From a virus, in the IMG/VR virus record IMGVR_UViG_3300034198_009452, positions 1 through 50,219 of that record: 50,219 nucleotides of DNA; one strand, given 5' to 3'. A program made the position numbers and the translations under genes. Each line of letters opens with the position of its first letter. Positions within the stretch are counted from its first letter, which is position 1. Under the pieces are notes generated by a model. It worked only from the letters and a program-made list of their open reading frames with translations. It was not told the origin of the DNA and ran no database searches. This document shows positions 1-50,219 of the stretch, one piece after another.

Positions 1-1191
1 AAATAGTGCTTCTTTCAGAATATCTACTGATGCAGAAGATTGATTATTTGATGAGAAAAACCCAGATGCTAGAATTCTTCCACCACTCACAGATCCTCCA
101 TCAATCTTATATTCCACAGCACTATCAGTACCAGCATCTACCCAAGTTCCGCCAGTAGTAGTTGCTGATGCTCTCACCTGCCAATTATATTGTGGTCCAT
201 TTCCAGTTCCCATTAATGAAAGGGCAGTCAAAATTACAATCGCATCTAATCTATTTGGAGAAGATTTGAGACGAATAGAAAGAACAGGATAATAGGTTCC
301 AGCAGGAGTGGGTAAATCTACTGGTGCTGTAATTGGTGTTTGAACCGCTTGTTGCAATCCACGCAATTCATAACCACCTTCCGAAATTACACTAGAGCAA
401 ACTTGCTTCATAGTACTACTGCTTGTAGTAATTCCAGTGTTGGCAAGCTCATATCTCAAAGGAAGTGATGCGGTTGTAATATAAGTTGATTGAATTAGAT
501 TTGCGTGATGGAATGAATGTGCGTGAATGAACTTCCCATCAATCACAAATCCCATTCTGACTGTACCAAGACCTAACCACTCAATATCCATCCAAAGAAT
601 TTGTGCTTTGGTAATATCTAATGTAATACCAGAAACTCCGGTTCCATCTAACTTATCAATATTCCAATCAGATTGTGCAACTGAAGTTGAAGTTCCAGTA
701 GATAAACTTCTTTCTACAAAATAAGGTGTTGTACCATTAATCTCAAAATACATCCCATTATCTGCACCAAAATATCCGACTCTCTGTCTTAAGTTTGTTT
801 TTGGTGTAGCAGGAACGAATGTATTTAAAACAAGTAAAGATTTTCCTGGTTGATATGAAAATACTTTGGTAGTTTCTCTAATAACTGAATCACCACTTGT
901 AGTTCCAATTCCAATATTAATTAATCCTTGAGCAGTTACGAATCCAACAGTAGAACCAGTTCCTACAATCAAACTCTCCCAAAGATTATTGTCTCTATAT
1001 CGGTGAGAACTATCAAATAGAGTAAGTGGATTTGATACTCTTGTTCTCCCAAAAGCATCAGAATTTATAGTAACTGGAAAACGATTGTAATCATCTACAA
1101 TTTTACCATCTCTGGTTGCAACACCATTAACTTCAAATAAAGATCTTTCTTGATTTAAATAATCTTGAGTAGTTATATTCCACTGAGCCAT
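1..1191 (-). CDS. Virion structural protein, cut by window edge
   Basis: An open frame of 397 codons reads from ATG at 1191 to the window edge with no stop, so the C-terminus is missing. It starts MAQWNITTQDYLNQ and contains repeated polar beta-strand-like stretches, with no catalytic motif. It follows the preceding gene after 3 bases in the same late operon as gp13-gp16. I recognise the N-terminal style from cyanophage virion proteins encoded near the terminase, but I cannot name a T4 counterpart. A structural or decoration role is inferred from position and composition. Confidence 0.7.
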   Translation of the reverse strand, partial: MAQWNITTQDYLNQERSLFEVNGVATRDGKIVDDYNRFPVTINSDAFGRTRVSNPLTLFDSSHRYRDNNLWESLIVGTGSTVGFVTAQGLINIGIGTTSGDSVIRETTKVFSYQPGKSLLVLNTFVPATPKTNLRQRVGYFGADNGMYFEINGTTPYFVERSLSTGTSTSVAQSDWNIDKLDGTGVSGITLDITKAQILWMDIEWLGLGTVRMGFVIDGKFIHAHSFHHANLIQSTYITTASLPLRYELANTGITTSSSTMKQVCSSVISEGGYELRGLQQAVQTPITAPVDLPTPAGTYYPVLSIRLKSSPNRLDAIVILTALSLMGTGNGPQYNWQVRASATTTGGTWVDAGTDSAVEYKIDGGSVSGGRILASGFFSSNNQSSASVDILKEALF

Positions 1192-1194
1192 AAA

Positions 1195-1503
1195 TCACTC
1201 ACCCCATGCCAATCTTTCTGGTTGATATCTCTGTGCGTTTTTAACTTTTACTGAACTGGTTGAGTTTGGATAAATGTTATGAACGATTGCACCTGGATAT
1301 TCATCTTGCAGTTGTTCTGCAAGTTCATTCTTACTCATCATCTTACCTTCAACTTCCATACGATAAATCTTACCCTGCCAAACTACATCGGCAAGAAAAG
1401 ATTCACTTGTTTGTTCTGGTTGAGAACCTCCTACATTTAGAGTTCCATTAAAATCACCATTAATAGTGATACTTTCTTTTAGAAATTGTTGAAAACTTTT
1501 CAT
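1195..1503 (-). CDS. Conserved small cyanophage protein
   Basis: 102 residues. The N-terminus MKSFQQFLKE is the short amphipathic start common to many T4-like cyanophage proteins made with the virion operon. The middle (about residues 38-85) looks like one small alpha/beta domain with IYRMEVEGKMMSKNELAEQL. No known catalytic motif is visible. It lies 5 bases after the long gene ending at 1509 and 3 bases before the next ATG, so it is probably co-transcribed with late genes. Function unknown. Confidence 0.7.
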   Translation of the reverse strand: MKSFQQFLKESITINGDFNGTLNVGGSQPEQTSESFLADVVWQGKIYRMEVEGKMMSKNELAEQLQDEYPGAIVHNIYPNSTSSVKVKNAQRYQPERLAWGE

Positions 1504-1508
1504 TTAAT

Positions 1509-2831
1509 TTACCACTTTACTTTGTTTGCCCAGTAGGCAGCAGACATTGGACCTTTGGCAATATTTTTTGCGTGTCTAGTTTGAAATCTATGACGACGAC
1601 TTGCATACTCTTTTGATTCACCTTTTTTCTTTGGTGAACCTTTTACACCTCTTTGCCCAAAACGAATAATCTTTTCTTTGCCGCCAGAACATGCCTTAAC
1701 AACATGAGATTTACCCGTGAGTGAATCACCCACGGGATCAGACTTTGGGGAGTTGCACTTCATCTCCGATTTTTTTGCTTCAGTTACAAATTTACTAAAT
1801 GTTTTTATTTTTTCTGGTTTGATTAAATCAATAAATTCAATAAAATCATTACCATTAGCGTCTTGAATAGTTACTGATTCTTTATTAAATCTTGGAAGAT
1901 CAGTTCCTATAACTTTTTTAACTTTTTCTTTTGGTAACTGTGCCTGTTGTGCAGTGGACATTTTGCGTATTTTTGCCGCAGCAGAACTTGATTTTTGTAC
2001 TGCTTTGTGACCAACTTCAAAACTAATACTTTCTGCCTTCATTTCACCACTATCTACATAATCTGCTGCACTATCTAGATAATCTGCTGCCTTTGTAATT
2101 TTTGATTGAACCCATGCTTCAATATTTCCTTCTCCCTTCATTTTCTTTTGAAGTCTTTTCGCAGCAGAAATAATAGTTGAAATTTCTGAACGAGCCATAG
2201 AATGCTCATGATCCTTTTCTTCATTTGCGGGATGGGGTTTATTGGGATCATAAGAATTTGATCCTAAAGCAACTGGTGAAGAAAACATGTCCCAATATTT
2301 TGGTCCATATTTACAAGCACTTCTAGTTTCTTCTTTTTGACATCTTGGGCAATACCTTACCATTTCAACTTGCTCTGGAACACAATTTGGAACTTCACGT
2401 CCATTTTTCATTTTTGTTCCCCTAGCAACTTTACCAGGCCAACACTTACTAGCACCTACATTTTTACGTGCCTGCTTCAATCCCTCTTCAATATCTAAAG
2501 TTTTTGGATATCCTTTTTCTCCAGGTTTTTTGGGAGGTTTACCTGCCTTTCTGCGGGCATGAATATTCGCCCAAAGACCTTTTCCTTCAGTAACATCTTT
2601 AAATTTCTGATGTTCTTTTTTTGCAGATGCTTCCATTTTTTTAAGTCTTGTGTAGTAATCTGGTATTTCGTCCAAATGCTGAAGTGCTATCTCTTTAGCA
2701 AGTTCATGATCTTTTGTATGCTCATGTTCTATGGGTTCTCCAATATCCAACTGTTTCTGTATAAACGAAACATCAAGACGATGCTTTTTAGCAATCGCTT
2801 CAACAGTTTTAAATGGTTTTATTTTACCCAC
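1509..2831 (-). CDS. Multi-domain phage protein with DUF5661-like N-terminus
   Basis: 440 residues from a GTG start; no ATG fits the conserved N-terminus GKIKPFKTVEAIAKKH. Residues 1-70 match the pattern I associate with DUF5661 (EHEHTKDHELAKEIALQHLDE, then PDYYTRL). A Lys/Gly-rich segment follows (GLWANIHARRKAGK, about 86-99), then a Cys cluster near 147-183 that includes CPRCQ, a helical middle, and a basic C-terminus with KIIRFGQRGVKGSP and a run of His/Arg residues ending ANKVKW. Cys and basic residues suggest nucleic-acid or metal binding. It sits directly after gp16. A weak late-like box (TCTAAATA, 2856-2863) lies 25 bases upstream inside gp16. Function unknown. Confidence 0.7.
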   Translation of the reverse strand: MGKIKPFKTVEAIAKKHRLDVSFIQKQLDIGEPIEHEHTKDHELAKEIALQHLDEIPDYYTRLKKMEASAKKEHQKFKDVTEGKGLWANIHARRKAGKPPKKPGEKGYPKTLDIEEGLKQARKNVGASKCWPGKVARGTKMKNGREVPNCVPEQVEMVRYCPRCQKEETRSACKYGPKYWDMFSSPVALGSNSYDPNKPHPANEEKDHEHSMARSEISTIISAAKRLQKKMKGEGNIEAWVQSKITKAADYLDSAADYVDSGEMKAESISFEVGHKAVQKSSSAAAKIRKMSTAQQAQLPKEKVKKVIGTDLPRFNKESVTIQDANGNDFIEFIDLIKPEKIKTFSKFVTEAKKSEMKCNSPKSDPVGDSLTGKSHVVKACSGGKEKIIRFGQRGVKGSPKKKGESKEYASRRHRFQTRHAKNIAKGPMSAAYWANKVKW

Positions 2832-2844
2832 AGATAAATTTTCT

Positions 2845-3267
2845 TTACTCTTTATTATTTAGAAAACCTTGCTTTAGTAATTTAGATAACTCCGCAGTAG
2901 AACCAACAAATAAAGCATTGTTTGTTACGTTGTTAGTGGTTCTTGTTGTTTCTTCTTCAACGTCTTTTAATTTTTTCTGTAAGTCTATCAATTTATCTGT
3001 AGTATCAGCAACGTTTTTAATAAGTTGTCCAGCAACTTCATACGCTCTTGGACTTCCACCTTCACCAGCAAGTTCCATAATTCCATTAATTGCTTCTTGC
3101 CCCTTTTCAATTAAAGAGTATAGATTTGCTCTTGTATACTCATAATCTTTTTTTATATCATTTTCTTCAGTTTTAATAATTTCAATTTCACAATTTTTAG
3201 AATCACTTTCAATAATTTCACTACTGATGTTTAATGCTTTATCCAATTTATCGTAATTATTTTTCAT
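2845..3267 (-). CDS. 16: Terminase small subunit, gp16-like
   Basis: 140 residues, close to T4 gp16 (164). The small terminase subunit recognises phage DNA and stimulates the gp17 ATPase/nuclease during head filling. The recognisable cyanophage core runs from YEYTRANLYSLIEKGQEAI through RAYEVAGQLIKNV to DLQKKLKDVEEE, a helical and probable coiled-coil region, and the C-terminal part contains NNALFVGSTAELSKLL. It follows gp15 by 5 bases, as expected for T4-like gene order. The large subunit gp17 is not in the window and would lie beyond position 1. Confidence 0.85.
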   Translation of the reverse strand: MKNNYDKLDKALNISSEIIESDSKNCEIEIIKTEENDIKKDYEYTRANLYSLIEKGQEAINGIMELAGEGGSPRAYEVAGQLIKNVADTTDKLIDLQKKLKDVEEETTRTTNNVTNNALFVGSTAELSKLLKQGFLNNKE

Positions 3268-3272
3268 ATTGT

Positions 3273-4070
3273 TTAAATGTCAGTTTGTTGTGTGGAACTG
3301 TATGTTCTACTATCATCAAAATATTCCCAAGATCCATCAAATCCAAAATCATCATCTGGATCTGCATTTGCTGGATCTGGTTGAACGGTATATCTCATTT
3401 CGCGTTTTGCAGAAACTATATCAGTGCTAGTATGAGTATCAACTTGAACTTTACGAATTAATCCATCAGTTGTAGATGCAACAGGACCAAACAGATAAGT
3501 TTTTGCAGTAAACTGTAAAGTATAAATTAAAGCTCTTCTTGACGAAAAATCACCTTCATAATCATCTTGAAAAGAAATATTATCTAATACTACTGGTATA
3601 TCTCTCTTTTCCCCAATAGAATCTACTAGATCTACTGTTAAATTGAATGATGGTTGGAAATATGGTAAAATTTGTTCTATAATCTGTAAGGAATCGTCAT
3701 TTAATTTACTTAAAATATTTAATTCAAACCCAATATTGTAAGGAACTGGTAAATAAACTTTTTTTAAATTTTGACCATCAGATGCTTTGAATGTTTGTGT
3801 AACTCCAGATTTTCTAGAAGAATCATATTGAATAGAGTTCATTTCAAATGACATTCTTGGTAATGTAATTTGAACAGGTTTATTCAAATTTGCTTGTTGT
3901 TCTATTCTTGCTAGAAATTTTTGTGAAGGACCATAAGAAATAGGAACTCTTATTTCACTATAAGTATCTCCTTCAGCATCTTTATGCTTGATATACAATT
4001 GATTAAATAATGTTCCGAATGAAACAATTGTTTTTCTAATAATTTCGTGATAGTAATAAGTTCCTAGCAT
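3273..4070 (-). CDS. 15: Tail completion/sheath stabiliser protein, gp15-like
   Basis: 265 residues versus 272 in T4. gp15 caps the top of the contractile tail and joins it to the neck. The N-terminal stretch from MLGTYYYHEIIRKTIVSF, through KDAEGDTYSEIRVPISYGP, to the QFTAKTYLFGPV region near residue 190 is the pattern I recognise for T4-type gp15 in cyanophages. It shares one base with the gp14 stop and is followed closely by gp16, the canonical 13-14-15-16 order. The acidic Asp-rich tail (about 230-250) looks poorly ordered. Confidence 0.9.
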   Translation of the reverse strand: MLGTYYYHEIIRKTIVSFGTLFNQLYIKHKDAEGDTYSEIRVPISYGPSQKFLARIEQQANLNKPVQITLPRMSFEMNSIQYDSSRKSGVTQTFKASDGQNLKKVYLPVPYNIGFELNILSKLNDDSLQIIEQILPYFQPSFNLTVDLVDSIGEKRDIPVVLDNISFQDDYEGDFSSRRALIYTLQFTAKTYLFGPVASTTDGLIRKVQVDTHTSTDIVSAKREMRYTVQPDPANADPDDDFGFDGSWEYFDDSRTYSSTQQTDI

Positions 4071-5470
4071 TAGTAATTACCAAATGGGTTTGATTCTGTG
4101 AAATCTAGAATTAGATCTGCCTCTTCTTCTATTTCATCGTTTTGTTCATATTTATCAGAAAATTCTGTTCCAGACGTTACTTTTAATGTATATCTTGCGG
4201 AAGAAGAAGTTCCAACTATTGTTTCTCCTGCTATGAACGTACCATCAATTACACCAACTGTTAATACATTAGTATCTTTATCCCATGATTTAACTCTAGA
4301 TGTTGTTCCAGATTCTAATCCACGTATGACTTCATTGAAAGAATAAGTTCCTATTCCAGTTAATAACGGTGGTGGAGCAATTGTTATTGTGGGTGTAGAT
4401 GTATAACCAATTCCAGCATCACGAATTAATATTTGAGTTATAGATCCAGAAGATCCAACAACAGAAATTCCTGTAGCAGTAACACCAGTACCAATAGGTG
4501 GACTGCTAAAAGTTACTAAAGGTGGTCTTACATAACCTTCACCGTATGTGGCAATACCAACAACTTTTGCACCATAAGACCCCTCTACTATTTCCGCAGT
4601 TGCTGCCGCACCAACACCACTTCCATTAGAATATATTGTTACTGATGGTATGGAAGTATATCCTGCTCCAGGATTAATTAATAATATTTCTTTAATTGAA
4701 CATACACCACCCTTGCAAGTTGTTATAGCAACACCAGAAGCATCTATTCCCCCTGCAGGTGCTGATGAAAATCCAACAGTTGGAATTCCAGTATATCCGT
4801 TACCGTCGTTGTTTAAGAATACTCTACGAACGTATCCGCTAGAAATTCCGGCAGTTGCTGTTGTGGTTTGTCCAAATGAAAATAGTTGTAAAGACGTTAT
4901 GTAACCTTGTTGCTGCAATGTTCCGTCTATTTCATCAACAGCAGTACTAATATCAGAGAATCCACCAATTTCATCTTCATATTCAAATAATTCACATTTT
5001 AATTCATAAACATAATTTTTTCCTAATTGATAAAAAGGTTGCTCATGTTCAACAAATTTAACTTCAAAAAGTCTTTGACCTAATGGAAAATATATAATAT
5101 CTCCTTCTCTAGGACGCGTACTCAAAACTATTTCATTATCATCCATTCCTTCTAAAAATGGTGAAATAAAATCTTCAAATCGTTCTTTTGAAATAATTAA
5201 TACTAATTCATCACGTAAACTCATTCCAAATTTAGTTAAAATATCTCCAGATCCACCATACCCTTCAAAATTACTCACATATGCTTCTATTGAAAAATTA
5301 TCATCAAATCTTGATGTCGTAACTTCTCTAAAAATACTATCTTTTCTAACAAATTTTCTTGGTATATACAAAACTTCAACACCATATATTTTTAGGTGTT
5401 CGTTTATTAGTTCTTGTATTAATCTCTGTTCACCAGGAGATCCTTGTAGAAAAAAGGGATTTAATGCCAT
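4070..5470 (-). CDS. 14: Neck protein gp14-like with long beta-repeat insertion
   Basis: 466 residues, about 200 more than T4 gp14 (256). The first ~195 residues (NPFFLQGSPGEQRLIQELI near the start, then NFEGYGGSGD) and the last ~90 carry the neck-protein core, which helps attach the tail to the filled head. Between about 205 and 365 lie at least four copies of a beta-repeat with the motif G-x-GY-x(3,4)-P-x-V/I, for example GNGYTGIPTV and GAGYTSIPSV. Similar repeats occur in gp7, gp8 and the DUF4815 protein of this window, so this looks like an inserted, surface-exposed beta array. It lies between gp13 and gp15. Confidence 0.85.
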   Translation of the reverse strand: MALNPFFLQGSPGEQRLIQELINEHLKIYGVEVLYIPRKFVRKDSIFREVTTSRFDDNFSIEAYVSNFEGYGGSGDILTKFGMSLRDELVLIISKERFEDFISPFLEGMDDNEIVLSTRPREGDIIYFPLGQRLFEVKFVEHEQPFYQLGKNYVYELKCELFEYEDEIGGFSDISTAVDEIDGTLQQQGYITSLQLFSFGQTTTATAGISSGYVRRVFLNNDGNGYTGIPTVGFSSAPAGGIDASGVAITTCKGGVCSIKEILLINPGAGYTSIPSVTIYSNGSGVGAAATAEIVEGSYGAKVVGIATYGEGYVRPPLVTFSSPPIGTGVTATGISVVGSSGSITQILIRDAGIGYTSTPTITIAPPPLLTGIGTYSFNEVIRGLESGTTSRVKSWDKDTNVLTVGVIDGTFIAGETIVGTSSSARYTLKVTSGTEFSDKYEQNDEIEEEADLILDFTESNPFGNY

Positions 5471-5471
5471 A

Positions 5472-6317
5472 TTATCCGATTAAATCTAATGGTGGAAGTT
5501 CATATTCTAAAGTCATTCTTTGCTTAATATCTTCTAGTTCTCTTTCTGCATCTTCATATATCTCTCTTCCATTTAATTCTATCCCACCAGGAAGTTTTAC
5601 ACCTCTAAATTTAATTAAATTTTGACCCCATTGTCTTTTAATTAAAGCAGTTAAATATTTTTTAAGAAAACTATCATTGTATACTTTATTAAAATCGTTA
5701 GGATCTAATATTCTATAACAGTCTATAACAAGAAAATCACCGACATTATTACCTTCCCAATTAAAGTCTAAATATAATCTATTTTGTCTTTTATTAAATC
5801 TGATTTGTTTATCTGTTGTAAGTAAAAAATCAATATCCTCAAGGTATGATTTTACCATAGAATATTGAAGAAGTTGTATAGAATTAAAATAATATAAATC
5901 ATTCAAAAATAACTGATATTTAATACTAAACATACCAGAAGATATTGTACTAGCATTAAATTTAAATATTTTTTCAACTCCTATTACAGAATCTGGAATT
6001 TGTATATAATTTGAAGATTCGTAAAAATTAAAAGTTTTAGAAACTCCATTAATATTCGATGATGCGGTTGTTGTAACTATTCCAGAACCAACTGGAGATT
6101 TTGCCTTTCCAGATCCTCTATCTATATCATCTTGTGTTAGTTGATATTTTAAATACATTCTTTCGACACCATCAAAGTGTCTTTCATGAAAATATTGTAA
6201 AGCATCATCTACTGCATCATCAATTTGATCATCATCTACATTTATTTCTAATATAGGTGCCCCAAGTTTTCTTAAACAATAATCTACTAATTGTTGCCTT
6301 GATGTTGGTTTAGACAT
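5472..6317 (-). CDS. 13: Neck protein gp13-like
   Basis: 281 residues (T4 gp13 is 309). The N-terminus MSKPTSRQQLVDYCLRKLGA, then INVDDDQIDDAVDDALQYFHERH with the following YLKYQLTQDDI segment, is the typical start of cyanophage gp13. The C-terminal part (LTALIKRQWGQNLIKF, then LPGGIELNGREI) is also characteristic. gp13 and gp14 complete the head after packaging so that the tail can dock. It is followed by gp14 after one base. It is conserved from end to end with no insertion, unlike its gp14 neighbour. Confidence 0.9.
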   Translation of the reverse strand: MSKPTSRQQLVDYCLRKLGAPILEINVDDDQIDDAVDDALQYFHERHFDGVERMYLKYQLTQDDIDRGSGKAKSPVGSGIVTTTASSNINGVSKTFNFYESSNYIQIPDSVIGVEKIFKFNASTISSGMFSIKYQLFLNDLYYFNSIQLLQYSMVKSYLEDIDFLLTTDKQIRFNKRQNRLYLDFNWEGNNVGDFLVIDCYRILDPNDFNKVYNDSFLKKYLTALIKRQWGQNLIKFRGVKLPGGIELNGREIYEDAERELEDIKQRMTLEYELPPLDLIG

Positions 6318-6323
6318 ATTAAT

Positions 6324-6662
6324 TTACCTAGTAACTCCTTCTCTAACTAAAGCCATACCTTCAACAACTCTTGAAGTTGAATTATTGTTTGTTAATAAGA
6401 CATCATAAACATATCTTCCTGGTTTTAATGCTGAAGTTATGCTAGATCCCAAACTAATTCTAATTTGCCCAGACTGTGCATTAACGATTGAGGTTGTAAA
6501 AGTTGTAACGCCCGTGCTTCCTGCCCATTTTCTCATTTGGGAGGAAACATTTGCCGAACTTAAATTCATTGCAGAATTAGTTGCACTATCCTCTAGAAAA
6601 AAATCTTGAGAAAATGATGTTCCAGAATTAATAATAAGATTACTTACATATATTGAGGCCAT
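6324..6662 (-). CDS. Small virion structural protein, beta-rich
   Basis: 112 residues, rich in Ser, Thr and Val with alternating hydrophobics. The region from FFLEDSATNSAMNLSSANV to LVREGVTR resembles the Ig-like N-terminal domain of baseplate upper proteins (BppU-like), including a KPGRYVYDVLL strand. That resemblance is by eye only. It lies between gp13 and two tiny genes in the virion operon. A late-promoter-like CATAAATA box (6693-6700) lies 31 bases upstream of its ATG. It is probably a minor head or neck component. Confidence 0.7.
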   Translation of the reverse strand: MASIYVSNLIINSGTSFSQDFFLEDSATNSAMNLSSANVSSQMRKWAGSTGVTTFTTSIVNAQSGQIRISLGSSITSALKPGRYVYDVLLTNNNSTSRVVEGMALVREGVTR

Positions 6663-6695
6663 TTATTGTGATGCCATAAGTAATATATCAAATAT

Positions 6696-6884
6696 TTATG
6701 TTTCATTACCATGAATAAAAGACAAAGAAGATAAAACTTCTTGTTGCTTTAAATAAAGTTTGTAATAAGACTTTGCTATATTTTTTAGTTGTTCAATATC
6801 ATCTATGCTATCTATTTCCGAAGCATATTTAAAATACTCAAAACTTTTACTTAAATTTTCCAATTCAATTTTATCGGGATCCAT
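6696..6884 (-). CDS. Conserved small cyanophage protein
   Basis: 62 residues, acidic and helical (MDPDKIELENLSKSFEYFKY, ending in SSLSFIHGNET). I recognise this as one of two short proteins commonly encoded between the large tail genes and gp13 in cyanomyoviruses. Its function is unknown. Its start overlaps the stop of the preceding gene by 14 bases, indicating coupled translation. It could be a small chaperone or assembly factor for the neighbouring fibre protein, but nothing in the sequence proves that. Confidence 0.65.
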   Translation of the reverse strand: MDPDKIELENLSKSFEYFKYASEIDSIDDIEQLKNIAKSYYKLYLKQQEVLSSLSFIHGNET

Positions 6885-7071
6885 TTAGTAACTCCTTCAA
6901 TAAAGATTTAATTTCCGTCAATTCCTTTTTCATTTCATCCAATTCATTTTTTTGTTTGAGTTTTTCATTTTTCATTTTAATATAATTATTATATTCATTA
7001 GTGTCTGCATTTAATATTGCACCGGTATTTTCATCCCGATATAAATTTTTATGCCCTTCTATTGGTATCAT
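6871..7071 (-). CDS. Small coiled-coil virion-operon protein
   Basis: 66 residues. The N-terminus MIPIEGHKNLYRDENTGAI is a small conserved motif found in many phages. Residues 30-62 form a Lys/Glu heptad-like stretch (NEKLKQKNELDEMKKEL) that should be a coiled coil. The start codon overlaps the stop of the 2,360-residue protein upstream by one base, and its end overlaps the next small gene. An assembly or head-associated role is plausible from context but unproven. Confidence 0.7.
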   Translation of the reverse strand: MIPIEGHKNLYRDENTGAILNADTNEYNNYIKMKNEKLKQKNELDEMKKELTEIKSLLKELLNGSR

Positions 7072-10000
7072 TATGCTAATGCGATTGCTCTAACGTCTTT
7101 AAATTTTAATGGGCGAGCTTCATTTGTTCCACTCATAACAATTTTTATAACAAACCCAACGAATTCTCCCAAATTATCTGCAGTAAACTCGTATTCAGAA
7201 TATTCACCTTCTGCTGTTGATCCAACAAAAAAGTCAGATGTTCCATCATTTAAAGATGTATCAATAATTGTATCACCAATTCCATCTCCGTTTATGTCTT
7301 TTAAGTTACTATATCCTGGGAAAAATTCATAAGATTGTTCAACTTCACTAGAATCTGCTCTTATTAATTTATAAAGAACTCTAAAATCACTAGATGAAGT
7401 TCTATAGCAATTTGTGATTACTTTTAATGAAGATGCTGGTTTTAATAATGTAATTTGATTAGAAATATAAACCGAAGAATGTGGATCATTCAATAATAGA
7501 TTTGATCTATCATCTGAAATATAATTTGAAATTGGTTTATTTAACTTATTTCTAATTAATGCCACGGTGGATCCTTCAACAATATCTATAACTGGAGAAA
7601 CATTAGAATCTCTTGTTCTTAATGATAGTGAAATGATCATTGACTTTGATTTGGTTGTTCCAGTTATATTATTAATCTCATTAATTCTAGATGCTAACAA
7701 TCTTGGCGAATCAAAATCATTTTTAGAATTTAAAGATAATGGAAGAAGACCCTGATCTACAAATGATGGTTCTGATCCAGAAACACTAGTTCCAGAAACT
7801 GTTCTTATTGAACTGTTTAAAGAAGTTCCTGATGGGGTTAAAATATTAAATTTTGGAATTATAGAATTATATTGATAATTCTGTGTTATTTTACAATTAG
7901 ATCCTCCAAATGTTTTTTCTTCGACAAATGTAGAATTAGAGGATTCTTCTCTGTTAAAAGATAAGTAATAACTATCCGAAGTTTCAAAAGATTTTAAATA
8001 CTGTGAGTTTGATTTTGTATGGGTAGTATTAATTCTCATTAAAGAAACGCCATTGCATTCATACTTGTAAACCATATCACCAGAATTATGATTTCTAGTT
8101 ATGGATCCATTAACTCCCCTTTGTGAAATTTGTAAACTATTTGCATTAACTGAAGTATAAGCAATAATTTCATTATTAACTAAAACATATCCAGTATTAA
8201 ATCCAACAACAGATCCTCCATCAAAGCTACTAAAATTAGAAGTACTGGCAACAGAAATTATATTTGATTCTGATGTTATACTTGCAGTTAATTCTTGTGG
8301 AGTAGTGTCTGGAAAAACACCACTAATTGTAAGATAGTTGTTGCTGTCGTGCATACCGTGATTGTAATGATCAACTTTAAATACTGACCCAGTATATAAA
8401 TCATTTAAAATTCTTGGTGTTTGAGAAACAAAAGTTCCTGCTAAAGAAACTTGATTATTACTTTCATCAAAATATGATAAAGTATTTCCCAATTGAATTG
8501 TTCTTCCAGGAACGTTTGTTAATAATAGTGTATCAATTCCATTTAAATCTGATACTGATATTACTGCTCCAGAACCTTTAGGATTGTATCCAGTTGCAAT
8601 ACCCAACAAATCTCCTTTAGAATACCCACTTCCAGATGTAACAATAACTGTTTTATTTAATTTTCCTCCAGAAAATGTTAAATTTGCACTAGCATTATAT
8701 ACATTAGGACCAAATCCTTTTATAGTAAATAAAGGAACATCAGAATAAAGTCCATCAGAATAACCAATACCAACACTTGTTGTTGTTACACCAGATATTT
8801 TTCCTCCAGATTTTTCTATAAACCCAAAATTTCCATTAGAAAATTGTATCTTTTTACCAAATGTGTAAAAATCATTCATATATGATGTAGAAATTCCAAC
8901 AATATATTTTTGAGGTAATCCTGTTATTGGATTTGATACTAGTTTTTCATTATTTGAATCGTAAAATTCGGATGATGATGTATTAGAAAGAATTGGATTT
9001 GTAAAAAATACAGTTCCTGCTGATACAAATTGTGCTTTATATAGTTTAAACTTTAAATCTTGTGATAGTGATGGTGAAGAAATTGCTGCATTTTGTGGTT
9101 TATATAAATTTCCACCTATAAATTGATTAGAATATATTATTTGTTCAGAATTTGGGAAATTTTGAGTAGTAACGGTTGCTTGATTAGATGTTGCTGTCCA
9201 AACAACATAATTCGATGATGCTGGAGAATAAACTTTTATACAATATTGTTTATTTGGTTCCAAATAAAGAGGTGAAGGTAATGTAGCTTTAGTTGCAAGT
9301 TCACCATCAGCAGAAGTGTTAACTTGACTCGGCAATAGTTGAACTCTAGCAAAATCTTGCAATACTTTATTTGTTGGAGTTCCACCAATATCAACTTCCC
9401 CAATCTCAATTGTTACTTTTTCATTATTATCTTTTTCAGCAAAAAATAAATCAATTGATGTTAAGAAACCACCAGAATTATCAACTTTAAATGTTTGAGA
9501 TAAATGACTTTTTGATGATAGTATTGAAGATCTAGTTAAAACTGGTCTTCTGATAATGCTATTGTTGGAAAAATTTGAATTTTCTGTTAGATAAAAAACA
9601 GATTCGCACAAACTCGTTCTAATTTGAGTTGAATTTGAAGATTGTGTACTGGAAGATGTTTCTAATTTAAAAGTCTTATCTCCAACATTAAAAATATTTG
9701 ATGGTAGAAGTGGCAAAAATGGATTCCTAACAAAGAAACAACCTATCAGATCCCCAAAGTTATCAGAAATAAGATCTTGAGTAGAAACTGTACATTGTGC
9801 TCCACTTGATCTTCCGACTAAAACCATATTAGGTGAAACATATCCGTAAAATCTACCATCATAATCATCTGCTAAAGAATACGTGTCTATATTTAAAACT
9901 GTTGTTGATTGTGAATAATCTGAAAGTATATTAGTATCTTCATATGGATTAACCGAATAAGTTTCTGATGGAGAATTGTAAGTACCGTATTTGTGATTTG

Positions 10001-13000
10001 GACTGCATAATCTTGCAGAAAATACTTTTACATTTTTATCATAACCATCTATAGTCTCACCAACACTAAAAATACCTGCGGTCATAGATACTTTTAGTAA
10101 TTTTGGAATTATATCAATTGAGGTTGACCCATCAAAATAAGGTGTATATCTTGAACGAGGAAATAAATTTGATGCTAAAAACTCAACGTTTCTAGACCTC
10201 ATTTTATTACTATTTTCTCCACTTAAATATAAATTAGATAAGTAAATATTTTTCCATTCACTTTGCGTTCTTACAACTTTGCCTTTTATAGAATTTATAG
10301 TTTTAACCCAAGCATCTGTAGATGGGCGAAGTTTAATATATCCAGTATAATCAGATAACCCATGAGGATTTATATTTTCTGGTGTAGTTGCAAATGGCTG
10401 AGACATATCACCCCATTCAATTTCTGAATAATTTAAAGTAATTAAATCACCAGTTTTTTTAATATTAGTATCAATTAAATCTAAATTTTGTGAATAATCT
10501 ACATTTTCTAAATTTAAAGATAAATTTGGTAAAATTTGAGTTTTAAACGATGCCATAGAAACATCGGTGCTCATTTCACCATCCTGTGAATTAATTGTTA
10601 CTCTAGTATCTGGATTTTTATAATCAACTAAATTTGAATTTATAAAACTATCTGCAAAAAATCCACATTTATATTTTGCTAATCCCAATCCTTGGGTATC
10701 AATAATTTGTAAAGACTTAACATCCAATTCCAATAAACTTAAAGATGCAAAATTTTCAAGATTTTTAATTCTTTCTTCAAGAGACCCAATATCTTTCATC
10801 GTATATCTTTTATTTTCAATTAATGAAATTTTAATGTCATTTACATCGTAAACATAAGCAGGTATTTCTATATTAGCAATATCCATAGCATCTTCTAAAG
10901 AGTATGGTGCTTGTGGATTTAGGGAAGAATATCCGGTAATTAATTGAAAATTGCCATTTTTGTTTAAAATCAATTTATCAATTCTTGGTACAAAATGAGA
11001 ATATGAGATTACAGTAGATTCATTAGGTGATACAACTATTTGGATATTTGATTGTGAAGTTGAAAAATTTCTACTAGAAAAATCAAATGGTGAAGCAGAC
11101 GATGATACAAATTTAGACACTCTTGGTCTAAAATCTAAAGTATCGGAAGATCTAATGTTATTCTTTAATATTGGTACATCTTTTTTAAAATTATCTGAGT
11201 TGTAACTATTTGCAGTATATAAGTCTCCAGAATCAGATTCTGAAACATCAAAATAATTAAAAATAACTAATAATTTTTTGGCAGGAGAATTTGTTCCAAA
11301 ATTTCTAACTATTTTAGAATAATCGTAATATTGATCTTTTTGTCCTTTATCTAATGTAAAATCATTTGTCCTGTTTATATAAACTCCAGAAATAACACTC
11401 AATACTGAAGTTGATATTTTTGATTCTTCAAAATTTACTATATCATCATTTTGAAATTTATTCGAATTTAAATAAACAAATCGAACGTTAGTTCCCTGAA
11501 TTTCTACAATTTGCCCACAAGCCTCACTGGATGATCCAAATATCTTTTCACCAATAATTGCTCCAGATATAGATTCAGATGGGAAAACTATTGTATCTAA
11601 AATTGGCGATTCTGAATTTGAAGATTCGTATATTGCTAAAATGTTAGAAACATCAGCAACATTCAAACATATTTCATCATCTTCAACTCTAGTGCCATAG
11701 TAAATACTAGTTGTTAAACCACTAGTATTATTAGAAATTCCTAAAGATGTTTTACTAATTAATAATTTTTCACTTCTCTTATAAATTTTTGTTTTATTAT
11801 TAATAAGATTTTTAGTAATTGTGCAAATTACAGCAACTCCAGATTGAGATGTTTTGAGACCAGAAAAGGTTATGGTAGATGCACTATTATCAAACTGTAT
11901 TTTATCTGCTGTTATTTTTTCTATTGTTCCATCAGAATAAAATATGGAATATCTCCCTGCAGAAAATGGTTGGAAATATCCATTGGATATATTGAAATCA
12001 GAAGAAACGGATAATGAAAGTGTTCCTAAATTTGAAGTGGACTTTTCTGTTACTTGTTTTGTTACTGTTATAGATGATGACGATAAATTTACGGAAGAAA
12101 TATTCTTATTCGGCAAATTCATGAATAGACTTGATTTATCATTATTTTTAATTGTTGATTCGCCCAATAAAAATGCTGAAGAAACTGAAGAGGATGTTGG
12201 TATAGCACCATCACAAACATTTGAAACTGTCGCAACCCCAATAACGTTCATACTTAAACCGTCTTCACTTACAGATATAACTTTATTATAAGTTTCTGTA
12301 AGAAATCCAGATCTTTGATATCTAATAATAGAATCAGTTTTTATTCCAACAAAACTTTTTCCTGGAGATATAACAGTACTTATACCAGATACTGATGTTT
12401 GAATAGTTATGGTGTCTGAAGGACTAAAATTAGGAGCAAGATTTTTTTGCAAGAATACATCTGCCGAAAAATCTGTAGATAATCCAGATAAAGAAACGTC
12501 TGATGCTTTTTGATAGACTGATTTTATATCTTTTGGACCATAAACTTTAATACTTTCTATCCCTCGTATTAAATTTTTATTATTATTAAAAATAATTTGT
12601 TCGTTCTTTATAAAAGAACCAGAAGTTTGATATAAAAATATTGTATTTCCATTATTTGGATTTTCTGCAACATAACCAGAAGCTCCACTATTTAAACCTT
12701 TTACAAAAGAAGATTTTACTACTTCATTAGTAACGTTTGAATTTACAGTAATAGTAGTATAAGTTTGAAAATCATAGACATATAAATTCCATCTACTAGA
12801 CGCATCTGAATATGACCCATCACTAATACCAAATGAATATGCCCTACATTTTCCTATAGTTGTTCCTGCACCCGAAATATTACTAGTTTTTCTATTATTG
12901 AAAAATTTTAATTCGTAATTATTATTTAAACCAATTGCCGGAGATCCGGAAACATTATTCAGAACTATCAAATTACCCATCTCAAATAAAACAGGTGAAA

Positions 13001-14153
13001 CCGGAACAGTATTTACTACTCTTGTTTTTCTAGCATCTAATATTGTAGTAGATGATTTCTCTATATCATTTCCACCTACATATGCTTTACCTGAAGAAAT
13101 TTTAACACAAAGTAATTCTTCATTTGGAGTATTATTTTGTTCTGTTTTTTGATTTGCTTTAAATATACCTTTTTGATCCACTAAATTATTTAAAGAATCT
13201 TCAACTGAAACTGAGAATGGACTCAATGCAAAGTTTCCTGATTGCTCGTAAGTTCTTTTTGCTATAAAATCTTTTATTAGAGAATAATCAGTAGTTTCTT
13301 TTATTTTTTTAACAACTCCTCCAGTAATTCTTAATATTTCTATAAAATTAGTATCTTGATAATCTGTTAGTAACTGTTTTGTTAATTTAGTTTTTAATTT
13401 AAATCTATCTGCACCCGGTGCAGAATAATTTGTAAATCCTTTTGCATTATCATATAATGAAGAATCATCATATGCTGATAAAAATTCTTCTGATACTGAT
13501 AGACCAATCCTATATGATGGAGTGTTACTATATTGATCTAATATAATAGTATCTTGGGAAACGGTGACAAATAAACCTCTTATAAAATAAATACCAGGAG
13601 AAATTGAAACTGCAGACCCTGTAGCAGTTGAATTTGCATCTATTAATGATGCAACAGTATTTCCTGAAGTTATAGTTGTATTACCATACTTAACATTATC
13701 TAGTGTAGTTAAAGACTCACCATCAATAAAACTTATATTTTCATTGTTTGAATTTGAATTTAAATATTTTACATATAACGTAGTTACATTTTCGCTAGAA
13801 TCATTTCTTGAAATGACATTTTGAACTATGGCAGTAACCTGAGAAATATCACCTATTAATCTCTTCCCTATTAATTCTTTATAGTAAAATTCTACATCTA
13901 AACCTAAATGAATCGGACTTATCTTAACTGCATAATAATTTGGGTCATAAGAAACCTCTCCAGGAACAACAACAGATCCATCTTTAAAAATACTTTTCCC
14001 TAAAGATGATATTTGTTCTTGTAATATAGATTGTAAAGTGGTTAGTTCTCTTGCCTGAACTGGATAACCAGGTTTAAATAAAACTTTATAAAAGTTTTTA
14101 GATGCATCAAAATCATCAAAATATGGTGATACGTTTAGGTTTGTTTTTGCCAT
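7071..14153 (-). CDS. Giant DUF4815-type virion/tail protein
   Basis: 2,360 residues. The N-terminal block from MAKTNLNVSPYFDDFD through KVLFKPGYPVQARELTTLQS to ILQEQISSLGKSIFKDGSVV matches DUF4815, a domain typical of very large cyanophage tail proteins. The remainder is long, Ser/Asn/Thr-rich and beta-like, with glycine-tyrosine repeats in the last third, such as SVGIGYSDGLYSDVPLF and SGSGYSKGDLLGIATGYNP. The C-terminus (SEYEFTADNLGEFVGFVIKI) looks like a jelly-roll end. It lies directly after gp8, where T4 has the baseplate and fibre genes 9-12, so it is probably a baseplate-attached fibre component. No enzymatic motif was seen. Confidence 0.85.
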   Translation of the reverse strand: MAKTNLNVSPYFDDFDASKNFYKVLFKPGYPVQARELTTLQSILQEQISSLGKSIFKDGSVVVPGEVSYDPNYYAVKISPIHLGLDVEFYYKELIGKRLIGDISQVTAIVQNVISRNDSSENVTTLYVKYLNSNSNNENISFIDGESLTTLDNVKYGNTTITSGNTVASLIDANSTATGSAVSISPGIYFIRGLFVTVSQDTIILDQYSNTPSYRIGLSVSEEFLSAYDDSSLYDNAKGFTNYSAPGADRFKLKTKLTKQLLTDYQDTNFIEILRITGGVVKKIKETTDYSLIKDFIAKRTYEQSGNFALSPFSVSVEDSLNNLVDQKGIFKANQKTEQNNTPNEELLCVKISSGKAYVGGNDIEKSSTTILDARKTRVVNTVPVSPVLFEMGNLIVLNNVSGSPAIGLNNNYELKFFNNRKTSNISGAGTTIGKCRAYSFGISDGSYSDASSRWNLYVYDFQTYTTITVNSNVTNEVVKSSFVKGLNSGASGYVAENPNNGNTIFLYQTSGSFIKNEQIIFNNNKNLIRGIESIKVYGPKDIKSVYQKASDVSLSGLSTDFSADVFLQKNLAPNFSPSDTITIQTSVSGISTVISPGKSFVGIKTDSIIRYQRSGFLTETYNKVISVSEDGLSMNVIGVATVSNVCDGAIPTSSSVSSAFLLGESTIKNNDKSSLFMNLPNKNISSVNLSSSSITVTKQVTEKSTSNLGTLSLSVSSDFNISNGYFQPFSAGRYSIFYSDGTIEKITADKIQFDNSASTITFSGLKTSQSGVAVICTITKNLINNKTKIYKRSEKLLISKTSLGISNNTSGLTTSIYYGTRVEDDEICLNVADVSNILAIYESSNSESPILDTIVFPSESISGAIIGEKIFGSSSEACGQIVEIQGTNVRFVYLNSNKFQNDDIVNFEESKISTSVLSVISGVYINRTNDFTLDKGQKDQYYDYSKIVRNFGTNSPAKKLLVIFNYFDVSESDSGDLYTANSYNSDNFKKDVPILKNNIRSSDTLDFRPRVSKFVSSSASPFDFSSRNFSTSQSNIQIVVSPNESTVISYSHFVPRIDKLILNKNGNFQLITGYSSLNPQAPYSLEDAMDIANIEIPAYVYDVNDIKISLIENKRYTMKDIGSLEERIKNLENFASLSLLELDVKSLQIIDTQGLGLAKYKCGFFADSFINSNLVDYKNPDTRVTINSQDGEMSTDVSMASFKTQILPNLSLNLENVDYSQNLDLIDTNIKKTGDLITLNYSEIEWGDMSQPFATTPENINPHGLSDYTGYIKLRPSTDAWVKTINSIKGKVVRTQSEWKNIYLSNLYLSGENSNKMRSRNVEFLASNLFPRSRYTPYFDGSTSIDIIPKLLKVSMTAGIFSVGETIDGYDKNVKVFSARLCSPNHKYGTYNSPSETYSVNPYEDTNILSDYSQSTTVLNIDTYSLADDYDGRFYGYVSPNMVLVGRSSGAQCTVSTQDLISDNFGDLIGCFFVRNPFLPLLPSNIFNVGDKTFKLETSSSTQSSNSTQIRTSLCESVFYLTENSNFSNNSIIRRPVLTRSSILSSKSHLSQTFKVDNSGGFLTSIDLFFAEKDNNEKVTIEIGEVDIGGTPTNKVLQDFARVQLLPSQVNTSADGELATKATLPSPLYLEPNKQYCIKVYSPASSNYVVWTATSNQATVTTQNFPNSEQIIYSNQFIGGNLYKPQNAAISSPSLSQDLKFKLYKAQFVSAGTVFFTNPILSNTSSSEFYDSNNEKLVSNPITGLPQKYIVGISTSYMNDFYTFGKKIQFSNGNFGFIEKSGGKISGVTTTSVGIGYSDGLYSDVPLFTIKGFGPNVYNASANLTFSGGKLNKTVIVTSGSGYSKGDLLGIATGYNPKGSGAVISVSDLNGIDTLLLTNVPGRTIQLGNTLSYFDESNNQVSLAGTFVSQTPRILNDLYTGSVFKVDHYNHGMHDSNNYLTISGVFPDTTPQELTASITSESNIISVASTSNFSSFDGGSVVGFNTGYVLVNNEIIAYTSVNANSLQISQRGVNGSITRNHNSGDMVYKYECNGVSLMRINTTHTKSNSQYLKSFETSDSYYLSFNREESSNSTFVEEKTFGGSNCKITQNYQYNSIIPKFNILTPSGTSLNSSIRTVSGTSVSGSEPSFVDQGLLPLSLNSKNDFDSPRLLASRINEINNITGTTKSKSMIISLSLRTRDSNVSPVIDIVEGSTVALIRNKLNKPISNYISDDRSNLLLNDPHSSVYISNQITLLKPASSLKVITNCYRTSSSDFRVLYKLIRADSSEVEQSYEFFPGYSNLKDINGDGIGDTIIDTSLNDGTSDFFVGSTAEGEYSEYEFTADNLGEFVGFVIKIVMSGTNEARPLKFKDVRAIALA

Positions 14154-14159
14154 TTTAAT

Positions 14160-15722
14160 TTAAAATTCCAGTACGATTTTAATGTCTTCTTTTTGTTTTG
14201 GATTACGATTGACAATAGGTCTACTGTCAATATACAATACTTCACCAGATCTTCTATTTATTTCTGGTTGAGAAATACCATTAACAAATGATGAATTTAA
14301 ATTAATTGATGATGTATTGGATAAAACCAAAACAGATTCTTGAAATGTTGGATCAATTGCAGCACTAAATCCAGAAGAAGTAGTTATTAAACTTCCCGCA
14401 GTTGAAAATCCTATTGGATTTCCTTGAGTAAAAACAGTTTTTGAATCTTTTTGATCATATGATAGATCATTATAATATAAAGATCTATCTATAAAATATT
14501 TTAATACTTTTGTTTCGCTGTCATATGATGCAATATATCCAACAGCAGTTCCAACTCCGGTTATTGATTGGAAAATCTTTGCTCCAGGGATTGCCAACTC
14601 TGGGGATGAAACTGTACTTGCGTTTAATTTTAATGAATATAAATTTGAAAAAGTGCTATTTGTATAAGTTGAAGTTGCAGATCCAGCAACTGTTGGGTTT
14701 TTAAGAATCCCTATTTGGGCAAATTTTATATCAGTTGGAAAATCTTTTGTAGAATCGTCAAATCTAGCATAAACTAAAACTCTTTCACAACCTAATTCTT
14801 TGTATATATCAAAACCATGACCTCTAGATGGTGGAATTATTGGTATTAAATGTGCAAAAGATGTTGCACCTTGATTTATTGGTGATAAATCAACTCTACC
14901 GTAAGTATAATTTTTTCCACCACTAGAAACTAAAACATCATTTATTTTACCACCCACAACGTCAACAATAACTTTAGCTCCTTGTCCATCACCTAATACA
15001 TCTAAAGACGCTGTTGATGCATTATATCCTGTTCCGGCATTTTCTATATAAACTTTTTTTATTTGATTATCGTTTATTAGTGAATCTCCACTAGTTCTAA
15101 CTGCTTTAATGTCTGGATCATTTGTAGTTTCCCAATCCGCTGGAACTGGTATATATTCAATAGAATCAAATTTAATAATATCACTTGGAGATACTGTAAA
15201 AAGGTACTTCCAAACATATCCATCTCCACTTTCCCCAGCTCTAGATGGTTCCAAATCTACAAAAGAGGGTTCATCTTGGGAAGGATTTCCCAATCTGTTG
15301 GTAGATTTAGATCCATTATCTATACACAAATACACTCTATAATCTTTATTAATTACATAGTAATTTGCATCATATAATCTATAAGAGTTTGTTTTTGGAG
15401 AAGGATTTTGAACAGAATAATCATGGCGATACATTTCATATATCGTATTCTTTTGCCACTCAACTTTCCTTATTAGTCTTCTTATATTATCTGAAGTTAT
15501 TCTTTTGCCAAATAAGATAGTATCTTTGAAATGGTCCAAATAATTAAAACTATCTTCTGGAGTTGGAATAGAAGAGTCCCAAGAAGTTGTTCTACCAAAT
15601 CCTACCTGAGTGGGATTTGGTAGACCTAAAACTACGTAATAAGAGTTACTCGAATCTCTGACAGAATCTAGAAAATTTTTTGAATTTAATACTCTAAATT
15701 GATCAGTAACTATTGCCGCCAT
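14160..15722 (-). CDS. 8: Baseplate wedge protein gp8-like
   Basis: 520 residues, longer than T4 gp8 (334). The N-terminal half (DQFRVLNSKNFLDSVRDS, WDSSIPTPEDSFNYLDHFKD, IRRLIRKVEWQKNTIYEMYR, DYRVYLCIDN, GYVWKYLFTV) is the recognisable cyanophage gp8 core. Around residues 228-275 are GY beta-repeats (NAGTGYNAS, SSGGKNYTYG) like those in gp14 and gp7, which account for part of the extra length. gp8 is part of each baseplate wedge. A TATAAATA late promoter lies 26 bases upstream of its ATG, giving it separate late transcription after the huge gp7 gene. Confidence 0.9.
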   Translation of the reverse strand: MAAIVTDQFRVLNSKNFLDSVRDSSNSYYVVLGLPNPTQVGFGRTTSWDSSIPTPEDSFNYLDHFKDTILFGKRITSDNIRRLIRKVEWQKNTIYEMYRHDYSVQNPSPKTNSYRLYDANYYVINKDYRVYLCIDNGSKSTNRLGNPSQDEPSFVDLEPSRAGESGDGYVWKYLFTVSPSDIIKFDSIEYIPVPADWETTNDPDIKAVRTSGDSLINDNQIKKVYIENAGTGYNASTASLDVLGDGQGAKVIVDVVGGKINDVLVSSGGKNYTYGRVDLSPINQGATSFAHLIPIIPPSRGHGFDIYKELGCERVLVYARFDDSTKDFPTDIKFAQIGILKNPTVAGSATSTYTNSTFSNLYSLKLNASTVSSPELAIPGAKIFQSITGVGTAVGYIASYDSETKVLKYFIDRSLYYNDLSYDQKDSKTVFTQGNPIGFSTAGSLITTSSGFSAAIDPTFQESVLVLSNTSSINLNSSFVNGISQPEINRRSGEVLYIDSRPIVNRNPKQKEDIKIVLEF

Positions 15723-15747
15723 TTATTACTTTATACCATTTTAACTA

Positions 15748-15755
15748 TATTTATA
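15748..15755 (-). promoter_or_regulatory. T4-like late promoter for gp8
   Basis: The minus strand reads TATAAATA in the 35-base gap between gp7 and gp8, 26 bases upstream of the gp8 ATG. Spacing and sequence match the gp25 promoter. This gives gp8 and its followers transcription independent of the 12.7 kb gp7 gene. Confidence 0.75.
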
Positions 15756-15757
15756 AA

Positions 15758-18700
15758 TCATTCAACAAATATTTTAACTAAACTACCAAGTTCTCTCAAT
15801 CCATACCCACGTCTTTGGATTGTTGGGTGCGTAGATAATCCAGTAGATGCAGTATATCCACTTAGACCTATAGAAATAGGGGAAGAAGATCTTTTTAAAT
15901 TACTAAATCTACCCCAAGAAAACTTACCCCTTGGGACTAAACCAGATGTATTAATTCCAGAAATATTAGTTGTATTTGAAATATTGCATATTAACTCACC
16001 TCTTAAACTTAAATCAACGATACTATGAATTTCATATACATTATCACAATAAGTAGTGCCTACTGAAATAATACTAGAACCGTTAGAATTAATAGAAGTA
16101 ACTCCATTTCCGACATAAGTGTCAAACACATGTATTGGATATCCAACTTTTAAAGTTTCAACTAATGAATTTTGATCATATGAAGTAAAGAATTTAATTG
16201 CAAGATTAGTTCCTATTCCAGGACATGTTGTAATTCCAGTAATTATTCCAGCAAATCCCTCAACAAATTGAATGTTATCTATCATTTCATGTTTATATGA
16301 AGGCATAGGTGCAATAATTTGCGGAGGATTTACTGAAGTATATCCATAACCAGAATTGACTATATCAAAAGGAGATGTAATTGTTCCAGCAGAAGAAACA
16401 GTTGCGTATATAATTGATTCTGTAGTAACTCCTGGCGTCGAATTCATTTTTAATAATATACTACTTCCAATTCCGATATAACCACTTCCACCGTTAACAA
16501 TATTAATAGTAGAAATAGTAGATCCTGAAGAAACAGTAGCAGTTAATGCGGCAGAGACCTGAGTTATAGGATCTACAATTAAGGCATCAAATGAAGAAAT
16601 ATTTAAATCAAAGTTATTTTCTTCATAATTAAAAAATTGTGCATCATCTACAAATATTTCAGTGTCAGAAGAACTAAATGATTTTATTATTTTCGCAGTT
16701 GGAAAAACCATAGGTTCTAAAGAATCTCTATCTTTATATTGAACAATTTCGTTTGTTATTACGTCAGTTTTTTGTGGAATTAAATTCATCGGTTTTGCAT
16801 TTAATTCATCGATTCCTTGCCCCAAATAAACTCCAGTTTCAAATGTATCAGAAGATGTAATATACGAAATTACTCTTTGATTTTGATCTAAAGATAAAGG
16901 TATTCCATTATTTTTCTTAATTTGTACAGTGTCTCCTGGTTTAATTGTTGGATAAACTGTTATTTCTATACTATCAACATCTTTAGTTCCCCTATAGAAG
17001 AATATAGAAATATTATCCTCTGGTTTAGGTGGTTCAAAAAACTTAAATGTGGTCCCTCCTTTATATTCATAAGAAATACCAGGTTCTTGCATAACGCCAT
17101 TAATAAAAATGAGTAATATTGTAGAAAAATCTATTATCGCAGAAGCTGGATCAGTTTTACTGCGTTCAAAACTTAATAATTTATTATCCCGTATTAATGG
17201 GAATCTTGTTCTTACATTATTTTGTAAAGATTTTATACTATCAACAAAATCAAATTCGCCAACTTGCCATGAAGCAAATGTATCAGATCTAACTTCAGTT
17301 ACAGTAAATATAAGTTTTTCTAATGGTGATGAAAGACCTTGTGCTGTTGTTAATCCCGAAACCGTAAATATATCACCCAATTCAAAATTATAACCAGGTT
17401 TAGTGATAATAAAATCACTAACATATGAAGATGTTGAACCAATACCAGTTGTTTTTTCCGATGGTGAAACTTCTATTGTTATAGAAAGACCTATTCCAGT
17501 TGCTGTAGTATTTCCTATAGAAGGTCTATATATTCCTTCTATTTTTAAGTTTTGGTAAGAAGGATCTGAAATTGATACTTGTGGATTTGCATATCCAGAA
17601 CCACCACTTATAATATTAAACTGTGTTATTGAACCACCCGATCCAACACTAGCAGTAATAGACGCAGCAGATCCGGCATGTGAGGTATCAGTAATTGCTA
17701 CAGAAACTGTATTGTAATATCCAGAACCTCTAAATTCGTCTCCAAAATCAAATCCAAAAGAAGTTGTTAATGCCGAGGTATTGGTTGTTAGTTTTGATAA
17801 AGTTATAGAATTGATGCCTATATTGGATACTAAAGTATCGAATTGTAAAATATCAGTTTGGTTTGGTACTTTCAAATTTACATATTGTGGAACAAATTTT
17901 ATTTCATCGATATATTTGTTCAAAATATTCATAACTTTTTGATTAACTTTAATACTATCGGTATTAATTCCTGTAATTATATTTGTAGTAACTCCAATAT
18001 TTCCAGTTGCCGCTAATCCAACTATTATTGAGGTTGTAAAACCAATATGACTAATAGATCCACTTGTACCAACTCTAACATCTAGAACTTCAGAAGGAAC
18101 ACCAATTAATGGAGCATAACCATAACCACCAGTAAAAGCTAATGAAACTAATACACCACCTCTAGGCAAATCATTTTGATTTACGTCATAATCAACAGTA
18201 AATGTTTCTGAAGTATTTGGTAGCGTTATCCCTTTAAATCTTATACTAGAAATTCCATTATTTGTTAATGTTTCATAATTGTTTCCAGTATTTGTTTGTG
18301 TATCTGGTACTTGGAAAATATCATTAATAAGAAGAAGATTATTTCCTGCTTGAGCATCAGAAACAACTTTGTCATTTTCATATAATGTAAATGTTCTACC
18401 GATACCTGTAAATTGTAAAGATATATCATCATAAATTCTATTAATTGAATAATCTTTTTTCAAATAAACTCTTCCATTGAAAGTTGATTTTGGCAATGGG
18501 AGGTAATTATCTGCAAATAAAGCGTTATTTCCTTTTCCATCTGGAGCTTCAGAGAACCATATTTTATTGCCAATAATATTATAGGCACCTCTATATATTC
18601 TTACAGATGATCCATCCAAGTGAGTGCTTCCAATTGATCCTAAAGATCCCCTATTAACATTACATAATTGGAAAGTTCCAATTCCACTAATTGGACCTGA

Positions 18701-21700
18701 TGGAGTTGTTCCAACACCAACACTAATTACAGTCATATATTCAGTATTAACTTTAAGAATATCAATTGGTTGAATTGATGATATTCCACTTAAAGAAATA
18801 AATGATGTTCCTGCACTAACCAAACCGTTAAAATTTCCACTTAAAGTTTTTGTTAATGGTGTATAAGTTAATGGAGATTGCATGACTCCATTAACAGTTA
18901 ACACAGTTTTTTCAAGTTTCTTTTTCATTTCTAATCTATGAACATTACCAGAACCATAATTGGTAAATGTAAATCCTATTCCATTTTTAGTTCCAGTTAT
19001 AGTGAAATTATTTTCTCCTATTTTTCTTGCATAAACTGTAGATGGGCAAATATCAGTTACAATACCAACTTGATATGTTTGTCTAAAAGTAGTACCAGTG
19101 GAAACATTATTCAAGGTAACCGAATAATTTAAGTTATTGGAATAATAAACTATATTATTCGAGGATGGAATAACTTGTGAAGATGTTATAGAATTAATTC
19201 CTATAGAAACTATTGATCCATATTGTGTATTATTTCCAGAGAATATTCCCGAACCAATTGCCAATACTGCTGTATTTGCAATTCCAGTAATAACAGTAGA
19301 ACCAGAAGAAACACTACCTACAAAATAAGTATAAGTTTTTCCAATACTAGTTACAGATGTATTGTCTGGAATATTGGGTCCATAAAACACATTAGAACCT
19401 GTGGATATTAAACCTTCAGATGAAGCTATTCCAGTTACAGTTTTAAATCCAACGATAGAGTCTCCTACAAAATATGTTCCACCAACAACAGTAGTTCCTA
19501 TTCCAATTGCACTTGCAGCAACACCAATTAAAGTAGATCCTGAAGTATAAATTAATTCCTCATTATCTTCAAAAAAGTGATTAGTTATAGTAAATATTCC
19601 GGTATTTGTATCAAGTTGTTTAATATTTTTTGGATTGAATGTTTTTTCAAATATGGGAGTTCTATTCCAATTTAAATCAAAATCTAATCTATCTTTTCCA
19701 AAATTATTAATTGATCCATATTTGTTGACATATAATCTTTCTCTTGAAGGACCATATGATAAAATATCAGGAATATTAAATTCGTCATTTTCGGCATAAA
19801 GAAATTGGTCAATTGATTGAACTAATAATTCTGTAGAAGTAAAGTTAGATTCTGGATAGAAAATTAACTTAACTAATGATCCATCATTACTGGTAGAAAA
19901 TGTTCCCAATCCTGAAGAAGTTCCTACAGTAATAAATGGATCACTTTGCAATTTAGTATTTACTTGATCACTAACTATTAAAGTTTGATAAACTGAAACG
20001 GTAGAACCGACTGAAATTCTTATCAAAGATTTTAATACAGATTCTACGGAACTATCAAAAGTTTTAATCGTAGTTATTCCAGTAATATTCAAATAGTCAC
20101 TTTCAATTTTTGAAGTTTTTTCTGATCCTGGTATTTGATCTTCAACCAAAAATCTATGTATTCCTTCACCAAGTTGAGTATTTCCGATTGCAACTGTTTT
20201 TGTTTTTATTGCAAGATTACTAGATGTATTATTGGTAAAATTCAAACTCAAAACACCTGAATTTTCCGTTAAAGCAAAAGTTCCAATATAACCAGCAGAA
20301 AAACCACCCAAATATTGACTAGAATCAAAATAAAATTCTGCTATATGAGTATTTGTTCCATCATAAGTTCCAACAACCTCATAATAATTTAATGAGTAGT
20401 CATCAAGATTTACTATTAAAGAAGATGAGTGTATTGTATGATAATCACTAGATAATGCTCTAAAAACCGATGTAGTAAATCCAGATTGATTTTTTACCGT
20501 TCTTGCTTCACTAAACAATCTAAGAAATCCATAATCAGTAATTCCAAATCCAGTAACATTAGGTAAAGTGAAATATTCTCTATAAATTTTTAAATTATAA
20601 CTAGTATTATAAGGATCTGTGGGTGTAAATTTTAAAGTAGGATCTCCTACATTATTTAATTCTCCCTGAAAATATCCAAGATTGAAATTGGTATAAAGAT
20701 CAGATTTATTTAAAGTATATGTATTTTTAAAGTCATTTAAAACAACTAAATCTGAAACTTGAAAAGACCTTTCATCTAATTCATTTTGTGGTATGTTTGA
20801 AACTTGAACTAAAAATTTAGAATAAAATCCAGCAATATCATAATTAATAGTTTCTAAAAATTCATCTTTATTAAATTCTGAGCTAGAAAAACTATTACTA
20901 ATGTCATCTATTTGCAAAACTCTGTTTGATCTACATTCTATATAATTACTTAATTTTTTATTCAATAAACGAATATTAGAAGATGATCCTGCAAGAGGTT
21001 CATAATCAAATACTAAATCGTAATTTTTAATTATATCAACTCTTTCGCTATTATCTAAATTTAAAACAGTTGATAAAGATGATGTTCCACCAATAGATGT
21101 TTTTGAAGAAGAACTAAATCCAATTTCTCCAAAATTTTTAGTTCCTATAGGGTGAACAAGTTTATTGAGAGATTCTGCAAATTTATCATATTCTATAGTA
21201 CTTTTAATTGAATATGATAAATTTTGGTAATAATCATTATCCGGTAATGCTTGTGTCTCAAAATTTAATTTTCCAGTATCATTAACCCACCCAATATTTG
21301 CTCTACCAAAAGAAGAATAATTAAATCTTGCAGAATAATCAAAAACGTCAGAAATTACTGCTTTTGACCCAGAAGCAGTTCCTTTTATCGTATCAAATCG
21401 TTTAATTTTATCTGTTGTATTGGAAACATTAATAGAATTAAATAATAAACTTTTAATTTGAATATCTGTTGGTACATCATTAACATATAATTCCTCACCG
21501 TCAACAAAATTACTTTTATTTTGAATTATTTCAAATATCGGATAATTCTTTTCATTTATAGCAGAACTATATGTAGTTTGACTTATAACTGGTACTCCCG
21601 GATTAAGAGTATATGGGGATATTTCATATTTTAAAACAGCACTTCCTGGATCATTGATAAATTCAACAACTTTAAAGAAGTTATATCCATGATCAGCAGA

Positions 21701-24700
21701 ATTAAATCCATCTCCAGGAAAAGTAATATTTCCAAATTCATCTTCAGAAGGACCTTTCTGAACACCTTCAATAAAAACATAATCTCCAGGGACAAATGGT
21801 GGAGTAGTAAATCCAAAAATAGGTGGAGTTCGAACATTCGCATGTACAACACCATTTACTGTAGTAGTTACACCAGTAATAGTGACTCCATTACTATTAT
21901 TAATAGTATACAATCTATGGAGAGACGAAGATAAACCTTTTGGTCTTGAAATTATCTTAACAAATCCAACAGAACTTCCATTTAATCCAAGTTCAATTAT
22001 ACCTGGACTAACAGTTTTTCTAGATAATGTATCAACTAAAACAAAATTTGGAGTTGATATATAATTTTTACCACCATCAACAACATTAATTTCAGTTATT
22101 TCTTCATTGTTAGTTAATAATAGTAATCTATTTAAATTTGCTGCCGGTCTCAAAGTGTTATCTGATGGATAATCAAATCCATCATTTAAAATTTCAATTG
22201 ATCTAAATTTTCCTATTGATTTAGATTCTATAGAAATTAATGCATTATTTCCAGGAATTCTTTTAGAATATGAAGTATTAATTCCCAATATTCTTGGAAT
22301 TTGTGTGTAACCAGATCCACCATTGAGAATTTTTACCGAATGAATTGGACCGGTTGTATTTTTGGAATTTGTGTAATATCTTATCTTTACATTATCCCCA
22401 CCAGAATATTGTAAAACTTCTGGTATTTGATCTAAACTAATATAAAAACTTGTACTTGCAGACCCTGAAACAAAATATGTTGACTTATTATAACGGCTAT
22501 CGGCAAATATTATTTGATAATCAAATTTATTTGTATTTTTAAAAATTGAATATGAATTTTTAGTTAAAGTATAATATAGAGAAGAAATGGAGTTATCGTA
22601 ATAAATTCTTGCAGATCCATCAGTTCCTGGAGTTCCAGTTTTTTGAAAATTAAATTGTGAGGTTGATCCAGTAGAAACAAAACTTTTATTAAATCCTTTA
22701 TCATAAAAAATATCAAAATCATATCCATTTAACGATGAATCTGATAAATCAAATAATAAATTATTATTTTTTATTGCTATTATTTGAGGATTAATTGGGT
22801 ATATTGATTGACCATTTCCACCAATATTTTGGATATTTATTTCTTCTGGAGGAAAAGATATTGATTCTGAATAAGATTCGCATAATTTTATTGTATTACT
22901 ATCAATTTTATTCACAAAGTAAATTCCTGTCGAAATTCCATTGCTGACATAATTTTCAGTGTCATAAAAAACTTTTTGACCAGTATAAAAATTATGTGAT
23001 GATAAAGAAATAGTATTTTTTGAAACATTTATTGAAGAAGAATTAAAAGTTGTAGCATCAGTCAATAAAATGTGAAAATCAGAATTGTATTTTATTTTTA
23101 CTGGTAATGATGTAGTTATTCCGCCTGAATTTAAATTTGGAACAACTTCAAGATTAATAGTATCTCCATTTTGTAATTTATGTGGATTATCTGTAATAAT
23201 TTGACACCTTATTTTAGTAGATTTTCCCGATACTACTTTGTTTTGATTTTGAATTTTTTCTAATTTATAGTCGTATTGATTTGAACCATTTGATATAAAA
23301 TATAGTCCTGAACTAGTTGTAGTTAAACCAACTTGAGTTACAATTCCAATAAAATCTTTTGATTTTTTAATTACGTATAATTGTTGCTCTTCATTTACTT
23401 CAGGTGGAATAGCAAACTGAGTTGAACTTGAAGAATTGGCAACATTAATAGAAGCACTTCCTACTATAGGACTAACTGATAATGAAATTAAATCATTTGT
23501 TTCAAATGGATGATCTGGTAAATAGATGCTTCTTGTTGGTATAGAAACTTGTCTAGCAAAAGATCCATAGTATTGAGTAACTAAAGTTTCTTTTCCATCC
23601 TCAGTTCCAATTCCAATTGAAAGTTGTGGGTTAAAATAGGATATAGATTTATTTTCAGAAACAAAATTTTTGGTATTTAAATTTATTTTAAATTTACAAG
23701 GTATTTCTGTTACAATTGATGATGCAGTATGGGATATTCCAATTCTATTGCGTTTACATCTTAAAAGATTATTTTCAAATATATTTAAAATAGAAAATGT
23801 TTCAGTTCCTATACTAATGCTACTACCAACACTAACATTTGGTAGTGGTTTATCTAGATAAATGTCAGTAACAACACCGACAGCATTTGCAGAATTTAAA
23901 TCATTAAGTAAAGTAGAAGAAGAAATATCAACTTGTATTTTATGATTACCGTTTAACCCCTTTATAGAAGAAGTGCTTAATCCGCTAATTTGTATATTAT
24001 CGCCATCTGAAAAATTGTGATTTGGTAAAATAGTTACTAATACAGAATTAGAATTGTCCCAAGTGAACACAGCATTTTCATATTGTGAATATGTTGTGTT
24101 TATCTGATCAATATTTACCCCATTATAAATGTTAGAAATTATTGCAGAAGCTCCTGATCCATCGGTATTTGAATTATCAAATATTAAATCATCACCAACA
24201 CTATATCCTTCACCAGAAACTTGAACTACTAGATTTTCTACAGATCCAGATTCAACTGATTTTATTTCACATTTTTGCTTTAATCCATAATTTTTTGGTA
24301 AGAAATAATTATTAGAGTGTTCACGGTTTACTCTGTATGGAAAAGTATTTCTTAATAATTTTTTATCATCTAAATCTTCATTTTGATCTAATATAAAGTT
24401 TTGATTTGGCCTAGATCTATAAGAATTGCCAATAAAATAAGGGAAATTTGGAACTATGAGTGTTTGTGCAGATGTACTAACGTCTAATTTTGTGCTAGCA
24501 AAATATGCGTATGTTCCATTTGGGAATTCGGGTGTTTTTGTAAACCTACCATTATGTTCATCCAAATCACCAGAATCTGTAAATACATAATCTTCTACAA
24601 AAAATCCAGAAGGTAATGTATCTAAAGAAGGTCTGTTTTTAATTTTGGAAGGATCTAGATTATATCCTGTATTTAATCTAATTATTTTTGAAGAAAAACT

Positions 24701-27700
24701 AAAAGGATCTTCATATCCATATGGACCATATATTGGATTACCATCTTTTGCCCATCCAATTATTTTTGAATGTAATGTATTTGGATCGGGATCATTAAAA
24801 TCACTTCCTTCTCTATTTGAGTAATATCCATTTACACCATAAGTTAAAGATGTTTTTTCTTTGTTTTCTAAATAAAATTCACCTGGATATCTGTAATAAT
24901 CATTTACAGTTAATGACCTTACTGTAGGAACTAAAACTGCTCCTTGACCTGGGGAAGATATTACAATAGTAGAAGTTTCGTCATAACCAACACCAGAATT
25001 TAAAACTACTACGGAATCTATTAATCCATTTATTACAACAGCTCTTAATTTACAACCTAGTCCTTTACCAATTACTTCCAAATCTATAGAATTATCATAT
25101 CCAGAACCTTTGTTTTGTACTTGAACTGATAATATTTTACCCCCAATAATTAATGGTTTTAGTTGAGCTCCAGACCCTCTTTTTACAGTTATTAGTGGTT
25201 TAATATTTAAATTTAATGCTGTAGATCCATAATCAGACCCTTCATCATATAGATAAACTCCTGTAACTTTTCCTCTTACTATTGGAGTTAATTCTATATT
25301 AGAACTAATGCCACTATATTCTGCGGTAACTTCTACTGTTATTTTTGGATATGAAAATATTTGATAACCACTTCCTTGAGAAACTATGTTTGCTGGTTTT
25401 CTTTTTAAGTAATTTTCTTTGCTAGATTTTGTTTCGTATTGTTCTTTTCCACCACCATCTGATAATTGAAACTCATTATCATTAATTTTTAAAACATAAT
25501 ACTTATTAGAAGAAGATAATCCAACAATAGGTTCCTGTTCGTATGTGTAATTAATTATATCACCATCGTTAAAATTATGACCTTTAAATGATATAATATT
25601 TGTCTGTGTTGATATCCCAGACGAATTAACTTTTAAAACTTTATGCGAATATCCTTCTCCTGGGTTTACAACTCTAATATACGATAATACTTTAATAGGA
25701 TCATACACTCTAAATTTATGAATTCCATAAGTATTAACTGTCGTTAAACCAACAGTATTAACGCCACTTGTAGCATCAGAAAGAGTTGAATATAACTGAA
25801 TACTTTTAGGATTTAAAACTTTTGTAAAATATATTCCACCATTAATTAAATAATTTCCACTATCCAAATTAGATCCACCAAATGGTCCTATACCAATTCC
25901 CAAATTTCCATTAGAATTGTAAACTATCTTTTCTCCATTAACTAACCCATGTTGATCTTTAAATATAAAAGAATCATTTGTAAAGTCTGTGGAACCACCA
26001 AATTCTAGAGTTTGTGCATTGAAAGATATTTCTCTATATTGTTTTTTAATAATTGGTTCAAAAACGGCATTTTTTCCATTTCCACCTCTTGCGGAAATGG
26101 AAATGATTCTTTCTATGCCAAATTGTTGTGGATCAACTAATACTTCTTTAAATTCACCAGTTACTATCAAATTAATTTTTGCCGTCGTTCCAATACCAGT
26201 GTTTGGTGCAGTAACAACAACTTCTGGTGGATTAATAACGTCATAATTAAATCCTGGATTAGAAACATCAATTCTTTCTAATGGTCCATAATAAACTCTA
26301 TCAGTAGATTTATAATTTATTATGTCAACTCCATTAATTAAAGATCCTATAACACCAGGTTCAGTAATTGAATTTTCTTCTGATAAATTAAAAGATTGAT
26401 TTAAAATAATATTTTTTAAAGAATTTGATGGACTTAAAATTTGAGATGCATGTTGAATAAGGACAAATCGATGCGTTCCAATCTCAGTATTTTTATCAAA
26501 TCTTAAAAAGTCTTTTACTGGTAAGAATGAAATAGCAGAATACAATCTTATTTTGTTTCTTTGAGGTAAAACCTCAACATAAAATTCAGAATTATCCTCA
26601 AGTCCATTTATTGGTGAACTTGTAGTATAAAAATACTTTACTACATCACCAGTTAAAAAGGGAACTTCATCAGCAAATGATAAAATCGTATACTTTCCTC
26701 CCAACAAACCATCAAAAAATTGATTTGCGTCTTGCGAATTATTAATTGTTTTTGAAGATTCTTTTATGTTTAACGAGATTTGCCTTGACGGCAAAGAGTT
26801 AGAAGCAACATACATATTATCGTTGTAAATGTATGTATTTTGTACATTTGCTAGTACATTGGGATATTTGATAGGTATAGTAGAACTAGAAGAATAATTA
26901 TATCTTCTACGTATAGCTATTTTTTGCTGCGGCAAAATTCCAGATATTGGAGTATCTAAAATTACTTGTTTTCCAGAAATAGAGTTAACGACGACATTAC
27001 TCAACACTGTCATTTCAGTGTCTTTTAAAAGTATATCAACAAAATCTTTTACTTTTAAACTAGTATCATTTGGTTCTTCATAAAGATTTATTACTGGACT
27101 TCCTAGAGAAAATAATTGAATATCATAACTACTTCTAATATTATAAATCCAAGAATTAAAAGCGTATTCTTTTAATGTTTTATCTTGAATATCAAATCTA
27201 ACGTCTTCACCAAATTCTCCAAGTTCAACAGTACTATCGGATCTTAATAAATTAAAATTTTCTATTCCTTCAACATCGTATAAAGATCCTATGACAATGA
27301 ATTCTATTTTTTTGGAAATATCACCATTTTCATAACCATAAACTACATAATCTTTAAAATATAAATCTTTTCCCGAATTTATAGGTTTTAAAACTCCACC
27401 ACAACCATAAAGTTGATTGACACTCTTACTTTGATAAGATATTTCCTGCCCATCGCACACAAATGTTCCAGAATTATTAAATCCGACAGTTGAGTCAACT
27501 GTAATAGTTGATGATCCTATAGAAACAAAATCAGTTACTTTAGTTTTTGGTGTAATTCTAAAATTTCCTTCAATCAAATCATCATCACCATATCCATAAA
27601 ATAAATGAATTTTATAAACAGTTTTATTGTTTTTTGTTGATATATCTACTCTAGATACTGGACCAGAAAAAGTTCCATCATTACTTCTTATTTGCTGACC

Positions 27701-28480
27701 GACTAATTTGAATGGATCTGCGCCATTTGTTATTAAATCGCAAACAACAATACTTCTTCTTAAGTATTCAGCGTCCGATGGTTTTAATAAGTAATCTTCT
27801 AAATTTATAATTTTTGGAGTTTCATTATATAAAACTTTAAAAAGAATTTTTATTGATTCGTCAGTTCCTTTTGTTTGATAAAAAGATTTTATTTTTGATA
27901 TGAAATTGTTAATATTTAAATCTGGGTGAAATTCAAAATCTTCAAATCCAGGAGCAAAAATATTTTTTAACTTTTTATAAAACTCTCTTAAAAATAAAGA
28001 ACTTAAATTCGTGACAGTTGCACCAGATTTGTGAGAACTTGCTTTTGAGGATGAAAAAACCAAATCCTCAATACTTTCACTATCATTAAAAGATGTTATT
28101 CCCGAAAATCCACGAAAACAGTTTACAAAGGTATTATTTTGTATTTCTTCGTATGTAATTATTTCATCATCAATCTTAAATAATCCATATTTTTCTGGAA
28201 ATCCTTTAGTTGATGAAACAGTTATTGTTTTTGAATCTGCAGATAAATTCGAAGAAAGAATAATTTTTTCATCAATTAATTTTTCATTTAAGTAATCAAA
28301 ATTTAAATACTGATCTAAATTTTCTATTATATCAACAGGTGCTCCCTCAAATTCTTGAGAAATATAATATTGACGTAAAAATTCTAAGAATTTAGGATTT
28401 TCTTCTAAGATAAATTCTGGTATTTGACTGCCAATAATTTGATTTATCTTTATTCTTTTCTCAAAATTTGTCGATATCAT
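15758..28480 (-). CDS. 7: Giant baseplate wedge initiator, gp7-like
   Basis: 4,240 residues, about four times T4 gp7 (1,032). The N-terminal ~250 residues (GSQIPEFILEENPKFLEFL, APGFEDFEFHPDLNINNFI, KSFYQTKGTDESIKILFKVL) are the conserved cyanophage gp7-type start. Near residue 1,240 is GWAKDGNPIYGPYGY, which resembles a YHYH-domain core. The rest is a beta-rich array with many G-x-GY repeats (GGSGYTQIPRI, GYGYTSVNPPQI, GGSGYANPQVSI). The C-terminus ends RRGYGLRELGSLVKIFVE. gp7 nucleates wedge assembly in T4. The gene lies between gp6 and gp8, exactly where gp7 belongs. There is no frameshift over 12.7 kb, so the length appears genuine. Confidence 0.85.
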   Translation of the reverse strand: MISTNFEKRIKINQIIGSQIPEFILEENPKFLEFLRQYYISQEFEGAPVDIIENLDQYLNFDYLNEKLIDEKIILSSNLSADSKTITVSSTKGFPEKYGLFKIDDEIITYEEIQNNTFVNCFRGFSGITSFNDSESIEDLVFSSSKASSHKSGATVTNLSSLFLREFYKKLKNIFAPGFEDFEFHPDLNINNFISKIKSFYQTKGTDESIKILFKVLYNETPKIINLEDYLLKPSDAEYLRRSIVVCDLITNGADPFKLVGQQIRSNDGTFSGPVSRVDISTKNNKTVYKIHLFYGYGDDDLIEGNFRITPKTKVTDFVSIGSSTITVDSTVGFNNSGTFVCDGQEISYQSKSVNQLYGCGGVLKPINSGKDLYFKDYVVYGYENGDISKKIEFIVIGSLYDVEGIENFNLLRSDSTVELGEFGEDVRFDIQDKTLKEYAFNSWIYNIRSSYDIQLFSLGSPVINLYEEPNDTSLKVKDFVDILLKDTEMTVLSNVVVNSISGKQVILDTPISGILPQQKIAIRRRYNYSSSSTIPIKYPNVLANVQNTYIYNDNMYVASNSLPSRQISLNIKESSKTINNSQDANQFFDGLLGGKYTILSFADEVPFLTGDVVKYFYTTSSPINGLEDNSEFYVEVLPQRNKIRLYSAISFLPVKDFLRFDKNTEIGTHRFVLIQHASQILSPSNSLKNIILNQSFNLSEENSITEPGVIGSLINGVDIINYKSTDRVYYGPLERIDVSNPGFNYDVINPPEVVVTAPNTGIGTTAKINLIVTGEFKEVLVDPQQFGIERIISISARGGNGKNAVFEPIIKKQYREISFNAQTLEFGGSTDFTNDSFIFKDQHGLVNGEKIVYNSNGNLGIGIGPFGGSNLDSGNYLINGGIYFTKVLNPKSIQLYSTLSDATSGVNTVGLTTVNTYGIHKFRVYDPIKVLSYIRVVNPGEGYSHKVLKVNSSGISTQTNIISFKGHNFNDGDIINYTYEQEPIVGLSSSNKYYVLKINDNEFQLSDGGGKEQYETKSSKENYLKRKPANIVSQGSGYQIFSYPKITVEVTAEYSGISSNIELTPIVRGKVTGVYLYDEGSDYGSTALNLNIKPLITVKRGSGAQLKPLIIGGKILSVQVQNKGSGYDNSIDLEVIGKGLGCKLRAVVINGLIDSVVVLNSGVGYDETSTIVISSPGQGAVLVPTVRSLTVNDYYRYPGEFYLENKEKTSLTYGVNGYYSNREGSDFNDPDPNTLHSKIIGWAKDGNPIYGPYGYEDPFSFSSKIIRLNTGYNLDPSKIKNRPSLDTLPSGFFVEDYVFTDSGDLDEHNGRFTKTPEFPNGTYAYFASTKLDVSTSAQTLIVPNFPYFIGNSYRSRPNQNFILDQNEDLDDKKLLRNTFPYRVNREHSNNYFLPKNYGLKQKCEIKSVESGSVENLVVQVSGEGYSVGDDLIFDNSNTDGSGASAIISNIYNGVNIDQINTTYSQYENAVFTWDNSNSVLVTILPNHNFSDGDNIQISGLSTSSIKGLNGNHKIQVDISSSTLLNDLNSANAVGVVTDIYLDKPLPNVSVGSSISIGTETFSILNIFENNLLRCKRNRIGISHTASSIVTEIPCKFKINLNTKNFVSENKSISYFNPQLSIGIGTEDGKETLVTQYYGSFARQVSIPTRSIYLPDHPFETNDLISLSVSPIVGSASINVANSSSSTQFAIPPEVNEEQQLYVIKKSKDFIGIVTQVGLTTTSSGLYFISNGSNQYDYKLEKIQNQNKVVSGKSTKIRCQIITDNPHKLQNGDTINLEVVPNLNSGGITTSLPVKIKYNSDFHILLTDATTFNSSSINVSKNTISLSSHNFYTGQKVFYDTENYVSNGISTGIYFVNKIDSNTIKLCESYSESISFPPEEINIQNIGGNGQSIYPINPQIIAIKNNNLLFDLSDSSLNGYDFDIFYDKGFNKSFVSTGSTSQFNFQKTGTPGTDGSARIYYDNSISSLYYTLTKNSYSIFKNTNKFDYQIIFADSRYNKSTYFVSGSASTSFYISLDQIPEVLQYSGGDNVKIRYYTNSKNTTGPIHSVKILNGGSGYTQIPRILGINTSYSKRIPGNNALISIESKSIGKFRSIEILNDGFDYPSDNTLRPAANLNRLLLLTNNEEITEINVVDGGKNYISTPNFVLVDTLSRKTVSPGIIELGLNGSSVGFVKIISRPKGLSSSLHRLYTINNSNGVTITGVTTTVNGVVHANVRTPPIFGFTTPPFVPGDYVFIEGVQKGPSEDEFGNITFPGDGFNSADHGYNFFKVVEFINDPGSAVLKYEISPYTLNPGVPVISQTTYSSAINEKNYPIFEIIQNKSNFVDGEELYVNDVPTDIQIKSLLFNSINVSNTTDKIKRFDTIKGTASGSKAVISDVFDYSARFNYSSFGRANIGWVNDTGKLNFETQALPDNDYYQNLSYSIKSTIEYDKFAESLNKLVHPIGTKNFGEIGFSSSSKTSIGGTSSLSTVLNLDNSERVDIIKNYDLVFDYEPLAGSSSNIRLLNKKLSNYIECRSNRVLQIDDISNSFSSSEFNKDEFLETINYDIAGFYSKFLVQVSNIPQNELDERSFQVSDLVVLNDFKNTYTLNKSDLYTNFNLGYFQGELNNVGDPTLKFTPTDPYNTSYNLKIYREYFTLPNVTGFGITDYGFLRLFSEARTVKNQSGFTTSVFRALSSDYHTIHSSSLIVNLDDYSLNYYEVVGTYDGTNTHIAEFYFDSSQYLGGFSAGYIGTFALTENSGVLSLNFTNNTSSNLAIKTKTVAIGNTQLGEGIHRFLVEDQIPGSEKTSKIESDYLNITGITTIKTFDSSVESVLKSLIRISVGSTVSVYQTLIVSDQVNTKLQSDPFITVGTSSGLGTFSTSNDGSLVKLIFYPESNFTSTELLVQSIDQFLYAENDEFNIPDILSYGPSRERLYVNKYGSINNFGKDRLDFDLNWNRTPIFEKTFNPKNIKQLDTNTGIFTITNHFFEDNEELIYTSGSTLIGVAASAIGIGTTVVGGTYFVGDSIVGFKTVTGIASSEGLISTGSNVFYGPNIPDNTSVTSIGKTYTYFVGSVSSGSTVITGIANTAVLAIGSGIFSGNNTQYGSIVSIGINSITSSQVIPSSNNIVYYSNNLNYSVTLNNVSTGTTFRQTYQVGIVTDICPSTVYARKIGENNFTITGTKNGIGFTFTNYGSGNVHRLEMKKKLEKTVLTVNGVMQSPLTYTPLTKTLSGNFNGLVSAGTSFISLSGISSIQPIDILKVNTEYMTVISVGVGTTPSGPISGIGTFQLCNVNRGSLGSIGSTHLDGSSVRIYRGAYNIIGNKIWFSEAPDGKGNNALFADNYLPLPKSTFNGRVYLKKDYSINRIYDDISLQFTGIGRTFTLYENDKVVSDAQAGNNLLLINDIFQVPDTQTNTGNNYETLTNNGISSIRFKGITLPNTSETFTVDYDVNQNDLPRGGVLVSLAFTGGYGYAPLIGVPSEVLDVRVGTSGSISHIGFTTSIIVGLAATGNIGVTTNIITGINTDSIKVNQKVMNILNKYIDEIKFVPQYVNLKVPNQTDILQFDTLVSNIGINSITLSKLTTNTSALTTSFGFDFGDEFRGSGYYNTVSVAITDTSHAGSAASITASVGSGGSITQFNIISGGSGYANPQVSISDPSYQNLKIEGIYRPSIGNTTATGIGLSITIEVSPSEKTTGIGSTSSYVSDFIITKPGYNFELGDIFTVSGLTTAQGLSSPLEKLIFTVTEVRSDTFASWQVGEFDFVDSIKSLQNNVRTRFPLIRDNKLLSFERSKTDPASAIIDFSTILLIFINGVMQEPGISYEYKGGTTFKFFEPPKPEDNISIFFYRGTKDVDSIEITVYPTIKPGDTVQIKKNNGIPLSLDQNQRVISYITSSDTFETGVYLGQGIDELNAKPMNLIPQKTDVITNEIVQYKDRDSLEPMVFPTAKIIKSFSSSDTEIFVDDAQFFNYEENNFDLNISSFDALIVDPITQVSAALTATVSSGSTISTINIVNGGSGYIGIGSSILLKMNSTPGVTTESIIYATVSSAGTITSPFDIVNSGYGYTSVNPPQIIAPMPSYKHEMIDNIQFVEGFAGIITGITTCPGIGTNLAIKFFTSYDQNSLVETLKVGYPIHVFDTYVGNGVTSINSNGSSIISVGTTYCDNVYEIHSIVDLSLRGELICNISNTTNISGINTSGLVPRGKFSWGRFSNLKRSSSPISIGLSGYTASTGLSTHPTIQRRGYGLRELGSLVKIFVE

Positions 28481-28481
28481 A

Positions 28482-30362
28482 TTACCTCGTTATTTTACCG
28501 TTTGAATAACTTGAAGTTACTGGAAAATCAATTCCTGAAGTTTGTTCACCAGAAACAATAGTATCTCTTAGCATATTTATGTTACTTGCACTAGTATTAA
28601 CGTCAAAAATAACATATAAATCTTTCAATCCTATTACATCATTAGACTCAGGATATGCCTGAACTTCTATAATTCCATTTTCTAATGCTGTTGATGTTAT
28701 ATTAATGGTATTAATTAATATTTCTCCAGTTTTATAATCAACAGTACCTATTGATTTTTTAACAATTTGGAATGTTTTTAAATCTTCCAATGGTTTAACT
28801 ATTGTCAATTCTCCAATATCATTTGTTGATGCAACATCAACAAAAAAACATGTTCCAGTTTCACCTAAAACTGTAAAACCAGTGCTTTTGATATTATATT
28901 TTCCTATTTCTTTATGAAATTGATTTCCGAAACACAATTCATATTGTGCAAAATTATTCAAAACGCAATTTAAATTACGTCTCATTTTAACTTTAGTGAT
29001 ATTAGATGTTATTGTTGAATCTACATTATCAATCAACTGAACAACTTTACTATATCTAAATCTACCCGATAGTTTTGAAGAATTTATAGATTTTGCATAA
29101 GTTTCCAAAGAAGTTAATATTTTCTCTTTTAATGATGACGGATTTAAAACTTTATTTGAATTATAATAAACGGAACTATCAATTTCAACGTAAATAACTT
29201 TAAGATCCATTATGTGATGATTTATTCCTATTACGGAATAATTTTTTATTTTTTTTAATATATCACTTTTTGTAAAATCTGATAATCTATAAGAGTCTTT
29301 TGGTTTAATGCTTATAAAAACATTTCCATATTGTGGAGGGTCCATTGATTCTCCACCAATTACAGTTACAGCTTCTGCCTCTGGATATACGTATTTTATT
29401 AAAGATTCGTAGTCGACAGAAGTAACTGCTCTATACTGTGACGAATATAATCTTGGGGCAAAATATTTTATTGAATCGATTGTTTCTAAATCAGAACCAC
29501 CTGTGGCATCAGAAACAGTTGTAATTGAAATTGGAGAAGTTGGTGTTTGAATTTGATCTAAATTATTAGTTAAAATTCCAGCAAACGAAAATAATGATGG
29601 ACCATTACCATCTTTACCATCGGTAATAATATAACTAATATCAATAGTCGATCCACCTTCTAGTTTTTTACCTAATATTCCATCTCCAAATATAATTTGA
29701 TATTGATTATCTTCTATTTCCTGTATTAAATAAATTTCAGAAGAACTATTAATTTCTGTAATATTATCGACCATTTTATATTCAACACCATTTACTCTAA
29801 CAACGATGGTGCTAGTATCAATATTTGAATTATTTAAAATGAATTTATAATCTGCTGAAGAAACATTAGAAAATTGTTGCGTTATTAAATTTCCCTGATA
29901 AACTTCTATATTATTAAAAGAAGCTATTGCAGAATTTGGATTAACTGTTGTTATTATATTTGATGGTATCGAAAATACATAAGAAGTATTATCGGTTGGG
30001 GCAATACAAACTAATCCAGATTTGAGTATAATTTGTGTTGGTGCAGTAACTGGTGATCCAAGATTGACATTAAATGATATTACTGCTTTTGCACATTTCC
30101 TTGATCTAGGAACATACCCTACATTTCTTGCCAAAGAGACTACATTTTCTCTTACGGTTGCAGAATCTAAAAAAGATTCATTGGATATCATATTGGCATT
30201 AAAAGCCGTTATATAGGTATTATACGCTAAAATGTCTATTAAAACTGAAAAATTAGATCCCTCAAAATCAAAATCCGTAAAATTAGAATTTGTTCTGAGA
30301 TAATCTTTTATAGACGTTTTAATTTGATCGAAATCTAAATTGGCAAATCTGGTAAAAGGCAT
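28482..30362 (-). CDS. 6: Baseplate wedge protein gp6-like
   Basis: 626 residues (T4 gp6 is 660). The start FTRFANLDFDQIKTSIKDYL, then DFDFEGSNFSVLIDILAYNT and MISNESFLDSATVRENVVSLA, with NVGYVPRSR following, is the highly conserved gp6/J-like baseplate signature. Mid-protein YRAVTSVDYESLIKYVYPEA and GNVFISIKPK also match. gp6 forms the iris-like ring of the baseplate that holds wedges together around the hub. It starts one base after the gp25 stop and ends one base before gp7, the normal 25-6-7-8 order. Confidence 0.95.
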   Translation of the reverse strand: MPFTRFANLDFDQIKTSIKDYLRTNSNFTDFDFEGSNFSVLIDILAYNTYITAFNANMISNESFLDSATVRENVVSLARNVGYVPRSRKCAKAVISFNVNLGSPVTAPTQIILKSGLVCIAPTDNTSYVFSIPSNIITTVNPNSAIASFNNIEVYQGNLITQQFSNVSSADYKFILNNSNIDTSTIVVRVNGVEYKMVDNITEINSSSEIYLIQEIEDNQYQIIFGDGILGKKLEGGSTIDISYIITDGKDGNGPSLFSFAGILTNNLDQIQTPTSPISITTVSDATGGSDLETIDSIKYFAPRLYSSQYRAVTSVDYESLIKYVYPEAEAVTVIGGESMDPPQYGNVFISIKPKDSYRLSDFTKSDILKKIKNYSVIGINHHIMDLKVIYVEIDSSVYYNSNKVLNPSSLKEKILTSLETYAKSINSSKLSGRFRYSKVVQLIDNVDSTITSNITKVKMRRNLNCVLNNFAQYELCFGNQFHKEIGKYNIKSTGFTVLGETGTCFFVDVASTNDIGELTIVKPLEDLKTFQIVKKSIGTVDYKTGEILINTINITSTALENGIIEVQAYPESNDVIGLKDLYVIFDVNTSASNINMLRDTIVSGEQTSGIDFPVTSSYSNGKITR

Positions 30363-30363
30363 T

Positions 30364-30765
30364 TTATCTAATTGCCTCTAGGATGTAATTGAATATTTGT
30401 TTTGGTGTATTTTCACCAATAATTTTAAAATAAACAATAATTTCAAATGAATTCAAATCTGGATATGGTGTAACTTCAACTTCAATATCAGTCACTCTTG
30501 GTTCAAAATTAGTTATAGCAATTTCTATATAATTTTGCAATATAGAAGCAGTACCAAAATCTATAAATTCAAATAAACTGGGGTTTACTTGAGATCCAAA
30601 CAAAGGATTAAAAAATCTTTCAGATGGAATTGTTTGTATAATGTTTTTTATAGACTTTTTAATTGCAGTTTCATTAGTCAAAACGAGAATATCTTTGGTA
30701 ACTGGGTGCATATCAAAAGATAAACTAATATCTTTAAATCCTTTTGATATTCTCGTTATTGCCAT
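30364..30765 (-). CDS. 25: Baseplate wedge protein gp25-like
   Basis: 133 residues, almost exactly T4 gp25 length (132). Conserved stretches are GFKDISLSFDMHPVTKDILV, NETAIKKSIKNIIQTIPSER, FFNPLFGSQVNPSLFE, and the C-terminal ILEAIR. gp25 is a small wedge protein of the lysozyme-like fold family that clamps gp6 and links it to the sheath. A T4-type late promoter TATAAATA lies 28 bases upstream of the ATG, so this gene is probably the first of the 25-6-7 late transcript. Confidence 0.95.
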   Translation of the reverse strand: MAITRISKGFKDISLSFDMHPVTKDILVLTNETAIKKSIKNIIQTIPSERFFNPLFGSQVNPSLFEFIDFGTASILQNYIEIAITNFEPRVTDIEVEVTPYPDLNSFEIIVYFKIIGENTPKQIFNYILEAIR

Positions 30766-30792
30766 TAAAATATTAGATGATGTACTTTTTTT

Positions 30793-30800
30793 TATTTATA
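30793..30800 (-). promoter_or_regulatory. T4-like late promoter for gp25
   Basis: The minus strand reads TATAAATA, the T4 late consensus recognised by phage sigma gp55 with the sliding clamp. It lies 28 bases upstream of the gp25 ATG, in the short gap after the preceding gene. There is no -35 element, as expected for this class. Confidence 0.75.
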
Positions 30801-31046
30801 CTAGGTCCATGGACGTCCGTAAATTGGCTCTGTTCCATAATCCCAATCATCATAATCTACATCATTTCTTATAGACTTGTGGGAATTTTCCGATAAATTG
30901 AATTTATTTTTTCCAATTTCATCGTGCATGATTTCCTGAATTACTTTTTTCTTTTCTGGAGAGGAATTGTAATCAGTAACCAATTTTGTGGTGCCCCACA
31001 TTTGATGCATGTAGTTTTGATCTCTATCTACTGGTAAATTTGACAT
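30801..31046 (-). CDS. Conserved hypothetical cyanophage protein
   Basis: 81 residues, hydrophilic, starting MSNLPVDRDQNYMHQMWGTT and ending with an acidic/aromatic tail (YDDWDYGTEPIYGRPWT). No known domain is visible. The start is supported by a strong ribosome site (CAGGAG) 6 bases before ATG. Just upstream, the leader has an inverted repeat CTGTTTTT / AAAAACAG that could sequester or expose the ribosome site. It is the gene immediately before the gp25 late promoter. Function unknown. Confidence 0.65.
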   Translation of the reverse strand: MSNLPVDRDQNYMHQMWGTTKLVTDYNSSPEKKKVIQEIMHDEIGKNKFNLSENSHKSIRNDVDYDDWDYGTEPIYGRPWT

Positions 31047-31115
31047 TTTAGCTCCTGTTTTTTGGTAAAAACAGAACTTTTTTTGGAAGGAGGTTGCTAT
31101 CTCCCCTACCAGTAT

Positions 31116-31442
31116 TTAACGATACAAGTATCTTAACTTATAATTATCAGAATTTAAGTATTTTAACAGTTCAATAGCAATTAATTTTGGATTTCCTTCG
31201 CCGCAGGTGTAAACATCTATTGCCAAACACCCATTTTCAGGCCATGTATGGCAAGAAACGTGACTTTCTGCGAGAGAAATCACGATTGTACACCCTTGAG
31301 GTACGAAACAATGTGAAAAAATGTTCAAAATAGTCATTTTTGCACGATTAATGCCCCTTTCCATTGCTTCTTGGAGAGATATGGCATCATTAATGAGGTT
31401 AGAATCGACATCATACACTTCAAGAAGAAGGTGATTTCCCAT
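31116..31442 (-). CDS. speD: S-adenosylmethionine decarboxylase proenzyme
   Basis: 108 residues from ATG; a TTG start 15 bases further upstream is also possible. AdoMet decarboxylase supplies decarboxylated AdoMet for spermidine synthesis and uses a pyruvoyl group made by self-cleavage. The cleavage motif AESHVSCHTWPE is intact, with Glu59-Ser60 as the predicted cleavage pair, plus His65 and the Cys80 region (DVYTCGEGN). The N-terminal GNHLLLEVYDVD is the expected first strand. The length fits the prokaryotic class 1B enzyme. speD is a known auxiliary metabolic gene of cyanophages and probably sustains polyamine supply during infection. Confidence 0.93.
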   Translation of the reverse strand: MGNHLLLEVYDVDSNLINDAISLQEAMERGINRAKMTILNIFSHCFVPQGCTIVISLAESHVSCHTWPENGCLAIDVYTCGEGNPKLIAIELLKYLNSDNYKLRYLYR

Positions 31443-31475
31443 TGAAAACTGTTTCAATTCAATTTTGATAAAAAA

Positions 31476-31934
31476 TTATTTATTTCTAATATTTTGAACC
31501 ATTTCGTAGTCTTTTTCCAAGATTTTTTTTAGGTATTCATCGTCCCAAAGATCATAATATCCAGTTTTTGCTAAAATTTTTCTCATTTTAGTCAAAAATT
31601 GTTCATTTTGATATAATATTAGGTTATGAAGTCCATTATTTGTTTGAACACCGTTAATAAAACTTACTTCATCTCTAAAATCATCAAAAAATTTGTATTT
31701 TGGATACAATTCATTCAATTCTTGAATTTTTTGATATCCATAATCTATATCCAAATCATCTTCAACTACAAAAATAACGACACCAAACTCTTCATCAAGA
31801 GGTTTGATATCGTCAATTGAACAATTTATAATTTTATATGTATTTGTTTTTGCAAAAGGGCATATCGAGAAACCTTTGAGGTCTGGATGGGATTTTTTTA
31901 GTTTATCAATCCACTCCTCAAGGTCATCAATCAT
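31476..31934 (-). CDS. Conserved hypothetical protein with SICPFAK motif
   Basis: 152 residues. It begins MIDDLEEWIDKLKKSHPDL followed by GFSICPFAK, reminiscent of DUF1415-like proteins that carry an early CPFA motif; this is a weak resemblance. The middle has VVIFVVEDDLDIDYGYQKIQ and the C-terminus TKMRKILAKTGYYDLWDDEY. Its ATG overlaps the stop of the 51-residue gene upstream (ATGA), so translation is coupled. It is grouped with two more small genes and the glycosyltransferase-like gene. Function unknown. Confidence 0.7.
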   Translation of the reverse strand: MIDDLEEWIDKLKKSHPDLKGFSICPFAKTNTYKIINCSIDDIKPLDEEFGVVIFVVEDDLDIDYGYQKIQELNELYPKYKFFDDFRDEVSFINGVQTNNGLHNLILYQNEQFLTKMRKILAKTGYYDLWDDEYLKKILEKDYEMVQNIRNK

Positions 31935-32086
31935 CCTTTACCTTGACCTCTATACTTTTTACGAGCCTTATTGCGAGACGTGGCAGCATACTTGGTGCCA
32001 TCACCATCTCCCTGCCTTGTTTTCTTCGGAGGTCCAGGAATATAAGACGTGCGCTTATTCAGACCACCTTTTACTTTTACTGCCAT
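31931..32086 (-). CDS. Small basic protein
   Basis: 51 residues: starts MAVKVKGGLNKRTSYIPGPP, then KKTRQGDGDGTKYAATSRNK, and ends in a Lys/Arg/Gly tail. It is very basic, so nucleic-acid binding is a possibility only. The start is supported by AGGAG 9 bases upstream of ATG. Its stop overlaps the next start as ATGA. The type is familiar from cyanophage genomes but has no assigned function. Confidence 0.7.
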   Translation of the reverse strand: MAVKVKGGLNKRTSYIPGPPKKTRQGDGDGTKYAATSRNKARKKYRGQGKG

Positions 32087-32088
32087 AA

Positions 32089-32259
32089 TTAATCTCCTAC
32101 GATTTCAGTTTGTATTTCAGAAGGGTTTGGAGAACCTGTCTTATAATATTGAAATGACAGATCCTCCAAGATGTCGAAAAATTCTTGCTCTGTTAGATTA
32201 GTGTAGATTTTACGTCCTCTACACAGAATATTGTATTTTTCGTCAGATTTGTTAGACAT
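32089..32259 (-). CDS. Small hypothetical protein
   Basis: 56 residues from the ATG at 32259, which overlaps the stop of the glycosyltransferase-like gene as TGATG; a longer upstream reading is less likely for that reason. It contains KYNILCRGRKIYTNLTEQEF, then FDILEDLSFQYYKTGSPNP, a small alpha/beta shape. This is a recognisable cyanophage hypothetical. Function unknown. Confidence 0.65.
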   Translation of the reverse strand: MSNKSDEKYNILCRGRKIYTNLTEQEFFDILEDLSFQYYKTGSPNPSEIQTEIVGD

Positions 32260-33020
32260 CAAATAACTCTTGTTTTTTCGTGACCAACTCGTACACGTGG
32301 ATCGCACCAGATTTCAAATCCTGCTTCTTTTGCATCTAAACAGAAACTGACATCTTCTCCACACATATCTTGAACTTCGCCAGATTCAAAAACTTGCATC
32401 TTGGGTGCAAACCAAGGATACTTCATTTCAGAATTTTCAAATACTCCGTGCTTAATCAGTAACCAACCAAATCCCGTATAATCAACAGTAAATGGTTTGC
32501 GGCGCTTTGAGATTGTTTCAAGAGTTTCGTGATTCATGACTCCACCATTACCACGGAAATCTTCTTCATCTAACCAATGTGCAACGGATGTAGTCATACC
32601 ATCTTCGGTACAATACCACCCAGCAGCAATATCTTTGTCCATTAAGACTAACTGATAAAATTTTTCAGTGTTGAATACAATATCAGAGTCAATCCAAAGT
32701 TGCCAATCATAATTTAATTTTCCATCCCAAGGAAGTTGATCAGGTCCACGAAGAACGTTTGCCCCCAAACACTTACAACGGGCAAAATTCACCATGGAAC
32801 TATAATCTTGAGAAATTTGAATACTTGCCCCGTTCTGCACGAGATCGAAGCACATCTGCACGAAATTCTTCAAGAATGTATAAGAAACTCCTCTACCAGG
32901 AAGACAAAAAACAATTGATTTCCCACGAATAATTTCTCTTGCCTTTTCGTAATCAAATTCTGGTTCTGATGAAGTTGAGGCAACTGGTGCCTTTGCTTTT
33001 ACGGTAAATCCTTTAGACAT
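32259..33020 (-). CDS. Glycosyltransferase-like protein (GT-A type)
   Basis: 253 residues. An N-terminal strand IVFCLPGRGVSYTFLKNF (36-53) is followed by SQDYSSMVNFARCKCLGANV and the acidic metal-binding motif DSD (111-113) in WIDSDIVF, typical of GT-A fold nucleotide-sugar transferases. Later elements are GFGWLLIKHGVFE (about 183-195), GEDVSF (221-226, likely catalytic acid region) and His247 in VGHEK (possible third metal ligand). The sugar and acceptor cannot be told from sequence; DNA, virion or cell-envelope glycans are all possible. It heads a short operon with three small genes. Confidence 0.75.
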   Translation of the reverse strand: MSKGFTVKAKAPVASTSSEPEFDYEKAREIIRGKSIVFCLPGRGVSYTFLKNFVQMCFDLVQNGASIQISQDYSSMVNFARCKCLGANVLRGPDQLPWDGKLNYDWQLWIDSDIVFNTEKFYQLVLMDKDIAAGWYCTEDGMTTSVAHWLDEEDFRGNGGVMNHETLETISKRRKPFTVDYTGFGWLLIKHGVFENSEMKYPWFAPKMQVFESGEVQDMCGEDVSFCLDAKEAGFEIWCDPRVRVGHEKTRVI

Positions 33021-33077
33021 AATAGGAATAATTTTACTTCAGTATCATACAGTATTATGTATAAAATGTCAATTTCT

Positions 33078-33251
33078 CTAATTTTTGTTTTCTTTCAAAA
33101 TTATTTCATCTCCGTCGATCTTTAATTTTATTTCAGTATCTTCGTACCATGAAAATTCATTCACAATCCACTCGGGAATTATCACATAATACTGTCCACT
33201 CACAGGATCAACTTGCAATAACTGGCAGTCCTCTTCAAAGTTCTTCTTCAT
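33078..33251 (-). CDS. AbrB/MazE-like small protein
   Basis: 57 residues: starts MKKNFEEDCQLLQVDPVSGQ, then YYVIIPEWIVNEFSWYEDTE and IKLKIDGDEIILKE. The pattern of a short strand, an IPEW turn, then a strand ending in a DGDEI hairpin resembles the swapped-hairpin AbrB/MazE antitoxin DNA-binding fold, a resemblance by eye only. It is the last AT-rich gene before the GC-rich island. No toxin partner is visible beside it. Confidence 0.6.
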   Translation of the reverse strand: MKKNFEEDCQLLQVDPVSGQYYVIIPEWIVNEFSWYEDTEIKLKIDGDEIILKENKN

Positions 33252-33538
33252 TCCATTCTTTTTTACATTTTGTTTTATATAGTATATTTTAAAATTATAA
33301 GCGACCTGTGGGGGAATTTTTTATGGGGGAAATTTTTTTGGTTTGAGAGTATTATAAGTCTCATTTGGGTAACACTTTATAGATTAGGGGATCCATCGCT
33401 TTTAAGCCCACGCCCGCCGCCATAACGATACCGTTATACCATAATACTGCCATTTAGCACGAACGAACGGCATCACGCTATCGTTATACTGTGCTGCGCC
33501 ACGAACGAATGAAGGGGGGCGGTGTGCCCCCCGTGCCG
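33252..33538. other. Intergenic boundary between AT-rich and GC-rich regions
   Basis: 287 bases without a convincing gene. Base composition switches near 33,400 from AT-rich to GC-rich. It holds an inverted repeat with arms ATAACG / CGTTAT (33422-33437), two copies of CACGAACGAA (33458 and 33500), and a strong hairpin next to the first island gene. An open frame that crosses it on the minus strand is Arg/His-rich and looks like a shadow. Confidence 0.6.
33514..33532 (-). terminator. Hairpin after first island gene
   Basis: On the minus strand the stem GGGGGGC pairs with GCCCCCC across loop ACACC. It begins 6 bases after the stop codon of the gene at 33539 and is followed by a T-containing stretch (TTCATTCGTTCGT). 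A factor-independent terminator is likely, though the T-run is broken. Confidence 0.55.
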
Positions 33539-33730
33539 TCACTTCACGTCGCCCAGGGCGCTGTTGGCGGTGCTCATGCGGGTGGCGCTGCTGCCTGCTG
33601 CTCCGCCGTGAGTGCGAACGCGGGTGCTGCCGCCTTTGATCTGATTCGCCCAGCGGTTGGCACGGGTGCCGTGCGCCACGGGCAGGCGGGTGATGGTGAA
33701 CTGGATGCCGTCGATGGTGGTGCTGGTCAT
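33539..33730 (-). CDS. GC-rich island small protein
   Basis: 63 residues, basic, starting MTSTTIDGIQFTITRLPVAH and ending SANSALGDVK-like. It has no recognised domain. It is chosen over overlapping frames because its ATG follows a TTGACC-N17-TAGAAT promoter at the spacing seen across the island. The leader lacks a Shine-Dalgarno sequence. It is the most downstream gene of the series. Confidence 0.55.
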   Translation of the reverse strand: MTSTTIDGIQFTITRLPVAHGTRANRWANQIKGGSTRVRTHGGAAGSSATRMSTANSALGDVK

Positions 33731-33753
33731 GGTCGGTTGCGGTGTGCTCTGGA

Positions 33754-33790
33754 ATTCTACAGGGTGGAGGGGAGGGGGTCAACCCTCCCC
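33754..33790 (-). promoter_or_regulatory. Hairpin-promoter cassette for gene at 33730
   Basis: The -35 TTGACC (33782-33777) is exactly the loop of a perfect 8-bp hairpin (stem GGGGAGGG / CCCTCCCC, 33769-33790). After 17 bases comes the -10 TAGAAT (33759-33754). The hairpin lies 7 bases after the stop of the upstream gene. Confidence 0.75.
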
Positions 33791-33797
33791 GCAGGGG

Positions 33798-34043
33798 TCA
33801 GAAGTTGTCTGCCACGTCCCAGCGAACCACCTGCAGGTCGGGGTTGAGGCGGGCGCAGGTCTCCCATGCCTGCTGAGCGGTGGGTGCCATGTAGGCGAGG
33901 ATCTCATGGCGCTGGCGGCGGGTGTTCCAACCGCTGAACAGGAAGCTGTGCTCCTGCTCCTCAGCGAACACGTCCTCCCAATCCTGCTCGGTGGGGATGT
34001 ATGCCTCGTCGATCTGCTGCTGCTCGGTGAAGGCGGTGGTCAT
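33798..34043 (-). CDS. GC-rich island hypothetical protein
   Basis: 81 residues, acidic and Gln/Trp-rich: MTTAFTEQQQIDEAYIPTEQ at the N-terminus, FLFSGWNTRRQRHEILAYMA in the middle, then APTAQQAWETCARLNPDLQV. The second half, with an aromatic strand followed by an Ala-rich helix, reads like a small single-domain fold. The ATG at 34043 is preferred over a longer frame because the longer one runs through the promoter. No function is known. Confidence 0.65.
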   Translation of the reverse strand: MTTAFTEQQQIDEAYIPTEQDWEDVFAEEQEHSFLFSGWNTRRQRHEILAYMAPTAQQAWETCARLNPDLQVVRWDVADNF

Positions 34044-34067
34044 GGCGTTCAGGTGTGGAACTTGTTC

Positions 34068-34103
34068 AGTATAGCAGGTCGGGGGCACCCGTCAAGGTGC
34101 CCC
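34068..34103 (-). promoter_or_regulatory. Hairpin-promoter cassette for gene at 34043
   Basis: The -35 TTGACG is the 6-base loop of a perfect hairpin (stem GGGGCACC / GGTGCCCC, 34082-34103), with spacer 16 and -10 TATACT (34073-34068). The leader AACAAGTTCCACACCTGA leads to ATG. Confidence 0.8.
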
Positions 34104-34111
34104 GTAGGGAA

Positions 34112-34303
34112 TCAGTATCCCAACCAGGTCAGCAGTTCGCCAGCGTCGATGCCGTCGATGCCCCAGCGGTCAGCGGTGCCGTACTCCTGCAGGAACTCAT
34201 TCACGCTGCCGTGAAGGTCGGCAGCATACAGGGCGTCGTCATAGGTGATGCACCCGCAGTCGTCAGCGATGTGCAGCAGTTGCTCGGTGAAGGTCTCAGG
34301 CAT
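34112..34303 (-). CDS. GC-rich island hypothetical protein
   Basis: 63 residues, acidic: MPETFTEQLLHIADDCGCIT, YDDALYAADLHGSVNEFLQE, YGTADRWGIDGIDAGELLTW. It appears mainly helical. No recognised domain. It has its own cassette promoter and is followed by the cassette of the next gene, so it is probably a single-gene transcription unit. Confidence 0.65.
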   Translation of the reverse strand: MPETFTEQLLHIADDCGCITYDDALYAADLHGSVNEFLQEYGTADRWGIDGIDAGELLTWLGY

Positions 34304-34327
34304 GGTTCCCTTGCGGTGTACTCCAGA

Positions 34328-34365
34328 ATTCTACAGGGTGGGTGGGGCACCCGTCAAGGTGCCCC
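34328..34365 (-). promoter_or_regulatory. Hairpin-promoter cassette for gene at 34303
   Basis: The same perfect stem GGGGCACC / GGTGCCCC with loop TTGACG (34344-34365) serves as the -35. The spacer is 18 and the -10 is TAGAAT (34333-34328). Confidence 0.75.
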
Positions 34366-34372
34366 GTAGGGG

Positions 34373-34537
34373 TCACCAGAGCAGGTCAGCGATTGCTTCC
34401 AGGCGCTGCTGGCGGGATACCAGCTCCTTCAAGATGGCCCGCTCCTCCTTGGCGGTGGGGTTGCCTTCCCACAGCCACTCCTCCAGTTGGAAGGAGGTCA
34501 GGTCGTCGAAGGCGGTGGCGATGGTTCCGTCCAGCAT
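34373..34537 (-). CDS. GC-rich island hypothetical protein
   Basis: 54 residues, acidic and helical: MLDGTIATAFDDLTSFQLEE, WLWEGNPTAKEERAILKELV, then SRQQRLEAIADLLW. The ATG at 34537 is chosen because the longer frame would run through a promoter. No function recognised. Confidence 0.6.
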   Translation of the reverse strand: MLDGTIATAFDDLTSFQLEEWLWEGNPTAKEERAILKELVSRQQRLEAIADLLW

Positions 34538-34562
34538 GGGGTGGGGTGCGGTTTGCTTTGGA

Positions 34563-34597
34563 ATTCTACAGGGTCGGGGGCAGGAGGTCAACCCTCC
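34563..34597 (-). promoter_or_regulatory. Degenerate hairpin-promoter for gene at 34537
   Basis: -35 TTGACC, spacer 17, -10 TAGAAT (34568-34563). The hairpin is reduced to a 5-bp stem (GGAGG / CCTCC). The TGA stop of the upstream gene lies inside the -35 hexamer. Confidence 0.6.
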
Positions 34598-34767
34598 AGG
34601 GGCACCACGTCGTCGGCGTAGCGTTCGGCGTAACGTGCTGCCCACCAGTACCCTTCGGCAGGGTTGATCTGTCCAGCGAAGCGGGACTGAGGAGCATCGT
34701 CAGTCTTACGGGCAACCCACATGGTTTCGCGGGTCTGAAGGTCGGAGCACTGTGAGAAGATCGCCAT
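34588..34767 (-). CDS. GC-rich island hypothetical protein
   Basis: 59 residues: MAIFSQCSDLQTRETMWVAR, KTDDAPQSRFAGQINPAEGY, then WWAARYAERYADDVVPLEG. Its TGA stop is shared with the -35 box of the next promoter. A run of 13 C (coding strand) lies immediately before ATG. A promoter is unclear: -10-like TACAGT (34802-34797) has no good -35, so read-through from the exported-protein gene upstream is possible. Confidence 0.55.
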   Translation of the reverse strand: MAIFSQCSDLQTRETMWVARKTDDAPQSRFAGQINPAEGYWWAARYAERYADDVVPLEG

Positions 34768-34780
34768 GGGGGGGGGGGGG
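34768..34780 (-). repeat. C13 homopolymer abutting a start codon
   Basis: Thirteen consecutive C on the coding strand lie directly upstream of the ATG at 34767. Such tracts are prone to slippage, so the length of this leader may vary between genomes or be a sequencing or assembly artefact. Confidence 0.7.
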
Positions 34781-34807
34781 TGTCGGTTGCTTGGGTACTG
34801 TAGCAGG

Positions 34808-34963
34808 TCAGCGGCGCTCACCACACCAGGCAGGGTCGGCGCTGCACATAGCGTCTGCCATGCGCTCCTGGTGATCGTTGACCGTTGCCTGGGCGGAGTT
34901 GTGAACAGCAGTGCCGATGATCAGGGTCAGAGCGGCGAAGGCGGCAGGCAGAATGCGGATCAT
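34808..34963 (-). CDS. Small exported protein with signal peptide
   Basis: 51 residues. A classical signal peptide is visible: MIRILPAAFAALTLIIGTAV, then HNSAQA with probable cleavage after AQA (residue 26). The mature part is only about 25 residues, with two Cys (MCSADPAWCGERR) that could form a disulphide in the periplasm. The start follows the same GACACCCC-type leader as the gene at 34767. An export role fits a small envelope or superinfection factor, but function is unknown. Confidence 0.6.
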   Translation of the reverse strand: MIRILPAAFAALTLIIGTAVHNSAQATVNDHQERMADAMCSADPAWCGERR

Positions 34964-35000
34964 GGGGATGGGGTGTCGGTTGCTTGGGTACTGTAGCAGG

Positions 35001-35186
35001 TCAGAAGTGAACTGCCCAGTTCGGATCGGTCAGGCAGTTCACCCAGGCGCACCAGGTGCCGTTGCTGCTCACGCAAAACAGGTCGTTGCCCTGGCGCTGC
35101 TCAACCACAACCACGGGGTCGCCTGCCATCTGGTTTGCCAGGCGGTTCTTCGCCTTGGCAGAGATGGGGGTCAGGGTCACGGTCAT
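35001..35186 (-). CDS. GC-rich island conserved small protein
   Basis: 61 residues: MTVTLTPISAKAKNRLANQM, AGDPVVVVEQRQGNDLFCVS, then SNGTWCAWVNCLTDPNWAVHF. A short basic helix precedes a beta-meander containing three Cys and three Trp. I recognise the NRLAN...VVVEQ style from cyanobacterial and cyanophage hypotheticals, without function. It has a strong cassette promoter. Confidence 0.65.
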   Translation of the reverse strand: MTVTLTPISAKAKNRLANQMAGDPVVVVEQRQGNDLFCVSSNGTWCAWVNCLTDPNWAVHF

Positions 35187-35208
35187 CGGATCGGTTGCGG
35201 TTGAGAGA

Positions 35209-35246
35209 ACTATAGTCTATGGGTGGGGAGGGGGTCAACCCTCCCC
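35209..35246 (-). promoter_or_regulatory. Hairpin-promoter cassette for gene at 35186
   Basis: Perfect stem GGGGAGGG / CCCTCCCC (35225-35246) with loop TTGACC as -35. Spacer 18; -10 TATAGT (35214-35209). The leader ends CAACCGCAACCGATCCG before ATG. Confidence 0.75.
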
Positions 35247-35261
35247 GTAGGGTTCAATGCC

Positions 35262-35480
35262 TCAAGCGGCACTGAGAGTTTGCTCTACCCACTCATCAAA
35301 CTGAGTGATGAGAATCGCACACACTTTCGGGTACGCTTTTTGAAATTCGGATTTGATACCCATCTCAAGGGCAATCTTGCGCGCTTCGGTGTATTCCATA
35401 CGACCAAGCTGTGCCAGGGTGGGATACTCTCCACGGGCGATCATCGCTTCGATTTCGGCGTTGGTGAGGATGGTGGTCAT
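35262..35480 (-). CDS. GC-rich island hypothetical protein
   Basis: 72 residues: MTTILTNAEIEAMIARGEYP, TLAQLGRMEYTEARKIALEM, GIKSEFQKAYPKVCAILITQ, ending FDEWVEQTLSAA. Predicted all-helical. The frame is also open upstream to an ATG 2 bases after the -10, adding 15 residues, but that start lies too close to the promoter to be transcribed. Function unknown. Confidence 0.65.
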   Translation of the reverse strand: MTTILTNAEIEAMIARGEYPTLAQLGRMEYTEARKIALEMGIKSEFQKAYPKVCAILITQFDEWVEQTLSAA

Positions 35481-35526
35481 GGTGCTGGTGGGATTGTGGG
35501 GGGTCCGTTTGCCCCCCGATGACATC

Positions 35527-35562
35527 AGTATAGCAGGTCGGGGGCAGGCGTCAACCTGCCCC
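35527..35562 (-). promoter_or_regulatory. Hairpin-promoter cassette for gene at 35480
   Basis: Perfect stem GGGGCAGG / CCTGCCCC (35541-35562), loop TTGACG as -35, spacer 16, -10 TATACT (35532-35527). The leader that follows can fold a second G6/C6 hairpin and is duplicated before the gene at 36680. Confidence 0.8.
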
Positions 35563-35569
35563 GTGAGGA

Positions 35570-35836
35570 TCAGATCCTCTCCAGATCACCGTGCTGCAGA
35601 GCACGGTGGAGCAGGCGACCCCAGGAGGTTGCCTCCCGTGCCTCAGGATCCTGCAGGAGGTCAGTCCAGCGAACAGCAGCGCCGTGATCCTCAAAGGCGA
35701 AGCGGTATTCGGTGCTGCTGCTGGTGTAGGTCACCAGCAGGTCGAAGGTGCCCTGCAGGGCACCTGGCACGATCGCCAGGTGGGAGATGGCGCTGCTGTT
35801 CACTGAGGCGGCGGCGATGGCGGTTGCGGTGGTCAT
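35570..35836 (-). CDS. Small protein, possibly KTSC-like
   Basis: 88 residues. After an Ala/Ser-rich start (MTTATAIAAASVNSSAISHL), the sequence TFDLLVTYTSSSTEYRFAFE and a later WGRLLHRALQHGDLERI loosely follow the strand-strand-helix layout of KTSC domains. The match is weaker than that of the gene at 38298. It has its own cassette promoter. Function unknown. Confidence 0.6.
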   Translation of the reverse strand: MTTATAIAAASVNSSAISHLAIVPGALQGTFDLLVTYTSSSTEYRFAFEDHGAAVRWTDLLQDPEAREATSWGRLLHRALQHGDLERI

Positions 35837-35860
35837 CGGATCGGTTGCGGTTGCTTGCTA

Positions 35861-35897
35861 ATGGTAGTCGGTAAAGGGGCAGGCGTCAACCTGCCCC
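35861..35897 (-). promoter_or_regulatory. Hairpin-promoter cassette for gene at 35836
   Basis: Perfect stem GGGGCAGG / CCTGCCCC (35876-35897) with loop TTGACG as -35, spacer 17, -10 TACCAT (35866-35861). Confidence 0.7.
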
Positions 35898-35904
35898 GTA
35901 GGGT

Positions 35905-36117
35905 TCAGGGTGTGGGATCGTATCCGTCGATGATCTCATTAACCGCAGCAGTCGGGGTCATACCCTCTAGGAAGCGATCCAGCAGAGCGTCCAGCGCCCA
36001 TCCGTGGTCAGCGGATCCCATGATCCGCTCAACGTAGTCATCCTCACAGATCATGCCGTAGGCAGCATCCCAGAAGGTGCAAAAGTCTTGGGAGTCGAAG
36101 CAGTTGTCGGTGGTCAT
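35905..36117 (-). CDS. GC-rich island acidic protein
   Basis: 70 residues, strongly acidic: MTTDNCFDSQDFCTFWDAAY, GMICEDDYVERIMGSADHGW, ALDALLDRFLEGMTPTAAVN, ending EIIDGYDPTP. Small acidic phage proteins often inhibit host nucleic-acid-binding enzymes, but nothing specific supports that here. No domain recognised. Confidence 0.65.
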   Translation of the reverse strand: MTTDNCFDSQDFCTFWDAAYGMICEDDYVERIMGSADHGWALDALLDRFLEGMTPTAAVNEIIDGYDPTP

Positions 36118-36143
36118 GGTCGGTTCAGGTGTGAACTGGAATC

Positions 36144-36179
36144 AGTATAGCAGGTCGGGGGCACCCGTCAAGGTGCCCC
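36144..36179 (-). promoter_or_regulatory. Hairpin-promoter cassette for gene at 36117
   Basis: Perfect stem GGGGCACC / GGTGCCCC (36158-36179), loop TTGACG as -35, spacer 16, -10 TATACT (36149-36144). It is nearly identical to the cassette at 34068-34103. Confidence 0.8.
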
Positions 36180-36186
36180 GTAGGGT

Positions 36187-36411
36187 TCAAACGGCAACCC
36201 AGTAGGATTTGCCGTTGCGCTCCTGCTGCTCTGCCATGATAAAGGCGCCGCTGCTCTGGCAAGCCCGCCATCCTTGCACCTGGTAGTAGCAGTCCTCCAG
36301 GGTGCTGGCGTAGGCAAGGGTGCGGGCGATCTTACCTCCCTTCACGAACGCCACCGCGAACGGGTAGCGGGTGGGGGAGAGGATCGTCTGCAGGGGGGTG
36401 GGGTCGATCAT
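36187..36411 (-). CDS. GC-rich island hypothetical protein
   Basis: 74 residues: MIDPTPLQTILSPTRYPFAV, AFVKGGKIARTLAYASTLED, CYYQVQGWRACQSSGAFIMA, ending NGKSYWVAV. The order strand, helix, strand suggests a small alpha/beta fold, similar in layout to the gene at 36680 (a strand, an Asn/Thr turn, then a helix with Ala/Cys). It has a hairpin but no recognisable -35. Confidence 0.65.
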   Translation of the reverse strand: MIDPTPLQTILSPTRYPFAVAFVKGGKIARTLAYASTLEDCYYQVQGWRACQSSGAFIMAEQQERNGKSYWVAV

Positions 36412-36434
36412 CGGTTCAGGTGTGGAACTTGTTC

Positions 36435-36469
36435 AGTGTAGCAGGTCAGGGGCACCCTGGGGGTGCCCC
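36435..36469 (-). promoter_or_regulatory. Hairpin with lost -35 before gene at 36411
   Basis: The stem GGGGCACC / GGTGCCCC is intact (36449-36469), but the loop is CCCAG instead of TTGACG. The -10 is TACACT (36440-36435). Promoter strength is doubtful; the hairpin is conserved. Confidence 0.55.
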
Positions 36470-36476
36470 GTAGGGG

Positions 36477-36680
36477 TCAGGCAGCGAGGCGGTGGTTCAC
36501 AGTGTAGGACTGTTTGCTGTTCAGATCCTGCTGGAGAACCATGGCGTAGTCAAGGAAGCGGGACTCCTCCTCCATCTTACGGGCGCAGGCGATGGCAGCA
36601 TCGCGGTCGCTGAAGGTGCGGAGGGTGCTGGCGTTCTCACCGCCCTGGTTGTATCCGCCGATCACGATGTAGATGGTCAT
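36477..36680 (-). CDS. GC-rich island hypothetical protein
   Basis: 67 residues: MTIYIVIGGYNQGGENASTL, RTFSDRDAAIACARKMEEES, RFLDYAMVLQQDLNSKQSYT, ending VNHRLAA. It looks like a short beta-alpha-beta fold of the kind that handles a strand-turn-helix (IVIGGYNQGG). Its leader of about 45 bases is identical to that of the gene at 35480. Function unknown. Confidence 0.65.
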   Translation of the reverse strand: MTIYIVIGGYNQGGENASTLRTFSDRDAAIACARKMEEESRFLDYAMVLQQDLNSKQSYTVNHRLAA

Positions 36681-36726
36681 GGTGCTGGTGGGATTGTGGG
36701 GGGTCCGTTTGCCCCCCGATGACATC

Positions 36727-36796
36727 AGTATAGCAGATCAGGGGGCAAAGGGGAGGGTCGGAACCCTCCGCTGTGCCGCCTAGCGGGTCGGCACAG
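36727..36796 (-). promoter_or_regulatory. Two hairpins and -10 box before gene at 36680
   Basis: The -10 TATACT (36732-36727) lacks a clear -35. Upstream are a 6-bp stem GGAGGG / CCCTCC (36752-36769) and an 8-bp stem CTGTGCCG / CGGCACAG (36771-36796), the latter directly after the stop of the gene at 36802 and terminator-like without a T-run. Confidence 0.5.
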
Positions 36797-36801
36797 TGTG
36801 A

Positions 36802-36951
36802 TCAGAAGTCGATGGCGTCAAGTGTAGGGTCTGCGCCACATTCAGCAGATTCGTCAACACTATCCCCCAGAACAAGAGTGTCAAGAATTTGCAGGATTTG
36901 TGCGCCGTTGTCACCAGAGCGGAGGAGAGAAAGCGCAAGGTCGCGGGTCAT
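36802..36951 (-). CDS. Conserved small cyanophage/cyanobacterial protein
   Basis: 49 residues: MTRDLALSLLRSGDNGAQIL, QILDTLVLGDSVDESAECGA, ending DPTLDAIDF. The N-terminal helix pair (LSLLRSGDNGAQILQILDTL) is a pattern I recognise from many short cyanophage proteins of unknown function. The acidic tail is disordered-looking. It follows the gene at 37169 by 56 bases and has no clear promoter of its own. Confidence 0.65.
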   Translation of the reverse strand: MTRDLALSLLRSGDNGAQILQILDTLVLGDSVDESAECGADPTLDAIDF

Positions 36952-37007
36952 CGTAGAGTTTGCAATTGGGTAGAGTGGCAGTCTTTAGGGCGCTGCCGTT
37001 CCTTTGC

Positions 37008-37169
37008 TCATCGCTCTAGTTGTGCCAGAGATGAAGGAGCGATGTGGGAAGGAGATCCACAGGAGCGGTAGAACTCAACCATCCGATCTGCCTCCTCCTT
37101 GGTTGTGAACCACTGTGAGCGCCACTCACAGGAGTTGTAAGGGGTCTGATAGCGAACTTCAAAGCGCAT
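37008..37169 (-). CDS. GC-rich island small protein
   Basis: 53 residues: MRFEVRYQTPYNSCEWRSQW, FTTKEEADRMVEFYRSCGSP, ending SHIAPSSLAQLER. A strand, a Trp-rich turn and a helix with EEADRMVEFYRS suggest a small alpha/beta domain like those that begin with a parse-and-flag strand (FEVRYQTPY). The ATG follows the shared leader AACAAGTTCCACACCTGA, which supports the start. Function unknown. Confidence 0.6.
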   Translation of the reverse strand: MRFEVRYQTPYNSCEWRSQWFTTKEEADRMVEFYRSCGSPSHIAPSSLAQLER

Positions 37170-37193
37170 GGCGTTCAGGTGTGGAACTTGTTC

Positions 37194-37226
37194 AGTGTAG
37201 CACGGGAAGGGGGCAGTGGTGCCCCC
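37194..37226 (-). promoter_or_regulatory. Hairpin and -10 before gene at 37169
   Basis: Stem GGGGGCA / TGCCCCC with loop CCAC (37209-37226); -10 TACACT (37199-37194). No TTGAC -35. The standard leader follows. Confidence 0.5.
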
Positions 37227-37234
37227 CGTAGGGT

Positions 37235-37501
37235 TCAGAAGTCAAACACGTCGCCGTTGATCTCTGCACGGTTGATCTCTGGGTCGTTCCACATCACGCC
37301 ATCAGGGGTTTGAATGCTGCCGTGATCATACAGTGCCTCTAGCAGTTCTTCATAACAGCAAACGTCATTCTCCTGGATGAAGTTGTGAATGCTTTCATCA
37401 TTCTCAATCCAGAGCACTACATTCCAGGTTTTGTAGTTAGTCCATTCGTTGCAGGTAACATCGAACAGATCGGTCTGGTGAGTGCGGGTTGCGGTTGCCA
37501 T
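37235..37501 (-). CDS. Phage protein with NYKTWNV motif
   Basis: 88 residues: the central WTNYKTWNVVLWIENDESIH is a widespread phage motif (I associate it with a DUF7249-type family), followed by an acidic half with CCYEELLEALYD and ending NGDVFDF. The family has no firm function. The leader contains four tandem ACACC units (37521-37502) directly before ATG in place of the usual leader end. Fairly sure of the family, not of the role. Confidence 0.75.
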   Translation of the reverse strand: MATATRTHQTDLFDVTCNEWTNYKTWNVVLWIENDESIHNFIQENDVCCYEELLEALYDHGSIQTPDGVMWNDPEINRAEINGDVFDF

Positions 37502-37531
37502 GGTGTGGTGTGGTGTGGTGTGAACTTGTTC

Positions 37532-37565
37532 AGTATAGCATGGGAAGGGGGCAGGGTGTGCCCCC
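37532..37565 (-). promoter_or_regulatory. Hairpin and -10 before gene at 37501
   Basis: Stem GGGGGCA / TGCCCCC with loop CACCC (37547-37565), -10 TATACT (37537-37532). There is no TTGAC -35 in the loop. Confidence 0.5.
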
Positions 37566-37573
37566 CAGGGCGA

Positions 37574-37750
37574 TCAGATGGCGCTGGTGCCCTTGCTCAC
37601 CCAGAGCGCCAGGCGCATGGTGGATGCCTTGCTCACCTGCTGGGCGGTGCGCCCGTGGGCGATGGCAGCAGTCTTCAGGCACTGGCGCTTGGCATCGGCG
37701 TTGCCCACCAGGATCATGCGGGCGTTCTGGAGGAGTTGCTGCTGGGTCAT
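37574..37750 (-). CDS. GC-rich island basic helical protein
   Basis: 58 residues: MTQQQLLQNARMILVGNADA, KRQCLKTAAIAHGRTAQQVS, ending ALWVSKGTSAI. It is basic and helical; a segment near ARTAQQVSKAS-type residues 34-44 is reminiscent of a helix-turn-helix half but too short to call. It has the shared leader start (GAACAAGTTC). Confidence 0.6.
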   Translation of the reverse strand: MTQQQLLQNARMILVGNADAKRQCLKTAAIAHGRTAQQVSKASTMRLALWVSKGTSAI

Positions 37751-37776
37751 GATCGGTTCGGGTGTTGAACTTGTTC

Positions 37777-37811
37777 AGTGTAGCACGGGGGTGGGGGTGC
37801 CCAGCACCCCC
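37777..37811 (-). promoter_or_regulatory. Hairpin and -10 before gene at 37750
   Basis: Stem GGGGGTGC / GCACCCCC with loop TGG (37793-37811); -10 TACACT (37782-37777). No -35 found. Confidence 0.5.
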
Positions 37812-37818
37812 AGGGAGA

Positions 37819-37992
37819 TCAGGCGGTGATCTCCATCCACTTCTGCTCGTCGCGGTAGATCACCACGGGAGCGCCGCCGAGTTCGATGCTCCAGTCGAAG
37901 GCAACGTCCACAGCGTGCTCCTCGCTGGTGAAGAACTCCGCGTGGTCGATGCCAGTGCCCTTGGGGGCGGCGCTCCAGGAGATGAAGGTCAT
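37819..37992 (-). CDS. GC-rich island small protein
   Basis: 57 residues: MTFISWSAAPKGTGIDHAEF, FTSEEHAVDVAFDWSIELGG, ending VIYRDEQKWMEITA. A strand, an acidic helix and two strands form a plausible small alpha/beta unit, with WMEIT at the end like genes that end on a strand. The -10 TATACT (38023-38018) and shared leader precede it; no clean hairpin loop or -35. Confidence 0.6.
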   Translation of the reverse strand: MTFISWSAAPKGTGIDHAEFFTSEEHAVDVAFDWSIELGGAPVVIYRDEQKWMEITA

Positions 37993-38073
37993 GTCGGTTC
38001 AGGTGTGGAACTTGTTCAGTATACAGGCGCCCTGGCGGGGGAAAGGGGGCAGCATGTGCCACCCCCAGGATCG

Positions 38074-38298
38074 TCACACGGTGGCAGGCACCTGGGTGAG
38101 TTGATCGCCACGGATTGCCAGGTTGATAAACTTACCCACGGAGTCCTCGTTTTCGATCACCAGGTTGAGATCGGCAACGAACTCTGCAGGATCGGTCACG
38201 TTGTAGGTATAGTCACGCCCACCATTGAAGGTAACAGTCACTTGACCGTTCTGCACTTCGCTGATGTTTTCGATGGCGCTGGATTGGAACTTGAACAT
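38074..38298 (-). CDS. KTSC-domain-like protein
   Basis: 74 residues: MFKFQSSAIENISEVQNGQV, TVTFNGGRDYTYNVTDPAEF, VADLNLVIENEDSVGKFINL, ending AIRGDQLTQVPATV. SSAI near the start, the GRDYTYNV strand and the SVGKFINLAIR helix fit the KTSC domain, a small fold named for its conserved KTSC residues and found in phages and in lysyl-tRNA synthetase fusions. Its biochemical role is not settled. It has its own promoter and a 60-base leader rich in A/T near ATG. Confidence 0.7.
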   Translation of the reverse strand: MFKFQSSAIENISEVQNGQVTVTFNGGRDYTYNVTDPAEFVADLNLVIENEDSVGKFINLAIRGDQLTQVPATV

Positions 38299-38366
38299 GA
38301 TGTTAAAAAAGTAAAGGGTTGAGTGAAGTGTTTTGAGCGGGATGCTTCACCCCCGCTGATGTGATC

Positions 38367-38395
38367 AGTATGGCACGGATTGGGGGTGGGGTCAA
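38367..38395 (-). promoter_or_regulatory. Promoter for KTSC-like gene
   Basis: -35 TTGACC (38395-38390), spacer 17, -10 CATACT (38372-38367). The TTGA of the -35 is also the tetraloop of a GGGG/CCCC hairpin, a reduced version of the island cassette. Confidence 0.65.
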
Positions 38396-38421
38396 CCCCC
38401 GGTGTGCCAGTTGTCAGATCG

Positions 38422-38595
38422 TCACCCCTCTAGCAGTTCGGGGTAGTATTCTTTCACTTCTTCGGTCAATTCTTCATCAGAATACTTTGCGTAACCTTCT
38501 TCGAGGTAGTCATAACAGAGTAGGGTCATAGTCTTGAGGTCCATGTCATCCAGCATCTGCTGAATGAGAGCATCTTGCAGTTCAGAACGGTTCAT
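38422..38595 (-). CDS. Small acidic operon protein
   Basis: 57 residues: MNRSELQDALIQQMLDDMDL, KTMTLLCYDYLEEGYAKYSD, ending EELTEEVKEYYPELLEG. All-helical and acidic. Its ATG overlaps the preceding stop (TGATG), and it is the last gene of a four-gene coupled operon. The SELQDALIQQMLDDMDLKTM start is a style common in cyanophage small genes. Function unknown. Confidence 0.65.
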   Translation of the reverse strand: MNRSELQDALIQQMLDDMDLKTMTLLCYDYLEEGYAKYSDEELTEEVKEYYPELLEG

Positions 38596-38741
38596 CAGAT
38601 CTCATCCCTCATTTTGGTAAGTTTGTCATACAGAAGCGGAATGTCCGCCTCTGTAAGTTCAGTCAGGTAGCACCAATCGCTACTGTCAAGAATTGCCATC
38701 AGGGCATCCAGTTCCTGATAGTTGAGGTGTGTGAGTGTCAC
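38595..38741 (-). CDS. Small operon protein (GTG start)
   Basis: 48 residues from GTG: TLTHLNYQELDALMAILDSS after the start, then DWCYLTELTEADIPLLYDKL, ending TKMRDEI. A start at an ATG 36 bases upstream would overlap the previous gene by 40 bases; GTG gives the 4-base GTGA overlap typical of this operon, so I prefer it. Helical. Function unknown. Confidence 0.6.
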   Translation of the reverse strand: MTLTHLNYQELDALMAILDSSDWCYLTELTEADIPLLYDKLTKMRDEI

Positions 38742-38866
38742 TTGCGTAGTGGAGAATTGAAGTAACGAGTGAAGCATAGCACCAGGATGATGCCAGTGGA
38801 GAGGACACCAACCAGTCCGAGAACTGTCACAGTGTCGCCAGTGAAAGTGTAGGTATCAGGTGTCAT
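38738..38866 (-). CDS. Small single-pass membrane protein
   Basis: 42 residues: MTPDTYTFTGDTVTVLGLVG then VLSTGIILVLCFTRYFNSPL. Residues 13-32 are a clear transmembrane segment; the short C-terminal end is basic. The ATG overlaps the upstream stop (TGATG). It could be a holin-like or accessory membrane peptide but has no diagnostic feature. Confidence 0.6.
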   Translation of the reverse strand: MTPDTYTFTGDTVTVLGLVGVLSTGIILVLCFTRYFNSPLRK

Positions 38867-39015
38867 CAGAAAGTGTAGTTACTGTTGAGCATTTGGATGA
38901 AGTTCGCGTCAATTTCACCATCCTCGATGAACTTGCTGCGATCAAAATCTTCGGGGATAATGTCAAAGATCTCTTCATCAGCAGAGTCTTCGATCTCAAA
39001 GAAGTAGGTGTCCAT
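38866..39015 (-). CDS. Small acidic operon protein
   Basis: 49 residues: MDTYFFEIEDSADEEIFDII, PEDFDRSKFIEDGEIDANFI, ending QMLNSNYTF. Very acidic, no Lys-rich region. It is the first gene of the four-gene coupled operon (39015-38422). An upstream hairpin (stem GGGCACC / GGTGCCC, loop GTGA, 39055-39072) is a cassette relic without a proper -35. Function unknown. Confidence 0.65.
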   Translation of the reverse strand: MDTYFFEIEDSADEEIFDIIPEDFDRSKFIEDGEIDANFIQMLNSNYTF

Positions 39016-39086
39016 GGGTGTGTTTCAGGAACAAACGTAGTTTGGCATGGGTGAGGGCACCTCACGGTGCCCGATGTGCCACTTGC

Positions 39087-39419
39087 TCAACTGTCCAGGG
39101 CACCCTGCTCGTTGAGCACACCCCAGGCGATGCCGTTGCTATACAAACCGATGTAACGGTTGCCAACACTCAACCCAACGATTTCATCGCCAGGTTCACC
39201 GATCATGTTCACACCGAAGTAGAAGTATTCGGTGAACATTTCAGGAGTTTGGAACTTCATGGTCTGAATCTTCTCCCAGAGAATAGTAGCAACCACATAG
39301 GCGATTGCGGCAGCAGTGAGAACAAAACTCCGCACATCTTGGTAGAGTTTTTGATAGTCAACCTCCTGCAGAACTTCGATCAGAGCGTCAGCAGGGGGGA
39401 AAGATTTGGTGAGGTTCAT
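39087..39419 (-). CDS. Small protein with one transmembrane segment
   Basis: 110 residues from the ATG at 39419; the longer open frame upstream crosses the promoter. Layout: helical N-terminus (MNLTKSFPPADALIEVLQEV), a hydrophobic segment VLTAAAIAYVVATILWE near 33-49 as a transmembrane helix, then a soluble C-terminal domain (FQTPEMFTEYFYFGVN, GLSVGNRYIGLYSNGIAWGV). A membrane-anchored small protein; function unknown. Confidence 0.65.
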   Translation of the reverse strand: MNLTKSFPPADALIEVLQEVDYQKLYQDVRSFVLTAAAIAYVVATILWEKIQTMKFQTPEMFTEYFYFGVNMIGEPGDEIVGLSVGNRYIGLYSNGIAWGVLNEQGALDS

Positions 39420-39465
39420 GTCAAGAATGGGTGGGGGAATGTAGAGGTGTCCCAACCACGAGATC

Positions 39466-39494
39466 AGTATGGCACACCAGGGGCACCAGGGCAA
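39466..39494 (-). promoter_or_regulatory. Promoter for gene at 39419
   Basis: -35 TTGCCC (39494-39489), spacer 17, -10 CATACT (39471-39466). Just after the -10 the minus strand reads ATCTCGT (39464-39458), the heptamer clustered at 40 and 42 kb, here in the opposite orientation. Confidence 0.55.
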
Positions 39495-39563
39495 GGGGTT
39501 GCAACATTCCGTAACATCAGGGCATCTTATCAGTGCCATCAGGTACTCTAATGTGCCAGGGGC

Positions 39564-39592
39564 TTGACACATCTTGTAATCTTGACTAGAAT
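39564..39592 (+). promoter_or_regulatory. Plus-strand consensus promoter with no gene
   Basis: TTGACA (39564-39569), 17-base spacer, TAGAAT (39587-39592). It points into 39.6-39.9 kb, where no plus-strand open frame of useful length exists. It would produce a non-coding RNA. Confidence 0.6.
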
Positions 39593-39614
39593 ACCTTTGT
39601 TAGGTTTGAAGATG

Positions 39615-39636
39615 ATAATATAAAGCTTTATATTAT
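39615..39636. repeat. Perfect 22-base AT palindrome
   Basis: The arms ATAATATAAAG and CTTTATATTAT are exact reverse complements with no loop. It could be a regulator site, a cruciform or an RNA hairpin. Confidence 0.8.
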
Positions 39637-39751
39637 ACTTTAAAGAGATGCGTTAGCATACCCCGAAGGGGTATGAGTTAATGTCATATAAGCACGTTAG
39701 ATGGTGTGGGAAGGGGTGAGTGGGGTGAAGCACTAATTCTTGCACATAAAG

Positions 39752-39780
39752 AAAAAAGGCAGGGTCACCACTCCCTGCCT
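39752..39780 (-). terminator. Intrinsic terminator after tRNA-Leu
   Basis: On the minus strand an 8-bp stem AGGCAGGG / CCCTGCCT is followed directly by TTTTTT. It lies 106 bases after the tRNA 3' end and is the best classical intrinsic terminator in this region. Confidence 0.75.
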
Positions 39781-39886
39781 CATTATCACCTTGTTCCTAT
39801 CTTCTTTGATATAATCACCACGTACCTATGTGTATGATATAACCACTCTCGCGTGTATGGGTGGTGATTGTCTCAAACCACCCAAG

Positions 39887-39971
39887 TAGGAGTAGGGAGA
39901 CTTGAACTCCCACGAGCGTAATGCCCAACAGATTTTAAGTCTGGTGTGTCTACCGATTCCACCATACTCCC
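39887..39971 (-). tRNA. tRNA-Leu(UAA)
   Basis: 85 bases. The acceptor stem GGGAGTA pairs with TACTCCT (closing G-U pair), discriminator A. The D-arm region contains TGGAATCGGTAGACAC, the anticodon loop CTTAAAA gives anticodon UAA, a long variable arm (GGGCATTACGCTC) marks a class II tRNA, and the T arm is GGGAG / CTCCC with TTCAAGT. CCA is not encoded. It reads UUA codons, common in the AT-rich late genes and rare in GC-rich hosts. It has its own promoter and terminator. Confidence 0.93.
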
Positions 39972-39980
39972 ATGTTGTAT

Positions 39981-40009
39981 AGTATACGCTATCTCGTGAT
40001 GTTTGTCAA
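39981..40009 (-). promoter_or_regulatory. Consensus promoter of tRNA-Leu
   Basis: TTGACA (40009-40004), spacer 17, TATACT (39986-39981), ending 9 bases before the tRNA. A near-perfect sigma70 promoter. The spacer contains one copy of the ATCTCGT heptamer (complement reading ACGAGAT). Confidence 0.8.
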
Positions 40010-40013
40010 GTGA

Positions 40014-40042
40014 TTGACATTCTCGTAATGATAGTGTATACT
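40014..40042 (+). promoter_or_regulatory. Plus-strand consensus promoter divergent from tRNA
   Basis: TTGACA (40014-40019), spacer 17, TATACT (40037-40042), with only 4 bases between its -35 and that of the tRNA promoter. It points toward the ArdA-like gene end and would yield RNA antisense to that gene. The spacer starts TTCTCGT, a variant of the heptamer. Confidence 0.65.
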
Positions 40043-40120
40043 GTGATGTATACATGATCTCGTAGAGATGTGTATAAGATACGTGTGCATCTCGTACACA
40101 TCTCGCACGCGATCTCGTGC
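40043..40120. other. Heptamer-rich leader/antisense segment
   Basis: Holds three exact ATCTCGT copies (40057, 40089, 40112) plus a near copy. Short hairpins such as ATCTC / GAGAT and GCACG / CGTGC use these motifs. The last hairpin sits directly after the stop of the gene at 40121. Confidence 0.55.
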
Positions 40121-40588
40121 TTACCAGGCGTTCACGAACACATAACCGTCCACGAACTCGTAGTCATAACGCAGTCCCTGATCCCAGGTTGCCTGCCAGT
40201 CAATCACCACGAACGAAGGAACATTCAGTCCATAGCAGTCAGATGTAGTCTGCTCTGCAAAGTCTGCCTCCGATTCATAATGTCCTTGATAGGCATCTGT
40301 GAACCCGTGAAGATCACTTTCCTCCCAGATTTCCAGGAAGGCATCTACGGCATCTTCACCGTATTTTGCACACAGTTCGTCATAGAGTTCCTGATACTCA
40401 TCAGAAATCTCCGTGGGTTCAGGTTTGTTCAGCAAACCCTTGGCATCCAGCAGTTCAGTATAAAATTGAGTGAAATGCAGTTTGCCTTCCACCTCATAAC
40501 CACATGCCCGAAGAATTTCAGTCATAGTGTACAGGGATTGTGCCTGCATGGTGGTCACTTTGGTCAGCAGTTCGGTGCCTTTGAGCAT
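40121..40588 (-). CDS. cyAbrB-like domain fused to ArdA-like antirestriction domain
   Basis: 155 residues from ATG at 40588; the longer frame crosses the promoter. Residues 1-52 (GTELLTKVTTMQAQSLYTMT, then EILRACGYEVEGKLHFTQFY and TELLDAKG) match the cyanobacterial cyAbrB pattern (L-L-x-K-V ... R-A-C-G-Y ... F-Y-x-x-L-L-x-A-K-G). Residues about 60-155 resemble the C-terminal part of ArdA: an acidic helical stretch, AYQGHYESEADFAEQ (99-113), a VIDWQATWDQGL segment and final VDGYVFVNAW. ArdA proteins mimic DNA and block type I restriction enzymes. The fusion could bring a host-like regulator domain to an anti-defence function. Both assignments are by eye. Confidence 0.65.
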   Translation of the reverse strand: MLKGTELLTKVTTMQAQSLYTMTEILRACGYEVEGKLHFTQFYTELLDAKGLLNKPEPTEISDEYQELYDELCAKYGEDAVDAFLEIWEESDLHGFTDAYQGHYESEADFAEQTTSDCYGLNVPSFVVIDWQATWDQGLRYDYEFVDGYVFVNAW

Positions 40589-40613
40589 GGGGTGATCCCT
40601 CAAGAACAAATGT

Positions 40614-40648
40614 AATGTAGCAGGGTTTGGGGGGCATGTCAACCCCCC
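40614..40648 (-). promoter_or_regulatory. Hairpin-promoter cassette for ArdA-like gene
   Basis: Stem GGGGGG / CCCCCC (40629-40648) with loop TTGACATG holding the -35 TTGACA, spacer 17, -10 TACATT (40619-40614). The leader ACATTTGTTC is shared with the gene at 40934. Confidence 0.75.
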
Positions 40649-40667
40649 TGGTCCAGTTAGTTGAGTG

Positions 40668-40934
40668 TCACAGCAGCACCAGTTTGGGTGCCTTCTCCAC
40701 CTTAAAGGTAAACAAAGGTCCGCACACGATGGACATACCCTCCGTGCCAAACTCTTCGACCACTTCCCAGGTCTCATGCTCAGATTTGATGATCACAGCA
40801 CCCTCCATCTCTGGGTCTTTCTTGTGGGCATTAAACATACTCACAGCATACCCAATAGTGCTGGCAAAGGATTTCTCATTAAAGAAACCATCCTTGCTCT
40901 GACCAAAACCAATCACACGGTAAACGGTTTGCAT
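40668..40934 (-). CDS. Hypothetical protein
   Basis: 88 residues from ATG at 40934: MQTVYRVIGFGQSKDGFFNE, KSFASTIGYAVSMFNAHKKD, PEMEGAVIIKSEHETWEVVE, EFGTEGMSIVCGPLFTFKVE, ending KAPKLVLL. A mixed alpha/beta protein, probably one domain. Start chosen by promoter and leader. Neighbour of the antirestriction candidate, so an anti-defence or host-takeover role is possible but unsupported. Confidence 0.65.
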   Translation of the reverse strand: MQTVYRVIGFGQSKDGFFNEKSFASTIGYAVSMFNAHKKDPEMEGAVIIKSEHETWEVVEEFGTEGMSIVCGPLFTFKVEKAPKLVLL

Positions 40935-40956
40935 GAGGTGTCTCAGGAACAAATGT

Positions 40957-40985
40957 AATGTAGCAGGGCACCTGGGATTAATCAA
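40957..40985 (-). promoter_or_regulatory. Promoter for gene at 40934
   Basis: -35 TTGATT (40985-40980), spacer 17, -10 TACATT (40962-40957). The -35 lies in the loop of a longer hairpin (arms GGGCAC / GTGCCC). Leader ACATTTGTTCCTGA. Confidence 0.65.
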
Positions 40986-41003
40986 GTGCCCTTGTGCCAG
41001 TTC

Positions 41004-41414
41004 TCAAACTGCCAGTGCCAGGGCAGGAATCTCTACCAGTTCTGGCGATTTGTCATTCTCAAACTGGTGCATATTGTAGCACACCCATTCACCTTCCAGA
41101 GTATAAAGGTAGGCAAATTCCTCATTATCAGAGAGATACTCTTCCAGTGAAGCATCAAGACATGGGGGGCAGTTTTCACCCCGGTAGGAATAGTAATTAG
41201 CACCGTATTCTTTGTTGAGTTTAGTATCCCAACGATCAGTAGTCCAGCAAGATGACATGTCGCCACCGTCAATCAGTTCTGCAGCAAGTTCTTTGCTGTT
41301 ATAATGGGTGCGAAGAATACGACCCAACCATTCGGGATAACCATCAGAGTGATGATACGCCGAAAGAATAGACTCATCAGAGAGTTGAATACCAATGCGT
41401 GAGCGAGTTGACAT
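41004..41414 (-). CDS. Phage-conserved STRSRIGI-type protein
   Basis: 136 residues: MSTRSRIGIQLSDESILSAY, HHSDGYPEWLGRILRTHYNS, KELAAELIDGGDMSSCWTTD, and a C-terminal half with YSYRGENCPPCLDASLEEYL and CYNMHQFEND. The start STRSRIGIxL ... SxYxHxDGYPEWLG is a widely shared phage family that I recognise, without an established function. The length and the HxxxxGYP core are intact. Single-gene unit with its own promoter. Confidence 0.75.
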   Translation of the reverse strand: MSTRSRIGIQLSDESILSAYHHSDGYPEWLGRILRTHYNSKELAAELIDGGDMSSCWTTDRWDTKLNKEYGANYYSYRGENCPPCLDASLEEYLSDNEEFAYLYTLEGEWVCYNMHQFENDKSPELVEIPALALAV

Positions 41415-41443
41415 TTGGTGGCGGTGTGGTGTTGAACGAATGT

Positions 41444-41472
41444 AATTTAACCCCCCTGCACCAGAAGCACAA
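41444..41472 (-). promoter_or_regulatory. Promoter for gene at 41414
   Basis: -35 TTGTGC (41472-41467), spacer 17, -10 TAAATT (41449-41444), inside a CCCCC / GGGGG hairpin as in the island cassettes. The leader continues with ACATTCGTTCAACACCACAC. Confidence 0.5.
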
Positions 41473-41489
41473 GGGGGTGTGTGCCAGTT

Positions 41490-41693
41490 TCACACTTGGC
41501 ACATGGCACTCAAACGGTTGCGGATATCAAACAACTCCATTTCATCCATATCTGCAGAATCAAGATCTACAGGAGCAAACTCTTCAAGATTAATATTTCC
41601 GTTCTTATAAATGGGTGCAAAGTACAACTCATCGCCATCTTCCTGGGAAAGAGTATATACACAACCGTGATCAGCAACAGTGAGGAAAATCAT
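41490..41693 (-). CDS. Small acidic protein
   Basis: 67 residues: MIFLTVADHGCVYTLSQEDG, DELYFAPIYKNGNINLEEFA, PVDLDSADMDEMELFDIRNR, ending LSAMCQV. Beta-strands then an acidic helix; reminiscent of small phage proteins with a DELYFAPI strand that I have seen in cyanophages. Promoter candidates TTGAAG-N16-TATGTT (41745-41718). Function unknown. Confidence 0.65.
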   Translation of the reverse strand: MIFLTVADHGCVYTLSQEDGDELYFAPIYKNGNINLEEFAPVDLDSADMDEMELFDIRNRLSAMCQV

Positions 41694-41880
41694 GGGGCGT
41701 TTGTGTTGAACAGAACCAACATAAACCCGCTTCGTGGTGCTTCAAGGCAACACTAGACCAGTTCACAAGGTGGCACAAGATCTCACCAATTGGCATGGTG
41801 CTGTGGTATCTTATAGGGACAATCGGATGAGGGGAAGGGTATCCCTGTGGACGACAATACATCGCCACTCCCCCTGCCAT
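41671..41880 (-). CDS. Doubtful small Cys-rich ORF
   Basis: 69 residues from ATG at 41880: MAGGVAMYCRPQGYPSPHPI at the start, a Cys/His-rich end (HEAGLCWFCSTQTPHDFPHCC). It overlaps the promoter and the first 23 bases of the gene at 41693, which is unusual for this region. The YCRPQGYPSPHPIV stretch looks protein-like, so it is listed, but a spurious frame is about as likely. Confidence 0.3.
   Translation of the reverse strand: MAGGVAMYCRPQGYPSPHPIVPIRYHSTMPIGEILCHLVNWSSVALKHHEAGLCWFCSTQTPHDFPHCC
41718..41745 (-). promoter_or_regulatory. Probable promoter for gene at 41693
   Basis: -35 TTGAAG (41745-41740), spacer 16, -10 TATGTT (41723-41718), 25 bases before ATG. No hairpin. Confidence 0.45.
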
Positions 41881-41901
41881 GAAATATTCATATAACACTA
41901 A

Positions 41902-41929
41902 CGTTATAGCATAGTATCATACTATAACG
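41902..41929. repeat. Interrupted palindrome
   Basis: Arms CGTTATAG (41902-41909) and CTATAACG (41922-41929) flank 12 bases that include ATAGTAT and TACTAT-like halves. It lies between the genes ending at 41959 and beginning at 41880 and could be an operator or a weak terminator. Confidence 0.6.
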
Positions 41930-41958
41930 CTTGTGCCACTTATAAGACTGTCACATAA

Positions 41959-42108
41959 TCAGAATGGATCTAGATCTTTGATGCTAGCATGAACTTCTTC
42001 ATCACCCTGCAGATCTAGCATTTCTCTCCAATTGAGATCTTCTAGATCTAGATCATCATAACACTCAACGTATAGAGTGACACTTACCTTGCGTTTCTGT
42101 GCGATCAT
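41959..42108 (-). CDS. Conserved small acidic cyanophage protein
   Basis: 49 residues: MIAQKRKVSVTLYVECYDDL, DLEDLNWREMLDLQGDEEVH, ending ASIKDLDPF. The pattern KVSVTLYVECYDDLDLEDL...W..ML.L.GDE.V.ASIKD is one I recognise from short cyanophage genes. The sequence repeats GATCTAGATC-type words in its codons. It has a good promoter (TTGCAT-N17-TAGAAT). Function unknown. Confidence 0.65.
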   Translation of the reverse strand: MIAQKRKVSVTLYVECYDDLDLEDLNWREMLDLQGDEEVHASIKDLDPF

Positions 42109-42132
42109 GTGTATCTCGTGCGGTGTGTGGGT

Positions 42133-42161
42133 ATTCTATCATGCATAATGGCGATATGCAA
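42133..42161 (-). promoter_or_regulatory. Promoter for gene at 42108
   Basis: -35 TTGCAT (42161-42156), spacer 17, -10 TAGAAT (42138-42133). The leader crosses one ATCTCGT heptamer (42113). Confidence 0.6.
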
Positions 42162-42300
42162 GACTCTCGTAGTCTTGCCCATCTCGTGCATAATCGTCGT
42201 CCTCGTGCAGATCTCGTGTATGATGCTCGTAGTACGAGTCTTCATCTAGATTACAATCGTTTGCCATGGAATCAAAGTCGATCTCGTAATCGTCGTACAT
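42139..42300 (-). CDS. Very acidic small protein
   Basis: 53 residues: MYDDYEIDFDSMANDCNLDE, DSYYEHHTRDLHEDDDYARD, ending GQDYESLAYRHYA. It has about 16 Asp/Glu and many Tyr/His. Many of its codons (TAC GAG, CAC GAG, CGA GAT) come from ACGAG words, so it may be shaped by the heptamer cluster it lies in. The ATG at 42300 fits a promoter TTGCGC-N17-TACAAT. A DNA-mimic role is imaginable but unsupported. Confidence 0.55.
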   Translation of the reverse strand: MYDDYEIDFDSMANDCNLDEDSYYEHHTRDLHEDDDYARDGQDYESLAYRHYA

Positions 42301-42329
42301 AACTCGTAGTGGTTTGTGAACGTGTTTGT

Positions 42330-42358
42330 ATTGTAGCATGATCTCGTAGAGAGCGCAA
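42330..42358 (-). promoter_or_regulatory. Promoter for gene at 42300
   Basis: -35 TTGCGC (42358-42353), spacer 17, -10 TACAAT (42335-42330). The spacer contains ACGAGAT (complement of the heptamer at 42341), the same arrangement as in the tRNA promoter. Confidence 0.6.
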
Positions 42359-42810
42359 GCCCGTTGTGCCCACCCAGATCTCGTACAAGATAATGATACT
42401 GTTATATATGCATATAATGCTCGTAATGTTAATAAATGCTGATATGATAAGATCTCGTGCAGATCTCGTGGTCTTATAAGGATGTCTGATCTCGTGGGCG
42501 ATCTCGTGCGGATCTCGTAACCTGGGCAGGGGTGGGACTTGACAAACTGCGCGTCTTATGCTATGCTCGCCAACCTCACAAGACCCAGACACATTTATAA
42601 GGTATTAGAGGCATTTACAAGCATTTGCAAGCATTTAAGTCCATTTACACAACCATTTACACCCATTATAAGACTATTTCACCATATAATACTATCATTA
42701 TATCACACAATAACAAATTTTTCCCATTATTCGCATTCTCACACATCACAAAACATTACAACATTAAGAATAGATAATATACACTATACAAAAAGATCAA
42801 TATACACTAT
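42340..42810. other. Non-coding segment before homing endonuclease
   Basis: No convincing gene. The left part carries the heptamer cluster, the centre a plus-strand promoter, and 42586-42670 about six degenerate CATTTACAAG-like units, followed by an AT-rich leader to the ATG at 42811. Confidence 0.6.
42539..42567 (+). promoter_or_regulatory. Plus-strand promoter for GIY-YIG gene
   Basis: TTGACA (42539-42544), spacer 17, TATGCT (42562-42567). It is the only promoter facing the plus-strand gene and lies about 245 bases upstream of its ATG, implying a long AT-rich leader. Confidence 0.6.
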
Positions 42811-43557
42811 ATGTCAAGAGGCATAATCTACCTAATCACCAATAAAGAAAATGGTCTACGTTATGTGGGAAGCACTCTACAACCCATGAACAAAGAATGG
42901 CAATCTCACATACAATCTGCCAATAAAATGTCCTCTGAACCACTACACAGAGCATTTCGTCAATATGGTATACATCGTTTTGGTATACAAGAACTGGATG
43001 AATGTGATGAAAAAGAATTAGATGAAAGAAGAGAACACTGGATACGTCACTATAACACATATGATGGAGAGAACTATAACTTTAGATCATTTGAAGAAGA
43101 GGAAGATAATGAAGATGATATCGTCCCTATCATAAAAGAGAATACTATTCAACCTCATCAAATAAAACACTTAAGATCATTTACAGATGAAGATCGTAAA
43201 AAGATCAATCGCAATGGACATAAGGTACAAGGTATATGCATTGAAACAGGTGAAATTAAAACATGGAATTCTGCGGCAAAAGCAGCAGAAGAAGTAACTG
43301 GTAACATAAGAAAGAATTCAAATATAATAATCTGTGCCCGTAACTGTTATAACTGTTATGGATATAAATGGTCACTAATAGAAGAAAAGAATAAACTACG
43401 TCCCATTATTGGTATCAATAAAAAAACGGGGAGAATAGGTCCCCGTTATGATAGCGTTCGTCAAGGTATGATAGAACTTGGTGGTATGAGTTTATTAAAG
43501 AGTTTAAAAAACCCTGGGCGTTATAGTTATAGAGGTTTCTATTGGTATTATATCTAA
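42811..43557 (+). CDS. GIY-YIG homing endonuclease
   Basis: 248 residues. The N-terminal catalytic module has GIIYLITNKENGLRYVGSTL (residues 4-23), the GIY...YVG pair, followed by a conserved Arg/Glu helical region (QELDECDEKELDERREHW, about 70-87) that supplies the active-site Glu. The C-terminal half has two NUMOD-like DNA-binding repeats: VQGICIETGEIKTWNSAAKA near 145-165 and IIGINKKTGRIGPRYDSV near 203-220. It is the only plus-strand gene, opposite to all neighbours, and its end overlaps the neighbouring convergent gene by 4 bases. Free-standing homing endonucleases of this type spread into T4-like genomes. Confidence 0.88.
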   Translation: MSRGIIYLITNKENGLRYVGSTLQPMNKEWQSHIQSANKMSSEPLHRAFRQYGIHRFGIQELDECDEKELDERREHWIRHYNTYDGENYNFRSFEEEEDNEDDIVPIIKENTIQPHQIKHLRSFTDEDRKKINRNGHKVQGICIETGEIKTWNSAAKAAEEVTGNIRKNSNIIICARNCYNCYGYKWSLIEEKNKLRPIIGINKKTGRIGPRYDSVRQGMIELGGMSLLKSLKNPGRYSYRGFYWYYI

Positions 43558-43835
43558 AACCAGGAAGATGTCGATTGCTCTGGATTCCATTTATTAAGTG
43601 GACACTTGGATGCAGTAAGAGAAGTCTTTTGCTTTAGAAAACAACCACACTGTCTGCATCGTACATCTTGTTCGGAGTAAAATTCACACTGTTTACAAAT
43701 CTCCATTCGTCTTGTTTGTTCTTCATCCGTGGCAAATAATTGATTACCTTTCAGTACATCAGTAATGGCGTCCTGTACAAGATTAACGATGTTCTTTGCC
43801 TGATCTGGAATAGAGGGATACTGTTGTTCTTCCAT
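43554..43835 (-). CDS. Cys-cluster (zinc-ribbon-like) protein
   Basis: 93 residues. The second half contains RMEICKQCEFYSEQ, then VRCRQCGCFLKQKTSLTASK and CPLNKW: six Cys in a C-x2-C ... C-x2-C-x-C ... C pattern, which suggests a small zinc-binding domain. It shares this block with the next gene upstream. It is followed by the convergent homing endonuclease. Cys-cluster proteins like these are typical neighbours of cyanophage fibre genes. Function unknown. Confidence 0.7.
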   Translation of the reverse strand: MEEQQYPSIPDQAKNIVNLVQDAITDVLKGNQLFATDEEQTRRMEICKQCEFYSEQDVRCRQCGCFLKQKTSLTASKCPLNKWNPEQSTSSWF

Positions 43836-44249
43836 TTACTTACCTAACATAGATTCTTCATGGTCCTCAATAGTAATAATATTATCACCACTTTCTCTAA
43901 TGTTATTATCAATGTATTGAACTGTTTTAATTAATAATTCTCTTACAAGTTTTAAATCCATAGTCCATTTATCAATTGGACATCTTTCTTGTGGATATAG
44001 AATTTTATTTGGAATATAACAACCACATATATTACAAGAAGATGATTTTTCATTAAAACTAGGACATTTTAAACATATTTCCTTTCTTTTTTCTTGAGTT
44101 TTATCTGTGCTAACAATATCATTATTATTCACAATTACTGCAAAAAATGCATAAAAAATGTCAACAAGTTTATCAAGTTCTTCCTCGGTTAATGAAAATT
44201 CTTGATGTTTTTTGAAATATTCTTTAATAGCACTTGTAGGAAAATACAT
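43836..44249 (-). CDS. Cys-cluster protein, paralogue of the next gene
   Basis: 137 residues. A helical N-terminus (SAIKEYFKKHQEFSLTEEEL) is followed by the motif KEICLKCPSFNEKSSSCNIC, then GCYIPNKILYPQERCPIDKW. The Cys pattern and the ending CP-x-D/N-K-W match the gene at 43835, so the two are a diverged tandem pair. The AATAAATA late-like box 28 bases upstream suggests late expression with the fibre. Possibly a fibre-assembly factor, unproven. Confidence 0.7.
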   Translation of the reverse strand: MYFPTSAIKEYFKKHQEFSLTEEELDKLVDIFYAFFAVIVNNNDIVSTDKTQEKRKEICLKCPSFNEKSSSCNICGCYIPNKILYPQERCPIDKWTMDLKLVRELLIKTVQYIDNNIRESGDNIITIEDHEESMLGK

Positions 44250-44276
44250 GATTAAAAAATTATTATAATTTGCGAT

Positions 44277-44284
44277 TATTTATT
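44277..44284 (-). promoter_or_regulatory. Late-promoter-like box before Cys-cluster pair
   Basis: The minus strand reads AATAAATA, one mismatch from TATAAATA, 28 bases upstream of the ATG at 44249. This is the same spacing as at gp25. It overlaps the stop codon of the glycine-rich fibre gene. Confidence 0.45.
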
Positions 44285-46394
44285 AAGTTGCATTGGCAAG
44301 CAAAGTAATGTACTTATGAGCAAGAATTTCTCCCTGAACATCATCGAGTCTAACTGATACAAGCACCTCAATATTATCTTCTATAAGAGTATCTACAAGA
44401 GAAACAACATTAAATGTTCCAGAATTTGAGTTAATCTCAACTGCACCTGCTAGAGAACTATCAGTTGCTGGATTATATTCAAAATCTGCCTCTTTAACAG
44501 CAAATCCCGATAAAGTCCAATAAAGAATTGTTCCATTTGAGATATTTTGTGTTGTAACAGTAAAGGTCATTACTGAACCTTCTGTTAATGTTGCTCCTGG
44601 AGATGTAAGAGTTGCCGCAGGAACTTGAGGTTTTACGAATGCTGTTAGTGGTGCCGATGACACATCACTTGTTCCCCCCTGATAGGCACCAAGAACTATA
44701 CCACGAGGTAGTGAAGATGTTCCTGGTTCAACAATAACATGATATTGTCCACTTTGACCAAAAATTGCTGCTCCTCCTCTTCCTGCTGTTCCCTGTGGAG
44801 TATTAGCTCCATCTTGACCATAATCTCCTCCCACACCACCAGATTCTCCTGGATTTCCATCTTGTCCATTTTGACCAGCTTGTCCATCTTGACCTTTTTG
44901 TCCATCTCCTCCCCTTCCTCCCGATTGTCCTTGAGCTCCTTGTTGACCAGTAGATCCTGCTTCACCAGATGAGGCAGAATTTTTTGTCTCCCAACCTTTT
45001 GGGCATCTTTCTGATCCTTGTACACTTTCTCCATATTGACCAAATTGTCCCCATTGACCCCATGTTCCATCAGATCCTTGTTGTCCATCAGATCCAGCTT
45101 GAGCAGCACCACCAAGTGTGGCAGTTCCACCTTTTACTCCAAGTTGAGCAGCATTATTAGTATTTAAAAATCCTTTTCCTCTTCCACCAACACCACCTCT
45201 TCCACCAGATCCACCTCTTCCACCAAATCCACCTCTTCCACCTCTTCCACCATCTCCTCCTTTTCCACCAGCTCCGCCTGCACCACCAGCTCCGCCTGCA
45301 CCACCAGCTCCGCCTCCTCCACCAGAGATTTGAACTTCCTGCCATTTATAACAATACCTATATCTTTCGGAATTGCCACCATTCCAACCACATGATTTAT
45401 AAGGTCCATCTGGTCCTCTTTGCCATCCATTTGGACAATCGGGGAGACTGGGAACACCACATGGTCCAAAGATAAATTCTTCATCAACAATACCTTTACA
45501 TTTACCACCGTCACCAGCATCTCCAGTTGTTCCAGTAGCACCAGCAGCACCAGTAGCACCACCAGCACCACCAGCACCGCCTGCACCACCATCACCACCA
45601 TCACCAGCATCTCCACCTTTTCCGGCATTTCCAATTCCTGATATATATCCAGTTCCACCAACTCCAGAAGTACCAGAAAGTCCAGCATCACCTCCAGCAC
45701 CACCAGGACCTCCAGAAGATCCTCCATCACCACTAGGTCCTTGATTACCATCGGCGCCAGCATCACCATCAGCGCCAGCATCACCATCGGCACCGGCGTT
45801 TCCAGATGCTCCAGATGCTCCTCCTCCACCACCTCCTCTTATTTTTCCATTGGGTTTAACTAAAAATCGAATTTTATGATTTGCATTCAATTCTACAGCT
45901 TTTCCACCATCTTCTCCATCTGTTGAGTCTAAAGTTCCACCATTACCAAATGAACCATCAATTGTTCCAAACACTTCAATATTAACATTTCTTGCATCAC
46001 CACTCCAAACAAGAGAAGATGATGCTGGTTCATCGGATCCTAATGTTCCAGTTACTTTAAGTGTTTTTTTAATATTTCTATCTAAATTTGCTCCCCAACC
46101 GTCCGTACTATCACCATAAAGATTTTTATCAGTTCCAGCTTGTCTTAAAATGATCTCTTTAATAGTGTCTCTAAAATTTGATAAATTTAAAGAGTTTCCA
46201 GAGTCAACTGCAGGTATATTTTCATTAACATCAGCATCTGGAACAATTGGATCAGTTACTCCAGGATTAGTTTCTCTAAAAAGTTCACTTGATTTTACTT
46301 CACCTACATCTTGATTTTTAAAGTTTTTGCGTAAATCACTAAATTTTATCGGTCCAGAATTAAATAAAGTTTTCGTATCTTTTGAAATACTCAT
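44283..46394 (-). CDS. Glycine-rich tail fibre/adhesin-like protein
   Basis: 703 residues. Residues 1-180 are an N-terminal attachment part (GPIKFSDLRKNF, SLNLSNFRDTIKEII) and a small beta domain. Three Gly-rich blocks follow: about 187-299 (GADGDAG repeats), 358-408 (GGAGGAGG, GGRGG) and 439-547. Between the first two is a seven-Cys segment (299-348). The C-terminal 110 residues (TEGSVMTFTVTTQN) look Ig- or calx-beta-like. Gly-rich arrays of this type can fold as polyglycine-II sandwiches, as in the S16 gp38 tail adhesin. The repetitive DNA also creates long shadow frames on this strand. Probably a host-recognition or fibre-tip protein. Confidence 0.75.
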   Translation of the reverse strand: MSISKDTKTLFNSGPIKFSDLRKNFKNQDVGEVKSSELFRETNPGVTDPIVPDADVNENIPAVDSGNSLNLSNFRDTIKEIILRQAGTDKNLYGDSTDGWGANLDRNIKKTLKVTGTLGSDEPASSSLVWSGDARNVNIEVFGTIDGSFGNGGTLDSTDGEDGGKAVELNANHKIRFLVKPNGKIRGGGGGGASGASGNAGADGDAGADGDAGADGNQGPSGDGGSSGGPGGAGGDAGLSGTSGVGGTGYISGIGNAGKGGDAGDGGDGGAGGAGGAGGATGAAGATGTTGDAGDGGKCKGIVDEEFIFGPCGVPSLPDCPNGWQRGPDGPYKSCGWNGGNSERYRYCYKWQEVQISGGGGGAGGAGGAGGAGGAGGKGGDGGRGGRGGFGGRGGSGGRGGVGGRGKGFLNTNNAAQLGVKGGTATLGGAAQAGSDGQQGSDGTWGQWGQFGQYGESVQGSERCPKGWETKNSASSGEAGSTGQQGAQGQSGGRGGDGQKGQDGQAGQNGQDGNPGESGGVGGDYGQDGANTPQGTAGRGGAAIFGQSGQYHVIVEPGTSSLPRGIVLGAYQGGTSDVSSAPLTAFVKPQVPAATLTSPGATLTEGSVMTFTVTTQNISNGTILYWTLSGFAVKEADFEYNPATDSSLAGAVEINSNSGTFNVVSLVDTLIEDNIEVLVSVRLDDVQGEILAHKYITLLANAT

Positions 46395-46425
46395 TTTTAT
46401 ATTGTGCTTTACCTATGAGTAAAAT

Positions 46426-46433
46426 TATTTAGA
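46426..46433 (-). promoter_or_regulatory. Late-promoter-like box before glycine-rich fibre
   Basis: The minus strand reads TCTAAATA, one mismatch from the T4-like late box, 32 bases upstream of the fibre ATG and just downstream of the preceding small gene. A structural gene is expected to be late, which supports it, but the match is imperfect. Confidence 0.4.
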
Positions 46434-46437
46434 CATA

Positions 46438-46548
46438 TTACGAAAATAAAGGCACAATTTCTACATCATTATACTGCTGTTCTTTAACATGGTTTTCCCA
46501 CATAATAGCATCTTCAATATTATAGAACGTTGCCACCTGTTTGGACAC
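46438..46548 (-). CDS. Small conserved cyanophage protein (GTG start)
   Basis: 36 residues from GTG: SKQVATFYNIEDAIMWENHV after the start, then KEQQYNDVEIVPLFS. The ATFYNIEDAIMWE pattern is a familiar cyanophage hypothetical. It overlaps the stop of the preceding gene by 29 bases, and no ATG fits, so GTG is inferred. Function unknown. Confidence 0.55.
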   Translation of the reverse strand: MSKQVATFYNIEDAIMWENHVKEQQYNDVEIVPLFS

Positions 46549-46792
46549 CTTGTTCTTTTTGTTTTTGTTGTAGATAACTTGGTACTTCATGAGGATTTTC
46601 AATAAAAATTTGAATTTCGGTTTGTTTATTCCAGTGTCGTATTACACCGGCAACAATAAAACAGTTTGTAATCAAATAAGTTGCAAAGATGACCGTTCGG
46701 ATCAATGCAACTCTATCAGACTCTTTATCACATTTAGATGCTTTTTCTCCCAGTGCTTTTGCCCACCATCTCCATGGGTTTTTAGGTTTCAT
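46520..46792 (-). CDS. Small membrane protein
   Basis: 90 residues. Basic aromatic start MKPKNPWRWWAKALGEKASK, a transmembrane segment near 29-50 (LIRTVIFATYLITNCFIVAG), then a soluble tail with EIQIFIENPHEVPSYLQQKQ. The topology suggests N-in with the C-terminal tail outside. Conserved in cyanophages as a hypothetical; it overlaps the genes on both sides. Confidence 0.7.
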   Translation of the reverse strand: MKPKNPWRWWAKALGEKASKCDKESDRVALIRTVIFATYLITNCFIVAGVIRHWNKQTEIQIFIENPHEVPSYLQQKQKEQGVQTGGNVL

Positions 46793-47024
46793 AGATTGAT
46801 TCTCTAGATTTAATATACTCTAATTGATTCCACTGATTTGAATAGCAAAGAACAAGTAATCTATCATTTGCATGTATGCAACATGCTCTATAATTATCAC
46901 AGTCTTTAGGGCGCACGGATTTTTCTATGGTGATGTATTCCTTACATGCGAAATACACCCAACCTTCTACGCCCTTACCATCATTCCACTTTACATAATC
47001 ATTAACATTTGGAATGTACTTCAT
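46782..47024 (-). CDS. Hypothetical protein
   Basis: 80 residues: MKYIPNVNDYVKWNDGKGVE, GWVYFACKEYITIEKSVRPK, DCDNYRACCIHANDRLLVLC, ending EYIKSRESIYET. The start (NDYVKWNDGKGVEGWVYFA) looks like a short SH3/KOW-like beta barrel with four Cys in the second half. It begins 3 bases after the previous stop. Function unknown. Confidence 0.7.
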   Translation of the reverse strand: MKYIPNVNDYVKWNDGKGVEGWVYFACKEYITIEKSVRPKDCDNYRACCIHANDRLLVLCYSNQWNQLEYIKSRESIYET

Positions 47025-47027
47025 GAC

Positions 47028-47258
47028 TCATGTAATGAACACATCAACAATACGTGAGTTTTCCTCTTCGGCAAGAGCAAACTTATATGCATTTACCACA
47101 CGTTCCATGATACGATCTGTGTAACTATCATCAAAGTCACTACACTCTGCAAGAATTTCAAATGCCTCTGTATCAGACTCTGCAATCAAACTTACTGTTC
47201 CACCATATTCAGAAGAAGGAAAAGGAACCCAGTAGTTGACGATGTAAAGATACTTCAT
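47028..47258 (-). CDS. Hypothetical protein
   Basis: 76 residues: MKYLYIVNYWVPFPSSEYGG, TVSLIAESDTEAFEILAECS, DFDDSYTDRIMERVVNAYKF, ending IVDVFIT. A strand, an Asp/Thr-rich helix and a strand give a small alpha/beta fold (similar in shape to stress-sensing ferredoxin-like domains). Ribosome site AAGGAG lies about 18 bases before ATG. Function unknown. Confidence 0.7.
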   Translation of the reverse strand: MKYLYIVNYWVPFPSSEYGGTVSLIAESDTEAFEILAECSDFDDSYTDRIMERVVNAYKFALAEEENSRIVDVFIT

Positions 47259-47271
47259 TTGTTGTTTTAAA

Positions 47272-47442
47272 TTACTCCTTAATTGTAGACGAATGTGTGA
47301 GATTTGTCAATTGACGTTGAAGTTCACATTTCATACTAATTAAATGTGAATAGAAAAAAGATTGATATTCGTTACCATCTAAAAGAGAGGTAAGATTATC
47401 AATCTGCTGTAGTGCTAAAATGATCTTTGTCCTTTGATTCAT
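47272..47442 (-). CDS. Small helical protein
   Basis: 56 residues: MNQRTKIILALQQIDNLTSL, LDGNEYQSFFYSHLISMKCE, ending TNLTHSSTIKE. Two amphipathic helices. The ATG overlaps the upstream stop (TGATG). The leftward genes are closely packed, so it is probably in the same operon. Confidence 0.65.
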   Translation of the reverse strand: MNQRTKIILALQQIDNLTSLLDGNEYQSFFYSHLISMKCELQRQLTNLTHSSTIKE

Positions 47443-47654
47443 CACATAAATTCTGCCATGTAATAATCAACAGTCACTTCTAGTTCTGCTGCTTTCTTTT
47501 CAATCTCACTTTCAATAATCATTTTGGAATTTTGCTTACGCAGTTCATAATCAAGATATGCCTGTTTAGCATCATGATACATTTCCTGCACTTCTGCGTG
47601 TTTGCTGAAATCCATGAATGCCTTGATGAATTGTTTGATGTCGTCTTTGTTCAT
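47442..47654 (-). CDS. Small helical protein
   Basis: 70 residues from the ATG at 47654 (an 18-base longer frame is less likely, because ATG gives the usual TGATG-type overlap). MNKDDIKQFIKAFMDFSKHA, EVQEMYHDAKQAYLDYELRK, then QNSKMIIESEIEKKAAELEV, ending DYYMAEFM. Helical, possible coiled coil. Function unknown. Confidence 0.65.
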   Translation of the reverse strand: MNKDDIKQFIKAFMDFSKHAEVQEMYHDAKQAYLDYELRKQNSKMIIESEIEKKAAELEVTVDYYMAEFM

Positions 47655-47797
47655 TTTTTGTCGTAGGGGCAATCGGGATGATGTGTGAATTTTGTGCAGG
47701 CGTCATATGCCTTAAAGAGTTTTTGATCTCTTTGAATGATAAAACCATTCCACATCAGAATGGCAATCAAACCAAGATAGATGTAGGAGGTTTTCAT
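47651..47797 (-). CDS. Small membrane-anchored protein
   Basis: 48 residues from ATG at 47797: MKTSYIYLGLIAILMWNGFI then IQRDQKLFKAYDACTKFTHH, ending PDCPYDKK. Residues 3-21 form a membrane or signal anchor, followed by a short soluble tail with two Cys. A ribosome site GTAGGAGG precedes it in the neighbouring reading. Could be exported; function unknown. Confidence 0.6.
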   Translation of the reverse strand: MKTSYIYLGLIAILMWNGFIIQRDQKLFKAYDACTKFTHHPDCPYDKK

Positions 47798-48000
47798 GAA
47801 ATAACCTTGGGCAATCCAACAATGATGAAGAATGCAAGAAGAGCAACAATGTCCCAACACTTGTTCTTGATCATATAAGGTAGTGCCAGAGCATTACCTA
47901 ACATATACAATCTAGAACCAATCACAGTATCAAAATAGAGTGTTGTGATGTAAGCAACACATAAAACCAAAGATGATAATATACGTGCTTTATTTTCCAT
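47794..48000 (-). CDS. Small integral membrane protein
   Basis: 68 residues from ATG at 48000: MENKARILSSLVLCVAYITT, LYFDTVIGSRLYMLGNALAL, PYMIKNKCWDIVALLAFFII, ending VGLPKVIS. Two or three transmembrane segments with short loops. A holin-like topology is possible, but no diagnostic signature is present. Confidence 0.65.
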   Translation of the reverse strand: MENKARILSSLVLCVAYITTLYFDTVIGSRLYMLGNALALPYMIKNKCWDIVALLAFFIIVGLPKVIS

Positions 48001-48260
48001 CAGCAAGCACCTGCCATGGGATTGCCAAGTTGGGGAAGATTGGAGTTATCACCAGTTTGAGCATAACCGTATGCCATACGCTCACGAATGTCAAGAAGCA
48101 TTTCCACTTTGTTCAGAAACTTCTTGGATACTTGACCGTGAGGTGCAAAGGTTACTGCACGAAGAACCCAAGTTTCAGAAATATCACCATAGGGAGTCTT
48201 CACAGGATAGAAGTCAACGATCATGTTGCCGTCCTTGCTCGTCAGTTGGGGCATTTGCAT
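48000..48260 (-). CDS. Conserved hypothetical protein
   Basis: 86 residues: MQMPQLTSKDGNMIVDFYPV, KTPYGDISETWVLRAVTFAP, HGQVSKKFLNKVEMLLDIRE, ending LPQLGNPMAGAC. A strand-rich half and a helix with KVEMLLDIRERMAYGYAQTG. It begins a sub-operon whose leader includes a -10 TATAAT and the words AAGGTAATCAA and GGAACACC, shared with the gene at 49686. Function unknown. Confidence 0.7.
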   Translation of the reverse strand: MQMPQLTSKDGNMIVDFYPVKTPYGDISETWVLRAVTFAPHGQVSKKFLNKVEMLLDIRERMAYGYAQTGDNSNLPQLGNPMAGAC

Positions 48261-48293
48261 GAGGTGTTCCCTTGATTACCTTTGTATTATAGG

Positions 48294-48497
48294 TCAAAAC
48301 GAGGGCACTACGTCGTAGCGTAGTCCAGTTTCCGATCTGTCCATCCGTTCCCAGAGCGAATAAAGTTTGTTATACAGTGCCGATGCACTTCCATACTCTC
48401 TGGCAAGACGAATCTCATCAACATTTTCAAGATTTTGAATTGCTGAAAGTATAATTCCTATTTCCTGCACATTTAGATTTACAGTTATTTCAGTCAT
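48294..48497 (-). CDS. Small hypothetical protein
   Basis: 67 residues from ATG at 48497: MTEITVNLNVQEIGIILSAI, QNLENVDEIRLAREYGSASA, LYNKLYSLWERMDRSETGLR, ending YDVVPSF. A beta strand then helices, with a LYNKLYSLWERMDRS helix like small regulatory or scaffold subunits in other phages. The TTG start 15 bases upstream would overlap the previous gene. Function unknown. Confidence 0.65.
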   Translation of the reverse strand: MTEITVNLNVQEIGIILSAIQNLENVDEIRLAREYGSASALYNKLYSLWERMDRSETGLRYDVVPSF

Positions 48498-48502
48498 TTT
48501 TA

Positions 48503-48889
48503 TCAGTCCCAACTAACATTTTGAAGTAAAATACCAGGCATCACATAAGTCCATGTACCCAAACCATCAACACCACCAACCTTGTATTCCCATTTGTACT
48601 CGTATTTATTGTGACTGTCCCATGTCATGTATCCCTTCTCTTTATCAAAACGTCCTTTGATAGCGAGTTTAAACCGATTGGAATAGATATTACGAGTGCG
48701 AAGTGCTCCTCCACTTTCACGAGTTTCGATCACAACACAATTATCCATCTCAAACTCCTGTTTGGTTTCAAGAGCACATGGAGTTTCATAACGAAAGGGG
48801 CGATACTCTTTCTTCTGCACAACTGCTTGAGTTTGTGCAAACACTGGAGAAGAGCAAAGCAAGAAAAGAATGGGAAGAAACTTTTTCAT
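48503..48889 (-). CDS. Exported protein with signal peptide
   Basis: 128 residues. Signal peptide MKKFLPILFLLCSSPVFAQT, with likely cleavage after FAQ (near residue 19). The mature part is basic and beta-rich (YETPCALETKQEF, ESGGALRTRNIYSNRFKLAI, KWEYKVGGVDGLGTWTYVMP) with two Cys. It should enter the periplasm, where a phage might use it in envelope modification or exclusion. Start codon overlaps the membrane peptide upstream (ATGA). Confidence 0.7.
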   Translation of the reverse strand: MKKFLPILFLLCSSPVFAQTQAVVQKKEYRPFRYETPCALETKQEFEMDNCVVIETRESGGALRTRNIYSNRFKLAIKGRFDKEKGYMTWDSHNKYEYKWEYKVGGVDGLGTWTYVMPGILLQNVSWD

Positions 48890-49014
48890 TTGAGGTGTTT
48901 GAACAGTTCAGTAAAGTTTGCCTTACCATGCCATAATAGTCCAACTATGATGGCAATGTCAAGTAGAAAAAACACAACAAGAGTGAGTGTAAGATAGAGT
49001 TTATCTTTATTCAC
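48886..49014 (-). CDS. Small single-pass membrane peptide (GTG start)
   Basis: 42 residues from GTG: NKDKLYLTLTLVVFFLLDIA after the start, then IIVGLLWHGKANFTELFKHLK. Residues 6-27 are one transmembrane helix. The GTG overlaps the RlpA-like stop (GTGA), and its stop overlaps the next ATG (ATGA), so all three are translationally coupled. Size and topology fit a spanin or holin accessory only loosely. Confidence 0.6.
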   Translation of the reverse strand: MNKDKLYLTLTLVVFFLLDIAIIVGLLWHGKANFTELFKHLK

Positions 49015-49322
49015 CCGACGACTCTCCAACAAACAACAGCATTGCCCTTGCGTGGAGAAGAAATATGAGCAAAGGCAGCATAAGAGAGATCCAGATCAGC
49101 ATGAGAATATGGACCACGATCATTGACACGAACAATTACTTGTTTTCCATTATCTTGATTTGTGACTCTAATTTTGCTTCCCATACGTAAGTAAGGATGA
49201 GCAGCAGTCCAACGGTAAGCATCAAATCGTTCTCCATTTGCAGTAGTTTGCCCATGAAATCCATCACCAACACCATAAAATGTTGCGATGCCACAGGTCA
49301 GTCCAGCAATTAGTCCAATCAT
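49011..49322 (-). CDS. RlpA-like double-psi beta-barrel protein
   Basis: 103 residues. A short hydrophobic N-terminus MIGLIAGLTCGIATFYGVGD could serve as signal or anchor. The RlpA pattern is complete: ATFYG (13-17), TTANGERFDAYRWTAAHPYL with Asp34 and His42 matching the catalytic Asp/His positions of RlpA lytic transglycosylases, GSKIRVTN (48-55), and NDRGPY (67-72), then DLDLSYAAF. RlpA cuts glycan strands denuded of peptides. In a phage operon this suggests an envelope-targeted lysis, entry or wall-remodelling role. Short and lacking the SPOR domain. Confidence 0.82.
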   Translation of the reverse strand: MIGLIAGLTCGIATFYGVGDGFHGQTTANGERFDAYRWTAAHPYLRMGSKIRVTNQDNGKQVIVRVNDRGPYSHADLDLSYAAFAHISSPRKGNAVVCWRVVG

Positions 49323-49525
49323 TATTTCAATTCAATACGATCAAATACTAGCATACCAATCTCAAAAAGCAACTCATCGTCCATGTCTCCCATTACACTA
49401 CGAATACCTTCAATCACAGCACCGTGCATATACTCTGCATATTCAGGATCTCCATAGATGTGATTGAGCACTGCAGGTTTGAGTGCATCGGCAATCTTGG
49501 AAACAGTTGTAGTAGAGAGTTTCAT
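49322..49525 (-). CDS. Small hypothetical protein
   Basis: 67 residues: MKLSTTTVSKIADALKPAVL, NHIYGDPEYAEYMHGAVIEG, IRSVMGDMDDELLFEIGMLV, ending FDRIELK. All-helical with the typical arrangement of a small host-interaction protein (IADALKPAVLNHIYGDPEYA). It overlaps the RlpA-like start by one base. This is a recognisable cyanophage hypothetical without function. Confidence 0.7.
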   Translation of the reverse strand: MKLSTTTVSKIADALKPAVLNHIYGDPEYAEYMHGAVIEGIRSVMGDMDDELLFEIGMLVFDRIELK

Positions 49526-49527
49526 GA

Positions 49528-49686
49528 TCAGTTTTCAGGGTAAAGTTTCCATCCATCGGGGTAAATCCCCATTTCTTCACAACGCACCTCATAGACAATA
49601 CGTTGTAGCAGGCGCAGATCCATTTTCTCTACGATTTTCGTGATCGTGTGTCGGAGTTGTGCGTCCTGTGTGGTATCAGAGATCAT
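49528..49686 (-). CDS. Small hypothetical protein
   Basis: 52 residues: MISDTTQDAQLRHTITKIVE, KMDLRLLQRIVYEVRCEEMG, ending IYPDGWKLYPEN. Helical start and a short C-terminal turn with GWKLYPEN. The upstream box TATAAT with leader words AAGGTAATCAA and GGAACACC repeats that of the gene at 48260, supporting this start. Function unknown. Confidence 0.65.
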   Translation of the reverse strand: MISDTTQDAQLRHTITKIVEKMDLRLLQRIVYEVRCEEMGIYPDGWKLYPEN

Positions 49687-49694
49687 CGGGTGTT

Positions 49695-49700
49695 CCGTTG
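49695..49700 (-). other. Uncertain leader element before gene at 49686
   Basis: Only a weak regulatory signal is visible between 49687 and 49712: the words AAGGTAATCAA and GGAACACC, shared with the leader before 48260, with a TATAAT box slightly upstream. It may be a shared early or middle leader. Confidence 0.3.
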
Positions 49701-49712
49701 ATTACCTTGTAA

Positions 49713-50189
49713 TTATAATGCCTGCAGCAGGCGGTTCGGGAAGAACTGTGCCACTTGGTGATCCGTCCACCCGTTCTTCTCAAACAGATACTGCAGATAT
49801 AGGGTTTCTTCCTGTTCCCGTGCCTCTATTTCATGTGGTTGATACCAATACTCATACTTTTCAACAGGTTCTTTAGAATAACACAATTTTCCATAACGAA
49901 AGCGCAGCGAACCCACCACCCACTGCCGCAGATGAACCAGTTCATGCAAAAGAGTTTTTATATACAACTCTTTATCCATGTAAGTGTCAAGTTCAATCAG
50001 AAACTCACGAGGGCGATAAGCATACCCAACCATGTCGCAGTAACCGTTTACACCTTCACGCTTCAAACCACGATGAAGGATCTCTACTACAATTTTATGC
50101 CGTGGAAAGAACTTGTCTAAAAACCAAACGGAAACGTCCTCACAGAGGCGTTTAGAATAACCGTATCCAGAATGCGTGATGTAAGACAT
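49713..50189 (-). CDS. SprT-like metallopeptidase
   Basis: 158 residues from ATG at 50189; a TTG 21 bases upstream is also in frame. The zinc motif HELVH (82-86) in TLLHELVHLRQWVVG, followed by a hydrophobic/aromatic run and HEIEAREQE (119-127) with a probable third ligand Glu, matches the SprT-like zincin pattern (HExxH...E). SprT-like proteins are common in cyanophages; substrates are unknown. It is the most upstream complete gene of the 46.4-50.2 kb operon. Confidence 0.78.
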   Translation of the reverse strand: MSYITHSGYGYSKRLCEDVSVWFLDKFFPRHKIVVEILHRGLKREGVNGYCDMVGYAYRPREFLIELDTYMDKELYIKTLLHELVHLRQWVVGSLRFRYGKLCYSKEPVEKYEYWYQPHEIEAREQEETLYLQYLFEKNGWTDHQVAQFFPNRLLQAL

Positions 50190-50219
50190 TGACCCCAGTG
50201 CAAAAACCAAATGAACGAA

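Follow-up and report, generated by a model that had tools for sequence, protein, structure and literature searches.

The window analyzed here, 50,219 nucleotides of the IMG/VR record IMGVR_UViG_3300034198_009452, derives from a T4-like cyanophage. On its minus strand, between 33.7 and 36.2 kb, seven intergenic gaps contain a perfect 8-bp GC stem closed by a TTGACC or TTGACG loop, followed in every case by a -10 box 16-18 nt downstream of the loop; all seven sites had been located correctly by an earlier, sequence-only reading. Each element is probably a nested joint of two single-gene transcription units, serving as a promoter in DNA and as a 3′-end hairpin in RNA. As DNA, it would provide the downstream gene with a sigma-70 promoter consisting of a -35 TTGAC(G/C), a 16-18 nt spacer and a -10 TATACT or TAGAAT, with the start codon about 24 nt further on. 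In RNA made from the upstream promoter, the GC hairpin about 7 nt past the stop codon would delimit or protect the upstream transcript at its 3′ end. Because the -35 is nested in the loop, promoter and RNA hairpin both fit in about 45 bp. The joints are also sites of gene-order change among relatives, resembling the shuffling mediated by promoter-early stem-loop (PeSL) cassettes, which RB49/phi1 and other T4-type phages reportedly carry (Arbiol 2010; Comeau 2014, both as cited in PMC4503421).

Cassettes of the gene array

The island is an array of small single-gene units of about 55-96 codons each (33539-36725, minus strand) with cassettes between them, and a family is known for almost none of the genes. 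Cassette 1 (33754-33790; all elements described here lie on the minus strand) consists of the hairpin GGGGAGGG-TTGACC-CCCTCCCC at 33769-33790, with the -35 at 33777-33782, and a -10 TAGAAT at 33754-33759; its RNA has a minimum free energy (MFE) of -19.0 kcal/mol. The same hairpin recurs in cassette 4 (35209-35246; hairpin 35225-35246, -35 35233-35238), where the -10 is TATAGT (35209-35214). The hairpin GGGGCACC-TTGACG-GGTGCCCC is found in cassettes 2 (34068-34103; hairpin 34082-34103, -35 34090-34095, with RNA folding), 3 (34328-34365; hairpin 34344-34365, -35 34352-34357) and 7 (36144-36179; hairpin 36158-36179, -35 36166-36171). Cassette 3 continues into a -10 TAGAAT at 34328-34333, and cassettes 2 and 7 into a TATACT within the extended -10 TGCTATACT, which ends at 34068 and 36144, respectively. 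Cassettes 5 (35527-35562; hairpin 35541-35562, -35 35549-35554, with RNA folding) and 6 (35861-35897; hairpin 35876-35897, -35 35884-35889) share GGGGCAGG-TTGACG-CCTGCCCC, the former with a TATACT in the extended -10 TGCTATACT ending at 35527 and the latter with a weak -10 TACCAT (35861-35866).

A degenerate cassette at 34563-34597 retains the -35 TTGACC (34586-34591) and a -10 TAGAAT (34563-34568) around a stem reduced to 5 bp, GGAGG-GTTGA-CCTCC; its counterpart in the relative L021 is GGAGGG-TTGACC-CCCTCC. Other cassettes have no TTGAC in the loop. These are GGGGCACCC-CCA-GGGTGCCCC (hairpin 36449-36469, element 36435-36469, by RNA folding) with the extended -10 TGCTACACT, hexamer 36435-36440; GGAGGGT-TCCG-ACCCTCC (36752-36769) with TATACT 26 nt past the loop; GGGGGCA-CCAC-TGCCCCC (37209-37226, by RNA folding) leading to TGCTACACT; GGGGGCA-CACCC-TGCCCCC (37547-37565) leading to TGCTATACT; and TGGGGGTGC-TGG-GCACCCCCA (37792-37812) leading to TGCTACACT. 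Two nested elements use a different stem. In GGGGGT-TGACCCC-ACCCCC (38367-38400), the first T of the -35 TTGACC (38390-38395) lies inside the stem and the -10 is CATACT (38367-38372), while GGGGGG-TTGACATG-CCCCCC (40614-40648) holds a perfect -35 TTGACA (40637-40642) and a -10 TACATT (40614-40619). Two island joints consist of a -10 without a hairpin (34797-34802 and 34990-34995) and, if functional, count against the nested-joint reading. Given these joints and the five island cassettes without TTGAC in the loop, the statement that the loop is always the -35 is too strong. The sequence-only reading had passed over the degenerate cassette, the elements at 38367-38400 and 40614-40648, the five non-TTGAC cassettes and the two hairpin-less joints.

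An Rfam search of the region gave zero matches at the cassettes. Compared with phage isolates, the island DNA yielded short gene matches only and the island form was found in no isolate, including S-SRM01 and DSL-LC02, though both carry arrays of genes in the corresponding position, adjoining baseplate genes. A search of cellular genomes with GGGGCTTGACGCCCC plus TTTT returned 24 scattered matches, none with a cyanobacterium in its title, so the cassette is not an evident host element.

Regular anatomy in the island and its relatives

Promoters with the -35 inside a GC hairpin loop number nine in the island and zero in 200 dinucleotide shuffles, which bears out the proposal that these gaps hold promoter-plus-hairpin cassettes; promoter-like sites between 33.4 and 43.5 kb number 31 against 10.7±3.2. 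A strict MFE criterion of unpaired TTGAC gave an undercount because of a wobble pair between U and G of UUGACG. GC content is about 60% in the island against 30% for the genome, and G-rich followed by C-rich stretches of such composition could fold and hold promoter-like words by chance. This explanation has next to no probability and is regarded as refuted by the shuffles, in which not one such element arose; G/C skew alone does explain part of the pairing, but AT-rich marine genomes share the same nested design.

Relatives in IMG/VR yielded 206 distinct cassettes on 52 contigs, 82 of them with TTGAC in the loop. Their anatomy is very regular: a stop codon, about 7 nt, the hairpin, the -10, about 24 nt and an ATG, with loops of 3-10 nt. 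At the cassettes, -35 and -10 hexamers lie 16-18 nt apart ahead of a start codon, as in sigma-70 promoters, and promoter activity is predicted on that basis. At the sixth -35 position, 72 of the 82 TTGAC cassettes have C or G and only 4 have the consensus A; overlap of the -35 with the hairpin is thus predicted to be costly for the promoter.

The remaining 124 cassettes (60%) keep the hairpin and a -10 without TTGAC in the loop, which indicates a role of the hairpin's own. They count against the nested-joint reading and would suit one in which the hairpin alone matters, as a REP-type stabilizer of 3′ ends, and any resemblance to promoters is accidental. In E. coli, trimmed 3′ ends are indeed marked by GC hairpins with C-rich, U-poor tails (PMC13289151). 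REP-type hairpins and 3′ ends that lack a U-tract, known from E. coli and cyanobacteria (PMC13289151), resemble the cassettes in GC hairpin, C-rich tail and possible exonuclease protection. The cassettes differ in that every gene has one and that each is tied to a promoter at a fixed spacing. Loop-to--10 spacing is 16-18 nt in 73/82 TTGAC cassettes, and start codons most often lie 22-27 nt from the -10. At loci with unselected loops, bait cassettes excluded, TTGAC occurs in 33/67 hairpins against about 0.3 expected; it occurs in 0/206 leaders between -10 and start. Cassettes lacking TTGAC also retain the -10, with an extended TG in 44%. Accidental promoters are, on these counts, unlikely.

Pairing is kept while stems change

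The sequence-only reading also held that pairing is conserved while stem sequence changes, and paired changes uphold this. The stem variants GGGGCACC, GGGGCAGG and GGGGAGGG have both partners altered together. In alignment A2, both sides changed at 4 of 8 pairs, with 14 double-change cells against 3.8 in shuffled alignments (0/500); 100% of cells are paired, partly a selection effect, as rows were chosen as TTGAC hairpins. These changes in relatives could come from cassette exchange and not from base-by-base compensation. Stems differ between equal flanks, as with GGGGCAGG/CCTGCCCC in L010, L015 and L220 versus GGGGCACC/GGTGCCCC in L227. A stem-blind scan of the TAGAAT class gave fixed-register pairing of 5.14 of 8 against 4.73±0.12 in a re-paired null, an excess that is only modest because left sides rich in G pair with C-rich right sides regardless.

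An inverted repeat whose centre coincides with the -35 in many promoters, and whose commonest form has invariant outer GGGG/CCCC, might instead be a DNA operator, a palindrome through which a dimeric regulator would control small early genes as a regulon, by repression or activation. However, the inner stem bases vary freely with pairing kept, loops of 3-10 nt leave half-site spacing unfixed, and the unrelated marine stems with U-tracts described below fit a hairpin in RNA, not recognition by a single protein. An operator is therefore quite improbable.

Marine counterparts and the role of the hairpin in RNA

Marine cyanophages were scanned with the pattern TTGACG-N8-TTTTT-N3-5-TATACT, in which stems were not used. 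A stem of at least 6 surrounds the -35 in 23/77 matches, compared with about 3% after arm re-pairing. Nested elements with a U-tract, positioned between stem and -10, are present in S-CAM1, ACG-2014d/e and Syn1. The stems are unrelated to each other (for example, AGCACTCC, AGAGGGGC and AAAGGGCC, all plus U-tract), and orthologous stems show a G-C to C-G swap in 4/10. By their sequence, these marine forms are canonical terminators with the -35 as loop, the U-tract being what would turn the hairpin into a terminator. They occur as singletons at orthologous places and flank photosynthesis and nucleotide genes (psbA, psbD, hli, purC), and so bear on the expression and movement of auxiliary genes.

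The island form has the GC hairpin of a canonical intrinsic terminator and no U-tract, whereas its marine counterparts have both. A U-tract is found in 0/82 TTGAC cassettes, whose tail is C-rich instead; U-tract terminators are present elsewhere in the window. The suggestion that the element ends the upstream transcript is not supported as it was worded. With the U-tract missing, intrinsic termination is only one candidate role of the island hairpins; pausing, partial termination or 3′-end/exonuclease protection would be at least as likely. Cyanobacteria have no Rho, and for most 3′ ends in them an explanation is lacking (PMC13289151), so the U-tract-less phage hairpins make a useful test case. 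No support was found for the companion idea that RNA hairpin and DNA promoter exclude each other in the same orientation: the hairpin RNA would come from the upstream promoter, and the promoter DNA stays double-stranded. Extrusion of a DNA cruciform is the sole route by which the hairpin would exclude the promoter.

Relation to known cassettes

Like PeSLs, the window's elements combine an early sigma-70-type promoter with a hairpin in gaps between small variable genes, and variable neighbours point to shuffled gene content at the joints. In RB49, the source of the original PeSLs, whose anatomy was taken from the genome sequence in this analysis, a U-tract terminator and a promoter lie in tandem, with the -35 16-32 nt past the stem and none in the loop. 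The island -35 is within the loop and the U-tract is missing, so the cassette can be described as a nested variant of the PeSL. That the nested -35 is unusual holds against these tandem PeSLs, but it is not peculiar to this phage, as marine cyanophages share the design. Cyanophage S-PM2 is reported to have few PeSL-like elements (PMC4503421), and no U-tract hairpin with an adjoining promoter was found in KVP40 (1-30 kb) or S-PM2 (1-50 kb).

Canonical bacterial intrinsic terminators share the GC hairpin shortly past the stop codon and, with the marine nested forms, the U-tract; they differ from the window's cassettes, which lack this tract and whose loop doubles as a promoter element. Lambdoid phage morons are single genes that have their own promoter and terminator and deviate in GC content from the genome around them (PMC1524935). 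The island units resemble them as single-gene units with promoter, hairpin and deviant GC content, but here promoter and hairpin overlap, are common to neighbours and form long arrays.

Evidence for gene shuffling at the joints

The proposed link to gene shuffling finds support in the neighbours of the joints. At least two downstream partners are seen for 33/93 upstream gene families (maximum 7), and several upstream partners for 31/86 downstream families; that one third of families have several neighbours across joints supports the shuffling of modules, presumably by recombination there.

Such partner shuffling would also be expected if the element were mainly a recombination or spreading repeat, its hairpin and promoter kept through self-copying or as homology between modules. 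Identical hairpins amount to 15% within contigs against 8% between contigs, and L024 and L011/L012 carry near-identical copies at most joints. The marine singletons at orthologous places near psbA, psbD, hli and purC speak against it, and very different stems and loops keep one anatomy, which argues for selection on architecture and not copying alone; a mere repeat is distinctly unlikely.

Within the nested-joint reading, the promoter is possibly, though tentatively, a chimera built at the joint, its -35 contributed by the end hairpin of the upstream gene and its -10 and leader by the downstream gene. Any crossover in the hairpin or spacer would then restore a 3′ end plus a functional promoter. 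With transcript end and promoter packed in one hairpin, the design would allow genes to be swapped with expression kept. Pairwise counts suggested that the hairpin moves chiefly together with the upstream gene, which family-weighted counts did not confirm: over all families, its association is 0.605 with the upstream and 0.567 with the downstream gene, and the intervals overlap. As an example of such a joint, the window and L017 have in common a gene (35570-35836 in the window) ending in TGATCCTCAC-GGGGCAGG-TTGACG-CCTGCCCC, after which the two sequences diverge, each with its own -10 box and gene.

A Probable Nested Variant of Composite Cassettes

The joints between the tiny minus-strand genes of the island probably represent nested 3'-end-hairpin/promoter cassettes, a variant form of those composite promoter-terminator cassettes that T4-type phages carry. 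The term promoter-early stem-loop (PeSL) originates from RB49 and phi1 (Arbiol 2010; Comeau 2014, cited in PMC4503421). Every U-tract hairpin with a nearby promoter in 100 kb of RB49 has that promoter 3' of the stem (16-32 nt after it in the convincing cases) and none has it inside the loop, whereas the cyanophage cassette holds its -35 within the loop. The proposed cyanophage version of PeSLs would thus be a nested form. S-PM2 is described as having few PeSL-like elements (PMC4503421), and none was found in its first 50 kb.

The 50,219-bp window contains T4-like head-closure, baseplate and tail genes, and its DNA matches lead to Synechococcus phages, mostly Kyanoviridae. GC content is ∼30% over most of its length and 54-61% at 33-39 kb, where ORFs of ∼55-96 codons lie on the minus strand, nearly all without a known family; the composition of 33000-39000 looks foreign or host-like. 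An ORF at 40121-40777 matches PHROG anti-restriction families in its C-terminal part (phrog_36653, E 1.6e-14).

Seven minus-strand sites between 33754 and 36179 are present precisely as the sequence-only reading gave them, with an 8-bp stem, a TTGACC or TTGACG loop and a -10 16-18 nt on. The region 33.4-43.5 kb holds 31 promoter-like sites (10.7 ± 3.2 in shuffles). Within the island, GC stems of ≥6 bp whose loop holds the -35 of a promoter occur nine times, against none in 200 dinucleotide shuffles. Cassette RNAs fold at -15 to -20 kcal/mol. Five more island cassettes combine hairpin and -10 with different loops (CCA, TCCG, CCAC, CACCC, TGG), and two joints (34735-34830 and 34960-35030) carry a -10 alone; both have TGACCTGCTACAGTACCCAAGCAACCGACACC, with the stop TGA fused to the -10 region, and look like deletion forms. 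At 34768-34780, 13 consecutive Gs (Cs on the coding strand) stand immediately 5' of a start codon and are possibly a phase-variable or sequencing-prone tract.

Relatives were searched in IMG/VR with GGGG-N-CCCC-N-GACCTGCTATACT, which leaves the loop and the inner stem unspecified and matched 17 stretches; with later scans, the set reached 206 distinct cassettes on 52 contigs, including 82 with the TTGAC loops that the search had been proposed to find. Their anatomy is regular: the stop-to-stem distance is most commonly 7 nt, TTGAC lies 16-18 nt from the -10 in 73/82, and the -10 lies 22-27 nt from the start codon in 171/206. Among loci picked regardless of loop, bait cassettes excluded, TTGAC occupies 33 of 67 loops (∼0.3 expected); it is absent from all 206 leaders. 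The sequences show this anatomy, its recurrence and the paired stem changes; from them we infer both a promoter role and an RNA role.

Stem Pairing

Stem sequences vary while pairing persists. Across 13 aligned island cassettes, rows picked as hairpins, every cell is paired and 4/8 pairs are altered on both sides, with 14 double-change cells where shuffling gives 3.8 (0/500). The promoters of a given gene in different relatives often have different stems, paired in all cases, and two pairs are swapped with both flanks kept between relatives' contigs L010, L015 and L220 (GGGGCAGG/CCTGCCCC) and L227 (GGGGCACC/GGTGCCCC). The stems that differ yet always pair, as the sequence-only reading described them, stand in island and relatives, although the full pairing is partly due to the choice of rows, and whole-cassette exchange can imitate compensatory change. 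When the TAGAAT class was scanned blind to stems, the fixed-register pairing excess was small, since a G-rich side will pair with a C-rich one in any case.

Termination and the Marine Form

That the element ends the upstream transcript is not supported for the island: none of the 82 TTGAC cassettes has a U-tract after its hairpin, though U-tract terminators exist in the window (39756-39781 and 43425-43447). Over all cassettes, the 8 nt 3' of the stem contain on average 3.6 C and 2.0 T. In S. elongatus, termination strength tracks the U-tract and many 3' ends are non-canonical (PMC13289151). For the island we therefore favour pausing, partial termination or protection of the 3' end; for the marine form, true termination.

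In that marine form, a short match in S-SM2 resolves as GGGCACC-TTGACG-GGTGCCC-TTTTTT, and ACG-2014e carries AGCACTCC-TTGACG-GGAGTGCT-TTTTTATTG-TATACT. These two elements led to the scan TTGACG-N8-TTTTT-N3-5-TATACT, which sets no stem condition and whose counts are all lower bounds; a perfect stem of ≥6 surrounds the -35 in 23 of the 77 distinct matches listed, against ∼3% when arms of separate matches are re-paired. The stems are highly diverse (AGAGGGGC, AAAGGGGC, AAAGGACCTC, AAAGGGCC, AGCACTCC, ATAAGGCTGC), each with the U-tract next. Among isolates, nested elements lie 5' of hli in S-CAM1 (upstream of psbA) and ACG-2014d, and around psbD and purC in Syn1, S-RIM44 and ACG-2014e/i. One stem pair changes from G-C to C-G in 4/10 members of that orthologous series while TTTTTTATTGTAT stays constant; in a few of these the -35 is degenerate (TTGCAC, ATCACA), and hairpin and -10 are therefore kept more strictly than the -35.

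Other arrangements were also seen. S-SM2 has a second nested element (L032, 11217), CAACACC-CTTGACA-GGTGTTG with TATACT at 17 nt, just 5' of an annotated helicase gene. Phage DSL-LC02 (L031, ∼31551, minus strand) has CCCCTTGACAG-ATC-CTGTCAAGGGG-TTTATAGTAT, with a perfect -35 in the hairpin stem arm, TTTATAGT next and a -10 at 17 nt, another way in which the two signals overlap. Hairpins of the GGGGGCAACTGG..CCAGTTGACGCCCCC type whose 3' arm contains the -35 (IMG/VR L042, L054, L112, L113) add a further overlap geometry.

Probable Gene Shuffling at Joints

The suggested link with gene shuffling gains support from multiple partners across joints: 33/93 upstream gene families have two or more downstream partners (maximum 7), and 31/86 downstream families have two or more upstream partners (maximum 10). 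The window and contigs L009, L010, L015, L017 and L024 differ in gene order, and their joints carry cassettes. In L024 and L011/L012 most joints hold nearly identical copies, as homogenisation would leave them, and one comparison of the window with L017 puts a putative crossover between hairpin and -10. By family-weighted identity, the hairpin shows no clear preference (upstream gene 0.605, downstream gene 0.567), and spacer, -10 and leader track the downstream gene (0.510 vs 0.377). Immediately 5' of the stem, a G(G/T/A)CAC word stands in 70/206 cassettes, and words of this type also precede marine stems (GTGGCACA, TGTCACA), including those of S-SM2 L032 and S-RIM12 L160.

Follow-up and report, generated by a model that had tools for sequence, protein, structure and literature searches.

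A gene on the minus strand of a 50,219-base viral contig raises the question of why a phage would join a piece of cyAbrB, the chromosome-organising regulator of its cyanobacterial host, to a piece of ArdA, an inhibitor of bacterial restriction enzymes that mimics DNA. An earlier note, written from the sequence alone, had placed this gene at 40121-40588 of the contig (the whole of which is called the window below) and read its product as a cyAbrB-like domain fused to an ArdA-like domain. The coordinates are correct, the minus strand can now be added to them, and all of the motifs that had been quoted (RACGY, FYTELLDAKG, AYQGHYESEADFAEQ, VIDWQATW and YVFVNAW) were found. The central claim, that a cyAbrB-derived domain and an ArdA-type domain are combined in a single phage protein, also stands, the fusion being a recurrent one with purifying selection on both halves. 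No published description of a cyAbrB/ArdA fusion was found in the literature searched.

The gene and its genomic setting

The gene encodes 155 amino acids, from an ATG at 40588 to a stop codon at 40121-40123; its homologues begin at the same methionine, and dN/dS across its relatives is about 0.18. A plus-strand orf that overlaps it in antisense (40070-40615) was taken to be a shadow of the constrained minus-strand gene. Nine nucleotides before the ATG is a GAGG Shine-Dalgarno-like site (40598-40601, minus strand), preceded by a Sigma70-like promoter, TTGACA-17-TACATT with TG ahead of the -10 box (40614-40642, minus strand), which suggests early expression by the host polymerase and has a similar counterpart upstream of many related genes, both fused and unfused. 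The -35 hexamer lies in the loop of a GGGGGG/CCCCCC inverted repeat (40629-40648, no strand).

The window belongs to a T4-like cyanophage, as its baseplate wedge protein gp6 (28482-30362) shares 56% identity with the gp6 of Synechococcus phage S-SRM01. Positions 33300-41500 form a GC-rich island (0.45-0.62, versus about 0.30 in the structural genes) with many small minus-strand orfs, often preceded by a composite element consisting of a G-rich inverted repeat with TTGACR in the loop, 16-18 nucleotides, and a TATAAT-like box frequently preceded by TG; 31 promoter-like sites were observed where shuffles of 33000-43000 predict 9.7. Just downstream of the fusion gene is a tRNA-Leu gene with the anticodon TAA (39886-39971, minus strand), similar to tRNA-Leu genes of many cyanophages, and at the edge of the island is a gene with GIY-YIG/HNH homing endonuclease matches (42811-43557, plus strand). 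Elsewhere in the window are a collagen-like glycine-rich protein of 703 amino acids with 9-nucleotide periodic repeats (44283-46394) and a match to S-adenosylmethionine decarboxylase (speD, 31116-31457), a gene known from cyanophages.

A cyAbrB N-terminal domain without the AbrB fold

The cyAbrB pattern previously noticed in residues 1-52 (40433-40588, minus strand) was confirmed with a profile built solely from host proteins, namely 25 cyanobacterial cyAbrB proteins out of 80 loci fetched. This profile gave the window protein 27.9 bits, whereas no shuffle out of 5,000 scored above 10.2 and the next orf of the window reached 5.2; the alignment is confined to profile positions 1-54 and residues 1-54 of the protein. 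The DNA-binding domain of cyAbrB is C-terminal (PMC4284466). Correspondingly, an AlphaFold model of a host cyAbrB, of moderate quality (mean pLDDT 72.5), has a helix-helix-hairpin-helix domain at residues 3-50, disorder at 56-69, and a fold matching AbrB, SpoVT and MazE at 72-111. The window protein is predicted to have equal elements in residues 1-52, and in the two models the region that holds the AbrB fold in host cyAbrB holds an ArdA fold in the window protein. The swapped hairpin of AbrB, which the earlier note had led one to expect, is therefore absent, since only the N-terminal domain of cyAbrB is matched, but the relationship to cyAbrB holds; an AbrB DNA-binding fold was ruled out by the extent of the profile match, the model and the structural matches together.

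No Pfam family matched the N-terminal half. PF14250 ('AbrB-like') had no match in the window or the related records searched, except for one weak place below the cut-off in S-SZBM1, and this near-total lack of matches makes it unusable for detecting the cyAbrB N-domain. A search for a solved structure of the N-domain found none.

The C-terminal part of ArdA

The AlphaFold model of the window protein, calculated from 41 sequences, has a mean pLDDT of 90 and consists of two domains with a weak linker at about residues 50-60. The flexible linker (residues 53-62; 40403-40432, minus strand) coincides with the block of lowest confidence (mean pLDDT 64 for residues 51-60). Beyond it, residues 63-155 (40124-40402, minus strand) are related to ArdA by several kinds of evidence. 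Pfam family PF07275 (ArdA) aligns its positions 65-154 with residues 63-150 (E 2.1e-5) at 25.6 bits, just below the curated cut-off of 27, and matches 13 of 16 family members (best E 9.7e-6); PHROG 36653, annotated as an anti-restriction protein, matches residues 64-147 with E 1.1e-13. When the model was compared with the PDB by VIA-align, the sole chain above Z 5 was ArdA 2W82 (Z 6.5), of which residues 75-165 superimpose on 71-155 of the model with an rmsd of 2.8 over 83 residues; the next-best chain had Z 3.1. A Z of 6.5 is modest by itself, but the gap to the next chain and the agreeing sequence evidence strengthen the predicted ArdA match. Structural matches in BFVD, with E down to 5.9e-7, include models of phage antirestriction proteins, while a plain Foldseek search of the PDB gave nothing below E 0.3 and a sequence-based search of solved structures gave scattered weak matches only. 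The domain is strongly acidic: residues 55-155 contain 25 D/E versus 3 K/R (net charge -22, pI 4.05), and the last 100 residues of 41 fusions have a median net charge of -23.

The earlier description of residues 60-155 as ArdA-like is correct as to homology but not as to completeness. The domains of ArdA span residues 1-61, 62-103 and 104-165, the third being the dimer interface (PMC3906837). The PF07275 match starts at position 65 of 155 and the model aligns from ArdA residue 75; by the published limits, what remains in the window protein is domain 3 with part of domain 2, while domain 1 is absent and the cyAbrB domain occupies its place.

A family of fusions in two groups of cyanophages

Of the 29 relatives found in a first scan, 19 have the cyAbrB part (L011-L029, one truncated at the end of its contig), and further scans brought the totals of distinct sequences to 41 with the fusion and 39 without it; these are counts of distinct sequences in contigs located by conserved peptide patterns and not a census. 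The fusions occur in T4-like contigs and, in a more divergent form, in four T7-like Synechococcus phages (S-CBP1, S-B28, WH11-B and DSL-LC07). In a tree of the ArdA part, based on only 103 columns and with the T7-like group on a long branch, fused and unfused sequences are deeply split and can be separated by one change, if the contig-truncated L322 is relabelled and L325, which may have lost its N-domain, is left out. Independent fusions in T4-like and T7-like phages need not be invoked since one change suffices, although a single origin is not proved. Median dN/dS values of 0.178 (N-domain) and 0.181 (ArdA part) indicate that both halves are under purifying selection. As far as such comparisons can tell, the fusion is old, has been maintained by selection and forms a family present in two cyanophage groups.

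Fused and unfused genes have common neighbours, occupy one gene island, and in many cases have the promoter element in common. They therefore seem to be alternatives for a single locus, and the unfused form, whose N-terminus is short and helical but different, presumably has the same basic task. Among 386 cyanobacterial genomes sampled, the fusion was not found; only three ArdA-like hits, all weak, were obtained (E between 8.7e-4 and 2.9e-6), and a scan of those three loci with the cyAbrB N-domain profile gave no match.

The cyAbrB N-domain is, to judge by its distribution, a mobile phage module that appears in several architectures. It was identified in 109 distinct viral proteins, mostly whole cyAbrB, with a sizeable share of ArdA fusions and a few others: it precedes an unrelated C-terminal part in contig L243, lies on the C-terminal side of proteins in contigs L216 and L205, where its partners are likewise unrelated, has another partner in S-B23 gp246, and constitutes the whole of a 52-amino-acid protein of P-TIM68. 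Whole cyAbrB is encoded by many viral contigs (within L168-L283), and cyanophages may thus carry cyAbrB regulators of their own. The earlier attribution of the N-domain to the host regulator is right about its derivation from cyAbrB, but in 37 of 38 fusions the domain is closer to viral than to host cyAbrB, so that direct capture of a host gene is not the likeliest source.

The conserved cysteine

The N-domain contains a cysteine, Cys29 (codon 40502-40504, minus strand), in the motif RxCGY. It is invariant in 26 related fusions and present in 34 of 38 fusions overall, the four podoviral ones having alanine instead. Most of the cyanobacterial cyAbrB sequences that were read have a single cysteine at residues 31-37, which in several is exactly residue 34; through these homologues, whose lone RxCGY cysteine is residue 34, Cys29 appears to correspond to C34 of AbrB2. 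In AbrB2, C34 is the only conserved cysteine, and its glutathionylation has an effect on both oligomerisation and DNA binding (PMC4264147; PMC13421787). Because the cysteine is kept in the fusions and its modification in AbrB2 affects oligomerisation, the phage domain could be a redox-sensitive assembly module, as the parallel suggests.

Probable function

Most likely, with a probability of about 0.48, the protein is an anti-restriction DNA mimic in which the cyAbrB domain serves as an assembly or docking module. The promoter implies that it would probably be made early in cyanophage infection. If it behaves as its family does, the acidic C-terminal part of ArdA would mimic DNA and occupy the DNA-binding core of type I restriction-modification enzymes of the host. 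The cyAbrB N-domain, having replaced ArdA domain 1, would act not as an AbrB DNA-binding fold but as a protein-protein module, either for self-assembly or for docking on cyAbrB of the host or phage.

Besides the ArdA homology and the charge, the anti-restriction role is favoured by analogy with sArdC, the C-terminal third of ArdA, which blocks EcoKI and EcoR124II alone (PMC12548430), and by the type I genes of likely hosts: of the 61 genomes in the family of G005, a freshwater Synechococcus, 17 have HsdR, and a genome of S. lacustris (G009) has it twice. The module role would fit the occurrence of the N-domain alone, N-terminally or C-terminally in other proteins, and the glutathionylation of the AbrB2 cysteine (PMC4264147). 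On the other side, point mutants locate antirestriction activity in ArdA domains 1-2 (PMC3906837), the first of which this protein lacks; the Pfam score falls slightly short of its cut-off; 44 of the 61 family genomes are without HsdR, and an encounter of this phage group with a type I enzyme is not established; and direct biochemistry is lacking for cyAbrB2 oligomerisation according to PMC11368403. Restriction need not be the target either, because both sArdC and ArdA of R64 bind the transcription repressor AllR and open its promoter (PMC13300388). The suggestions originally made for the cyAbrB half, that it might contribute dimerisation, nucleoid location or titration of the host regulator, are plausible from published precedents.

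The main rival, although unlikely, is that the protein is a counter-silencer, the N-domain of which hetero-oligomerises with host cyAbrB, a binder of AT-rich foreign DNA, and brings the DNA mimic to the DNA-binding domain of cyAbrB, stripping it off phage DNA. The protein would then be a two-point analogue of T4 Arn, a DNA mimic directed against H-NS, and T7 gp5.5, which binds the oligomerisation domain of H-NS (PMC8501957). Several observations fit: cyAbrB2 resembles H-NS as a protein of AT-rich DNA (PMC11368403), GC content is 30% in the first 32 kb of the window but has a median of 62% at the picocyanobacterial cyAbrB loci fetched, and AllR is an example of a repressor that C-terminal ArdA binds. 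Furthermore, a lone N-domain is encoded about 3.3 kb (P-TIM68) and 5.5 kb (contig L420) downstream of an unfused ArdA gene on the same strand, a weak hint of linked function. However, the ArdA locus is also retained by phages that lack the fusion, the N-domain is closer to phage cyAbrB than to the host protein that it would have to engage, and silencing of phage DNA by cyAbrB is not established.

It is doubtful that the N-domain instead binds nucleic acid in the manner of a small winged-helix domain and so anchors the ArdA mimic on DNA of the phage or host, a role suggested for ArdC-N alongside ArdA in polyvalent proteins (PMC5512222). Residues 3-57, like residues 1-54 of host cyAbrB, weakly match winged-helix proteins, and Pfam HTH_48 matches 2 of 16 members (best E 0.01), but Z is at most 3.1, within reach of common arrangements, the predicted helix-helix-hairpin-helix order is not canonical, and basic residues are not in excess (net charge -1 over the first 54 residues, host median 0); the resemblance is too weak for a winged-helix assignment. 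Slightly more doubtful still is the idea that chance recombination put a purely structural cap without a partner in the place of ArdA domain 1, leaving a plain short ArdA; this would suit the different N-terminus of the unfused relatives and the apparent loss in L325 but not a domain as strongly constrained as the ArdA half and conserved across T4-like and T7-like phages, with the cysteine and GY..FY..L core in most members.

The fusion couples a DNA mimic with part of a cyanobacterial nucleoid protein, cyAbrB, and shows the little-studied cyAbrB N-domain to be a mobile module that phages employ in several architectures. The gene offers a handle on two questions, the role of the cyAbrB N-domain and whether cyanophages counter silencing by cyAbrB. 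A rather long shot is a two-point antagonist of the host nucleoid regulator, in which a copy of the cyAbrB assembly domain, possibly redox-gated by its cysteine, carries a DNA mimic by which phage DNA is cleared of cyAbrB; if this is true, the protein would be a counter-silencer for cyanobacteria, where no description of one was found, and may also protect against restriction.

Comparison with known systems

By its described role, T4 Arn (PMC8501957) is a phage DNA mimic that sets a precedent for mimics acting on a nucleoid protein, but no nucleoid-protein domain has been described in Arn. Polyvalent proteins with ArdC-N and ArdA (PMC5512222) likewise fuse ArdA to a domain that might position it, but the partner is ArdC-N and they are found mainly in elements of Firmicutes. 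The cyAbrB proteins themselves (cyAbrB1 and cyAbrB2, Sll0359 and Sll0822) share the N-terminal domain with its RxCGY cysteine, whereas their C-terminal AbrB DNA-binding fold is missing from the window protein, which has ArdA instead. ArdA of Tn916 (ORF18, PDB 2W82; PF07275) resembles residues 63-155 in predicted fold, strong acidity and, at a score just under the curated cut-off, profile, but the window protein has the cyAbrB N-domain in lieu of domain 1 and the start of domain 2. Like sArdC (PMC12548430), the window protein is an ArdA cut down to its C-terminal part; sArdC, however, is a stand-alone bacterial protein, while the window protein is borne by a phage and carries the N-domain of cyAbrB.
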